Positions 1 to 64,000 of a stretch of 64,000 bases of DNA are shown here, piece by piece. Each line of letters opens with the position of its first letter. Position 1 is the first letter of the stretch. A program made the position numbers and the translations under genes. Source of the stretch: Temnopleurus reevesii (Eukaryota > Echinodermata > Echinoidea > Temnopleuroida > Temnopleuridae); assembly GCA_036244855.1 (NCBI GenBank), contig BQKZ01004423.1, positions 26,093 to 90,092 of the forward strand, given 5' to 3'. Under the pieces are notes generated by a model. It ran no database searches and was not told where the DNA came from. It worked only from the letters and a program-made list of their open reading frames with translations.

Positions 1-1076
1 TCATCTTCTCTTTATGAGCTTGGCTCTCCAGTATAGCAATAGGTACATGTTACCAGACCTGGGTCGAGTGCAGCAAATTGTGAATGAATTACTTGATAGA
101 GGAAATAAACACCATTTCAACTGTGACCCTCTCTCTGGAAGGCCCAAGTCAGATCCACTATATAACAACGCTTGTATTTCAGCAATATGAGGTTTGCTTG
201 ATAATCCTACGGTCACATACAATAATTGTCAATTCTCTTCCAGATGACAAATGCTTTCATCACAAGCCAATAAGTAAGTCATCACAAGTTTTTCTCTCTC
301 TTTTTTATCATATCATATTTGAGGGTTGCAGAAAAAAAATATTATCCAAGTATGGGTATTTGTATGTAGGCTTACCAACATGATGTTCAGTGTATGCCAC
401 ACTTCTCTGCGTCTCGATAGACCCAAAATCATTCAATGAAAATTCATCTTGTACAATCATTTTCTCAATACAAAATTCATACACATCTATTATCATTAGA
501 GAATATTCAGAACTGAAATTTCTAATGGCACTGTCCTTGACAATCATGATTATAATGATGGATTTGTAAATTAAAAATTTGAGTGAATTTTAAAGGTTGC
601 CATAACAATTCCACCTCCATCTGGCCTACCCATTGAACACAAAAGAAACCAATATTTTAATTTCCCTTTAATAACATGGACACAAAGAACCCTTGTATGA
701 CTAATTTTTACAAACATTCACTTACAAAAATATTAATATATTAAATCACACAGCCCATTGCACACATAAATTTGCTGACTTCTGTCTAACCCATCAAATT
801 TACGAATATTCATGAAAGTTCTGAAAAGAATGAAAGAAAAATTCCACAAATTGAAAGCGGCAGGGCAACAAACATCCATTGTACTGTAAATTCGTGAGGG
901 AAGTTCGAAACATCCCTCGTCTAATGCGACCTCAGACAAAACCAATTTTCAAAGCCTCAAACCACATGTTTTTTACATTTGACAAGGGGTGCGTTGGTTG
1001 TTCACCCCTACTTAGTAGGGGATAGAAGCGCAACCAAGTGGTTTTGCGGTCAGTGCTTCAATCAGACAATTATAGA
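1..1076. repeat. Near-identical copy of 13018-14089 (allelic misjoin or segmental duplication)
   Basis: The first 1076 bases match 13018-14089 with only a handful of differences: a G/A in the TCTCTGGAAGG stretch, A/T near 700, A/T near 790, and a 4-bp GTTG insertion near 1000. Identity is broken exactly at the N at 1078. The match begins at the first base of the window, so it may extend further left. It contains no coding exon. Confidence 0.95.
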
Positions 1077-1078
1077 AN

Positions 1079-1227
1079 GTCTCCTGTGTCTGTAGGTATT
1101 TGATGTATTCTTGATGTACTTTAGCTCGCTGGTTTCTGATTGGATGATTGTCTGTCCCTGGGGCGCCCTCTAGTGCCATGCGGATCTTGTGGGAGGTCGA
1201 GCGGAAGTTGTTGTTCATCTGTTGTAC
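1079..1227 (-). CDS. SKT-family gene exon, truncated at the N at 1078
   Basis: At least 149 nt remain, entering in phase 0 behind the acceptor GATACACAG. It encodes VQQMNNNFRSTSHKIRMALE, a short linker, and RAKVHQEYIKYLQTQE. The last part aligns with RVLVEQERQKYLHEEE of vertebrate SKT. The open frame stops abruptly at the N, beyond which the sequence is a copy of intron DNA from 13-14 kb. No donor site precedes the break, so the exon's 3' end and all later exons are missing from the window. Confidence 0.85.
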
Positions 1228-4200
1228 CTGTGTATCGAAGGGAATATTAAGGGAAAATAAAAATGTAAATTATGACAAATGTAATGATTAAGAAATGAAT
1301 AATCATTCATTGAGAAATCTTTTTCATTATTCATTGTGTTCAGCGTTATGATTGCAGGTTATAAATCAAACATGATCATTTTTGCAGTAATGTTTGCGTA
1401 TTAGAATCAAGAAAGCATTAAGAAAGAATGCTTTGGAACAACAATTTGGAATAACAATTCTTGTTAAAGCTTGTTCAATGAGTAAATCACACACTCAGGT
1501 ACAACTTACTGTATTTCCTGAAAAAAATTTCATCAGAGATGGTGAGAGTATCAATGTAAATGAAATTACAATAAACCCACATTTTAAAATGAATTATTAC
1601 AATCATACTTTCTTCCCTCCCCCATTCAAATAAAAAAGTACACCTAATTTCCAGATATTGATTCACGATTTCTTCAGTAGCAATTACATTGTTTAAAGAA
1701 ATATTACTCTAAAGTATGATGTGACACAGAGAAATCAAATTTTATCCTTACCATATTCAGATGCATTTTCCTGATCTGTTTGAGTTGCATACGGAGGTCT
1801 GTGCTACGATGCTTGAGCACCATGGCGCTACGTTGGACGTTCACACCAGCCGGATGTGGCTGTCCTCCCGGTCTACCAGCCAGGCTAGTCCCCGGGTGCG
1901 AGGAGGGTCGAGGAGACTGGGGCCCAGGGGGTCTCCCTTGCTGCTGCTGGGGGGTTGGGGTTCTGGATATTTGTTGCTGTGGAGTGGGTGTTCTGGGTTG
2001 TTGTGGATGTTGCTGTTGTTGTGGTTGAGGTTGTTGCTGGTGTTGGGGAGTTGGTGTTCGGGCTTGCACTGGGGTAGAGTCTAGGCAGGAAAAAAATAGT
2101 CTAATGAGAACATTTTTTTTTACAACATAAGGAATGAGAGAGAGAGAAAAGAAGAGAGGAGAAGAGAGATACACCTAGAAATACAATCAGACAGCTATAA
2201 ATAAAAAGACAATTGAATACCAAAATTTAAAAGATAGACAAAATTGATACAAAGTCTATCTCTTCCAAAGTTCTCCTTTTCTTGAATATCATCTCCCATT
2301 CAATATATCAAGATATGCATCAATGAATCAATGGACTGCATATAATTTGACAAAAAAACAATTGTGTTTTATATTGCAATATCCAGCAAATCAATAAGCC
2401 CAAAACTTATCCTTACAATCCCATTCAGACAGTCCTTAAATAGATTTGGGATACGATTATATACCTGTTCTCAAAGGTGGGGCTGGTCGATCCCCTGGCG
2501 GTCTTTGAGCAGCATCCTGGAATATAAGCAAATAGTACAATTCAATTCATTAGGTGAAATTGGGTATTCTGCCCTCTTGCATTTAAACATACATTATGGA
2601 ATGCAATATTCTAAATGTGCAGTCGTGATTATAGGAGGAAAAGTAAAGTTGCACAAGACAGAATCAAGCTTCAAAATCTTAAGCGTAATAATTTGGTCAT
2701 TCTTTTGAAGCTCCTATCTTCAAATTATCCCTTAATTTTATTTTTATGTAAAAACAACGTTGACTGTAGAAATTAATAATAGGAAACAAAGATTCAGTAT
2801 CAATTGGATAATAATGTGCAAAATCAATTTTGATGGCAGCAGTGGGATTGGGAGATCCTTTGAGAACTAGCCCATTGACTAGCACACAGAGTAAAATTGG
2901 CATATAATTTGTATAGGGAATATCCTTAATCTGTAGAAAACACATTTAAGTGATGAGGATGGTTAGAATATAATTACATCTTTTTAGAGTATAAAAATTG
3001 TGTCACCTACTAATCATAACAAGGTATGTCTAACAATATTTTCAAATATTATGCATGCCAGTGACTGGCAGAGGTAGAGGGATAGAGAGAAAGAGATGGT
3101 CAATGGCAGCACTAAACAACAACAATATAAAACTTGTAAACAATTACCTGTGGAGAGCGCCCTTGTCTTTGTGGCGTACCATTGTGCGTCCCGATGACTG
3201 AACGAACCATGCCGGCAAGATTGGCTATCTGCTGCTCCATCGCAGAGATCCTTTCGCTATCAAAGAATTTGTTTTAATAACAGTCATTATTTGATATAGC
3301 AGCAAAATATATCAGTCATCATCGATATACATACACCAAAGACTATGGGGTGTTGTTCAAAAGTTGCAATTGATTGCAAATCAACTGCAAATCAGTCGCA
3401 AATTGTATCGTGCATTTTCATTCGCGCATGATATGCACTTCTAACAAAACGCACATAAAACAATGATTTTGATTGGCACGTTCCAATCAACTGCAACTTG
3501 CTATCAATTGCAACGTTTGAACAAAACCCCCCTATGAATGATATTAGGGTATAGACAATTAAAATTATTAAAAAAATTCTGTGAAAATGAAATGGGAAAT
3601 TTAATAATGATCATTTAACACAAATACAGGCGAATGGAAATAAAATGGGGAAAAAATAGGATAAGTGGAAAGAAATATGGGGACCACTTTTAATGGAGAC
3701 ACTTATTATTTTGAAAAATAAAAAATGACAACAAGTGAGAAAATTGACAAAGTTAAACACTGAAGGATCACCAATGAACTTGAAGTCAAATGTTACATTT
3801 TAGAAAAGCCCATTAATGAAATGATACACAAAATGATAGCAAAAAATCTTTACGCAAGTTTGGCAACTCTTATTAATTCAACAGATCACAACACTACATA
3901 AGTTAAAGAGCAGCATTTCAATGATTTTTTACAAAAATTATATAACCATTCATTTCATATACAACTTGTTTCTGATGTATGCTTAAATTGTATTTGTCAC
4001 TTAAACACCAGCATTGCATTTAGCTTTCAAATTTTGTTTTCATGCTAAAAAATAACAAACAAGCCAATTTTTAAAATACCCCAATACTCTTAGTTTGATA
4101 TATTATGCTTACACCCAGAAAATCTCCTTTTTCACGGATTTCAAACAAAAGTGTCATCTTTCTAAATAATGCCCTTAGCCGAGTACACCTGCAATGCCCA

Positions 4201-7200
4201 ATACTTCTGCCATACCATGGGCCTGTAACATAAAGGAGATACGATAAACTGAAAATTAATCGTATCTTTATGGTACACGTTTTGCCATAGACTTACGATT
4301 AATATTTATCGTAAGTTTAATTGCATCTTTTATGTTACAGGCCCCATAATACATTTGGTACCATGACCACAATCCTACTAACCCAACCACATCTTAATAC
4401 TGAGCATTTGCTTTACAACGCGGGCACTCTTTTAAAAAGTTAGATCTCTGGGCGACCAAATGGAAGTTAATATGCTCTGGAATAGAAGTGAAAAAGATAA
4501 TTACTTTATTTGATAATTAAACCTTGTTTGTAGAAGCATTTACAATCATTTTGTCTAGAAAACAACAACCTTTGCAAATGCTTTAATGACCGTTTTGGCC
4601 GTCCATAAATTTAACGTTGTAAATAGCGGTCGCTTTGCAAAATGAAAGCCCAGTAATATCTGTTACAAACCATAATACCCTACAGTGTCATATCCCGACT
4701 ACAGCACAACCCTAATACCCGCTTGCACCCAAGTACCCCTTACACCATTTATACCACTACCCTTCCCTAATACGTTATCGAAACCCCAATACAGCGAAAC
4801 CTCTTTATAACGAGGTCCTTGGGACCATGAAAATGACCTTGTTATATCAGGTTCCTCACAATATGAGGGTAAAAAAACAAAGAACTATGAAGAACTGGGA
4901 CCAATCAAATCACCTTGATATAACAGGTATCTCACTATATCCGACCTCTTTATAACGAGGTTCCACTGTATCTCTATCCTGCCAGATTAATCCTACCTTT
5001 CCCTTAAACACCTACCACAACTTGTTACCTCATCATTGCCAAATTGCCTACCGACCTTAACACATTGACCACTGGAACCGGTTAGGTCCTGCACAAAGTC
5101 TATGAGAATCACAGAATTAAATAGTCAATGGGTCAAGTGGAGACTGGCAGGTGTACAAGGAGCACCTAATATACAGTTCCAACCCCCTAATAACCCCACC
5201 ATGCTTCCACATCAAACACGTATTCCACAGCCTACCTTGTGCCTTCCTCCCCTGGCGGGAGTCTGTTGGGAGTACGAGGGGCAGGCTGGGAGAAAGGTCG
5301 AGCACCAGGGTGGACGCCAGGTCTCGCTCCAACAGCGCCCTCTGTTGATGGAGCGCTTTGAGGTCTAGGGAAGGATTAGTAAACACAAACGCAGAAGCAG
5401 TTGGATTTCGTACAAGCATGCCAAGCATCAATACCAATATTATAACATTTACATAATAAACACTCAAATATATGGGTTAAAAGGTTAGATTTAGAAACCA
5501 TTGTTATGATAACACAATATAAACTATTTCCGTAAAATAAAGTGGGTGATAGATAATAGATCCGTACGCCATGTATTTGACTTTGCAGACACAACAATCA
5601 CAAGTTGGTACCGATTTTAATAGCATTTCAAAGGACTATTGAAACGGCATTTGACTTAATTTTTCGGAAATAGTTTATATTGCGTTTAATATCAAACCTT
5701 TGAACATAAAGAAATTTCAATTTACACATTACAAGCAACATATAATTTCAATTCCCAATCAACTTTGCATTGAAACAGTTGGCATTTTCATTAAAAACCA
5801 TCTCAGTAGTAAATCACATGGACTTTTTACCAAAGTTAGTTTTGATCCATTCTTTCATTCCAACAGAAGCCAGCCTCACAAACCATTCAGGATTCCCTGA
5901 CATAGCAACATATCATGCATGCAAGCACCAAAATCAACACCTGATAGTTTTCATTTCTAATCCAACTTAGTTTATATTCAAGACAGGTCCATAAACTTAA
6001 GATGCCAACCTTAAGGAATATGCATAAGGATAGAAATTAATATCACAAAACAGCTGATCCAAACGTATCTATAAACGTGCTTCATCTTATGAGAAAATAA
6101 TTTGTTCAGCTGTTTGGTGATTCGTATTTCAATCTCTCTCCTTAGTCTGCAGGTAAAGACACTTGAAAAACTAAAGTTTTCCACAATGTACATAGTGCAT
6201 AATCAAGAGTCTGCATTTTTAGACTACTTTACTTCATTCTGATGGCCTTGCAAATAGAAAAAGACAATGCAGCCTGTAATTTCAGACTCTGTATCATGCA
6301 CTGTACAAAATGCAAGACCGAAGTCCAATAGTCTGTACCTAGAAGACCGATCTCTTTTCATGCATATTCACAGATGTTGGCATCTCTGCAATAAAGGAAG
6401 GGCGCAAAAAAAAATAACTTGAATAAATGATACTTGTAGGGAAATAGCACCTTTGATGATCCCTACATAATATACCCTATAATGCCTCGCTCACCTGCCA
6501 TGGCTAATCAAGGTGCCATCATGACTACCGTCTTTTTGAAGAGGGGGCTGCCGAGAACAGTCTTCACTTTAAAAGTGTTAATTTGGGGGTGAGTCCCAAG
6601 TCGAGGGGATCACCTATATGGGGGTGACCCATTAAAAAACCAGTGATAAACCTTGCCTATATGCTCACCTGCCATGGCTAGTAAAGGTGCCATCGTGACT
6701 ACCATGCCGCCTGAGAGGGGGCTGCCCCCGATGCTGTGGTCCCATACCATTGGGGATGGGCTGTCTCATCCCTGGGGCTCCGTTCCTTGGGAGGGTGCCA
6801 TGCTGGGCTCCCTGGGGTCTGCCGGGTGGGGTCTGGTGGTGGTGCTGGGGTGGGGGGCCTCGCTGGCGGGGCTGACCGTTGGGCATGGGAGCTGACATCA
6901 CCTGGTTCTGGATCACCTTTGTTACTGTAAAGTAAAGAGAACGAGTAAAATGATTTAATAACTTTACATTGATCATCATAGAAAAGCATGTGTATAATTT
7001 GTATGAAGTTATCTCTGCGTTATAAGTATCTAAAAGTTTTTATTGGGATTCAAAGCTGGCAAGATTTAATAATGTATTTTAGAAACAAAAGAAATTAGCA
7101 GAATTATAGAACCATAAAAGTAGATTAATATTTCAGAGCGATATATTCAAAAGAATTTCCCACTCTTTTTGCACTCACTTAAAGCTGAGTTAGTTGGTTT

Positions 7201-10200
7201 AATTCACAATATGGTCAAGATCATGCTTTTTAATGTGGTCCTGTTCACTTGATCGCCGAAGGAGTGCAAGGAATCATTAGAACTTTTCAAGGAGGAAAAT
7301 AATTGCTAGCTTTTAAACAAAATCTTACCTGGAGTTGTGCTCCTTGATACCATATCCCCACTGGATGGCCGACTGCCAGGCCTACTACCTCCATCCACCA
7401 CCGATGGTCCACCCCTAGGGTGCTGGCGGGGCATGGTAGCACTCCCTCCTTGGGGCCTAGGGGAGCCCATACCACCCCCTCCACCACCATCATGCTGGGA
7501 GGGTGGGGGCATCCGACGAGGCATGGTGGCGCTCCCATGGGGGTGTTGCCCCTGGTTAGGGTGGGGTTGCCCTCGCCTCCCGTAGGGGCTCTGGGGGTGG
7601 GGTCCACCTTGTCCTTGGGGCCCCCTGGTGACTGGGCCACTCAGGGTAGCCCTCTCTGGAGTCATACGCTGGAAGGCTTGGGTGTGGGCTGCAGGCCGCT
7701 GGAGGGTTGCGCTTGAACGCTCCGGTACTCCGCGGCGGAAATTTTCCTAAAAGAGCACATAAAGAGGTGTGAAATCAATGAAAATTGGCAATATTACAAT
7801 TTATCTATAACATGGGAATCATTAATAATGCCATGATATATTTAATATATTTTTACATTTGGAAATATCTTTATTTGAATTGATTCAGTAATGTAATTAT
7901 ATACTATACTATAGATTGAAATCTAACACACTTAGGGGGTGTTGCTCAAAAGTTGCTATTGATCGCAAGTTGCAGTTGATCGGAACGCGCCAATCAAAAT
8001 CATTGTTTCATGCGCGTGTTGTTAAATGAGCATACCGTGCGCGAATGAAAATGCGCGTTACAATTGGCAAAGTTGCTGTAGTGATTTGCAGTTGATTTTG
8101 AGCAACACCCCATTAGAGTGTGCTGCTAGTAAGTTTCAATTTATTGCCAATCAACTGCAAATCAGTTGCATATTCATTTCCATTCCTAAAATGTTTGCGG
8201 TTCTGACAAGAAGGGCATGAAACAATGATTTTAACTGTTATTTGCAATTGAGGACAACTTTCTTGCAACACCCATTGAAAGTTCTAATTCTATGGTCACA
8301 AATGTGGAGTATTGGTCATACTGTTCTTATAATCATACTGCTTTAATTGCTTGAAACAAATTTATTTGCTTCATCCCCAATATTCAAGGTATTTCTTCTT
8401 TTCTTCATATGACAAATGATAAACTGCACACTTTAATCATTTCAACCAATATCTTCCCTAAAATATATACAAGGGCAAGAAGAAAATTATTACCAGTGAT
8501 TGCGATTGTGGCTTCTTCTCTGGAGAAGGGTTGAGGTTCCCTGCAGCTGGAGCCTGTTTGGCGCCCTCGCCCTCCATCGATTTGAAATGCATATTACGAG
8601 GGACCGTCATGGTATTATATCGATTCTTCCTCACATCCCTCTTCTGGTGGTCGACCTCAGGTTCGGAGTAGTAGTCAAGTTCGACGGGGGTGGAGGTGGT
8701 GCTGCGAGGGGAGGAGGGGCCGGGGGCGTTGGGGTCCTCCACGAACCCAGGCTCGTAGATTTTCAGGACAGTGCGGTCTTGAATTTCGCTATGTAAAGGC
8801 AGATAGATGTCATGATAAGTATCTATAATACTGCAAACATGATAAACAAACTTCAAAAGAAATATACCTTTTCCCACTTCCTTCGCGAGAGCAACGCATT
8901 ATGTACAGACAATTCCTTGCAGTAAGCTTTGTTGATTACAGCATGATCACGTTGCTGATCCAAATCAACAAGCTTTCTGAGTGCTAATCTTATTTTACTC
9001 TTTTTGGATTGTAAATTATTATTCACATTTTACAACATTGTTAATTATATACTTGCAGATATCAAGAGCATCACAAACATCATAACCTTTTTTAGAGATG
9101 ACTTGGCATTGTTAAATATTACCTTTTAAAACATCTGGGAGTATATGATATTTTACTTTTGTAATAAAATTTTCGCTGCATCATTTCACTTACGCTGTAT
9201 CCTCCAATTCATAGAATATCTCTGTAGTTGGATCCTTGATATAGATCTTCCTGACAGGTTGTTCCAGCATCTCCATGTTGAGTTGCTTTGGGAATGCTCG
9301 GACGTACAGCGCCCTCACTGTGTCAATGCCGGTTACCTCGTTAGGCATTAGCCCTCGCTTGGTCTCGTTTTTGTACTGGAGATAGACGAGACCTGCAGAA
9401 AAGAAGAAAAAATGAAATTGTCCAATGCTGGTTAAACTGCACAATTTATAAATTATGTATCTTGAATCTTTTCCTATATACAAAAATCAAACATCATTTG
9501 GGGAATTTGTAGAAAGGAGGATGGGCAGACGAATGGAGAATGGGAATGAAGATAAATAAAAGTAGGGAAAGGAAGGAGAAATGAATGTATTATACACTTA
9601 TATTTCAAGAAAAAGTTTCTTGATGCTGTTCAATATTTCACATAATAAGTTCAAGACTATTTAACTCTGTATAAAAAAAATGAAGAAGAGTTCACAACTC
9701 GATAAGAATCAGCACTTCTCTTTGGTCTAATTGCTCTTATTTTATTTGGAGGAGAGGGCAAAGGCAACAGTAGAAGAGAATTTCTTCTCTACCTTGCGGT
9801 CTTTCTTTGGTCATATTAACCGCTGGCCTAATGACCGACATACTCCACTTTTGACGACCACCTCTTGAGGTGCCAGAAAAGAGAAGGGAAAAGGTACGGC
9901 ACGAAAGGGAAGAAAGAGTAGCAGGCCAAAAAATTGAAAAATTGAAACACATTTCCTGTCTTACCTAGCGGCCTTTCTTTCGTCATATTGACCGCTGGCC
10001 TAATGACCGGCATGCTGGCTCTCAGACGACCAACTCTTGAGGTGCCAGAAAAGAGAAGGGAAAGATACGGCAAGAAAGGGAAGAAAGAGTAGCAGGCCAA
10101 AAACTTGAACCACATTTTTTGTCTTACCCAGCGGTCTTTCCTTGGTCATATTGACTGCTGGCCTAATGACCAGCATCATGGACCTTAGATGACCAACTCT

Positions 10201-13200
10201 ATCAAGAAGCCTATAAGAGGGAAAGAAGGCAATGAAAGTAGAGAGAGAACAAGACCAGCAAGGATAGCACACTTCTCTTTAGTTTTTATCTCAACTCTTA
10301 CCTAGTGGCCTTTCTTTGGTCATGTTGACCGCTGGCCTAATGACCGGCATACTGGCCCTCAAACGACCCCCTCTTGTAAAGCCTGTCGCCTCTGTATTGA
10401 TCTCCGACATGGTGTCCATATTATCCATGTTGTCTAGATCCGTCTCACAGAATACGCCATTGCTGATCGGTGCCTGAAAAATGGGAAAAGGGGGGGAATA
10501 TGTTAAGTTATTGAGATCGACTGACATAATGGTAGGCTGCAATTTTCAGTAAATTTTTCACAATTTGGAAGATGTTTGATACTGATTTTGTCCATCTCTC
10601 TTGTCCTGGCAGTTACATTGTAATATACCAAAATTGAGGTTTGTTTGGAAGATGTTTGTACACAAGTCTGGAGGCATTAATAATCGAGAACTCTAGTTAA
10701 TTCATGTTAATGAAATTAACAAAAAAATTACCACAAAAATTTTAACATATGTATATTTAGTTTATATGAATAATTGTTAACATTGAATAAAGACATAAAC
10801 AGAAATATATGCACATCAAGTTTCTTCCTTGAAATTGTATAGAAATCATAATATTTATCTTATTGTTGTCAATTGGAAATATAACCATGTTTGATGTGTG
10901 GAATAACTACATAAAAACACAGATGATTAAAAAGGAGGAAAAAAGATTTCAACAAAAAAATAAAAAAGGAGGAAAAGGGGTTGATGATTGAAGGAGAATA
11001 AGATGGAGGCTGTGGAGGCTGGGATATTAAGTGAAATTAGGAAATTAAGAAATTGTTCCTGTAGAAGGGAGGTAGAGAGAGAGAGAGAGGGAAAGAATAA
11101 AAGAAAAAATGAGAGAAAGAAATGAGATTTGATGGGAGAGAGTGGGGTGGAGAGGGCGATGAGAATCTGCATTCTCCATGGGGAGCCAAACTCCATTCAG
11201 GCATCATGTATTGTGCTTCTGTTACCATAGCAATGCACCATTACATGAGAGCCATATGGAGATATTGTATACACTACGGGCCTATACAGTGCAGTGAATA
11301 CATGAGTCTACAATTCATTTACATATTGCAATATGCGCAGCGCTGTAAACATATAATGTGTTTTTTATCCAAATAATCCAAATAATTACAAAATGTTGGC
11401 TGTACATGTCAATGACGTTCAAATGAATAAATTCCAAATTCCAAATTCCAATCAGAACAAAATGTTGGCTGTACATGTCAATGACGTTCAAATGAATAAA
11501 TTCCAAATTCCAAATTCCATGCAATTGAAATGCAAGTGTATTTTGCAAATAAAAAAAAAGCTCAATACCTTACACACTTACAGACAGTGATGTTTTAAAA
11601 TCATATATGATCAACTCTATCAATAAAATTTGAACTTCTCCAAGTCGAATAATTGGCTAACAGATCATAAAATCATTAACAAATTTGTATGGTCCAAACA
11701 CATTCAGAGTTACCTGCATTTTCAAAGGAATATGAAGTGGAAGCCTTTATACTGTAAATGTAATACAAAATATAAATGGAAGTACACACTTCTTGATTTT
11801 CAATGCCATCAAACAGGATATTCATAAGAACAAACAAAATAAAAAGCTTAAAATATTATCATTCCAGACTAAGATAACACAGCGGAGATATGACTTACAA
11901 TATACAATGCACTATATCTACACATCTCTGCCCAAGCGAGCTGTGTTTAAAAGCATTGAATCCGATATTGATTTTTTCATTCATAGTAATCTTTTCATGG
12001 TCAGATAACACATAGGGTATTTAATAGAGTATGAAGGAATATTTAATCAGTCTTCAAGCCCAGACCCCATAATTTTCATTACAATAACAAAGTCTGTATA
12101 ATCTAAAATGCATATTAGATTATACACCCCCATGCATAAGGTCTTTTCTAACACAGACGATTTTGCTACAGCTAGCTTTACTCCATACTTACTAATTTTC
12201 TAATTTTTCTAATACTAATTTTCATTACAATAACAAAGTCTGTATAATCTAAAATGCATATTAGATTATACACGGCCATGCATAAGGTCTTTTCTAACAC
12301 AGACGATTTTGCTACAGCTAGCTTTACTCCATACTTAAAGAATTAATGGATTGAAAAGTCAAAACTAGGGTCTGTGATCAAAGACTACATTAAAATGTGT
12401 GGGAGTGAATCGGAGGTGAATGACACATTTCAAACACCTTTAGATGTTTTGGAGATCACGTATTTGCCAGACCGCAAATTTCAAAAGAAAAGGGCATGAC
12501 TTCTTGGCAATTCTACTCCATTTTGAAAGTAAATATGCAAGGTATTTTGTAATAAAGCAAATTTAAAATGTATTCCATCAATAATAGACTCTGAAATTCA
12601 ATATGTATTCTACCTTCCTGTTATATGTATAATGATTAAGAGCTTTAACAAAAACATTATTTACATGTCAGGGTGCTACAAGAATGTTTGGCACCACTTG
12701 CCAGACAGCACAAGTCGCTTCTCAAATTAATGACCCCAACACAATTTCTATATGTCTTTTTGGGCAAGTGACAATCTTATTTACTTGCCAAATGGCTCAA
12801 TTTTTTTGCCCTGGGCATTCGGGCAAGTGGGTTTCTTGCGCCCTGCATGTTTCTGATGAAGCCAGTGCGGTAAGCTGTGATTAAATGTGTATGCCTATGT
12901 GATCTAAAATTTTAAAAATGTCCAGTTTATATTTCAATATGAAATACAACAAATATTCACAACACAATTCCAATGAATCTAGATTAATACAACTGAAAGC
13001 TTGTCATCAAACATGTATCATCTTCTCTTTATGAGCTTGGCTCTCCAGTATAGCAATAGGTACATGTTACCAGACCTGGGTCGAGTGCAGCAAATTGTGA
13101 ATGAATTACTTGATAGAGGAAATAAACACCATTTCAACTGTGACCCTCTCTCTGAAAGGCCCAAGTCAGATCCACTATATAACAACGCTTGTATTTCAGC

Positions 13201-16200
13201 AATATGAGGTTTGCTTGATAATCCTACGGTCACATACAATAATTGTCAATTCTCTTCCAGATGACAAATGCTTTCATCACAAGCCAATAAGTAAGTCATC
13301 ACAAGTTTTTCTCTCTCTTTTTTATCATATCATATTTGAGGGTTGCAGAAAAAAAATATTATCCAAGTATGGGTATTTGTATGTAGGCTTACCAACATGA
13401 TGTTCAGTGTATGCCACACTTCTCTGCGTCTCGATAGACCCAAAATCATTCAATGAAAATTCATCTTGTACAATCATTTTCTCAATACAAAATTCATACA
13501 CATCTATTATCATTAGAGAATATTCAGAACTGAAATTTCTAATGGCACTGTCCTTGACAATCATGATTATAATGATGGATTTGTAAATTAAAAATTTGAG
13601 TGAATTTTAAAGGTTGCCATAACAATTCCACCTCCATCTGGCCTACCCATTGAACACAAAAGAAACCAATATTTTAATTTCCCTTTAATAACATGGACAC
13701 AAAGAACCCTTGTATGACTTATTTTTACAAACATTCACTTACAAAAATATTAATATATTAAATCACACAGCCCATTGCACACATAAATTTGCTGACTTCT
13801 GTCTAACCCTTCAAATTTACGAATATTCATGAAAGTTCTGAAAAGAATGAAAGAAAAATTCCACAAATTGAAAGCGGCAGGGCAACAAACATCCATTGTA
13901 CTGTAAATTCGTGAGGGAAGTTCGAAACATCCCTCGTCTAATGCGACCTCAGACAAAACCAATTTTCAAAGCCTCAAACCACATGTTTTTTACATTTGAC
14001 AAGGGGTGCGTTGTTCACCCCTACTTAGTAGGGGATAGAAGCGCAACCAAGTGGTTTTGCGGTCAGTGCTTCAATCAGACAATTATAGATCCTCAATCTT
14101 TGTGATACTGGTATCCCTTTGACTAGATATGTATATGTATCAATCATAGATTGCATAAGTATGAAGGCCTAACTATTGCTATGTATTATTACATTACATG
14201 CCAAAATGAGAATATAAATAATAAATGTTTTTTAAGATAGCTCTTATCACCTCTTCATAAAGTGCTTTACAATTGCTGCTGCTTAATTGCCTTAGCTTTA
14301 TATGGGTAACCAGTTGTTTGAAGACAAACATGTAGCTCATCCTCCAAAACTGTACAACTGCCACTGCCTATAGGCATAAATATCTTGGTAACAATCAAAT
14401 ACTGTATTTATAAGCAAAAATTTCCACATGCATATATTTTCGAATTATGGGACCATTTTTACATTGAAGTGAGTTGTTATTTTTTTTTCATTGTTTGTAT
14501 ACAAATGAATGTGCATCATACTGAGCGGGAATTTCTGAGAAGCTTGGACCATATAATTCTTAAAAGTAAAACTCATACAGTATATAGATAACGATCTTGA
14601 TAACAATCATTATCAAATATGATTCACTATTAAATCATGCTGTTTGTTCCTTTTCACTTGACTATTTATCACATGACTTAATGTTCTTCGACAAGGCTCA
14701 TATCAGGGGAGGGACGATTTCAACATGTCAGCGCAGAGGGATTCATCATCATGGGAAAATATTTCCTTCAAATGTCTGATTTCATTTTTTTCTTTGCTAC
14801 TTCATCTGGATTCATTCAGCTAGGTATTGCAAGATGTCATATATTCAAGACTGCGGTTATCTCTCTGATATACAAGGCACCTTTCGCAAGTAGCTATATG
14901 ACAAGATTATTCAGTCAAATATACTGACAAAAAAAGGGTTTAACTTCACAATAACTTTCTTCGTGGATTGTGCAATGCAAAAAAAAGTATCAGAATAATA
15001 CATGTACCAGTGACTAACAAGATGTATTGTGATAAAACACTGTAATACAGTAGATTCATATTGTTCTGTGTAACATCAAAATGCACTTACAAAAGCAACA
15101 TTAGAATCTGTCTACTTCAGCAAAGGTGTTGTTCTGCCCTTTTTCTTGTCTTGAACATTATGAAATGCAGAGTTGGTGTTTTATCATCACAACCATTTTT
15201 GCAGTAAAAAGGAGCTCTATAGACTAGGTAATTCAAGTTCAATGGAGTGCAAATGAGCTTGTCATCAGGAGGCACTTGTGTAAAAGACCCAATGTTCTTT
15301 GTTTTCACCTGAATTGAGAATCAATCATCCCCTTGTCATTCAGAAAATTGAGCTCACATTAAAAGTGTAATTCAAAATTGAGAAATGATTGTTTATGGCT
15401 AAAACACTTGAATTGTGTTTGTGTGTGTGGTTAGATTGTTATGGGATCTTCATGTTATTTGATATTGAAAGACTTGCATTCAAAATATTAGTCTCATGTC
15501 AGATTAAAATTTGTTATTCAATTTACCTACATTGGAAGAACTTCATCATCAGATTTCAACAAGACAAAAATTTGGGGATATCCAGCAATTTCAATGTAAA
15601 TCATATCTATAAATGAGACGAAACTCTTCAAAATATTCATTGGCGGAAATGTGCTTAATACTCATAAGCATTTCAAAATGACTGTAAGTCATCAAAATTC
15701 CTCTAAATTCCATTAAAGTGCACACACGCACTCCAATTCAGCCCCAACAGATAAAATCAATTTTCAGATCAAAATTCACTTGTAAAGCAGATGATATTTT
15801 CGGAAATAATATTCATCCCAATTGTGCTCTTATACCATTACAGCAATAGCCCCAGGCAACGACTCTATTTTCATTAAGCAGAGAGAATTGATGCGCTCGT
15901 CCCACGACATGAACTTCAATGAGAACAAATTGCGTGTATCGTGTGGCTCATCTTTCATAAAAGATCCCTAAAAGGACAAGGAATCTGGTAATCTTTGCGG
16001 AATTTCCTCAATTCATGATGCAAAACCTCATATTTGGGCTGTTCAGTCATACCTAAGGCTTCCCATTCGCGTCTCAGCCAATTATTATTATTTTTTTTAA
16101 AGTAGTAAAAAATGATATAAACTATTTCAATAAAATAAACTGGCTTAAGGGTTAATACATGTAGATCTGTAAGTCGGTTCCAATATGATTAGCATTTAAT

Positions 16201-17000
16201 ACAAAGGAGCATTGAATTTGTGTTTGACTTAATTTTAGAGAAATAGATTACATTATGCTTAAAGATTTTGCTGTATATGTAAGAGACTCCCTCACTATGG
16301 GATGCACCATACTTGTGAATTTTCTGCAAGAAAACTTGGAGATGACAATCTTTTTTATTACAAATTTCATGTTGTTGACAAGTGCTGTAATCATAATTTG
16401 AAATTTTATTTGTTTCTTGGTTTTAATTACAAAGAAGGATATACATAATGGACCTAGGAGTCCTTAGGAACACCAAGCAGGTGAGATGCAAAGAGAGATG
16501 GACAAATAAAAAGAAAGAGGGGGAGATAAAAAGGGAAGGTGTCAGAAGATGAGGGGAATCTTTTTAATAAATATATCGAGTGTCATATTACCTCAGCAGC
16601 TCTGCCCTGGATCCTGTCGGTGTGCTCCGGATATTTCCTTTTTAAATATTCCATGATTAGAGGGCTCTCTCTGACCTTCTTGGGAGAAGTCCTCTGTAAA
16701 AGTGGAATCACAATAGTAAGTTAACTGTGACACGATAATGTTTATCACAATCTAGCACATCAATATCCATAACAAAACATTATTGTTATCAATTCACTCT
16801 AGCACATGTATAATAATTAATATTCATCATATCGTCATCCACATATCATACAAAAAATGGGAATCCGTAGAAAATCACACCACCACCACTATCACCACAA
16901 CCATCATCACCACCAATATCATTACCATCAATGCCATCATTATTACCGCCAAGAACTGCACCATCCTCCTCTTCCTTCTCTGCCTCCTCATCATCACCAA

Positions 17001-17056
<56 letters not shown>

Positions 17057-17388
17057 ACACCATCATAACCACAAACACTGCTATTATCCTAATCATCATC
17101 ACCATCATCTTCATTATCATCGCCAGCTTCACCACCACCACCATCACCACCACCACCATCACCACCATCATCACCACCAACATAATGAACATATACTCAC
17201 ATGTGAAGCTAAAGTAAGATTCTCTAGGTCCTCTGCATTCTCTATTCCAACGAGCGTATGTCTCTTGTTGAAGTTGTCTCTCCTTGTTTCTCTCCTTCTC
17301 ACTACACCTCCAGGGAGACTATCCGAATCACCCGAAAGAGACGATGCACTGTTATACTCCTGACTCACGCGTAACCCTCCTTTCTTTC
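1079..17388 (-). CDS. SKT/KIAA1217-SRCIN1 (p140Cap) family scaffold gene, partial at both ends (gene-level entry)
   Basis: Twelve exons on the minus strand join with GT-AG sites and matching phases at every junction, giving about 799 codons. From 5' to 3' they are 17388-17201, 16693-16592, 10473-10302, 9392-9194, 8788-8494, 7746-7329, 6924-6669, 5364-5236, 3256-3148, 2516-2465, 2080-1752 and 1227-1079. The family is recognised from collinear landmarks: KRHTL, then YLKRKYPEHT, RASMPVIRP..TKERPLG, YLQYKNETK, MPNEV, RALYVRAFP, IYIKD, YELED, IQDRTVLKIYE, then AMEQQIANLAGMV and a coiled-coil segment. The same order occurs in vertebrate SKT and SRCIN1. In vertebrates these proteins are cytoplasmic scaffolds; SRCIN1 restrains Src through Csk and binds cortactin and EB3, and SKT acts in notochord/disc development. 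Orthology to one or the other is not decided, because an invertebrate deuterostome may have one pre-duplication gene. The initiator exon is not seen and the 3' end is interrupted by an N at 1078. Confidence 0.9.
1752..2080 (-). CDS. SKT-family gene exon, RTPTPQ repeats, polyQ and coiled-coil start
   Basis: The exon is 329 nt, entering in phase 1 and leaving in phase 0. The acceptor is TTTTCCTGCCTAG and the donor AATATG/GTAAGG. The first half has three RTPTPQ units embedded in Gln/Pro-rich sequence. The second half turns into an amphipathic helix, SAMVLKHRSTDLRMQLKQIR then KMHLNM. This corresponds to the family segment MRRSVAELRLQLQQMRQLQLQN. The Gln tract is CAG/CAA-mixed and therefore likely stable. 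Confidence 0.88.
2465..2516 (-). CDS. SKT-family gene short exon
   Basis: The exon is 52 nt, entering in phase 0 and leaving in phase 1. The acceptor is CTTATATTCCAG and the donor AACAG/GTATAT. It encodes DAAQRPPGDRPAPPLRT. It is too short for ORF-based detection and was found by walking the frame between its neighbours; phases match on both sides. Confidence 0.72.
3148..3256 (-). CDS. SKT-family gene exon, conserved MEQQIANLAGMV helix
   Basis: The exon is 109 nt, entering in phase 2 and leaving in phase 0. The acceptor is CTTTGATAG and the donor CCACAG/GTAATT. It encodes ERISAMEQQIANLAGMVRSV then IGTHNGTPQRQGRSPQ. Vertebrate SKT has RERMQAMEKQIASLTGLVQS at the equivalent place, so this is a diagnostic family motif that starts the coiled-coil half of the protein. 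Confidence 0.92.
3347..3532. mobile_element. MITE-A: PIF/Harbinger-like foldback, copy 1
   Basis: The termini are GGGGTGTTGTTCAAAAG and its complement, with long AT-balanced inverted arms (TTGCAATTGATYGCAA type) and a central GATTTTGATTGG/CATGCGCG block. It is flanked by 3-bp TAT repeats. No coding capacity. It lies in the intron 3257-5235. Confidence 0.85.
4219..4344. mobile_element. MITE-B: GGGCCTGTAACATAAA foldback, copy 1
   Basis: The inverted termini are GGGCCTGTAACATAAA and TTTTATGTTACAGGCCC, with an inner palindromic ACTTACGATTAATATT. The flanks are CAT on both sides (3-bp target duplication). Related copies are at 20781-20907 and 47044-47172. Confidence 0.8.
4791..4970. mobile_element. 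Foldback element F (ACAGTGGAACCTC termini)
   Basis: ACAGCGAAACCTCTTTATAA at the left and the complementary TTATAACGAGGTTCCACTGT at the right bracket an AT-rich 180-bp element with internal TTATATCAGG motifs. Related sequence is at 46472-46636 and 47173-47299. Confidence 0.75.
5236..5364 (-). CDS. SKT-family gene exon, Pro-rich
   Basis: The exon is 129 nt, phase 2 to phase 2. The acceptor is TCCTTCCCTAG and the donor ACAAG/GTAGGC. It encodes PQSAPSTEGAVGARPGVHPG then ARPFSQPAPRTPNRLPPGEE. A longer open frame across the same bases is in the wrong phase for both neighbours. The exon is frame-neutral and could be skipped. It belongs to the disordered linker; RTPNRLPP is a plausible proline-directed or SH3-type site by inference only. 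Confidence 0.7.
5515..5682. mobile_element. MITE-C: ATATAAACTATTTCCG foldback, copy 1
   Basis: The inverted termini are ATATAAACTATTTCCGTAAA and TTTTTCGGAAATAGTTTATA. The interior carries the family landmarks TCCGTACGCC and ACAACAATCACAA. Relatives are at 16117-16262, 17614-17781, around 48387-48923, and 53578-53712. Confidence 0.8.
6495..6566 (-). CDS. Possible second duplicated cassette exon (72 nt), or decayed exon copy
   Basis: About 65 nt repeats the 3' end of the exon at 6669-6924, including the same donor GCAG/GTGAGC. The frame is open and reads EDCSRQPPLQKDGSHDGTLI then SHG, against GQPPLRRHGSHDGTFTSHG in the parent. A potential acceptor (ACTTTTAAAG) at 6568-6567 would make a phase 2 to phase 2, frame-neutral exon. 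The acceptor's pyrimidine tract is only moderate, so it may be unused. Confidence 0.4.
6669..6924 (-). CDS. SKT-family gene exon, Pro/Gln-rich linker
   Basis: The exon is 256 nt, entering in phase 1 and leaving in phase 2. The acceptor is CTTTACTTTACAG and the donor GCAG/GTGAGC. It starts VTKVIQNQVMSAPMPNGQPR and continues with Pro/His/Gln/Gly-rich sequence ending GSHDGTFTSHG. A 72-nt relative of its 3' end lies just downstream at 6495-6566. GC-rich codon content contrasts with the AT-rich introns. Confidence 0.8.
7329..7746 (-). CDS. SKT-family gene exon, Pro/Gly/Arg-rich linker
   Basis: The exon is 418 nt, entering in phase 0 and leaving in phase 1. The acceptor is GCTCTTTTAG and the donor CCAG/GTAAGA. 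It encodes a low-complexity chain rich in Pro, Gly, Arg and His: it opens ENFRRGVPER, has MTPERATLSGPV in the middle and two SATMPR repeats, and closes with SRPSSGDMVSRSTTP. It is markedly more GC-rich than the flanking introns. The sequence is poorly alignable, as expected for the disordered mid-region of SKT/SRCIN1, so assignment rests on frame, phase and splice sites. Confidence 0.8.
7935..8112. mobile_element. MITE-A copy 2 with TTA target duplication
   Basis: It begins GGGGGTGTTGCTCAAAAG and ends GAGCAACACCCC. It is flanked by TTA on both sides, the 3-bp target typical of PIF/Harbinger elements. It lies in the intron 7747-8493. Confidence 0.87.
8120..8275. mobile_element. Diverged relative of MITE-A
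   Basis: It contains degenerate AATCAACTGCAAATCAGTTG, GGGCATGAAACAATGATTTT and TTGCAACACCC blocks in the order of the family but with many substitutions. It lies immediately next to copy 2. Confidence 0.6.
8494..8788 (-). CDS. SKT-family gene exon, end of AIP3-like region plus linker
   Basis: The exon is 295 nt, entering in phase 2 and leaving in phase 0. The acceptor is CCTTTACATAG and the donor TCACTG/GTAATA. It opens with EIQDRTVLKIYEPG, matching NIQDRSLLKVYNKDP of vertebrate SKT. It then runs into a Ser/Thr/Pro linker with several SP/TP sites (GPSSPRSTTSTPVELDYYSE). A later TMTVPRN resembles the family's MVVPGNATIPRD motif. Two adjacent tyrosines in an acidic setting (ELDYYSEPE) are candidate tyrosine-kinase sites; this is inference from the family's Src link. 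Confidence 0.9.
9194..9392 (-). CDS. SKT-family gene exon, core of the AIP3-like region
   Basis: The exon is 199 nt, entering in phase 1 and leaving in phase 2. The acceptor is TTTTCTGCAG and the donor ACAGC/GTAAGT. It encodes LVYLQYKNETKRGLMPNEV, then GIDTVRALYVRAFPKQLNME, then EQPVRKIYIKDPTTEIFYEL and EDT. This is the most conserved block of the family: vertebrate SKT has LYLQYGDETK, MPNEI, IRALFVSAFP, YIKDESRNVYYEL. It corresponds to the domain named after yeast AIP3/Bud6. It is the single constant exon after the cassette array and accepts a phase-1 donor from any of the four cassettes. Confidence 0.93.
9793..9861 (-). CDS. Tandem duplicate cassette exon (copy 4, 69 nt, most diverged front half)
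   Basis: The exon is 69 nt, phase 1 to phase 1. The acceptor is CACCTCAAGAG behind a strong pyrimidine tract. The donor is CAAG/GTAGAG, weaker than the GTAAGA of its siblings. It encodes GGRQKWSMSVIRPAVNMTKE then RPQ. The core VIRPAVNMTKERP is again intact, but RLRASMP has become RQKWSMS and the last Leu is Gln. The reading frame is open throughout, with no stop or indel. Confidence 0.68.
9965..10033 (-). CDS. Tandem duplicate cassette exon (copy 3, 69 nt)
   Basis: The exon is 69 nt, phase 1 to phase 1. The acceptor lies after a long pyrimidine tract and a CACCTCAAGAG end; the donor is CTAG/GTAAGA. It encodes VGRLRASMPVIRPAVNMTKE then RPL, nearly the same peptide as the parent exon. The downstream intron (9862-9964) closely resembles the intron upstream of this copy (10034-10127), so copies 3 and 4 were duplicated recently together with flanking intron. 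Confidence 0.72.
10128..10196 (-). CDS. Tandem duplicate cassette exon (copy 2, 69 nt)
   Basis: The exon is 69 nt, phase 1 to phase 1. The acceptor is GATAGAG preceded by CCCTCTTATAGG and the donor CTGG/GTAAGAC. It encodes VGHLRSMMLVIRPAVNMTKE then RPL. The core VIRPAVNMTKERP is unchanged from the parent copy while the front half differs, with HLRSMML replacing RLRASMP. In-frame inclusion adds 23 residues. A second in-line AG (CTTATAG) would give a phase mismatch, so the nearer AG was chosen. No transcript support is available here. Confidence 0.7.
10302..10473 (-). CDS. SKT-family gene exon holding the parent copy of the duplicated cassette
   Basis: The exon is 172 nt, entering in phase 0 and leaving in phase 1. 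The acceptor is CCCATTTTTCAG and the donor CTAG/GTAAGA. The first part is acidic (ETDLDNMDNMDTMSEINTE). The last 69 nt encode GGRLRASMPVIRPAVNMTKE followed by RPL, the family segment just before the AIP3-like region. That 69-nt tail is the parent of three downstream tandem copies. An AG dinucleotide sits at the equivalent internal boundary (ACAAGAG), so the duplicated exons could have formed by using this cryptic acceptor. Confidence 0.9.
11388..11520. repeat. Tandem pair, 69-bp unit
   Basis: Two head-to-tail units begin ACAAAATGTTGGCTGTACAT and contain CAATGACGTTCAAATGAATA followed by CCAAATTCC triplication. A single diverged copy of the same block lies at 33908-33960 inside an insertion. 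Confidence 0.9.
12071..12337. repeat. Tandem pair, about 146-bp unit
   Basis: AATTTTCATTACAATAACAA begins both units (12071 and 12217). They are nearly identical through TTTACTCCATACTTA and differ at CCCCC versus CGGCC. A short hairpin (TCTAAAATGCATATTAGA) lies inside each unit. Confidence 0.9.
13018..14089. repeat. Intronic partner of the 1-1076 duplicate
   Basis: This copy sits inside the 6.1-kb intron between exons 16592-16693 and 10302-10473 and has normal flanks on both sides. It is therefore the natural context of the sequence. Confidence 0.95.
14090..16110. other. Intron segment with no supported feature
   Basis: AT-rich unique-looking sequence within the 6.1-kb intron. I see no exon with paired splice sites in a usable phase, no RNA gene, and only short A/T runs. 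Confidence 0.6.
16117..16262. mobile_element. MITE-C copy 2, diverged
   Basis: It starts GATATAAACTATTTCAATAA and ends TAGAGAAATAGATTACATTA, with the family interior AGTCGGTTCCAATATGATTA. The termini are eroded. Confidence 0.65.
16592..16693 (-). CDS. SKT-family gene exon, conserved KYP motif
   Basis: The exon is 102 nt (34 codons), phase 0 to phase 0. The acceptor is TTTTACAG and the donor GAG/GTAATA. It encodes a basic stretch (SPKKVRESP) followed by LIMEYLKRKYPEHTDRIQG. This matches in position and character the vertebrate SKT/SRCIN1 segment that reads EAFLEHLKQKYPHHA. A helical amphipathic motif here is conserved in the family; its function is not established from sequence. Confidence 0.87.
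16868..17185. repeat. CAC/ATC trinucleotide microsatellite in a 507-nt intron
   Basis: About 320 bp of CAC/ATC repeats includes a pure ATC run around 17000-17055. On the gene's sense strand this is a GAT/GGT run that starts soon after the donor at 17200. Long apparent open frames here (His-, Ile- and Met-rich) are products of the repeat. Confidence 0.95.
17201..17388 (-). CDS. SKT-family gene, most 5' recognised exon
   Basis: The exon is 188 nt. Its acceptor is a pyrimidine-rich tract ending CTGTAG and its donor is CAT/GTGAGT. It enters in phase 1 (two bases complete a codon) and leaves in phase 0. It encodes a Ser/Asp-rich stretch, then an Arg-rich stretch (RRRETRRDNFNKRHTL) and an acidic tail (ENAEDLENL). 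KRHTL corresponds to the RRHTLGG motif in the N-terminal part of vertebrate SKT. Because it enters in phase 1, at least one coding exon must lie upstream; I did not find it convincingly in the remaining 46 kb. A long GAT/GGT microsatellite begins about 20 nt past the donor. Confidence 0.8.
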
Positions 17389-17613
17389 CTACAGATCAAA
17401 CAAGAAAGAGAAAAAAATGAAAACTGTCATAAGCAATATGTTTTTCTCTGTGGAAATTGATTAGAGTATAAAACTACAAAAGTTTTCTATTATGTACATT
17501 TATGTAGGGTATCTCTAGCTATTATCTTTGTATTATTTCTGAGATAGTAGAAATCGTGTTGTAAGGAGAAAATTTTTATTTTGCATGAAAAGTGACGAAA
17601 TGAATATATCATG

Positions 17614-17781
17614 ATATAGAGTATTTCCGCAAAATAATGTGGGTCATGGACAATAGGTCTGTACGCAGTGTATTGAACTGTGTGAACACAACAATCAGAA
17701 GCCGGTTCCTATTTGAATAGCATTCAAAAGAGCATTGAATTGGCGTTCGACTTAATTTTACGGAAAAAGTTTATATCGCGT
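17614..17781. mobile_element. MITE-C copy 3
   Basis: ATATAGAGTATTTCCGCAAA opens and TTTACGGAAAAAGTTTATAT closes the element. The interior has GGACAATAGGTCTGTACGC and ACAACAATCAGAAGCCGG. It lies just upstream of the most 5' recognised exon. Confidence 0.8.
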
Positions 17782-18204
17782 CATATGAGATCCATAAGCA
17801 TTTCTATAAGATAGAAAGAAAACAAAGGTTCAACACCCATCAAAAGAGTATGATCACAGGTTTATAGAAAAACAAATAACTCCAATGAGTATACCACTGG
17901 ACAAAATATACATTGTAAATCATTTGTTACCATCTTCCTTACAATATTTCATACCTTTGCAGAATTTTACAAATGACATCCATTCCCAAAGCACCCTATG
18001 GTAACTAATAGCTAATGTATCCAAGAAATACAACACTTTTCACATCGTATGCATTCATTCTACATAAAATTACATTCCAGCAAGCCTGGGCTATTTCATT
18101 ACAATATCAATTTGCTCAGGGATGCTATGCATTCTGAACAGGACGTTGCTCCGACATGACCCACAAACTGCAGGAATGGGATGGGGTAGACGATATTCGC
18201 TGCT

Positions 18205-18478
18205 TTCCTCCTCTAAAGCTGATGCTCTCTCTCTCCTATTCTTTCTATCTCTCTCTTTTTCTCTCTCTCTCTCTGTCTCCTTCCCACCTCCCCCTCTCTC
18301 TCTCTCTCTCTCTCCCTTTCTTGCTCTCCTCTTCCCCTCTCTCCCTCCCTCCCCTCTCTCCCTCTCTATCTCTCCGTCCTTCCACCCCCCCTCTCTTCCT
18401 CTCCCCCTCCCCCTCTCTCTCTCTTCCTCTCCCTCTCCCTCCCTCCCTCTCTCTTTCTCCCTCTTTCTCCCTCTTCCA
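18205..18478. repeat. CT-rich polypyrimidine tract
   Basis: About 270 bp is almost purely C and T on the plus strand (CTCTCT with CCCTCC blocks). It is a candidate for triplex or H-DNA behaviour. Ser/Leu/Pro-rich frames here are artefacts. Confidence 0.95.
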
Positions 18479-19732
18479 TGTGAGAAAGCAACGGTGGGAA
18501 AGTTTCTGCTGGTTTGATGACAGTTCTATTCAGTAGGTACAGTTCTGGTTGAGAAGAAAGGTAATACTACCATAACAATTAATCCCCCGAACTTGGCTTC
18601 TTACAAATATCTCCACGCCCTCCATTTGGACTGAACAGAGGGAGGATAATTCACTAGTTTGTGGAAGAAAACTATGGGGGTGTACAAATGTAAGCCTACG
18701 TGTAGTTTGTACCCGTATAAAGATGAGATTATATTACAAGAATACTAGATATAACTTGAATGTACATGTATAGGTCCTATACATTTAACATCATTTGAAT
18801 ATAATGTAGTTTATATGTATATTCCATTCCTAGTCCGAAGTAAATATAACAATGAAAAGAGGACAATAACAGATTCAGAAATTATATCGATCTTTTCAGG
18901 AAAAGTAGGAAATGATCATATTGTAAATTGATTATTTGGTATCATTGACAAAATTACAATCAAATATGCACCGAAATCTAGTTAAAGATGGGGAGTCTAC
19001 ATGTATGAGAATATTTTGTAGACAAGATTTGACAAGAATGGAATAAATGTACATTATAAAAAATGTGACAACGTTTCATTTCTCTGCAAAGAAAATGATA
19101 ATTACGGATGTTTACATGTATAGGCTTGGCAAAATGAACTTTATTAACCTTGACTTTGAGTGAAGGCTTAATTCATTGACTTGAACCTTGAAAGATATTT
19201 TTTTATGAAGGGGTGGCACTATTAGTCATAATCCAATTAGACAAAAGTTGTTGAATTTGTAATGTTCAAACAAATTGGCTATACAGACTTTGGAACTATG
19301 AGAAAGGCACACACGGAACCAAAGTATGTATCAGACACTAGATAAAACTGGTAGGAACTAACTTTAAAGGGGAACCAATCCCTGGAATTATCATGATCAC
19401 ATTGAATGATAATAATAGGATAAACAATGAGCAAAATCGAAACAACCCATCCTAAAGTTACATATTTCAAAGTCAAACGTAAAGATATGACAATCCCTGC
19501 CGCTGATGTGGATCCGTGCAAGTATTGACCAAATCTGTAACAACATGTTGGAGAACTCCTCATTCAATCTGCATTCAAAATGTCACATTTCCTTCTATTT
19601 TAAAAAGAATCAACAAAGCGTTGGTATTCATTTCTCAATTCTGCACATATTTTGAGAAGATTTATGTTGAACCTAAATTTGAATTTGAATTTGTCCTTCA
19701 TCCATACATGTATTTTTTAGATTTCTATGTAC

Positions 19733-19965
19733 AAAGTGAAAGAGGAGTTCTAGTTGTCCAATATGATGTCACAGATTTTGCAGACGTTGCAGATCTCATG
19801 GATCCCCATAAGCGGCAGTGATGGTCATATCATTGTGAATATGAATATTCATAACTTTTTAACAAATCTTTGCCAATTTTTTTTCAAATTTTCACAGTTT
19901 GTTCAACTCATTTTCCTTCATTTACTAACAATACATCAATATCAGGGTGAAGTTACCCTTTATCT
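19733..19965. repeat. Dispersed repeat H, copy 1
   Basis: A block containing ATGATGTCACAGATTTTGCA, CATGGATCCCCATAAG and TTTGTTCAACTCATTTTCC is also present, diverged, at 21262-21490 in the same orientation. Confidence 0.6.
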
Positions 19966-20165
19966 TATGTTGAAACAACTGGAAAATTGAGCCTCCTATA
20001 CAAATGTTCTGGGTGTGAGGAAAGCTATATGGATGTACCTCTGGAGAGTGCAAACATAGTGGGTAAATATATATATACTTGCTAATTAAAGTGGTTGGAA
20101 GGAGAAAGGATAACAATAGGGAAAAGGTAGAGGAAAAGAATGAGTGGGAGCAGGAAGAGTGGAAG

Positions 20166-20230
20166 AGTGGAAAAGAAAGAGAGAGAGAGAGACAGAGAGA
20201 CAGAGAGAGAGAAGGAGAGAAGGTGAGAAA
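20166..20230. repeat. GA-rich microsatellite
   Basis: A run of GAGAGA/CAGAGA units about 60 bp long. Confidence 0.9.
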
Positions 20231-20780
20231 ATAGTTGGAAAGATAACATTCTATGTTCATATTAGACTACCCGATTCAAAATGAAAAAAAAATTGGGTGG
20301 AGACCAGAGAACTGGAGCAGTACTATAAATCACTCTTTAAAAAAAATAATTCTTTCAATCGGCAATCTTGGCATACATACTTCTTAGGCATCAAAATAAA
20401 AAAAAAACATTTGTACTTTAATACACATAGGATTAATCATATACAATGTCAACTTTTTCTACAAGGAACATCAAATATCAAACTGAATATATTTACATTT
20501 ATACAATATGAACTTGACATTTGTCAATCAATAACAGTGAATTATAACCAAGACAAAGATGAAGTGACACAACTTTAGTAAGTACAAGTACTGCTAGACC
20601 TTGCTCGAATAGCTTCATCAAACTGTATATATTCAGTCTCCTTTTATGTTTATTTGTTAATTTTCATTTTTTTTTCTTGCTCTATTAAAAAAGACTATAG
20701 TTTATGAAGGGAAGATCTTATCTATATTGTGTATGGAACAATAGACCTAATATGTTTGTATAAGATATGGACCAGTTCAT

Positions 20781-20907
20781 GGGCCTGTAACATAAAAGAG
20801 ATACAATAAAAAAAAAATCATATCTTTATGATACATGTTTTGCCATAGACTTACGATTAATAATTTAATCATCGTAAGTTTGAGTGCATTTTTTATGATA
20901 CAGGCCC
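20781..20907. mobile_element. MITE-B copy 2
   Basis: GGGCCTGTAACATAAAAGAG and TTTTTATGATACAGGCCC termini with the same ACTTACGATTAATAATTT interior as the copy at 4219. The target duplication is not obvious. Confidence 0.75.
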
Positions 20908-21261
20908 GTTATTTACCAATAAGGTGCGTTATACCAAGACGTGGAAGTAGCAAGGGGGAAGTGACAAAGTCTTGTACTTCTGTAGGCCTACTTTGATCCA
21001 TTAGTCTTATGGAACTTTAGGGGAACTTTTGCTGTAAGCAAATGGAGAAACATAAGATTTTGATAAAAATGTGAAAATTTGACACCACGTAGACCTTCCT
21101 ATTCATTTTTGTACTCAGAATTTCCCATTTTCTAAGTATATAGTATTGGTTTTTTCTGTTCGCATATGGTATAGCCATATATATTCTGCAAGCATTACAG
21201 AAAGAATACTGTTAATTCCTAATTTGAAATTTGATATTGATTATATTTTGAATAAATTTAG

Positions 21262-21490
21262 GTAAAAAGTGAATGGGTGATTGTCCATGTCTCACATCAC
21301 AGATTATGCAAATGTTGCTAACTCAAGGATGCCCACAAGAGGCACAATAAAAAAATTTGAAAATTCTTAACTTCTGAGCAAATTATCCCATATTTTCTCA
21401 ATTTTTCTCAGTTTGCTCATCTTGTTGTTCTTCATTCCATTACAGTACCACATTGTCTAGGGGCACTTGCAGGGGGGGAGTCCCCTTTTA
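21262..21490. repeat. Dispersed repeat H, copy 2
   Basis: It matches 19733-19965 through TCACAGATTATGCAAATG, AGGATGCCCACAAGAGGCA and CAGTTTGCTCATC. It is followed by GCACTTGCAGGGGGGGAG. Confidence 0.55.
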
Positions 21491-22373
21491 AAAAGCCCCA
21501 TATTTGGTCTTCATCTTTTTGACTCTTTGGGAATACTTCCCATGGTCAGTATCAAAGGTAAAGATTATTATGTTTACTCTTGTAATCAGGAATCAATGTA
21601 CACATCATCAAAGAATGCAAATCTATGAGTCATGATAAACTTCTTTTGTATACAGTGCATAAGAGTTGGTTTAGAGTTCAAGTAAAACAGAACTGACAAT
21701 TGAATAATTTGATAATGGGACATGTTTCAATAAATAAAAAAAAAAGAAAAGAAACATAATCGCAGGTCTGCATAAACACTGAAAATCATTGAGAAACGCC
21801 TTGGTTTACTTGATCATAATTTTGCAGGTATTTCACAATTTAGAGAAAATTTTAGAATAATTGCTGCAGTAATCCAATGTAAATTATAATCATCTCCCCC
21901 ACACCAACATCTAATTGCATCTGAAATGTATTTTCATAATTACAGGTTAGAGGGAGTTCATGGTCAAAACGACCCCCTACCAACCTGAACACAATTACCT
22001 ATCTGTTTGTGGCATTAAAACACTTAACTTCTTACCAAGTGCGGGTCAATAGAAATGAAGTTCTAGGATTGTGGTAAAGCTTTGGTTAACCAGTGTGCAT
22101 AGTTTTAATGAATGATTTACAGCATGAGCATGCAGGTAAATAGTATGCCTGTCCAGAACCACCATTTTCCCTCACAAGTCACAGTAAAAACCTCCTATGA
22201 AATTTGGCTGCAGTTCCTAACAATATATCTGACAATTAAGATTTTGTTCATTGTTTATGAGTTTTACACAAGAATACATCCACAATCTTGACTATCTTGT
22301 ATTTTTGAAAATACTTCAAGGCATCTAAAGGCTGAAAACCTTTAAAATGATGCTCTTTAAATAGGTGAAAATA

Positions 22374-22545
22374 ATGATAATGATGATGATGATGATGATG
22401 ATAATCATGGTGCTGATATTAAGGATTTCTATTTGATTATAATGACAGTTATGATTATGCTCATGATGAAGGTGATGATGTTAAAAATTGTAGTAAAGAT
22501 AACAGTGGTGGCAGCAATTTTGATGATGAAGATGATGATGATACA
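22374..22545. repeat. GAT trinucleotide microsatellite, interrupted
   Basis: Imperfect ATG/GAT runs at 22378-22405 and 22465-22545. Confidence 0.85.
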
Positions 22546-22559
22546 AGATGAGAAGTAAT

Positions 22560-25465
22560 TTAGACTTCATACATAAACAATATTCTTTCTGACAGCATGT
22601 AAACTGGTTCCTGGCTCCCTTAAAAAGTGTCAAAGAATTATTCACAATTTCTGGAAAACTGAGACAAGGGCTGAGCAAAATAATTACGTTAATGCTCCAA
22701 AATCAAATAAAATATTCTGATGCCGCCAAACAAACCTTTGATCCTGCTCTGTCTCCACGACACAATCAATCTCCAAAACCATGATCTCTCCTTGTCCTCC
22801 ATTGCAAATATTTAACAAACAGCACCATCCAAATAATATCTCCAAATATCATGAATATCATAAATATCATGAATGTGAGGAATGTCTTTCCAGGCCTCTC
22901 CTATTAATTGTTTGTTCATAACAATAATCCATGCGAATTCAAATGTACCAAGACAATATGTTGGTTTTTTTTGCTTTGTCTCGAATATTATTCAGCTAGA
23001 AAATGAGCTCTAGAATGCCATAATGGATGAATAAAACAAATACTGGGCATTGATTTTTAGCAACAATGACGTATTTACTGTATGATGTTGTTATGTCCTA
23101 ATCTGAATATATTTCACTGTCACATCAATGCCATTACTTGCACGTTTGTTTTTCATATTCGATAAATCCACTGAGGAATTTAATTACAAGCTCTCTAATT
23201 TGATCAAATTTACATAATATAGACAAAATCATTCATAAAAAGCGCATATTTCAGCATTAATTAAAGATCACTTCTTTTCCAAATCCTTGCAGACATTTTC
23301 CTCTATAAATAAGATGCACACAAACGTATCATGTTGTATAATCCAATTACACTTGCATTTCCATGCGAAAATCTGATAATGTGCAGATAATGAAGACTTT
23401 CAATGTTATATTGTCAACAAACGCTACACATTTGAGCAGTACAGTCTTCACGGACATGCCTCAGTTATCAATATTCAGACCATGAAAGTAAGGCTTAGAG
23501 ATTGATGACAAATTAGTGAATCAACTTTAAAAAAAGAAAGACCTCCCTCGGTCCTCAACACAAGACGTCTGAGGATTTGTACGATATTCCAGCCAAGTGC
23601 GAGCAAGATCGCTGCGTAAAATAAGCTTCAATATGGTGATAATTTTCTATTCCATGAGATAGAGCTCACAGATGCCTCAAATGCGACGTATTTCATCTCT
23701 ATAACCCCGCTAAGTGCTTCATATTCTTGATGGGAAATCTCGAGATGCTATGATAAGAAGACGTGTTCAATTCCACACCTATATGTATTTGGCAACCATG
23801 GCATGTATTAAAACCCAGACTGGTTATCTTCGTCAATATGTCTCAAATATCCTTACAAGTTCAAAGCACCTCTTGTCCAGGCATACACATCAAACTTGCA
23901 AGTTCATGGTACATTAAATGTAACGAACATTACCACCATCACATCCTGTTATAAACTTCTGCACCTTTCTCACTCAGGATCTGACTAACATCACCAAAAT
24001 GTCACAGGGGGCTGTCGAACCGAGGATAAACTCTCAAGAAATGCCTCCGTAATCAAACCAGAATTCTAACCATAACACTCTAATCAGCTCAACAAATTCA
24101 GTCAACGAACGACGAATGCTTAGGATTTTGTTCACGTCCAAAATGGCAGATTTACCACGGCTTTTTTGGTTGGTGCAGGAAATATTCTACTTATACCACA
24201 CTTGGAGCAGTATAAAGGTTGCTTGTAATAATGCCACTGTCCTGACACAAAAGGCGGATAATAAATCCTAAAGCACAAAGAGGATTTTTTTCCGAGGAGT
24301 TTACAAGAAAAAAGAACGACAATTCAAGTTAGAATACCCTGGTTCGTGCAACAAAAGAAAGAGGGGAGAAATAAGAATGGCTCTATTCAGCGAGGGGAAA
24401 GATCAGAGGGAATTTAAAGGTTTAGGTGATCAGATTATAACTGTTTCTTTGAATGTTGGAAATGAGGATTTAGTATTTGCAGCTTACCAGTTACCAGACA
24501 GTTAGGATTGAATCAAACATCATTTATTTATGGAAACATTGGTTCCAAATCATTTTCACCTTCGATAAAAGGAAATTCACAGTACTTACTGGAATAGGTG
24601 CTCCATTGGTAAATTTCTCACTATTAATTTATGCATCTTTTCTGGCCATAAGTTTACAAGATAAATATAAATTCAACCCCTTTTGCAATAACACTATCCC
24701 TATTCATCTATACAAGGTGGTATACTTTGTTAAGAGAACTATACTCTAAATATGCAACAAATTCATGAAAAGACACATATTCAAGACACAACATCTCAAC
24801 TCCCAATTTCCCAGGGGTGTAACTAATAAAGTGTAATTTGTATAGAAAGTTACTATTATATCACATTAAGATATAATTTATCCTGGATCCCCAAGTCGTC
24901 ATAATAGACATGTAGTCTATACAGAATTTCTGTGTTCTATTCTGAACCATCCAACAACGAACCAGGATAAATCCTTTCTGCAAGGCAATTGAAATGATTA
25001 AGTTCTTAACTCTTTTTCATCTCTGATTATCCTCATTACCGACTAATCCAGATCCCAGGCAAATCTTGTGTAAGAAGATTATAGAATAAAGCCAGAAATT
25101 TGTAGCTGGAGACAGATCTATGATGAGTGGTTACCCCATTTTGCTGTTAAAAGGATGATGAAGGTAATCATATTCATCTGTAGGCATTTGTCCAAGATAG
25201 GATAGAAGTCTTGCAGTGAGTTGATATTCAACAAAATGATCATTGAGAATATATTTATTTGGCGGAATTATGAACACTATAGATGAAGTGATTAACTTAT
25301 TTTGCTCCTAATATATAGGGTGATGCTGGATAAATATGAATGCACAATTGAAATTAGTCCTTTCATCATATAATGTAAAAAAAAAAAAAAAAAACTATGG
25401 ACAAAGTCTGAGTATTTGAATTTTCAAAATCTAAATAAGGCTATAATTGGAGCAATTTTGATTGA
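22560..25465. other. Stretch with no supported gene
   Basis: AT-rich sequence. The short frames at 23714-23954 and 24477-24749 lack family resemblance and paired splice sites. A 42-codon frame begins at AAAATGGC at about 24150, a context that also resembles a YY1-type motif. A 22-base A run is at about 25377-25395. Confidence 0.5.
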
Positions 25466-25469
25466 TATC

Positions 25470-25772
25470 ATTGCACGTGGTGTAGTGGTCATGACTCTCG
25501 CCTTTCAACCAGAGGGTCGTAGGTTCGAGTCCCACTCATGGCGTTAATTTCCTTCAGCAAGAAATTCATCCACATTGTGCTGCACTCAACCCAGGTGAGG
25601 TGAATGGGTACCTGGTAGGAATATTTATTCCTTGAAATGCTAAGTGTGCTAATGAAGTGGCTGCCAAGCTAAAGCCAGGGTAATAATGCTGCAATTGTAG
25701 AGCGCTTAGAGAATTCTTCATAAAGAGTTGATAAGCCCTATATAAAAGCCGTTGATCATTATTGTTATTGCA
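25470..25772 (+). mobile_element. tRNA-derived SINE
   Basis: A tRNA-like head carries an A-box-like TGGTGTAGTGGTC and a perfect B box GGTTCGAGTCC (25522-25532), the internal RNA polymerase III promoter. A body follows with TTCAGCAAGAAATTCATCCA and GAATGGGTACCTGGTAGGAA, then a tail ending GCCCTATATAAAAGCCG and short ATT repeats. Part of the same SINE recurs at 50491-50605. Confidence 0.85.
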
Positions 25773-26797
25773 CTCCACCATTTATTATTCAGCTGACTCC
25801 AGCTCACAATATGATTACAAAAAATATTCCAACACAGAGTATCATCCAATTTATGACAGATATCTGCAAGTCTTCTCTGTGCGAGAGAACAATGCACTTT
25901 TCTGCTTATTACAATGGGTGGATTGCTCAATATTAAAAGCAAATTCCTCTTAATTAATGCACTGTAGACAAGGAAGGTATTAAAACAAGATGCAAAACGA
26001 TTGCTATTGATATTGACAATGCAGTAGAATGCAATGGTCCTTTGAATGCAACAATGGCAACATGTAATAAATAATACTTCTTCCTACAGTAGTAACGACA
26101 GATGAACGGTAATAAACAAAATTGCTATCACAATAGCAGTTTTGGTAACCGCAATTACCATAGCAACACATCTAGACTGCTTAATGCCGATTCCTGTCAA
26201 TGGAATACGTACATGTATACACAGTTAATAGTAATATATTATACCATAGAGTATCTCTATGATTATACCAAGGATCCCTTGATTCACTGAATAGTGAAAA
26301 TTGCCATTTCAAGATGGGATTACAAGCCATGTAAACCTATATCTGATATAATAGTCAGTATACTTCCATTATTAATACACAGAAATGTGTGAATTAAAAT
26401 CATTGCATTGGCATAAATGATAATCCACGGATGTTTAGAGACATATGTAGGCCAATTGTACATACAAAGTTTGGATGGGTAAAAATATTTCATGGTTTGA
26501 TTTCGGGTATAGAACATCGTCTTTTTAACATGAAAAGAGGATATGAAAAAGAAAGAGATGGATAAAGACTGACAGAAAAGAGAAATAAACAGTATCTGTG
26601 CAGGTGGGATTAAGAAATAAAGATAGGTACATGTAGAGAGAAAATTTTATGAGACATTCAAAACAGTGCAAATGAGATTTATAGAAAAATATCATATTGA
26701 GATGGAGAGGAGGAAAATAAAAAAGTATGTGGTAGGAGAGAAGACAGAATGGTATGACACGAGTAGGCTTAAAAATTTGTTGTGAAAAAGAGATCTG

Positions 26798-26956
26798 GGC
26801 GGTGTTTCACCAATTCGTTCTTAAAGTTACGCACGACTTTAAGATCGACTGGTATCAATTCTTGCACTGAATGCGTGTACTATACGCACAAGAAGGGGTA
26901 CCAGTTGAACGTAAAGTCGTGCGTGAAGTCTTCATATCTTGGTGAAACACCGCCCC
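26798..26956. mobile_element. MITE-E: GGCGGTGTTTCACC foldback, copy 1
   Basis: The inverted termini are GGCGGTGTTTCACCAA and TTGGTGAAACACCGCC. Inner arms carry TTAAAGT..ACGACTTTAAG motifs around a CTGGTATCAATTCTTGCACT centre. A second copy is at 53257-53423. Confidence 0.8.
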
Positions 26957-27296
26957 GGATACTTTACAATATACGGTCATTCACTCAGACAGTACAGTGC
27001 ATCCCCCCCATTCGGACCACAGCTTAACACAGTATCGTAATGAACACAGTGCTCAGAGGGGCATAGATTAGTGACTCAGTCCCTACGCAAGCAGGTGCAC
27101 TCTCACGCCTAATAACCCTCCCCATAGAAAGGGGTGGCATCCCTATCCCAAGTTTGGGTATTAGCATTTTATTTCAAGAGGCTGCCTCACGATGCCTGTC
27201 ATGATGACAAATTGGTCAGTCATGACTAATCCGTTCAGATCCTTGATTTGGATAAAAAGCACCTTTTCTGAGTGTTGCTATGGTAACAAAGAAAAA

Positions 27297-27323
27297 GAGT
27301 GCTTGTCACTGTGACAAGCACTC
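27297..27323. repeat. Perfect 27-nt palindrome
   Basis: Arms of 13 nt (GAGTGCTTGTCAC and its exact complement) flank a single T. Confidence 0.85.
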
Positions 27324-27465
27324 ATGAACTGCCCGCTTGCCCCCCATGAAATCCTTATTAAAACTATCTTGGATATAATATTTGCAGGGTAGAAGCAATT
27401 GGTGAGCTGGCAAAATTTGGAGATTTACAAGCGATGCCTGAAGTCATTACATGCTCCTTGAGTCT

Positions 27466-28080
27466 TTACTCTTCCATACTGTGGTACCAACATTATTCAC
27501 ACACTAAAATACTTTGACCAGCAGACAAAAGGGATTAACTTTGAATCAATCACTGGCGTGGAGTGTAGATGCATTGAAAGATCCATGGTGGATTAGGGTT
27601 CATGAGCACAAAGGGTGTCTAAAAGGTGTCAAAATGTACCCACAAAGACCATCTATACACTCCTAAATTACAGTATTTACTCTTCCATACACTGTGGTAC
27701 CCAAGATTATTCACACCCTACAATACTTTGACCAACATAAGAAAGGGATTAACTTTGAATCAATCACTGGTGTTCATTAGCACAAAGGGTGTCAAAATAG
27801 GGTGTTAAAATATACCCACACAGACCATCTTTACACTCCTAGATTACAGTAATTACAGTACTCTTCCATTCAATACCCCCTCATTTATATTCACACCCTT
27901 CACTGTTTTGACCAGCCCAAGGAAAAATATTAAATTTGACTGATTCACTGACTTGTGTTAATGCATTGAAAGATCCATGGCAGATTACAAATGGTAATAA
28001 CTTAGACCCTCTTGTAATGACAAAAAAGAATCATTTTTTGCTCCTCCAAATCTCTAAGCTCCTACTAGCACATTACCCCT
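27466..28080. repeat. Tandem array, about 190-205-bp unit, three diverged copies
   Basis: Units start with TACTCTTCCATAC or similar, followed by TATTCACAC, ACTTTGACCA, GGGATTAACTTTGAATCAAT and AAAGGGTGTCAAAAT. Traces of a further unit flank the MITE at 28116-28291. Confidence 0.75.
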
Positions 28081-28115
28081 ACATTAAAATTCACACCATA
28101 AATGTATAATGCTTA

Positions 28116-28291
28116 GGGGGTGATGTTCAAAAGTTGCGATTGATCGTAAGTTGCAGTTGATCGGAGCGAGCCAATCAAAATCATTGTTTCATGCGCGTCT
28201 TGTTAAATGCTCATACCGTGCACAAATGAAAATGCGCGTTACAATTTGCAGAGTTGCAGTTGATTTGCAGTTGATTTTGAACAACACCCCA
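28116..28291. mobile_element. MITE-A copy 3 with TTA target duplication
   Basis: GGGGGTGATGTTCAAAAG to GAACAACACCCC, flanked by TTA on both sides. It is inserted in an outlying unit of the 27.5-28.4 kb tandem array. Confidence 0.85.
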
Positions 28292-29794
28292 TTAGACTCA
28301 TTCACTGTTGTGAGAATCCAAAGCAGATTTGAAGGATTCAAGAGCACCAAGGGTGTCAAAATAGACCTTAATAGACTGGTGTAAAATCTTCTTCTTTTAA
28401 TAGTTGCTTGCATATATATACACACAACGGAACCAATTCCTCCCTTCTACATACTTCTTCCTTCATGGAGATGTTGTTTCACAAAAATGGGGGAGATGAC
28501 ACCTATTACAAATGACATCTCCATAACAATAGCAGAAGTCGTAAGACCTATAAAGTGTAAAAACAGAAGACATAAAAGTGAATGTCTTACCAAAATACCT
28601 TCTTTTCTTTGCCATGACAAAAGTGGGCTTGATAAACACGTTTTTAAAAACCCCTAATGGCAAAAGTATTCACAAGTGCCTCAATTTGACTAGAGCATTC
28701 GGATAAATGACCCTTCATTCACAGTTTAGTTTATAGGGTTTTTCTAAGACATTGAAAACCTCAGGAAATTACATGAGTGATGACTTACTGCTCTCTAATT
28801 TGTCTAAATATATTGATAAGTGTGTGGGGGAGGAAATTTGAGAGGAAGGGCTCAGATAAATACATTTTACACACTCAAGCCTTTTTTTACTCATTCATTG
28901 AGGAAAATGTTGGAGGTCTCAGACAAAAAGAGTGTTCATAACAATAGTGTTAGTTAGAAAATCATTAAACAAAAGTGATCATCACAAGAGGATGATTCAT
29001 CATGGAAAACTGGTGGTTTGGAATATATGAGGGTGTATTTCTCAGAACAGGACACAGAAATACAAAGAGAGGGAATAAGAGGAAGAAAGAAACAGGGGTA
29101 ATACTTCATGGAATATGCTGGTTGGAGGGCAAGCTTGGATTTAACAGAGATAAAGGGAGAGAGAATGAGAGAGATGTCTAATAAAGGTCCTCAGTAAAAA
29201 AAAAAAGTGAAACATGTATTGAAAGCAAATGGAAATGCAAAATATAGAGGTAATTTATCAGACTTAAAGATTTAGAGAATGCATTGAAATGTCAATCATG
29301 TGTTGTAAGAGGACTATAAATAGGAAAAGCGTATCACAATATGTCCAATTAAAATGTCTCATCAAAGAGGTAAAAAAAGAAATGAGTAAAGAAAGAGAGG
29401 AAATTAAAAAATATATATATCAAAAAGTGGAGAATGTCTTATTTCTTGTAATAATATCAAGAAATCAAATCTGTTCTCTCTGAAAAGTCACACCACAGTA
29501 TATTGTGCAGTGTAATATTGTGAGAATACTTGACAGAATGGTCCTCTTATTACCTAAAACATTTTCGATATTCATTCCTCATAGGAACTAGTATTACAAT
29601 GAGACACAAGTACTATCAGAATAATAATTACAAATAGATTCAGAGTTATATCAAAGAAAAGTTTCCTAATTAAGAATGACAAATAAGAGTATATCTATGC
29701 ATATATTTTCTGTCAATCGAATGATAAAGTATAACTTTTAATCATTACTTCTACAGGCATAAGAGTCATATTTGAGAGGAGAATATGTTAATAT

Positions 29795-29962
29795 CATTAT
29801 CATCAACACTACCACCACCATCATCATCATCATCACCATCATCATCAACATCATCATCTTTTTCATCATTACCATCATCATCATTATCATCATTACCACC
29901 ACCACCAAACTGGACTGATAATAATAATTAATACTAATGATGATGATGATGATGATGATGAT
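29795..29962. repeat. ATC/CAC microsatellite
   Basis: Mixed ATC and CAC trinucleotides, then a GAT run on the same strand, so the two halves are inverted relative to each other (29810-29870 versus 29938-29960). Confidence 0.9.
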
Positions 29963-30259
29963 AAAAACATCCTCTTCTCCAATCAATAATTCACATGTGT
30001 CTAGCTTTAATACTTGCAAGCCGATCTCAGTGATGCAAGTGTTAAAAGAAGAGGTCAACAATCTTACCGCTCGATAACAAAACAAAATAATCGCCAGAGC
30101 GTAGCCAGAAAAATCAATGATGTCCACAGCCAGATGGTGATGCTTGTAGACGGAATAGTTATAATCCAGTGAATATATCCACAATATACGTCCAAAGTAG
30201 CGATTCTCTCAATATCACATCACTAAAATACAACACAGTTAAATTGGTAATATGTATCC

Positions 30260-30680
30260 CTTGCAATCTCAATCACGCACATATCAGGCATGGACATCTA
30301 TTCGCAGTTCTCGCATCAGCGACGCTTCCCCTCTCGATAAAATTCACCTCAGATTCACGCAAAAGCTCTGCGATGCTTTGAATAATTCGGCGGGTAACGA
30401 CGCGGTGGTGCAGGGGAGAATGGATGAAAACAAATGAGAAGCTGGTTGAATTGTCCGACGTGTCCTCGAGGGCTGTTGCGTTCATGCACGAATGACTCAG
30501 AGTTCAGATGGCGGAATGGGGCAACATGGTGTAAAGGGTAATGGACCATGCGTGTCCAGAATCAACAAATGAAACAAGGAGATTGAAGTGGTTAGCCTGC
30601 CTCGTTCCCTCACGAACACCTCAAGACACAATAGCCAGTGTGCACACAGCAGCAGTCGCACAGTGATGTCATAAAACAAG
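30260..30680. promoter_or_regulatory. CpG-richer unique island, possible promoter or 5' exon region
   Basis: This block has visibly more CG dinucleotides and higher GC than the surrounding 10 kb (for example CGGCGGGTAACGACGCGG). It is not a copy of any repeat seen here. Minus-strand frames of 60-70 codons cross it but none ends in a phase-1 donor that would fit the exon at 17388. Assignment as a promoter is inference from composition only. Confidence 0.25.
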
Positions 30681-31116
30681 CTTTAGCCCCTCTACTTGAT
30701 CAAGCATGTTCTAAATAGTCTATCATTCCAGGCCTAATTAATCAAGCTGTGCTTTAATCACAGCATTTACGAGGCTGAAATTCTAATGCTATTCTACAGC
30801 TACAAGAATGTCAAACTTACATGTTCATTATATCTATAATACATACTCAACAATGATTCCGTATACCAGACAAAAATATGCAACACTGGTATCATAAAGG
30901 TCTGGTAGTAGACTAATTAGTAAATCCACTGTTTACTCTTCGGAGATTGTTGTACTGTTTTCTGAAGGTGATTGGTAATAGGGCTGGGTAAATTTGAATA
31001 GAAGATGGGCTCAATCCCCCAGTCTGGGTTATCCCATGTTATTACATGTAGTCATGGTCTGGTGGCTGTCCCAAGGACTAGCCTCAGACTCTTTCAACGT
31101 GACTAATTCATCTAGT

Positions 31117-31640
31117 TCAAAGAATGAGAAACAAAAGGAAAACCACCCCTCCCCCTATTCTTCTATGGTCGACAAATAGGAATAAGTAACCGAATTGTGT
31201 CACATATTGATCCATGAACATGAGCGTTCATTCTTCAAAGAATCAGAAACAAAAGAAAACCACCCCTCCCTCCATTATTCTATGGCCTACAAAAAGGAGT
31301 AGGCCTACATAACCAAACTTTATTTATTTCATGAATGTAATGGTTTATCCACTTCAAAGAGTTGGAAAACAGAAGGAAATTCATCATCGCTTATTCTTCT
31401 ATAATATTGAACCACAAAATACATAACTAAATTGCATCACATGTTGATTCCATGAAAGTGATAGTTCATACAAGTCAAGGAAAAGGGAAATCAATAGGGA
31501 AAGTCACCTCTCCATCCAACAAAAAGGAATACATAATGAAATCATAATATCAAATTTATTCCATGAAAATTACTTTACCTGTTCAAAGAATGAAAAACAA
31601 AACAAAATAAATCCTATGCATTCTCCTAATATGTATTTAC
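31117..31640. repeat. Tandem array, about 120-bp unit, four to five diverged copies
   Basis: Units begin TTCAAAGAATGAGAAACAAA (31117, 31236, 31359, about 31477, about 31590). They share CCACCCCTCC, TATTCTTCTAT, GGAATAC.TAA and ATTCCATGAA blocks. Confidence 0.75.
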
Positions 31641-33371
31641 ATTCAATGGAAGAATGTGTATTTTACAAGTCAGATTAAGACTAAAATTTTCTATATGAAT
31701 AAATGCTTTATCCAGTTTAGGAACTCACAAGAAAATACCACTCCTGCTCCTTAAAATACTGCAAATATAGAAGGTCCTCTTAATTGTGGAGTGACATTCA
31801 TCAGCACAATGACATGACAAAGAAAATTGATTTAGCTCAAATTTATACTTGAATCATTAATTAACAAAATATACTCCATGTTCTCCCTTCTGTTTAATCT
31901 TTTTTTTATCGGCATCAACGTTTAGCATTTCTATAGTTTACACATAAAACATAACAGATCGATAAGTAGATAGCTTTGAGTACCTTCAAACGCAACTGTC
32001 ATTTGATAGACAACCCTGCGCCATCCTTGCCTCATCCTAGCCTCATGTCTCAATGAATACTTTTCAGACTCTTCATGTTTTTATGTTTAACAAAGGTGAA
32101 TCATATGTCTCAGATGCCAAATAACAAATAAAATGATTTGATTCGGAATATAGCCAAGGGAGAGAAGGGCAGGAGAATAATAAGACCGGATGTGGCGTGT
32201 TGCATGACCCCTCTTTTTTTTTTGTGTAAAATAGGTTTGAAAGCTTGAATGGGCAAGAAAAGGTATGACAGATTTTATTTGTAGTGGAGTGTGTCTGTTT
32301 TATAGCTGAAAAGGTGCGATCTTTCATAATAAGAAGTGGAATAGATTACATTATATGCATGCTCCTATTTCTAAAGTGCCTTTAGCATGAATAAAATGGA
32401 TAAGTTATTTTATATACCAGTATTATCCTTTTTTTTGGGGGGGGGGGAGGGTTACAAGCTATAACAAATTACCTAATGAAAAAGAAAAGAGCAGACACAA
32501 AACAAAATTGGTGAGAAATTGGACCCCACCAGGGCAAGAGATCAGAAAGTCATCACAACATTCTTTATTTGTCTCATATTATTTTCATCATACTTTATCT
32601 GTGATTCAAAGTCCAAAGGGTGGGGGTATCTATCATACTGCTCAGCTAAAAGAACAATAGACCACTACGACTTTTCTTCCATTTCTATCCCAAATTGCCA
32701 ATTATAAAGGAGGAATGTAAACAAAAGTTGGTATTTCTGGAATTTGTCATTATTTCTTTCCATTTCTTTGTCAATTTAATTTGTTATATTATCTACCCAA
32801 ATTTGAAAACTCTTAACTTATTTAATAGAGTATGTATTTGAATTAGTGTTCAACTATTGTTACAAAATCAAATATTTTGGTCAAATATTTTGAAACATAT
32901 CAAGGCTGATAAAGTGAACATACATTTATTATTTGTACAGAATAATATAATATGCTTTAATCCCCCTCTAGTATTTAATCACTGTATTTCAATCCACTTT
33001 GTAATTTCAGTCACATCTCTTTGTGGCAGCCAATAAGTAGATATTGGAGCAATTTTGGTAATAGAATATGGCACCAGATATATGCATATTGTTTACAGTT
33101 TGTCTATTGTTATTTTTGCATTGGAACTACATTCACCTTAGAATATTGCTATTTTCCAGTATTTTCAAACAAAAGAGTAGTAAAAGCTTGATATAATACA
33201 AGCGGCCATTACTGTCTTAAATACAATTTAGAACTGAAATATGGTTTATAGCATTAATTTCTTAACTTTAGATCCTGCACAGAATATCTTAGTTGTTGCT
33301 TGCATATATGTTCCTTTGCTATTTTTATCAACATTCTATATAGAGTATAAAGGCTGAGAAAATTATCATAC

Positions 33372-33484
33372 ATGCAGTCGATAATCTCCCTGGCCTCCGA
33401 GACAACTCAATGTATACCCAGTGACCTTTTCTTCAAATAATCCTTTAGGCTTGATAAGTTCTGTTACAAAATTTTCAGAGATAT
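33372..33484 (-). CDS. Candidate isolated exon, unassigned
   Basis: A strong acceptor (TTTTCTATTATTTTAATAG) opens a 113-nt frame, phase 1 in and phase 0 out. It reads DISENFVTELIKPKGLFEEK then VTGYTLSCLGGQGDYRLH, and ends at a moderate donor CAT/GTATGA. Composition looks protein-like, but I do not recognise the peptide. Its exit phase does not match the next known exon (17388 needs phase 1), so at least one more exon would be required, or it belongs to another gene, or it is chance. Confidence 0.22.
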
Positions 33485-33671
33485 CTATTAAAATAATAGA
33501 AAACAACACAGAATTTTGGTAAATAACTTTATGAAATCTAATACAAGAGATGAACTGGACGATGATGAAAATGATTCCTGAAATGGTAGGGGACATTTTC
33601 TGAAAATTGATGTCTGTCAATTCCGTTGGACATATGCTATATAGCTGATATATATCTGAAAGGGTCTTATA

Positions 33672-34047
33672 GGGGGTGTTGTTCAAAAGTTGCAATCAAT
33701 CGAAAGTTGCAGTTGATCGGAACGTACCAATCAAACTCATTGTTTCACGAGTGTCTTGTTAGAAGAATACAATACAATACAATACAAAAAGTTCTTATAT
33801 AGCGCCTTTTCAAAATATATGGTACAAAGCGCTTTAAAACAAAATACAATATAGAAGATAACATACACAATTAACATAAACATATACCAAGGAAGGAACA
33901 AAGAACAAAATGTTGGCTTTATATGTCGATGACGTTCACATGAATAAATTCCAATTCCATAATACACGCGAATGAAAATGCGTGTTACAATTTGCAACTG
34001 ATTTGAAGCTGATTTGCGATCAATTGCAACTTTTGAACAACACCCCC
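33672..34047. mobile_element. MITE-A copy 4, interrupted by an insertion
   Basis: GGGGGTGTTGTTCAAAAG and GAACAACACCCCC termini, ATA on both flanks. The element is split by about 198 bp at 33764-33961. The insertion starts with an ATACA repeat and contains TATATAGCGCCTTTTC..AAAGCGCTTTAAAAC, a SINE/LINE-tail-like motif. Confidence 0.8.
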
Positions 34048-36284
34048 ATAGAGTGGCAGCTCTGCTATAAATATCATTTAAATTGACAGTCCCTCTGTAC
34101 AGCATCACAACAAGCTTCAGGTTTACAGTTGATCGAGCCTGACGCTATTTCATTAGAATGTCCAGTTGAGAAGACAATTTTGGAAATCTGACAAAAATAG
34201 GAGCATTTAGCTCAAGCTTCAATCGATGGAGGAAAAAACAGCCACAAATAGACAGTGTGGGTGTCAAACAAAATGAGACAATCTTCATTTTCCCCAACTG
34301 TAAACAGTTACTAGTTAAATATCTTCTAAACAGAAAGAAATATTGCCAAAATGTTTTTAATTGCAAATTAGATTACTTGCAAAATAGATTAAAACTTGTA
34401 TGACACAATCTTCATTTTCCCTACCGAAATCAATTACTATCTTATAAAAGAAAGTCATTTTGCTGAAATATTTTTAATTGCAAAATAGATTAAAACTTGT
34501 ACAAATAGCACTGATATGTACATTTTTAAACTATGCAGACACCCACTTGAAAATATTTTGCTCTTACAGACAAGCTTCAACTTCTACCCCTATTTATTCT
34601 TTATATTAGACCAATTTCCTATACAACAGACAAATGCCAACAAAAGAGAATAAACGCACTGTTATGATCAATTTTCTGCTCAGGCTATTTTCAAAGAGAT
34701 TTCATAAAATCAGCCATGCCTGATTAATAGCTAACATGAATTTTGTTTACTTAATCTTGGTCGTGACCTGATAAAATATTGCTATTACATTTTGTTAAGT
34801 TCTTAGCATGTACTTTGAGAAGTGAATAAAAAAAAATATGAAAATGGGATTAATTTGGGGAAACATAACAAGGAACATGTAGGTACAAATGTACGCACTG
34901 TAATCTCAAATGCTATTATTTTGTTTGAAAATAAAGCTTAGTATTTTGGGGAACGTATATTAACCAATTGACGACTTGATTCTGTAATTCAAATAGACTT
35001 TGTGCAGAGACTACCTGGTTCCAGTTGGGTTCAAATATGACGCTCCTGTACCTACATGTAAATCTGAGCTCTACACAGCCAAACCGCCCAATCAAAACAC
35101 TGTGAAAGTAAATGCAACTCTCTTGCTTACGACTACGAGCATAAAATCCATCCGATGACCCTCCTTCAAGCTAATCGACACCTTGCATTACATATATGCC
35201 AAACAAAGCGTAATTCAAAACGCTTCGGCTGCGAGCGGGGCTGCAGCGCTCATTCACAGAACGTCGAGCAGATCGTAATTTGAGGCATTATTCCACGGGC
35301 CATGTAGAGTGCAAGGCAAGTCATCCCACTTTAATCGATACAAACTCTTCCCACAGTACAGTGTTAAGGGGTCGTTTGTTCCTAATAAACCCCCTAAACT
35401 TGCTATATCAATATTGATTTACATTTATTAACCCCTTTAACATCAATATCCCTTTGCAAAATTGACTATTTTTTTTAGAATCAATTGGATTTTAATTATA
35501 TTAAAACCATCATACATATAGTCACATCCATGTTATAGCAAGAGCTGGACAATGTCTATTTCAATTCAATATCATGTAGCTATATCAGAGTAGTTTCCTT
35601 AGATTCCTGGAGCTATCCATTGCTTGTATTATTTTTATTACAATTCTGAATCATTTTGAGGGGTTTATTTGTAATTTTCGTGGCATTCATAATGAAATAA
35701 TAAAAAAACAAAAACTTAGTTCTGGGCATCATTGCATAAAACTTTTGCAAACTTTTCGCCCTAAAGAGAAAAATCTGGCAAATGAAGAGCTTTTGTCTTT
35801 TGTCACACTTTTTTATAATGGCAATAAGGTTTTGATACCCGGATAGTGTAATTGCTGCTATGACAGTATTTCTTTGGGCAAATGCAGCAGCCCTGCTTGT
35901 GCTTAAATAGTCCCTCTCAAATAGTCACATCTTGTCTAATTATTAAAAACACGAGCATAGTTCATTTCTTTTCCTTATTTTGTAACAGATATGTGACAGA
36001 AAAAATGAAAAAGTCTTGATAGTTGATGCGCTACCATGTTTACAGGCATTCCAAAACAACCTCAAAATTAGTTCCATCATCGTAACAAAGGAAACTATCT
36101 CAGCTTCCTAATATCATATTCCTGATAAAGGAAACAATCCATTGGTCTGAAATCTATACACTTCACAAAACATATCACCTTGGGGAAGAGGCAGGAGGCA
36201 ATTTTGTAACTTTGTATATAATCTTTTGTCACCAAATCAATGGAAAGATTGAGAAGGGAGGAACCGATAATCTGCAAGTACAGA

Positions 36285-36441
36285 CCCTAGGCTTTCGGTG
36301 TGAGCATTTGCAGAGCATTATAGTCAGAATGCAATCTTTCAATACATGCCGCAAAAGCAATACAGTGTGTCATATAGTGAAAGATTGTTGCATACTCTGT
36401 ATCGTTCTGCACATGCTCACAGACACACCGAAAGCCTAGGG
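36285..36441. mobile_element. Foldback element I, copy 1
   Basis: The termini CCCTAGGCTTTCGGTGTG and CACACCGAAAGCCTAGGG are exact complements. Imperfect pairing continues for about 60 bp, leaving a loop of about 40 nt, so the transcript would fold into a long hairpin. Confidence 0.8.
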
Positions 36442-36458
36442 TAGTTTGAAAGCAAAAA

Positions 36459-36640
36459 CCCGAGACTTTCGGTGTGTGCGTGCGCAGAGCATGATACAGG
36501 GTATGCATTGTGTGACTACATCACACACATACAGCATTGCTCTACCCTCAGTCTCAGGAAGAGCATGCAGACACACAATGAGACACACAGTGCATACCCT
36601 ATATCACTCTTTGTGTATGCGCACAACGAAACCCAAGGGT
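36459..36640. mobile_element. Foldback element I, copy 2 (diverged, adjacent)
   Basis: It starts CCCGAGACTTTCGGTGTGTG and ends CGCACAACGAAACCCAAGGG. Inner arms GGGTATGCATTGTGTG and CACAGTGCATACCCTA pair. It stands 17 bp from copy 1 in the same orientation. Confidence 0.7.
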
Positions 36641-36699
36641 CTGTTCTAGCAGACTAAACCTAGGGTATGTACTTGCAGACTAAAGAACCGAGTGATGTG

Positions 36700-38560
36700 G
36701 TGGGGGTGGAAAGAGGAAATTTTTCATTCAGGGAGGTCTTCGATGTGACATTAACACCGTTCTATAGAGCAATGACCTGAAAAGGGACACCATCCCAGTC
36801 TATCCGTTGTATTTACTTTTGAATCAAAACTGAAACAGATTTGAAATTTGTCTCTTTTGTGTTGTAAAGTTCAAGATTACTTCTGGATTTGGCATCATTC
36901 TGGCTCCAAAGGAATTCTTAGGAAGAATTTTTTTAAACAGAGGAGGATTTTAGAGCAAGATCGCCTCACGACTGACTTGACTTACAAAAGCACATGAAGG
37001 ATTTATTACCATTGAGAAAGGTGTGGAGCTGGGATCAAAATTCTTGAGGAAATTCATTTCAGATTACCACATTATCAAAATTGAAAGCCAACAAACAACA
37101 AAGACTCAATTTCAGACATGTTTAAGAAAACCTGTTGGAAACTAAACCTTGGCCCTCAACTTTTAACATGCAATTGGACCAAAAATTATATCTGACATTT
37201 TGTCACAAGTGTCAGAACAAACACCTTATTCTCAAGTTTAATTTTGAATGTAAATTAGACAGGAAATCAAATTTCAAATGTTGCCATATCTTTCAGTACA
37301 AACAATGACCAAATGACCAAAAAAAATCACATTCCACAATCTTCCCCAAAAATAAAATAGAGCTTGTTTATTTACACCTAGTTGAGACCTTATATGACTC
37401 AACTAATTGGTGATCCATTAAATGATCACTCATTACTGTGTAAATATGACGGCCAATGACAAGTTCAAGATAGCCATCTAGCCCTCCGTCAGATGGGTGA
37501 CTGTTGCTAGGCAACCAAGAACTCTAAAATTTAAGATATTTAGAGAACATTCTAACACCCGCTTAAAACGAGCAGGCTCTTAAGGTATTGTGTAGAATTA
37601 TGGTCATATTATACATTTTTAAGATTCTCAAATAATAAAAAAGGTTATCTGGCTAATTTTAATGGATGGAAAACCTACAAAGAATGCAAAGACAATAGAA
37701 GTTGGACATATGATACACTATCAATATGTAAAAATATAATTTAGTATGCCATAGACTCATGATTTCAAAACAATGTGGATAGGAATATGACATTTTCAAT
37801 TTCAACTTCATTGCAGCACTAAGCGCTGCATTTGAAACTACACCATCAACTATTCAGATACCATTTACGATCTGGTAATTGGCCAGTTTACTACCGGATT
37901 CAAATTTATGCATATTTCTTGACGATGAATGTAGATACCTTGTATCTTTTTAAATATGTTTAAACAATTGGACTACAATAATTTTAAGCCAGTTTGCATA
38001 CATTACTTGTTGCTAGGTCAGGCAAGCCGGGAGTAAGCTTACAGGTTGTCAGGAACAGCCTTTGTGTGAAAAGGAAGAATAAAATTTGCATCTAGTAAAC
38101 CTGCCAATCAAAAATTAATTTAGATAACAACAATATTAGTTGTTTATTCAATACATTTATCCTTCTCTTTTCCTCACTTCAGACTTCATTCTTGTCAATC
38201 TCCTTTAGTTTATCGACCTTTGTTCAAGGAAACCTTAATCATTTACATATGTGATAAGCTCCTTTAAGACTGAGTGGTCACAAATACAGTTTAGGATTAC
38301 TCACTTAAGTGTAAAGATAACAAGGTGTTAATAAAGTCTGCTTCTTGGTTTTTGTTGGAGACCAAGTTGATCTTGTTTATGTCTTTTTCTTGCCAAAAAT
38401 CTTTAAACTGAAATGCAATAATTGTTTGTTAGTTTTTGTAACAGAGTGTTTCAATGCTTCTTTGCAATCACATAAATCTTAAAAAACAAACAGATTTAAT
38501 CTAATCCTGATTGAAGGATTTTATTCAGGGTTACCTCTTATATTCTAAAAACAACAAAAT
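36700..38560. other. Stretch with no supported feature
   Basis: AT-rich sequence with no frame above about 60 codons on either strand, no recognised repeat and no RNA gene that I can see. Confidence 0.6.
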
Positions 38561-38564
38561 AAGT

Positions 38565-38767
38565 TACTGTATAAGCTGAAATTTTTGCGGTGGTTTTATT
38601 TTCGCTGATTTCGCGGTTATGGCCTCGCGAAAATTTTCACTCTATATGATGCACATCCATTTGTGTACAAACACTTTCAAAAACGTGAAAATAACAACAC
38701 GCCAATGTGTCAAACTGGTCAGAAATCGCGAAAATATCTGTACGCCAAAATATTGGCTTATACAGTA
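38565..38767. mobile_element. MITE-D: TACTGTATAAGC foldback, copy 1
   Basis: The termini are TACTGTATAAGCTGAAAT and GGCTTATACAGTA. The interior has GCGGTGGTTTTATTTTCGC and CGCGAAAATTTTCACTC, with a complementary GTGAAAATAACAACACG block. A second copy is at 58503-58704, about 90% alike. Confidence 0.85.
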
Positions 38768-38885
38768 TCCCTTTCCCAAATTGCTCACCGTTGAATTTTT
38801 AAAGAAGTAAATTTCAGGAGTGCCCAAAAAATGAGAGAGTAACATTTTTAATGAGACAAGGAAATTGGAAATAGATGTCGAAGAG

Positions 38886-39215
38886 AAAGAGAGAGAGAGA
38901 GAGAGAGATTGGATCAAAATGAAGATAAAAACTAAAGTGGAAGAAGATCGTGAAGAGGGGGGGGGGTAATTTATATTCACCATTATTCTTTTTAAAAAGT
39001 GGGGGCATCAACAGTACGATTTGAGAAAACAAGAGAGGCAGAGAGATATAGCAAGTTATTAAAATGAAGATAGAAGGTAGAGAAATATATACAGAGGGAG
39101 AAGAGAAAGGGAACAAAGGAGAAAGCAAGAGAGAGAAAGAGAGAGAAAAAAAGAAAATAGAACAATGACTGAGAGAAGACAGTGAAGGGTGAGATAGGGA
39201 AAGAGAAAAGAAAGT
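38886..39215. repeat. GA-rich low-complexity region
   Basis: Long runs of GAGAGA/GAAAGA purine-rich sequence on the plus strand with a G run near 38957. Minus-strand Ser/Phe/Leu-rich frames are artefacts. An N lies nearby at 39307. Confidence 0.9.
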
Positions 39216-40130
39216 GGAATCATCAAAAGACCCAGACAGACATAAGATCATAGCATCGTGAATAATAAATATCATCAATCAATTTTTGACTGGTGAAGGA
39301 GATGAAANAAGAAAATCATCCAAAATTTGAGGTATATCTTGGCTCCAATATTAGAAGATTCAATGTCTCATATCATCAGAGCCAATACGGTCCAATTTAT
39401 TCACAAAAGTTTGCCACACACTCTCAAAACTGATTTCAGTTTTGAGCCATAAAGAGCCCATTTTTGATAAATCCACATCAAATGATAAATGGTTCACAAA
39501 CTTTCCCATAGTGATAAATTCATCATAAAAATTGATTTTCACAGGCTGTCTAAATCTGCCAGCACTGCATATGACAAGTTATTGTTCGCTCCTTTATGTG
39601 CACATGTCCTTAACAATACGCTTTGTGTACATTAAATATGGAAACGTGCCCCAAATTTGAGATGATCAAGCGGCAAATTCACAATGGCACAAAAGCAGTC
39701 AAGTGAGGATGTGTGCATGCTCCAGATTGATCTACAAGGTGCCCCAAAAGAATGGGATGTATTCCCCTAAAACATGTAATTTAGAAAACAAACTGTCAAT
39801 GTAGTTGACAAGCTAATGAATTTAAATCAATATCATCCTCATGGTAATTTATGCAGGTAAAATAGGCCTACTGAATTGATTATTTCAAAAGTATTTCAAA
39901 AATATTTCTAAATTGGTCCTTTAATTAATACCCTTATGCAAATGATGTTTGACTAAAAAAGCTGCAATACCAAACTCTGGGGACTCACACTCATCATAAA
40001 ATCCTGTATATTATCCCTACAATCATACTTTTCAAATGAACCATTAAATTTGGTCCATCCTTTATAACCTTAATTGTAAATGCCAAATAGATAAATGGAT
40101 AATGCCGCTTCCATTGCTTTTTTTCTAATA

Positions 40131-40330
40131 GCCTATATCATTCTTTTTTGCACATTCTGAACAATCTCATTTATATATTCTTAGTACCCATGTATAATGC
40201 CCCTATAATATCATTCTTTTGGCACAACTGGTACAATCTCACTTCTAGATTTTGAGTACTCCTGTATATAATGCCACTATAATTCAACTTTTCAGTTGTC
40301 TCATTTTTGGTGCACCTTGTACAATCTCAC
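40131..40330. repeat. Short tandem array, about 70-bp unit, three diverged copies
   Basis: Each unit has a TTTTGCACA or TTTGGCACA block, then ACAATCTCA and AATGCCCCTATAAT or a close variant. Confidence 0.6.
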
Positions 40331-43296
40331 TTGTTGAATAAGAACACCAAGTCAAGAATCAATAAAAAGGAGACTGTTTTCAAACACTTTCAGTTTCCCA
40401 TGCTGCCAACATCACTCCTCAAGGCACATTTTAAAGAGTGCACTGGTAACAAAAAGAAGACCGAAGCAAATATCCATGGCAGTTAAATCTTCCACCAAGT
40501 GGTATACTTCCAAGAGCCATGCTCACACCTAAAAACGGCACATTTTTGCGAATATCTGCAGCCGATTGAATCTCGGAGTCAATAAGTGGTGGAAATGTGG
40601 GGTGGAAATTGGCCGAGATTACCATGAGAATGATAGTCTGATGTCAGAAGGACTCTTGAAATGCCATGACAGTGACATCATGTACTTGAGAGTCAAGAGG
40701 TTCAATAAAATCCTCCTTAGAGGCCTGTTCAAATCCCATTCAAGCAAAATAACATTTTATTTCTTTAGCATTGTGCTTCATTTCGAATTTTAAAATTTGT
40801 AATTTCATAATATTATTGAATCCAATTTGATTCCCTCTCAGGGTATGAGAGTAAAAACATTCAAGTGTACAACATTAATACAAGATATTTCATATAGATA
40901 ATAACCAACTTGAAGATAATATCAAATAGAAAAACAATATACCGTAAAACTATGGTCCAAACACATACGAAAGATGCTAAAATTACCCCAGGGGTCAATA
41001 TCTTTCACATGACCTAAATGCTATCATGTATATTAATCGGCATTTACCACCCTCTACCCAAGAGTTAACCACGTTCTTGCACACTACTTATGTAAAACAA
41101 TTGCTCACTTTTAAGAGTTCCATAAAGACTATGCATATCATATCCAATAAGTCGAGCTCTTTAAAGATACAGCCAGCATGAATTAATCCATCAACTTCAA
41201 GGATGTACAAAAGACATTTACAACTAACCTCCAGATAGAAATGAAAAATACATATTACACTAGTTCGCAATGGTCTGTTCCCAATGAATGACCATGTTGA
41301 AACGTTGGCTCCAAGTACGACCGACTCCATGCTAGACACCAACAGACAAATAAGCCAGCTCGCATTTCAGCCCACTCACCCCACCATCCATCCATCAGAA
41401 TTAGCTCCACATTATACCACTTTTCTCTCAGGAAATCTTGTCAGAAATGGTTAAAATTGATTCAAAGATAGAATGAGAAGAGATATGGATTAATATTGAA
41501 TGCAATAAAGGAACTTAATTTAATGCACATACATCGGTCACTGGTGCACAATTGATGAAGGAGTGAAAATGTGCAATACAGAGCATATTTACTTAGTGCA
41601 AAGTCCTCTTTTCTCTTCATTCTTTATAAATGACTGTTGCAAGACCTTTGGATTTCATGTTACAATAAACTTAATCAGTTAGTGGAATTCAGACAATATA
41701 AAATATTCGTCTGGTGACGTATATACACCAATCCAGAGGAAAAACTGCCATACCTATATGTTTTTGTTTATATAAAAGCTTCCAATATAGCATGTTCCAT
41801 TTAAATTAGTTAGGTTTAATTAAAATCAGATTTTATTGAATTTTCTTAAAAGAATAGTCAGTAAATTAAATGATTGTTTTGATTTCAGCAAATGCAATTG
41901 TTTCACTAGATTTAAAATGTTTGCTTTTATCTCAATCACAAAAGGATCACATATTATACCAATTTTGTTTTCCATTTGTGGTTTCACAGAACCTTGGCTC
42001 CATAATGAGTAAATAATGTTTAATGATCCTTCAAAATGTCAAAATGTGAATCAAAAATATTTCATGGTTAGAGAGCATGAAAATGATTTAATAACATAAA
42101 CAAGACCTGAAATGTACCCTTTACAAAGTTGCAATATTTGTTTCTGAAAAGCTAGATGTGAACTCTAAGTGAAATTTAAGTCTCTTATTTTTTCACATAT
42201 TGACAGTGAGTAATGTATAAAACTAGAGGCACGCATAAAAGAGACACCTAATGAAATATCAATGATACTGCACTGTAAGGTAAAATTCATATTTGTGATG
42301 AATTTTTGTAAAAAAAGGGTGATGACTAATAACTTTGTAATGAAAAGGTTTCCTATACAGCCAAATCAAGAATTCTCCTATCTGCAGCATAGTGGAAAAA
42401 TAAAGTGATCGGAAAACAAATATTTTGGCCACTATGAGCAGGCGACAACTAAAGCCAGATTCTATAAAACGTACATTTTTCATCTTTTTCACATTTTTCA
42501 TATGCAATATAGATGGCCACTTTAGACAGTGACCAATGGATGCTAAAATCACATCATACCAGGGAGTTGTGAGTTTTCCCCAACTCCCTGATCATACATT
42601 ATCAAAAAACTGTCTATGGTGGTCACCTGTCTACATTGGCCATAATTTCTGTTCCCTTGAGTGGGTGGAAATAATGCCATCGCTTTGATGTTCAATGCAC
42701 CTGAACACCCTACAAATTTGTGATGGGCCGGAGAAAGACTTGGGAGGGGTAGTAATTGCTCCAATAGCTCCAATAGCTGAACTCTCATGTCTCAAGTATG
42801 TGTTAAAAGTAGAACAAATATCTGGCTCTGACCAAGAGAATCATTCAAATGGCACAAACAAACCACATTTCGGGGACAAACAAAATCCTCTGATGCTTAC
42901 TAAACCAACAATATAAACCTACTGAAATGTCAAATGCATCCTTCAAATCCTTACTCCTAAAATTAGATAAAAAAATAATGTACCTATTTTCTAGTACTTT
43001 GGAAGAACAGGAAAAGTTCATCTCCACTATATTTGAACTGAGAAATCCAACAAAAAAACAGAATCCAGAACTGAGCTGGAGTAAGAGAAGCTTTCAAAAA
43101 ATCAAACTAAAATCAGTTCCAAAATTGATCATGTTACACAAAAGACAATCCAAATTGAGCATGCATGCTTCAATTCTAAATCGATCCATCCTCACCATTT
43201 CATATCCAGGCCACTGAAATTACATGTCCATCTTCCTATTGGTATTCTTGATTGAATCTTTCAAAATTGAATTTGAAAAGGTCCTCCAATATCAGT

Positions 43297-43735
43297 TCTC
43301 CCAAACGGGCACTGTGGCAATGACCTTCCTGAGGTCCTCCTGGTATAGCAGTAGAGTATAGTCACCATGTATTCTCAAAATAATTCCTCTGTAAGCCTGA
43401 ATTCCCACACTTGTTCCAGACAACACCTTTCGTCCAATGAATCTATAATTCGCTTTCCACCACCTATCCGCCAAAATAAAAAGGCTTTAAAAACCCATTC
43501 AGCCTATTTTTAAAGGTAGTTCATCAGTCTGAGGTGTACCCAGACATTCAATTGATGGAAGGAACAATCGAGGAAAGAGTTTGAATAGGGGACCATTGAG
43601 AGCAGGTATTGTTGGGTTACCCTTCATAACACAATGGGGTGCGGCGCTGGGAACATGAGGGTAATAATCGATAGCAAGTGGCCCGCAAACGATGGTCCTG
43701 GTGCGCACACAATTAGAAGAACACACAAGCCTCAA
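43297..43735 (-). other. Two adjacent unassigned minus-strand open frames
   Basis: The upstream frame (43735-43499) reads RLVCSSNCVRTRTIVCGPLA and continues to a stop after LPLKIG. The downstream frame (43474-43292) reads ANYRFIGRKVLSGTSVGIQA and ends PVWEN-stop. They are in different frames with 25 nt between them, have slightly higher GC than the surroundings, and lack clear initiator or splice context. I do not recognise them. They could be remnants of a mobile-element protein or chance frames. Confidence 0.15.
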
Positions 43736-46471
43736 AAGCAGGATGTGGACTAGTCTGAAAACAGGATCGGGTGATGAAAATTTGTGAGAGAAAGAATATG
43801 CTTAGAGAAAGAATATGTTCATTCTGATCAGAAAATCAGAATGTAGAATGCGGTGATACTATCCAATTTTGAAATCTTAACATTTTAAAAATTCCTTCAA
43901 ACACACCCATTTAAAACAAAGTAAAATATCTATATACATTGAATTACATGCTTTCATTAAATTAGCATCCCATAAAGGCACCTTTTTGTATACAGACCAC
44001 TTTAACCCTTTGAATAGTTTCTTTCTTTTAAGTGTCAAGAATTACCCCCCTCCCCCCCCCCCCAGAAAAAAAATTCTCCCAGAATATAAAATGCCACTGT
44101 AACATTGTTTCACATATAATAGAACCATTCCTCCTTATACAACTATCAAATACTAATATCATACATGTACAATGAATATTCACAGGTCAGCAATTTTCTT
44201 TTATTCCATGTGACAAACGAGTTATTCAGGCAGAAATTTATGATGGATTGAGTGAAGTTTTTTAGCAATCAATTATAAAGTGATTTTATTTCAAACTACT
44301 GCTTATATCTATTGAACTTATATAAAAGACAGAAAACAGAGTACTGTATTCCATGTGTCAAAACATTTGCTATATTTTACAATTTTTGTGATACAGAATA
44401 TTAAAGAGTTTTGACATAATTTTGAATATCTATCAAATTGGAAAAAAGTGGAGAGTATCTCGAATACATATACTATTAACCGTCTCAACCTTTTAATATC
44501 TTAACAGTTTAAGACTCAAGACTATGCTTTTGAAAACATAGACATTTTAATCTGCAAATTGCCTTGGTTTTATGTGTTTCAAATTTTAGTAGAGTTCACA
44601 AACTTGAGACCTTGTTTTGAATGTTCAATCACTTGTTTTGATGCCTCAATGTCTAAAGTTTACAACTTAAGCAAACATGAATTAAGAGAGGGAAAATAAG
44701 ACTGGATATATTTCCAGCTCATTTATTTGTTCCACCTAAGCTTGTCCTCCAAATCTACTTATCCCAATATTTTTCCCATCACAACAAGGTTGTGATCTAC
44801 ATGTCCTAAAGCAAACAAATTGAGGACATATTGAGCAAAGATATGGTATCTATTCACAGCCTTTCTTTCCCTTTTTAAAGTTCTATGCTTTTTTTTTTAC
44901 TAAGTCGAGGGCTCAGTCGTGAGGAATATCCCCTTTGGTGGGAACGTGACTGGTTTCCTTTTGAAAAAGTAAATGACTATTTGGGTGTCCTGTATGCCAA
45001 TAATCCAATTGATGGGTCTATACAGTGGTAAGATTGGAATTACCATAGGGCTTTGAATACCTATTTTGATAGAATATAATAGAGACAGTAGGATGAGAAT
45101 TTTGTTTCATTTTGCACAATATACTTCAAAGATGTAATCATGGGATTATTTAGTTATATCAATGACTCAATTACATATTGCAAGATTTTCCTACAAAAGA
45201 GATGATCATACTGATGACATCATTTAAGATAATCAAATAAATTTATCTGACTCTGGTAGATTTAGCAATTGAATAAAATCTAAATGGGGAAGGGTCCTTT
45301 TAAATTTCTTACAATTAGAAAAATATAATGATTTAACTACAGACAAGGAGAAACTTTGAAGATCAACTTACAAAAAAAAACCCCCGACAAAAGCAGAAGA
45401 AATGGACGGGGACGAAAAAAGAAGAAATAGATGGGAAAAAAAAGAAAATTTGAGAATGAGACAGAAGAGGAAAGAAAAATAAATACTTCCCCCCCCCCCC
45501 CACCGAGTATTGACATGTTTAGATTTCGTTTGGGAGAAGTTAGACCCCACCAGCCCTGATTCATGTTAAGAAAATCAGACTTTGTTATCAGACCAATATC
45601 CTCCTTCAAAGCCCTCATAATAAAATCAAACCATCATCGATGATAAGAAATACAAACACAAGTTCATGATGACAAACATATATATTCTTTACAAACTATA
45701 TCTTGAAGAGTCTGTGCCAAGAATCGGTTGCCTTTGAGTTTTCTGAGCAGAGATTGTTGAAGTATTGGCGAGACTTTGGAGGAATAGTTTAGGCTAGTCA
45801 GTTTCCTGTGTTTGTTATCATTCAAATATTTGTCATTATTTGCTATTTAGTCTGAGATTTGATCTCAAATGCTGATACGGAGGGAAAGGGAGATGGAAAG
45901 GTTTCAGAATTCTATTTGTATTAAAGGTTGTATTTGATGTATGAAGATTTAAGATTTTAAAAACTAATTTCTTTACCCTATTATTCAATGATCTTTAACA
46001 TTCTACTCTTCTTTCATAACAATTTTATCATATCATACCCACAAAAAAAGTACTTTTAACTATATTTCCAAGATCATAAGAGCATATAGCATATATTCTG
46101 CCTATTTTACAGCTCATACATTTCTTTTCCATTAATTAAATACTTAATTCTTAAGTTTTTAATGATCATTTATTTGAAGAAGATGTATATATTTTTTTAA
46201 TAATTTTCTTTGCAATATAATTGAAAATTATTTATCCTTTAATATACTAATACAAAATATTCTCTATTTGTTGAATATCAATCATATGAAATTAGATTTA
46301 AAAGATCATGATTAATGGAGACTGTTAAGATGCTCATTTAGCTCTGTTTATATTAAACCAGATATATCAATTTCACTTCATATTGAGATTGAAAGGAGAA
46401 GAAATTATCTTGACAGTGTGCAGGTTCAGTTACATGCCTGCGTCAAATCCAAGTCTGGATATCCAGTACTA

Positions 46472-46636
46472 CAGTGGAAACTCAGTATAACGAGGTACTT
46501 GGGATCACCAAAAGCATCTTGTTATAGCAGTAATCACATTATAACAATTGTTGAAAAACAATAATCTATGAAAAGCATGAAAAGCTGGGACCAAACAATT
46601 ACCTCCTTATATCAGGAATATTGTTATATCAGATAT
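46472..46636. mobile_element. Foldback element F relative
   Basis: ACAGTGGAAACTCAGTATAA opens a block with TATAACGAGG, CTTGTTATAGCAG and CTCCTTATATCAGG, as in 4791-4970. Confidence 0.6.
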
Positions 46637-46756
46637 ATTGTATATATATTTTCATACCGTTTGAGTTGTTACTTGCACAGGAGATGATATAGGCCTAATT
46701 AAAAATCTGAGAAATTTTTAATCCAATTTGATATTTTATGTCATGTAATTTCATAA

Positions 46757-46910
46757 TTGATGATTATGATCATGATCATCATCATCATTTTTAGCACCAT
46801 TATCATCATTATCATTATCATCAGCATCACTATAATTATCTTTGTTATCATCACCAGCATTACCATAATCACCATCATCATCATCATCATCATCATCATC
46901 ATATAATCAT
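46757..46910. repeat. ATC/ATT microsatellite
   Basis: Interrupted ATC, ATT and ACC trinucleotides, ending with a pure ATC run at about 46873-46902. Confidence 0.9.
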
Positions 46911-47043
46911 CATCTCCATCTTGAAAATCCCATTATCTTATCCTTGATTTCTCTCTCCTCTTTTCATCTCTCTCTGATGCCATTTTAAATTGGACACATT
47001 TACTTGAGTTTTTCTAGCCCATAGCCTAGGAAGCTTGGTAAAA

Positions 47044-47172
47044 GGGGCCTGTAACATAAAAGATGCAATTAAACTTGCAATAAATATTTATCGTAAGTCT
47101 ATGGCAAAATGCGTACCAAAGAGATGCAATTAATTGCAAGATTAATTGCATCTCTTTTATGTTACAGGAGCC
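47044..47172. mobile_element. MITE-B copy 3
   Basis: GGGGCCTGTAACATAAAAGA and TTTTATGTTACAGGAGCC termini with a palindromic interior (ATGCAATTAATTGCAAG). It is immediately followed by an element F end at 47173-47299, so it may be inserted into it. Confidence 0.8.
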
Positions 47173-48386
47173 TGATATAACAAAATATATAAAGAGGTAT
47201 AGAGATATAATTTTTTTTAACTCTGCTATAAAGAGATAAGTGCTATAAAAAGGTATTTCTGATGGTCCCAAGCACCTCATTATACTGATTTTCCACTGTA
47301 TAGCAGTGATTTTCCTATGGTGAGAGAAACAAATGATATCCACTTTAAATTAAAAAAAGATATTTACTCACTTTTCTGGAATAATGTCCACACCAATGTC
47401 ATGATATTCCAATCCAATAATGAAGCTAACTCTTCCCAACACACACTACACTGCAGACAATCTTATATCCATAGTATCTTCTCAAGATTGCAGATACATT
47501 CAACCATGCTTCTTCTTATCTCCATGATCCTACGCAACATGTGCAAATGTCAGTATCATTCGCAGATGATATGATTAGCTTGTTAACAATTACGACTACA
47601 CGGTATACGCACATGGACAGCGGTATGGAGCGGGATGCACTGATGAGTGGAAAGCATCTCATCAACAAATGTAATTGAAGATGCAGAACGCATAGGCATC
47701 TACAAACATCATCTAGTGTTTGGCTTGGCTGCAAGAGGTATTAGATTGAATGTACACAATCTAGTGTGTAGGCGTATCGGGGGGGGGGGGCTGAAAGTGT
47801 CATCGCCCCCATTTGGCAGCATATAAAGGATCACGGCCCCTTTAGAATGGGTCTCAATGGTTTGATACATATGAAAAGTACATTTGAAAGAACTGATATT
47901 TCTGTTTTAAACAAACTGGGATATTGACAATCAAAGAGCATTAACAACAGAAAGAACAAAAATAGGTGTGGGGGGGGGGGTTGGGGGGAGGTTTTTCTTT
48001 TAAACATAACTTCACCAAAATTTATCAATAGATTGTGAAAGGTGTCATTTTAAAAGAAATATGACAATAACCTTATTCAGGTTTTAGCTCATGCTTTTGC
48101 GCATGAACCCTGTGCTTCTCCCCAACACCCATTTGGAAGTAAAGAAGAGCCATTTTTTGGTTTGCAATTGCTTGGCAAGCTATCACCGCCCCAATTGATA
48201 GATAAACCCTGGATCCGCCGAGGAGGAGTTGATGGAAACNTGATCAATTCCAATATTCACTTTTATGAAGATGTTTCACATTCAATTGCAACCACATTAA
48301 TCTATGTAAAGTTTGTTTAAATGAAAAACAAATAAAAATGAATAAAAAGTGGAATACCAATTCAAGGCTTGTTGTAAAGCTATTGG

Positions 48387-48923
48387 CAGTGTAGTAAAAT
48401 CACGCTTTTCCGTAATAACGCAAAACCGTGACAAATTTCGTTGATCGATCACTCCTTGAGCGCTGTCCGCTGAATCACGCTGAGCGAAATATGGAAGTAA
48501 ATCCAATTACAATTTGAAAACCAAGGAACAATACCAAAAGCTTCCCCCGATTTTAACCACCCAGGGATTCCCCGCACAGCGTTGGGAGGGTCTGTGAGTG
48601 CGATACCTAGGAAGTTTGGCGATCGAGCTTTCAGATGAACCGTGCCGATTTAGATTTCCCCGTGGCGTTTTCCAGTCATAAATGTTTAAACAAATTGTTT
48701 CACTTCAAGAAATGGCTGACAATGAACTCGCCAGTCGTTTTGTCCGAAAGGGAAAATTGGGCCGTTCGCATGCATGCATGCAGCTGTGTGACATTTGGGC
48801 GAACGACTAGAATGAGACTGGGAGAATCACTCATGCGTATCTCCGCGGAGCACTGAGTTACGTAATAGTGGTCTGAGATTACGGTTTATCGTTGTTACGG
48901 AAAAGCGTGATTTTACTACACTG
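48387..48923. mobile_element. 537-bp TIR element with 5-bp target duplication (ATTGG)
   Basis: The terminal inverted repeats begin CAGTGTAGTAAAATCACGC and continue through CTTTTCCGTAA with few mismatches. ATTGG is duplicated at 48382-48386 and 48924-48928. The interior is CpG-richer than the surroundings and includes CATGCATGCATGC. I see no transposase. It has split a MITE-C copy. Confidence 0.8.
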
Positions 48924-48929
48924 ATTGGA

Positions 48930-49034
48930 ATCAGAAGCAGGTTGTGATTGTTGTGTCTGCAAAGTTCAATACACGGCACACGGATCTATTGTCCAAGACC
49001 CACTTTATGTACGGAAATAGTTTATATTGTGTTT
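48930..49034. mobile_element. MITE-C fragment downstream of the 537-bp insertion
   Basis: ATCAGAAGCAGGTTGTGATT, CACGGATCTATTGTCCA and TACGGAAATAGTTTATATTG match the MITE-C interior and terminus. The matching other side (GCTATTGG) lies just left of 48387. Confidence 0.65.
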
Positions 49035-49207
49035 TTTTTCTTTCGTGAAGAATTTGAATGAAAATTGACTTACCCTCCATCCTGCTAGTGGTTATTTCCT
49101 TAGATCCTTCAGCTACTATTCCATCCAATAAACTGGTATAAATCATATCCTGATGTTATTTTATCACCAAGGAGAAATTATAGGCATGCTGATATCATAT
49201 CTCCTTG

Positions 49208-49370
49208 TCATCACATAGGAGTAGTCACAAAATATTTCAAAGTCTGGAGAAGTATAATCATGCAAGGAAAATGTCTTGTTCCAGTTTATTTTATTCACAA
49301 TTGGAGTAGTCACAAAATGTTGTTGGAGTCTAAAGACACATAATCATGCAAGGAAAATGTAATGGTCCAA
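49208..49370. repeat. Tandem pair, about 100-bp unit
   Basis: GGAGTAGTCACAAAATATTT to CATGCAAGGAAAATGTCTTG is repeated from 49304 with minor changes. Confidence 0.75.
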
Positions 49371-49671
49371 CATGTTTGTTCAAAATGGCTATTCACAGGC
49401 TGATGATGAAGAGTTTCTTGATGTTTCCGTCTGCAATGTTAATTACAACTTCTGGAAGACGTCTGAGAGTGAGGATATATCTGACAGAATTATAGAATAA
49501 ATTTTGGTGATCATGCAATATTGTAGTAATCCTCTTTTTCTAGTGAGTCCAAAATGACCGATATTGAGACAAACAAAAGGAGACTGCAAGTTATATGGTA
49601 TTTGATTCTCAATTCAACTTGAAGAGTATAAGCGAAATATCAAGTGGTGGGTGGGGCAATATGTAATTCCA

Positions 49672-50010
49672 AAGCTCCAATACTTTGTTCCAAAGCAAAT
49701 CACGCATAGGTCAGTGGAGATCAATACTAAGATCATTCACCAATTATCCATCAATCTAGTTCTCCATCAAACTCTGTACAACATGATATTCCTGGCTATA
49801 TGGTTGAGATGAAATAAAAAGTTTACCATTATCACACTGATGCAATTACGAATTCACTCCAAAGTTCCAATAAGTTGCTCCAAAGCAATCCCAAATACTT
49901 TATCAGAGATGTATCACACAAGATCAATGCTAATATCAAAAGTAAGATAAAAAGTAGGAAAGCTGGATCAATATCAAACTCTTTCAAAGACAATATTCTT
50001 GGCTCTTCCG
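49672..50010. repeat. Diverged direct repeat, about 190-bp spacing
   Basis: CCAAAGCTCCAATACTTTGT..CCAAAGCAAATC and CCAAAGTTCCAATAAGTTGC..CCAAAGCAATCC are followed by similar GATCAATACTAAGATC and GATCAATGCTAATATC blocks. Confidence 0.6.
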
Positions 50011-50490
50011 TCAAGAGAACATGGCTAGTTTGCCATTACCGCAGAGATACTCTACAAGTTCATTCACAGCGCGGTTATCTCCCAGCGTTCTGAAATTTAG
50101 TCCAATTTTGAAGACGCATAGAGCCTGTAAAGCGGGCAACACAACAAACCGTGTGTTATGTCTACAGTCTGACCCCAGAATTTGACGGTTAGCATCACCC
50201 AAAGTTGAACGAGCACCAAGGGAAAGGGTTCGTCACTGCCGGGCCAGCCGAGATCAAATTGCCCCCATTCTCTCTGAGGTGGGGATGGTGGAGAGGGGAA
50301 TGAGTGATGCCAGATCACCAATTTTAAATGCCCCTGTCAAACTTTTGCATAAACTACAAAAACCCTGGTTTTACGCCATTTCTTTATTGGCATTAGCAAC
50401 ACCAGAAGATTTACATAAATTTGAAGCAAAAACTTGGTGGCATGCAATTATCCTCCCAAGATGAGCTCAAAGAAAATTGAACCGATTTTA

Positions 50491-50605
50491 ATGGGTCATA
50501 GGTTTGATTCCCACTCATGGCGTTAATTTCATTCAGCAAGAAATTCATCCATATTATGCTGCACTCAAACCAGTAGGGGGGAATGGGTACCTGACAGGAA
50601 TATTT
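50491..50605 (+). mobile_element. SINE fragment related to 25470-25772
   Basis: GGTTTGATTCCCACTCATGG is a decayed B box. It is followed by the same TTCAGCAAGAAATTCATCC body and GAATGGGTACCTGACAGGAA as the full copy. The A-box half is missing. Confidence 0.75.
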
Positions 50606-50818
50606 GTTCCTTGAAATTCCATGTGCGCTGGTGTACACCAGCGATATAAACCGCATTTATTATTAAGCATTGTATAAAGTTGATTTTGATTTGATTTATT
50701 TGTCATGTAACTAGCAGTTGACAAATAAATCAAATCAAAATCAACTTTATACAATGCTTAATAATAAATGCGATTTATATCGCTGGTGTACACCAGCGCA
50801 CATGGCATTTCAAGGAAC
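50606..50818. repeat. Near-perfect 99-bp inverted repeat (hairpin)
   Basis: Arm 50606-50704 is the reverse complement of 50720-50818 with two mismatches and a 15-nt spacer. The arms contain the SINE 3' part, a nested 18-nt palindrome (CGCTGGTGTACACCAGCG) and a GATTTTGATTTGATTTATTT stretch. Confidence 0.95.
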
Positions 50819-51502
50819 AAAAATCAAGTAAAAATCAAAGTTATAAAATATACATGCATAATATATAACCTGTATAGCATATTCATGTTATAGAGTCAAT
50901 CTTAGCTTTATCACTGATGTTGGGTTATTCATTTTCTAATGTTTCAAAATATTGGTTATGAATCAACACCATAGTTTTTTGCTGCAAATGTGTGACAGGC
51001 GTTGGGTGTCAGGAGTGAAATGGAAAAAGGGGGCAACGGAAGCACCTCTGGTGGTGTCCTATATTACCAAGGTCGACAAGGTCGTTAGTCCGCTACCCTG
51101 GTAGGGGGTAGAACTTTACCTGGTCTCCAATCACTTCTCAAATAGAGAACCCTAATACATAGAAAAGTGAAGTGTCTGACCTTGGAAAGTTCAGAAAGGC
51201 AAGCATTTATTCTGTTTTTTTTTTGTAAAAAATGTTTTGAATAAATTTCTTGTAGTATCATAATGCTATCATAACATCATATGATATTAAACACTTATGA
51301 ACAACAAAAAAGCAAGTTCAAAATAAGATACACTGGAGATAAAAGAAGAAATGTGAAAAAAAATTGACAGCCAAATAAGATTAACTGATAATTCAACAAA
51401 AGATGGATGAAGTTAAATTCTGTCCAATAGATTAACCGATTTGCAATCAGCTTGGGAATTGACCAATTGATGACATGGAAATTAGACCAGATAAATCATC
51501 AG

Positions 51503-51625
51503 CGTTTTTAAGAACCGGCCTATAACTACGGGGCCGGTGCTTGAACACTTACAAACTCCGACATAGCGTCAAGTACAATGGCATACCACTTATATTCATG
51601 TTATATCAATAGCATTTATTTTGTG
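51503..51625. mobile_element. Foldback element G, partial copy
   Basis: CCTATAACTACGGGGCCGGT, CTTGAACAC, CGACATAGCGTCA and GGCATACCACTTATATTCAT match the reverse complement of 55608-55725 at roughly three bases in four. Confidence 0.65.
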
Positions 51626-52935
51626 CAAAATCAGTGACGAAATGTAGACCAAATGGGTACCACAATGGTGCTGAAGCAGAAATTGGAACGATTGGTTGGA
51701 GGCTATATGTACTAAAGACTTGGAACAAACCAAGTAGGGGAGAACCCTGGTTGAATTACAGGTGACTGATGGGCACTCGAGTTCAGTAAAGTTTCTCTCT
51801 CCTTGGCAACCTTTCGTCAGTGCATTTCATGGCGGTTTAGATTAGCATTCAGTCGCATAATTCTAGTTCATCATACCTGGGATTTATTTTCCATCTTGCA
51901 GCAAGAAAGGCATGAATTTATAGCTCATGAGACTCTCAACTAGAGTTATGCCCTTCTGACTCTAACAAGCTGATTCTGCAAATATCTAGCACTCACATGC
52001 TAACAGTGGAGGCAGTAAGAAACATGTGAGAAGTCAAAATTTTGAGCATCAACTGCCAAAAATGCATTTGACTATATTAAAAATATCATTGTAACACCTT
52101 TATATTGAATGAGTTGCAAAAGGGTGTTAGCCATATTATTCTATTAGCTTTTGAAGACAGAACTCGAGTTCAATCAAGTTTCTGTCTCCTTAGCAACCTT
52201 TCGTCAGTGCATTTCATGGCGGTTTAGATTAGCATTCAGCCGCAGACTTTTAGTTCATCATACCTGGGATAAATATTTCACATTGCAGCAAGAAAGGCAT
52301 TATTAAGCTCAAGAGCCTAGAAGCAAGAGTTATGCCCTTCTGACTCTAACAAACTGATACTGAAAATATCTAGCACTCACATGCTAACAGTGGAGGCAGT
52401 AAGAAGCACGTGAGAAGTCAATTGAGCATCAAGTGCCAAAATGCATTTGACTATATTAAAAATATCATTGTAACACCTTTATATTCAATGAGGTGCAAAA
52501 GGGTGTTAAATATTCAATTCTCAAGTCTTTTAGCTTTTAAAGACCTTTAAAGTACTGGTGATCCATCAGAACTGGAGTTCAATAAAGTTTCTCTCCACTT
52601 GGCAACCTTTTGCCAGTGCATTTCATGGCGGTTTAGATTAGCATTCAGTCGCATAATTCTAGTTCATCATACCTGGGATATATATTCCACTTTGCTGCAA
52701 GAAAGGCATGAGTTAGCTCAAGAACCTCGTAGCAATATTTATGCCCTTCTGACTATAACAAGCTGATACTGCAAATATCTAGCACTCACATGCTAACAAT
52801 GGAGATAGTTAGAAACACATGAGAAGTCGATTGAGCATCAATTGCCAAAAGATGCATTTGACTATATTAAAAATATCATTGTAAACACCTTTATATTCAA
52901 TGAGATGCAAAAAGGTGTTAGATATATTATTCTAA

Positions 52936-53111
52936 GGGGGTGTTGCTCAAAACTTGCAATTGATCGTAAGTTGCAGTTGATCGGAACGCGCCAATCAAAA
53001 TCATTGTTTGATGCGCGTCTTGTTAAATGGGTATACCGTGCGCGAATGAAAATACGTGTTACAATTTGCAAAGTTGCAGTTGATTTGCTGTTGATTCTGA
53101 GCAACACCCCA
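52936..53111. mobile_element. MITE-A copy 5 with TAA target duplication
   Basis: GGGGGTGTTGCTCAAAAC to GAGCAACACCCC, flanked by TAA on both sides, inside unit 3 of the tandem array. Units 1, 2 and 4 lack it. Confidence 0.87.
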
Positions 53112-53256
53112 TAAGTCTTTTAGCTTTTAAAGACCTGTAAAGTACTGGTGATTGATCAGAGCTCAAGTTCAATCAAGTTTCTCTTCCCTTGGCAACCTTT
53201 CGTCAGTGCATGGCGGTTTAGATTAGCATTCAGCCGCAGAATTCTTGTTCATCAGA

Positions 53257-53423
53257 CCCGGGTGGTGTTTCACCAAGATAAGAAAGACTTTAAGAACGAC
53301 TGGTATCAGTTCTTGCACTGAATATGTGTAACATTACCAACGATTATGCACAAGAAACGGATACCAGTTGTTCTTAAAGTCATTCTTAAAGTCTTTCGTA
53401 ACTTGGTGATACACCGCCCGGGG
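53257..53423. mobile_element. MITE-E copy 2
   Basis: CCGGGTGGTGTTTCACCAAG and CTTGGTGATACACCGCCCGG termini with the family centre CTGGTATCAGTTCTTGCACT. It is inserted in unit 4 of the tandem array. Confidence 0.82.
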
Positions 53424-53577
53424 CATTTTTTCCACTTTGCAGCAAGAAAGGCATTAGTTAGCTCAAGTGCTTTGTGGCAGGAACTATGCCCTTCTGGCTT
53501 CACATGATGCTGCAGAAATCCAACATTCACATAACACGCTATAAGGTATTTCTGAAAAATTAAGACGAATGCAAATT

Positions 53578-53712
53578 CAATGCTCCTTTGTAATGCCATT
53601 GAAATCGGGACCGGCTTGTCATTGTTGTGTCGGCACAGTTGGATGCACGGCGTACGGATATACTAGTATTGTCTGCGTTTGACTTAATTTTTCTGAAATA
53701 GTTTATATCATG
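53578..53712. mobile_element. MITE-C copy, one terminus eroded
   Basis: CAATGCTCCTTTGTAATGCC, GGGACCGGCTTGTCATTGTT and CGGCGTACGGATATACTAG are followed by the TTTTTCTGAAATAGTTTATA terminus. Confidence 0.7.
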
Positions 53713-55547
53713 TTACATGCTTACAGTTGGTGGATACAACGCATCTGTATCATCCCACATTCAATAGAGTACCCTTGGCAAAAGTATACACAGCTCTCAG
53801 GCAATCGGCATACAATCACCCATGAAGAAATAGCCAGTCGTCTTCAGATACCAATTCCACCACCGATAAATTGACGAGGATGGAGATAAAGATGACTTCC
53901 AATCCGCCTCCGCATTTCCATTACAATTTCCCATGCGAGAGATGAGAGCTAGAAAATCACTTTCGGAAAAACCTCGCTCAAGCACCCAATCGTCTCGGAA
54001 TAAATTGCCACTCCAAAGGCTGCATCATCATAAACGACATGTTTGAAACCTTTTGATACCTNTGATTTCAGTGCAGTCTTGAAATGAAAAGTAAAAAGAA
54101 AAAGTAGTCCTTTCAGGCCACTTTCATATGTTCTGTTGGTAAAGGATAACAAAAATTGAGCCTCATGGAAAGTCATAATATAGCATTTGTACTAAGCAGG
54201 GTCAGAATTATTATTTCATGTAACTGAAGGGTTAACACAATGACTACCGAATTATCTAATTCCAATAGACTTTGCACAGACTTCCCAGTTCCAGTAGTCA
54301 ATATGTTAAAACAGATTTCCAGCAATTTGTCAGAAAATCCACACAATAGGGGCACTGACCCTAGAGCGGCTGGATTAAGAAATATGACCCCCTTAATTCC
54401 TAAAATTGACCTCAAATTGGAACAATTATTTAGAGACAAAGCACAAAACCATTGCCCACTTTTCAATATTTATTCAAATTGACCCCTATAATATGGGGTC
54501 AGTGTATAATCTCTGCAGCCTGGATATAGTGAGGGTTGGATGTATGAGTTTAGAAAGGATATTTTGTATGTTTTTAATCACAAATTTGACAGTTCTGGAG
54601 ATTGATAAATGTTTCTTTTCACAGTGAAATACCGAGACATCAATTCACACTACATCAAATCACATTTCATGTAGTGATGTAATAAACCTATTGATTATAA
54701 TCATATATATTAAATTTGTAATTTTCAATTTCATACCATGCCAATTGAAATGAACTTATTACAAATATGTGGTCCAAATTCTTCAACCTTTGTCAGTTTG
54801 TGCAGAAGATTTGTGAAAAAGCTGTGATTATATTTTGAAAAAAAACACTCATTCTCTCACTGAATATTGTGTCTGATGATCAAGTCTATCTTGATCAAGA
54901 AACATAGCTCTTCTCCTCACCTGAACTTTGACCTTTGACCCCATAATTCATGAGTCAATAAAGCATGTCAAGTGATCATATCACACAGGAACACATCCTG
55001 AATACAGCACATTTCGAGGAAATTTATGACCAATTTTGGAGAAGAAAAACACTTGAAATGTTCATCATATTTCTGTTTATTGAATACTTTTCACCTTTGA
55101 CCTCAAGAACAGTCATGTGCTAAAACAAAGAGCATTTTCAAAGTGGGGGACTAGGAAAAGTATTGTATTACTTAACTATTTGAGAACAAGAAATTCCCCA
55201 ATTTTTACCTGATAATTCTTTTTTTTAAAAATTACATTATATTAAAATTCATCGATGCAATTTAATATTTCAAAAATATCCCAAATTACCAAATAAATGT
55301 AGTGTCAAATTTCCTGACTTTATGTGATATGAGGGATTTTGAAATACAATTCACTTACTTTACCCTGACTGGAAGGAGTGAGATTCATTATAAGGATTTT
55401 CAATGTAGAGCAGGGGTCCTGTCTTTCTACTCAACTTTTAATACAAGGGACCCGAAAATAGACATGAAACTGAAACAAAACAAGATTTGCGAAAATGCCA
55501 TCTTTCATACCTATCCGCATTTGTTTGAGTTTGACAATGTATATCGT

Positions 55548-55730
55548 TTTTACGAACCGGCCTACTAGCGAGGGGTGGCTGCACGAACCAGTCGTTGCAA
55601 TTCGATTGAATAAATGCTATCAAAATAACATGAATTTAAGTGGTATGTCATTGTATCTGACGCTATGTCAGGGTTGCTACGTGTTCAAGCGTGTCCCCGT
55701 AGTTATAGGTTAATTCGTAAAAATGCTGAT
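55548..55730. mobile_element. Foldback element G, fuller copy
   Basis: The ends GTTTTTACGAACCGGCCTAC and GTTATAGGTTAATTCGTAAA are imperfect complements. The interior is shared with 51503-51625 in the opposite orientation. Confidence 0.65.
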
Positions 55731-55739
55731 AATATATTA

Positions 55740-58500
55740 CAAATGAACAACGATAATTGCCATGACATGTATAGAGATCTAGATTATGTAGAAAAATTGA
55801 ATCCTAAATGATATCTGCTACTCTATACAATGCAAGAAATATCCATAACAATATGATTTTATTCTGGCCAATAAATCTGGGTAACAAACCACAGGATATA
55901 TCAAAGTACCCCAACCTCACGCTACAACAATAAAATTATTTCCCTCCAAAAGTGACCTCCTACGAGGTCCTGTACCTCTCAAGTATCTGGACAATTTTAT
56001 ATTAAGAATACACGTAGGTACAAATGACTCGCCCAAAATATTGTTCCCTAATGCCTCCTAATATGAATCATTATCCATTATCAATGGAATAAGTTTTATG
56101 AATCAGGGAACAAGGGAACAATCTTTATGAACAGGGGAAGAAAGATAAAAAGTTTTATGGTTGAAACCCAGTGGGCCAATTTGTTATGTGAGAAAGCATG
56201 GTTTTATTGTTATTTCTTCATCGATGGTTGTTTGGGGTGACAAGTAATAGGAAATACACCCAAGTTCACACAAAGATATGTTTTTACAGCTTTTTGACAA
56301 ATGAATGGCTTTCCAGTTTGCAAAATGCGAGCTAATATTTCTGACAAGAAATAACTCACAACTTGGTAAAGGATTAAATTTAGTATAAATTGTCAGATGT
56401 AGATTTGAATTTTGAATTCATTTGGAAATTGAATGATTATTCAATTTTTCGTGACCATACATTTGTAAGAGGGTTACAACTGTTTAGACACAGTTTATAA
56501 AGAGAAAAAATTCAGCTGAATTTTCGAAGTAGAAATTTCCTGGTTCTTTGTTTAGAATTGAATTTATAATTCATTTTTTTTTAAAACTAAATTTGAGTGG
56601 TTATCTTGTTCTGTCTGCTAAAATCTGCTAATCTGAAAATTTGCTGAAATTTTAGAGGTAGAAATCGTATGGTTAGGCCTACTTGTTTAGAATTGAATTT
56701 ATAATTATTTTGATTAAATTTTAGTATTTCTTAATACAATTATGTATACATTTTTGTAGCTCCTTGAAAGATCAACATTCTTGTTATTGTAGCAAATGGT
56801 GTACAAAGCAAGATATGCTGGCTCCTTGAAATTTGTAAAAGTTAAATAATTGTTGACAAAAGTTTCTTGTTTTGCAGCAGCCTATATTTCACATTAATAT
56901 TTGAAGAGCACACACAAGGCTGGTGGGTAGTATTTTTATCACCCGACCCAAGGATAAAATGTTTGAATAAACTTAAAATAAATTCATCTCTGTGTGAATG
57001 CACCCAAAAGGTGACAAATTCTACACTTCTCATGAGCTCCATTTCCTGCCAATTGTACTTTTTTGGCCCTACCCCACTGAAAGCTAAGTCACACTTTTGC
57101 TCAAAGTAAATCTAATTTATTATTCCGGACTCTTTATGAAGAAAAATGTAGGGGAAACGTTTGGCTAACACAGAAAATGTTTAGCTTGCTTTCTACAAAC
57201 ATCCATGTTAGCATCAAAGTTTTCCATATATTTGTTCGTGCAGAGAATTTGAAATAAATGATTTACTTTGACGTTTGACTTTTTCATGCAAGTATGTGAG
57301 TGAGGCTACAAATAAAAAAGAGAAAATCTTGAGTCATACCAGATAGACATGTGCATGATGCAGGACCCCTGGATTTGGGGTATTGTCTAAAAAGATTGAA
57401 TAATATTATTCAATATTCAACAATCCAAAGGGACAGTGCTAGAAAGTATTAACTGTATTCTTAATCTCTTACAATTGCAAGTGTGCCTTTTTTGCAACCA
57501 CAGGGTTCTAAAAGAATTTGTTTCTTATTTTGAAGAATTAGATTCAGAATAGTGATGATAAAAGGATTTTGTCATGCCAGAACCACCAGTGTATAACTCC
57601 AATTGACCATTCCGCAAATCTTATTTGATTAACAGTTACTTCCATTGCTATTCTCCTCAATACAAATGGCATCTAGCAAGTACAATATCACACACGTCCT
57701 CTTGTGGCATCGAGAGGTTCACTTTTGAATAAGCTGGCATTATAACTCTTCAGTAACTCTCTTGCAAACTGTTTACTTGTTTCAAATAAAAAAAAGTATT
57801 CAAATCGCAAATTCAAATTCTAATAGTCTATTAAAGTTGTCTTATATAGATTACGGAACCAGCTTCAAATTGCATTTATCTAGAAATATAATGCTTGTTG
57901 CAAAGATCTATCACACTGAAACCTCACTTAATATAGGATGCAAAAAGCAATATATTTCTTGTAAATATACTGTTTCCCGGAGTAGTATGTCCACATCTTC
58001 TATAGATGGTAAAAAATAATTGGAGTTTAAAAGTACCCTTCTAGTTATAATAATTACATATACAGTTATATTGCTATTTTCAAGAAATAATGTGTCAACA
58101 TCTTATAATGATATCAAATAATTGCGGATATTAAAAACCGATGGCTCATTTTATTCCTCTATTGTTAGGATGCAAAAATCACTTATAATTCACAACATCA
58201 TGAGGAAAATCCATTAAAAATTTAATGTGAACAGAGTATATATGTATTGCTTGTGTTATATTGTATGATCATTGCCATGCCTTTTTTGCAGCAGGGTATC
58301 TTGTAAAGCAATCACCCCTTTAAGGCTTGAACTGGACAAGCATGTTTTTGATTGAACATAGTTTAAAAAGATGATAAAAAATAAAATCAGCCTCATGCTT
58401 TCAATCATAATAACTTCACAACTACACAAAACTACTCATATGTCAAAGTTCGATTACGTTTGTGTGTCACTGTGTGTTTGTACATGTTTGTGTGCATGCA
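55740..58500. other. Stretch with no supported gene
   Basis: Strongly AT-rich. A TTTAGAATTGAATTTATAAT phrase recurs at about 56550 and 56690. No exon, RNA gene or inverted element was recognised. Confidence 0.55.
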
Positions 58501-58502
58501 TG

Positions 58503-58704
58503 TACTGTATAAGCTGAAATGTTCGTGGTGGTTTTATTTTCGCTAATTTCGCGGTCATGGCCTTGCGAAAATTTCCACTCTCTATGATGCACATTCATTT
58601 GTGTACAAACACTTTAAAAAACGTGAAAATAACAACACGCCAATGTGTCAAATTGGTCAGAAATCACAAAAATATCTGTACGCCAAAATATTGGCTTATA
58701 CATT
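58503..58704. mobile_element. MITE-D copy 2
   Basis: TACTGTATAAGCTGAAATGT to TTGGCTTATACA, with the same interior as 38565-38767 and scattered substitutions. Confidence 0.85.
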
Positions 58705-58739
58705 ATTCTAAATGTGTGAAGTGTGCAAATGTCTTTTAA

Positions 58740-61600
58740 ATCCTTTCAACATTCAGCTTTACTAGAAGGAAACAAATGACACAAGAAAGCCACAGGTGGT
58801 TGATTTAACGAACAGGAAATGGCTAGTTGGGGGTAAATTAGAGCTTAATATAACCTTTTTCCTTCCTCAAAATGTCACTTTCATACTTTGACAGAGAAGC
58901 AAATCTACAAATCAACAATTTAAAGGGATAAGTAATGATATTTTCTACAGAAAATGAAAAACATACACATGTATGATTACAGGATTTGGAGTGGCATAAT
59001 GTTTAATTTCAGAATTTTATGCCTATTCGCTATGTGTCTCAAATACCATACTAATACAAATCTACAAAATAAAAGAGTTCCAGGTACCTCAAAACATGAA
59101 TAGTAAGCACTAAAATTATTTACCTACAACTACTTGCGAGAAGAGGAATGTAATGTTTATATATTAAAGATAATAATTGGTTATGGTACGATGTAGAAGC
59201 ACCTGTGGAAGCACCTGTGGAATTAGTGGGGGATCTTTAAATTTTCTTCTCAAGAAGGTATAATGGAGAGGTATATATATTCTTCTCAAATTAGTTAAAA
59301 TTATCAATGTATCTTGATGGGCGCAGTCACTGGAGGAGCAGAAGCTAAAATGTTGCACTCTTCATACCTCGATCCTTCTTCCTATTCCTGTCCCTCCCAC
59401 AGCCCTTCTCCCACCCCCCCTCTTGTACCCCTACCAACTTGGCTTCCTTTTCATGACAGATAATTTTGATCGTTTTTATTAAAACCTTGCTTTTCGTTTC
59501 ATGTAGATGCTCTTCCTGTTGTGTCACGTCCAAGCATTGATTTATGTCTGTCAAAAAGTGACAAAATTGTGATAAAAAGTAGGCCTAAAGGTTGATGACT
59601 ACACAGCATATCAGAGGAAATGACAAGTGATCATAACAATCATAAATTTATGACAACAGTTGCTAAATCCCTTGAAATTATATGCAATTTTGACCATCAT
59701 ATCACTTTACTGACTCACTTGCAAGTGGAGATCCCAAATAAATCTTTTGTTACAGTATTCACAAATTGAAAGTTTTGTAGGATTCTCCTCATTACTGTCA
59801 CTTTGTAAAAACTGTTAGAATACATTAACATGAAATCTTTCTTACTTTTTGTGATGTATTTTAAAGCTTTTCTGAAGGACTACTGTTGAGAACCAAATTT
59901 GATTGTTTCATTTATGAGTATGACACAACAAATCATAACCTCACATATGTTACTTTTTTTTTTACCTTAATCCATTTAATTTATGACCAGTTTATGATCC
60001 GATATGGGAAATAAATCACATTAGCATTTGATATTGGAATTTTGTCAAATACAATTCATCTAATTCTTTCTTTTTTTTATTTGTCTTATTTCAACAGGGT
60101 GGCCCTTCCAATTTATAAAAAATTGCTCGACCAAGGGGCCCTGTATTGTTCTAAAAATTCAAGTGAAATGAGCATATGATTTCATCGTGTTAATCAAGTT
60201 TATACCATATACAAGGGGCAAATCAGTTTGGTAGAAAATGTTAAGGCTGCTCTGACTGTTCTGACTTTCTTGCGACTCCAAGAAAGCTTGTATTCTTGCT
60301 TTTATCATTAATCTGAATACCCAGAACCTCGATCAGACATTTTCTCTCTATTTGAATGCTCCTCAGAAATACTACTAGACTTTTTCTACAATCATATTAT
60401 AAGCCAGTGGTAAGGCATACGGTAAGCTTTGTAATACAAACTATGTAATACGGCTTATAGGTGAGTGAAGCCAATATTCCAATTGGCTGAGTAAAAAGCC
60501 CTAGCCTAGATCACAAATCTAGATAAATTCAGTATAATTACCGATTTTCTTAGTCATCTACCATCTAACCAATCAATGTCCGGATTGGCCCTGACCATGG
60601 ATGAGTAAAAGGCACAAGTTATTTTTTTCCTAAAATAGCCATTACTAAATGATATAACATGCTCTAAAATCACCTGTAATATGTAATTTCTAATAACTCT
60701 CATATGCCTAATTATAATCCAATCACAAGTCACAATCAGATGAATCTAATATATGTAAATTAGATCAAAATGATCAGATTTTGTGTGATAAAAGAACTTT
60801 AGTCAATACTTTCTTGGACCTGATGAGGTAATAGGATAATACATAAATACGACCAATGTTTGCCTGGCATAGCATTAAAAATGTAGACTAAAAAGAAAGG
60901 TCTAAACTAAAATGAATCTGGAAGCAGAATATGGAGCTATATGAAATTCTAAGATTCTAGATTATCAAAAGATTAATAAAAGCAAGAATACTTTGAACAT
61001 ACCAGATCTGTGAGTGATTAGAAAGAAATTGCAACTGATGTCAATCGCCAAGCAAAAATTGACCAGTGGATTTTCAGGTTTCGATTAATTCCAACACTTC
61101 ATAACAGCCAGGGCATTGGTAAACTAAAGCAACCATCATTTGGGATTTTGCTTGAAACAACTTAAAGATTTCTACCTACTCTCCTTCCCACAGAAACATT
61201 TTTTTCTTGTTCAATAATAAATGTTCTACCTTTAAGATTGATACAAAACCTAATACACCCAGAAAACCCTACAAAATTGCTCCTATAATCTGATCAATTA
61301 GAACTATATCGTTTCACAAATTTTGTTATTAGGAGCATCTTTGTCTTCTTAACTAGTACAGTGTCCATCAGTAGACAACTGACAAGGATAGCCACGCCCC
61401 CAAAATCATACCACTCCAATTCTATTTCTTTATAGATTTTCTCACTGGTGTGTGATTGTGTATCAAGGGGAGGGGGGCTGCACCCATAAAAAATGCTGTA
61501 CAACCCTCCCCCTCCAACAGCTGAGAAGATCTACAATTTGTCCCAAACTAGATTATCAAGTCGAATGTTGTTGCTTCATAAATGTTCTGCCTCTGGCATG
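58740..61600. other. Stretch with no supported gene
   Basis: AT-rich. The frames at 59164-59554 and 61294-61723 have no recognisable domain. No clear repeat was seen before the tandem array that begins at 61621. Confidence 0.5.
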
Positions 61601-61620
61601 CCTACTCCTTTAACGCAAAA

Positions 61621-63115
61621 CTTGGATCCATCCCTGGTATTATGGACACCGTACAGGAAGGAAAAATCATCTAAACTTCAAGGAAAGCGCCAAGAAACCG
61701 ATCCCAGGGTTTTTATTCTTTGAAGCACGAGGTATGAGGAATGGAAGCTAATATGTGCTGACATGTAGGAGAAGAAGGCCCTTGGCCTTTTGCTCAATAG
61801 AATTACAATGAAGTTTGGCTGCAGTCACAACGACAAGATCAATATCGTTTCAACACATGGATCACCCAACCTACTGTACAATGCAAATCAGAACTATTTG
61901 CAACCTGTCGACATAAAAGCTCAAAACAATAGATGTGGTCAATCATATTGCCCTGAATTTGATAGTAATCACAGGTATACAAAGAATTCCATCTTGCACT
62001 GTATATGTGCTAAGGTAAAGTGAAGCTTGGATCCATCCCTGGGATTATAGACACTGTACAGGAAGGAAAAATCATCTAAACTTCAAGGAAAGTGGTATGA
62101 AATGGATTTTTGGTTTTCTTTTTTCTTCTTTGAAGCAGGAGGTATGAGGAATGGAAGCTAATACAGGCTGACATGTAGGAAAGAGGAGCCCTTAGCCTTT
62201 TGCTCAATAGAATTACAATGAAGTTTGGCTGCAGTCACATTAGCAATCAGCATTGATTGAACACATGGATCACCCAACCTACTGTACAATGCAAATCAGA
62301 TTTTTTTGCTACCTGTCATCATTATAAAGGCTCAGAATAATACATATAGTCCAGTGATCCCACTGTGATCAAATTATCCTGAATTTTAAATGGAAAGCAG
62401 ATAAGTAAAAAAAAAATTGAATTGTATTGTACATAGACACCTTCCATCCCTGGGTATTATAGACAACATAGAGGACGTAAAAACCATCTAAACTTCAAGG
62501 ATGCGCTATGAAACGGATCCTCTGGTTTGCTATTTTTAGGGCAAGAAGTATGAGGAATGAGATCTAATGGAGGATGACATGAAGTAGGAAACGCTGGCCC
62601 TTGTCCTTTTGCTCAATAGAATTACAATGAAGTTTGGCTGCAGTCACACTTTGCAAGATCAGAATCAATCCTAGAGACGCATCAACCAACCTAATGTACA
62701 CTGCAACTAAGAATTCTCTGCTACCTGTTATCATCATTCAAGTTAAGAACAACGGATGAAGTCCAGTAATCACACTGTGGTAATAGTAGTTTATAATTTA
62801 TAGTAATAACTGGTATACGAAGAATAAATCCTGCTCTGCACATGTACTACTTTATCGTGGATCTAGGATCCATTCCTGGTATTATAGGCACTGTACAGGA
62901 AGGAAAAAAATCATCTGAACTTCAAGGAAAGCGCCAAGAAACTGATTCTAGTGTTTTCTTCTCTAGCGGTATAGAAGCTAATGGAAGATGACACTTAGGA
63001 GAAAGCTAAGCCTTGGACTTTTGCTCAATATAATTACAATCAAGTTTGACTTCAGTCACAATGGCAAGACCAGTATCAATCCAACAGGTGGATCAGCAAA
63101 CTATTTTGTGAACCA
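61621..63115. repeat. Four-copy tandem array, about 405-420-bp unit
   Basis: Units start at about 61621, 62026, 62441 and 62863 with a GGATCCATCCCTGG-type phrase. They share CTAAACTTCAAGGAAAG, AGGTATGAGGAATGGAAGCT, CCTTTTGCTCAATAGAATTA and GAAGTTTGGCTGCAGTCACA. Divergence between units is moderate, with many small indels. Confidence 0.88.
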
Positions 63116-63341
63116 TCTGGTGTTGGTCTGGGGGTATCCTTCATTGTGACTTCAGTAAAAGAAGGTAGAAGATACAAGAGGAAAAGGTTTCACTATAATG
63201 TAGCGGAGATATATCTTTGAATGTATTGAATCAGATTGGCTTTTATTTGGATTAAATAATACCAAATTACAGAAAAAGAGATTGATACGGCATGAGAATG
63301 AATATTAATCACTTAAAAAACTCATGATAGTGCATGATTAA

Positions 63342-63517
63342 GGGGGTGTTGCTCAAAATCAACTGCAAGTCAACTGCAACTTTGCAAATTATAACGCGCA
63401 TTTTCATTCGTGCACGGTATGCGCATTTAACAAGACGCGCATGAAACAATGATTTTGATAGACGCGTTCCGATCAACTGCAACTTGCGATCAATTGCAAC
63501 TTTTGAACAACACCCCC
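63342..63517. mobile_element. MITE-A copy 6, opposite orientation
   Basis: GGGGGTGTTGCTCAAAATC to GAACAACACCCCC with the central CGCGCATGAAACAATGATTT on the opposite strand to copies 2-5. The flanks are TAA on the left and TTA on the right, so the target duplication is imperfect. Confidence 0.85.
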
Positions 63518-64000
63518 TTAGAGGAACAAGAAAGCATAAATCAGGACAAAAGGTGTAGTGTGGATGTGCGTGTGTTTGGATTTATATGTTAAAATGTTGT
63601 GTTTTTTAATGGTTTTGTGCATATTTGTGCAAGAAAAATGCAAGGGGGAGGTATGAAAGTCGAAAAGGGTTATAGAAAGGAAAGTATGAGAGTGACGGAA
63701 CAAGGGCAGACAGAATAATGAATTTCAACGGTCATGCCCCAATGGAAATCTCAAACTTTTAAGTAGACACTATCTAAAACTCTGAAATTAAGTTTTACAG
63801 CAAAATTTACTACAGGTAATTTTGTGCAGCATTCAGCAATTCTGATGAAGGTATGCTGCGGGAAACCTATATATTTGTATCCCATCCTTTGACAATAAAA
63901 AAAGATAATATTCAAAACATCATGTCAATGGATATTATCATTGTGTACTCTACCACAGTTTACAAAACAAATAAATGTACATTGATCAAGGTAAAACAAG

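Follow-up and report, generated by a model that had tools for sequence, protein, structure and literature searches.

The SRCIN1/SKT array of the sea urchin Temnopleurus reevesii, found in a 64,000-nt stretch of contig BQKZ01004423.1 (referred to here as the window), appears to be a repeated exon end whose extra copies are candidate protein cassettes. The reading favored here, though only tentatively, is that of a recombining exon-end repeat with extra copies that are mostly skipped; its tandem unit, 163–174 bp, would comprise the 3' end of a constitutive exon and about 95–105 bp of intron. It is preferred to optional protein cassettes, which are possible but less likely. Exon arrays have mostly been observed once settled, and the urchin array differs between two haplotype-like units, so that the birth, decay or recruitment of a repeated exon end may be visible in it.

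The gene had been assigned to the SKT/SRCIN1 family from inspection alone, and this assignment held. The AIP3 domain (Pfam PF03915) is present at 47.2 bits against a cut-off of 31.6 (E = 2.4e-12, with the exon that starts the domain plus the next one as query), and the main matches to an SRCIN1-like protein of Lytechinus pictus (P0011, 1817 aa) run in order along the minus strand, covering residues 1–1532. Because of the domain and this collinearity, the gene is, judged from its sequence, an SRCIN1/SKT ortholog. A few weak, low-complexity P0011 matches lie out of order along the gene. Its best protein matches are sea urchin proteins. It resembles the SRCIN1 (p140Cap)/KIAA1217 (SKT)/CG32809 family in AIP3, collinear exons and a conserved motif before the domain, and differs in that the motif is repeated. 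In homologous proteins the motif is single in 14 of 17 and unrecognizable in three; two copies were found in none of the 17, which include no T. reevesii protein and come from clusters that may hide isoforms, and the array accordingly looks lineage-specific, as had been suggested. A search for shorter homologous proteins with a repeated motif found none, as no candidate out of 2776 gave a score, and at E 0.01 no relative with a solved structure emerged from sequence comparison. Literature searches combining SRCIN1, KIAA1217 and alternative splicing returned only cancer biomarker work, and those combining sea urchin, exon duplication and haplotype only other subjects.

Features of the array and of the two contig units (positions in the window unless a contig is named).
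Feature	Position	Strand	Basis or remark
Constitutive exon 1, 172 nt, APISNG...ATGFTRGGRLRASMPVIRPAVNMTKERPL	10302..10473	-	matches P0011 residues 119-177
Extra copy B2 (VGHLRSMMLVIRPAVNMTKERPL)	10128..10196	-	sequence comparison
Extra copy B3 (VGRLRASMPVIRPAVNMTKERPL)	9965..10033	-	sequence comparison
Extra copy B4 (GGRQKWSMSVIRPAVNMTKERPQ)	9793..9861	-	sequence comparison
Extension before B3, SGTSR-like, similar to exon 1 GFTR	10034..10045	-	tblastn, SGTSRVGRLRASMP... to P0011 residues 149-177
Extension before B4, like that of B3	9862..9873	-	tblastn
Next constitutive exon, AIP3 domain start (GLVYLQYKNETKRGLMPNEV...)	9194..9392	-	Pfam PF03915
Highly divergent block between units	9232..10378		unit A/B comparison
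Single N at probable misjoin	1078..1078		cuts exon ...EYIKYLQTQE, intact in unit A
Unit B	1079..14089		near-identical partner across N
Unit A	C4319:15122-27168		partner of unit B, mostly outside window

The first copy in the window (B1) is the last 69 nt of exon 1, an exon with phase 1 at its 3' end and an inferred phase 0 at its 5' end. Only this 3' part is repeated, as adjacent homologous exon-length segments with pairwise identities of 54–61 of 69 bases. The four copies lie where the preliminary description placed them, each followed by GT, with the core frame open and phase 1 at both ends. Start-to-start spacings of 172, 163 and 174 nt leave introns of 103, 94 and 105 nt, as short as first described next to the other introns of the gene (roughly 0.3–6 kb, by match ends). 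A degenerate pattern for the core matched seven times in the 558-Mb assembly, always on this contig and in the SRCIN1/SKT gene, and the reversed control pattern matched nowhere in it, so the array is not a chance resemblance.

Some 12 kb is present twice on the contig, on either side of a single N. Close to the window but outside it, the contig carries another version of the array, which the preliminary description could not take in. That one contig carries both units would suggest that the gene contains a true tandem duplication; this is very unlikely, since the junction is a single N cutting a coding exon of unit B that is intact in unit A, and each unit has a single instance of every exon matched within the overlap, arranged as in one L. 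pictus protein. With the cut exon intact in the other unit, the contig is probably misjoined and the units probably represent two haplotypes. Their arrays differ in copies: unit A has an exon end (A1), a copy with one extra base (A2), an intact copy (A3) and a truncated one (A4). Immediately after the A1 exon end comes an array-type intron, 90% identical to the B2 intron and 97% to the B3 intron; the B1 intron has short matches only to these two. The array appears from such patterns to exchange sequence with constitutive exon 1, and in the case of A1 the sequence would fit either direction.

Likeness to exon 1 begins about 12 nt upstream of the 69-nt copies, from where the sequence reads SGTSRVGR at B3, SGTSRGGR at B4 and A3 and GFSRGG at the truncated A4 (GFTRGGR in exon 1). 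The copies themselves are there, but the duplicated segment is longer than the 69-nt repeat first delimited. This also affects the AG acceptor reported at the same position in every copy. An AG is found there, within the codons ACA AGA GGT, but because the likeness extends further upstream it is inherited coding sequence and provides no independent evidence of a splice site. The AG in frame is GAG, with a further AG 2 nt upstream. On a matrix built from 17 inferred acceptors of the gene, which were scored on their own training set and of which the weakest reaches 7.1 bits, the in-frame acceptors score -4.4 (B2), 5.3 (B3), 6.4 (B4), 3.0 (A2), 6.4 (A3) and 6.2 (A4), all six below any of the 17. 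B2 has a TATAG acceptor 14 nt upstream at 13.7 bits, whose use would break the frame and run into a stop; the first AG past the pyrimidine tract leads to a stop in B3, B4 and A3 as well. In these last three, GAG (5.3–6.4) scores above the AAG 2 nt upstream (3.8), which in B3 is out of frame. A2, with its extra base, is in frame only from the AAG, and its first AG is in frame. The pyrimidine tracts before the copies are long, and the donor is GTAAGA in B2, B3, A2 and A3; B4 has GTAGAG, with its last residue changed from L to Q, and A4 lacks a donor. Since exon 1 starts in phase 0, a cassette could be added to it, but replacing it would shift the frame; the extra copies, which start in phase 1, could replace only one another. 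The proposal that any of four cassettes can be included, skipped or swapped freely is thus not sustained, given the weak in-frame acceptors, the strong out-of-frame one of B2, the irreplaceable exon 1, and the extra-base and truncated copies of unit A.

Differences among copies in the 13-residue core are only synonymous, in agreement with the initial account, and residue 14 is L or Q. Private variants in the core are seven silent to one replacement (P about 6e-4 under neutrality, 3e-4 to 1e-3 according to transition bias), consistent with the protein-level constraint first proposed, whereas in the eight preceding codons they are three silent to 12 replacement, the neutral expectation (Fisher P 0.006 for core against preceding codons). 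Judged from these counts, the core is conserved at the amino-acid level and the eight codons before it are not. The core shows more silent divergence than the array introns behind it show divergence in five of six pairs among B2, B3, A2 and A3, on small counts (1–8 silent differences at roughly 10 silent sites); for B2 and B3, core pS is 0.48 against 5% in the introns. The one pair with no excess is B3–A3.

On the preferred reading of a recombining exon-end repeat, sequence would be exchanged between the end of exon 1 and the array, and the usual mRNA would, like that of urchin homologs, run from exon 1 straight into the AIP3 exon; the extra copies would mostly be skipped, their acceptors being weak or frame-breaking. 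Through unequal exchange, exon 1 alleles would repeatedly supply the copies with functional core sequence, which would hold the core synonymous-only while the preceding segment drifts. Import of old exon 1 sequence would explain the silent excess of the core over the introns, which in-place constraint does not. The confinement of the array to the SRCIN1/SKT gene and its differences between units would also favor exchange. Against this, the core ratio of silent to replacement variants is equally predicted by in-place protein constraint; the B2 core is six and seven silent changes from the two known exon 1 alleles, so that any imported alleles must be unsampled; and the long pyrimidine tracts and GTAAGA donors count against skipping. 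The same tracts and donors, with phase 1 at both ends, are what would be expected of optional cassettes, some entering the mRNA in frame after exon 1 and ahead of the AIP3 exon at low level or in particular tissues, as are the core ratio and its contrast with the preceding codons, the advantage of GAG over AAG in B3, B4 and A3, and the retention of frame by A2 from its AAG. Each cassette would add 23–24 residues, for one to four motif copies before AIP3 in the protein. This is possible but somewhat doubtful, as every in-frame acceptor falls below the weakest of the gene, the highest-scoring site of B2 leads out of frame to a stop, the eight codons preceding the core show no constraint, and no two-copy homolog was found in the set described above. 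The stops reached from the first AG in four copies, and the strength of the out-of-frame B2 site, would instead suit poison exons, which control expression in that an mRNA including one is out of frame and is destroyed. This seems decidedly unlikely: it leaves the synonymous-only core unexplained, the first AG of A2 is in frame, and nothing points to a conserved control element, as homologous proteins cannot display skipped exons.

The unequal exchange proposed for the exon-end repeat would also help to make the divergent block over the array, where the haplotypes differ far beyond their surroundings. The block is 1.0–1.1 kb long with sharp edges, and the units differ by 0.8% elsewhere; outside it, the nearest difference lies 0.8 kb off on one side, and on the other there is one at 82 nt and the next at 0.9 kb. 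Its two constitutive exons have 23 silent and no replacement differences between units. A sharp block in such a background needs explaining, whether by old alleles kept in balance, by conversion from a paralog since lost or by exchange driven by the repeat. That it is a very old, narrow balanced polymorphism, or the relic of a lost paralog, with allele-specific cassette isoforms, is considered unlikely. If so, two allele classes would encode the same constitutive protein, with silent divergence many times that of the flanks, and would differ in how many pre-AIP3 cassettes they have and of which type, giving allele-specific repeat isoforms. No paralog was found as a donor by core pattern, by AIP3 exon protein (two matches in the assembly, the exon in the window and its unit A counterpart) or by array DNA, in searches that cover the best candidates in the assembly and that an unassembled or diverged paralog may escape. 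The block is like the narrow footprint of ancient balancing selection (PMC11138114) in being short and highly divergent in a low-divergence background, and unlike it in that only two haplotypes are seen here and its constitutive exons have no amino-acid difference.

Tandem exon duplication with alternative or mutually exclusive exons is a known system (PMC9013439, PMC9741552), and the array resembles it in having tandem homologous exon-like segments in one gene, with phase-compatible extra copies. It differs in that the repeat takes in the 3' part of an exon and no more, the starting exon is not exchangeable because of its 5' phase, the putative acceptors are weak, and the copies differ between haplotype-like units. 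Unlike mutually exclusive exons, the extra copies and exon 1 start in different phases, and in-frame replacement of exon 1 is precluded. Polymorphic minisatellites (VNTRs) over coding sequence vary in copy number and sequence by haplotype through unequal exchange, and the array would be similar in that both copies and sequence differ between units A and B, the probable haplotypes. Here, however, the unit is an exon end with its intron, the donors are mostly preserved, and the next constitutive exon shares in the divergence through silent changes alone.

The gene carrying the array is an SRCIN1/SKT orthologue on the minus strand, in which the AIP3 exon (9194-9392, the first constitutive exon after the array) and the following exon together match Pfam AIP3. 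Across two protein searches, 17 distinct homologues were recovered, and these span sea urchins (Strongylocentrotus, Lytechinus, Diadema), starfish, a brittle star, a crinoid, hemichordates, a bird, and a mite; a third search, limited to shorter proteins, gave none. The main matches to the Lytechinus pictus SRCIN1-like protein are collinear with exons of the gene, and the best matches and their identities point to a sea urchin gene. The tandem array of four 69-nt copies proposed in the preliminary description was borne out: all have the expected coordinates, an open reading frame, flanking GT, and phase 1 at each end, with pairwise identities of 54–61 of 69 bases. With up to six substitutions allowed, the motif RPAVNMTKERPLG is found once in 14 of the 17 homologous proteins and is unrecognizable in three (a crinoid protein, a partial hemichordate protein, and a mite protein). 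None has two copies, so that the array does appear lineage-specific as far as these 17 show, although these cluster representatives and predicted isoforms, of which none is near enough to be the same-species protein, could hide other isoforms.

A degenerate pattern for the core (the conserved stretch shared by the copies) matches the whole assembly (558 Mb, 10433 contigs) seven times, always on this same contig (C4319), four times in the window and three times just beyond its edge. The reversed control pattern has no matches in the assembly. A search of the assembly with the array DNA, in which only the best candidates were scored, gave four matches, all on C4319, and no second locus.

Coordinates of array copies, contig units, and the divergent block
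Feature	C4319	Window	Strand
B1 (last 69 nt of exon 1)		10302-10370	minus
B2		10128-10196	minus
B3		9965-10033	minus
B4		9793-9861	minus
A4 (beyond window)	23402-23458		
Unit A	15122-27168		
Lone N	27170		
Unit B	27171-40181	1079-14089	
Divergent block, unit A	22924-23944		
Divergent block, unit B		9232-10378	

C4319 contains two long matching stretches, units A and B, with a lone N between them. Each unit has a single copy of every exon matched within the overlap, arranged as in one protein, and the exon ending ...EYIKYLQTQE is whole in unit A and severed by the N in unit B. The simplest reading of these sequences is a misjoin, in which two haplotype contigs overlap without having been merged. 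At none of the contig's three further single Ns do the 400-base flanks share same-strand similarity of more than 15 bases, and a whole-contig comparison found no second long near-identical pair, so a lone N does not on its own point to a join of this kind. Window positions 1-1076 belong to the other haplotype-like unit and repeat the sequence at about 13018-14089, a probable false duplication; gene models crossing position 1078 will be broken. A repeat of ~185 bp at 7931-8117 in unit B, 91–92% identical to C4319 54204-54388, 79024-79204, and 89431-89610, is missing from the corresponding site of unit A, at which ~15 bp are common to both flanking matches; it is probably a recent insertion.

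Outside the divergent block, 88 of 10991 aligned positions differ between units (0.80%, gaps excluded). Inside it the count is 271 of 1026, which would shift with the alignment used, since the arrays differ in content. The exon counts are independent of the block alignment: exon 1 has 11 differences, all silent and confined to the final 77 nt, and a further 12, likewise all silent, lie in the AIP3 exon (dS 0.33 across the whole exon), with the same 67 encoded residues in both units. On the exon 1 side of the block, the nearest further difference is 0.8 kb off; on the opposite side a single difference at 82 nt is followed by 0.9 kb free of differences. Old balanced alleles, conversion by a paralogue, and repeat-driven exchange are all candidate causes. 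Searches of the assembly with the core pattern, the AIP3 exon protein, and the array DNA, scoring only the best candidates, found no paralogue as a conversion source, and the data favor none of the three over another. The intron 3′ of the array (9393-9792) is barely alignable between units, while introns 1 kb off are nearly identical.

The more surprising result is that the two haplotype-like units carry different arrays, within so sharply bounded a block. Unit B has exon 1 (B1), B2, B3, and B4, and unit A has exon 1 (A1), A2, A3, and A4. A3 is an intact 69-nt copy; A2 has one extra base and is in frame only when spliced from an AG 2 nt upstream; A4 is truncated past VIRPAV, with no donor at the corresponding place. 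The A1 intron shares 90% identity with that of B2 (93 aligned bases) and 97% with that of B3 (78 aligned bases); the B1 intron has only short matches to these (23 and 7 bases). The end of exon 1 in unit A is thus adjoined by an array-type intron, most simply attributed to a putative exchange or replacement, in either direction, between the exon 1 end and the array. A4 reads GFSRGG, like the equivalent stretch in other urchin proteins, versus GFTRGG in exon 1 of both units, and may retain an older sequence state.

Variants were counted as bases in the extra copies absent from both exon 1 alleles. The 14-codon core has seven silent and one replacement (neutrality P 3e-4 to 1e-3 by transition bias; A4 counted only up to its truncation), and the eight preceding codons have three silent and 12 replacement, in line with neutrality (A2 left out for its extra base). 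The two regions differ with a Fisher P of 0.006, or 0.003 to 0.043 on omitting A4, B2, B4, or A2, with B3 and A3 always kept. This pattern would fit protein constraint on the core and also import of the core from unsampled exon 1 alleles. Import is the favored reading, because silent core divergence exceeds divergence of the following array intron in five of six pairs among B2, B3, A2, and A3 (B4, whose intron is not array-type, is omitted), for example B2-B3 (core pS 0.48 vs. intron 5%) and A2-A3 (0.39 vs. 8%). The exception is B3-A3 (0.10 vs. 10%).

The array itself stands, but the isoform diversification earlier ascribed to it is possible rather than favored on present evidence. Alignment with the L. 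pictus protein gave 17 inferred acceptors for the gene. Each is CAG or TAG and lacks any further AG in the 19 nt preceding the exon; they score 7.1 to 16.9 on a position matrix built from these sites, a small set tested on its own training sites. In-frame acceptors of the extra copies score -4.4 (B2), 5.3 (B3), 6.4 (B4), 3.0 (A2), 6.4 (A3), and 6.2 (A4), and a fair forecast would be mixed and weak use. The first AG past the branch point is described as strongly preferred, with exceptions (PMC7317903), and for human NAGNAG acceptors an upstream preference of roughly 1 bit is given (PMC3250501). For B3, B4, and A3, the in-frame GAG scores higher than the AAG lying 2 nt upstream (3.8), and in these copies the matrix therefore gives no preference to the out-of-frame site. 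In A2 it is the out-of-frame site, a GAG, that has the higher score (5.2), the in-frame one being the AAG. B2 also has a strong acceptor, scoring 13.7, but splicing there would break the frame and run into a stop.
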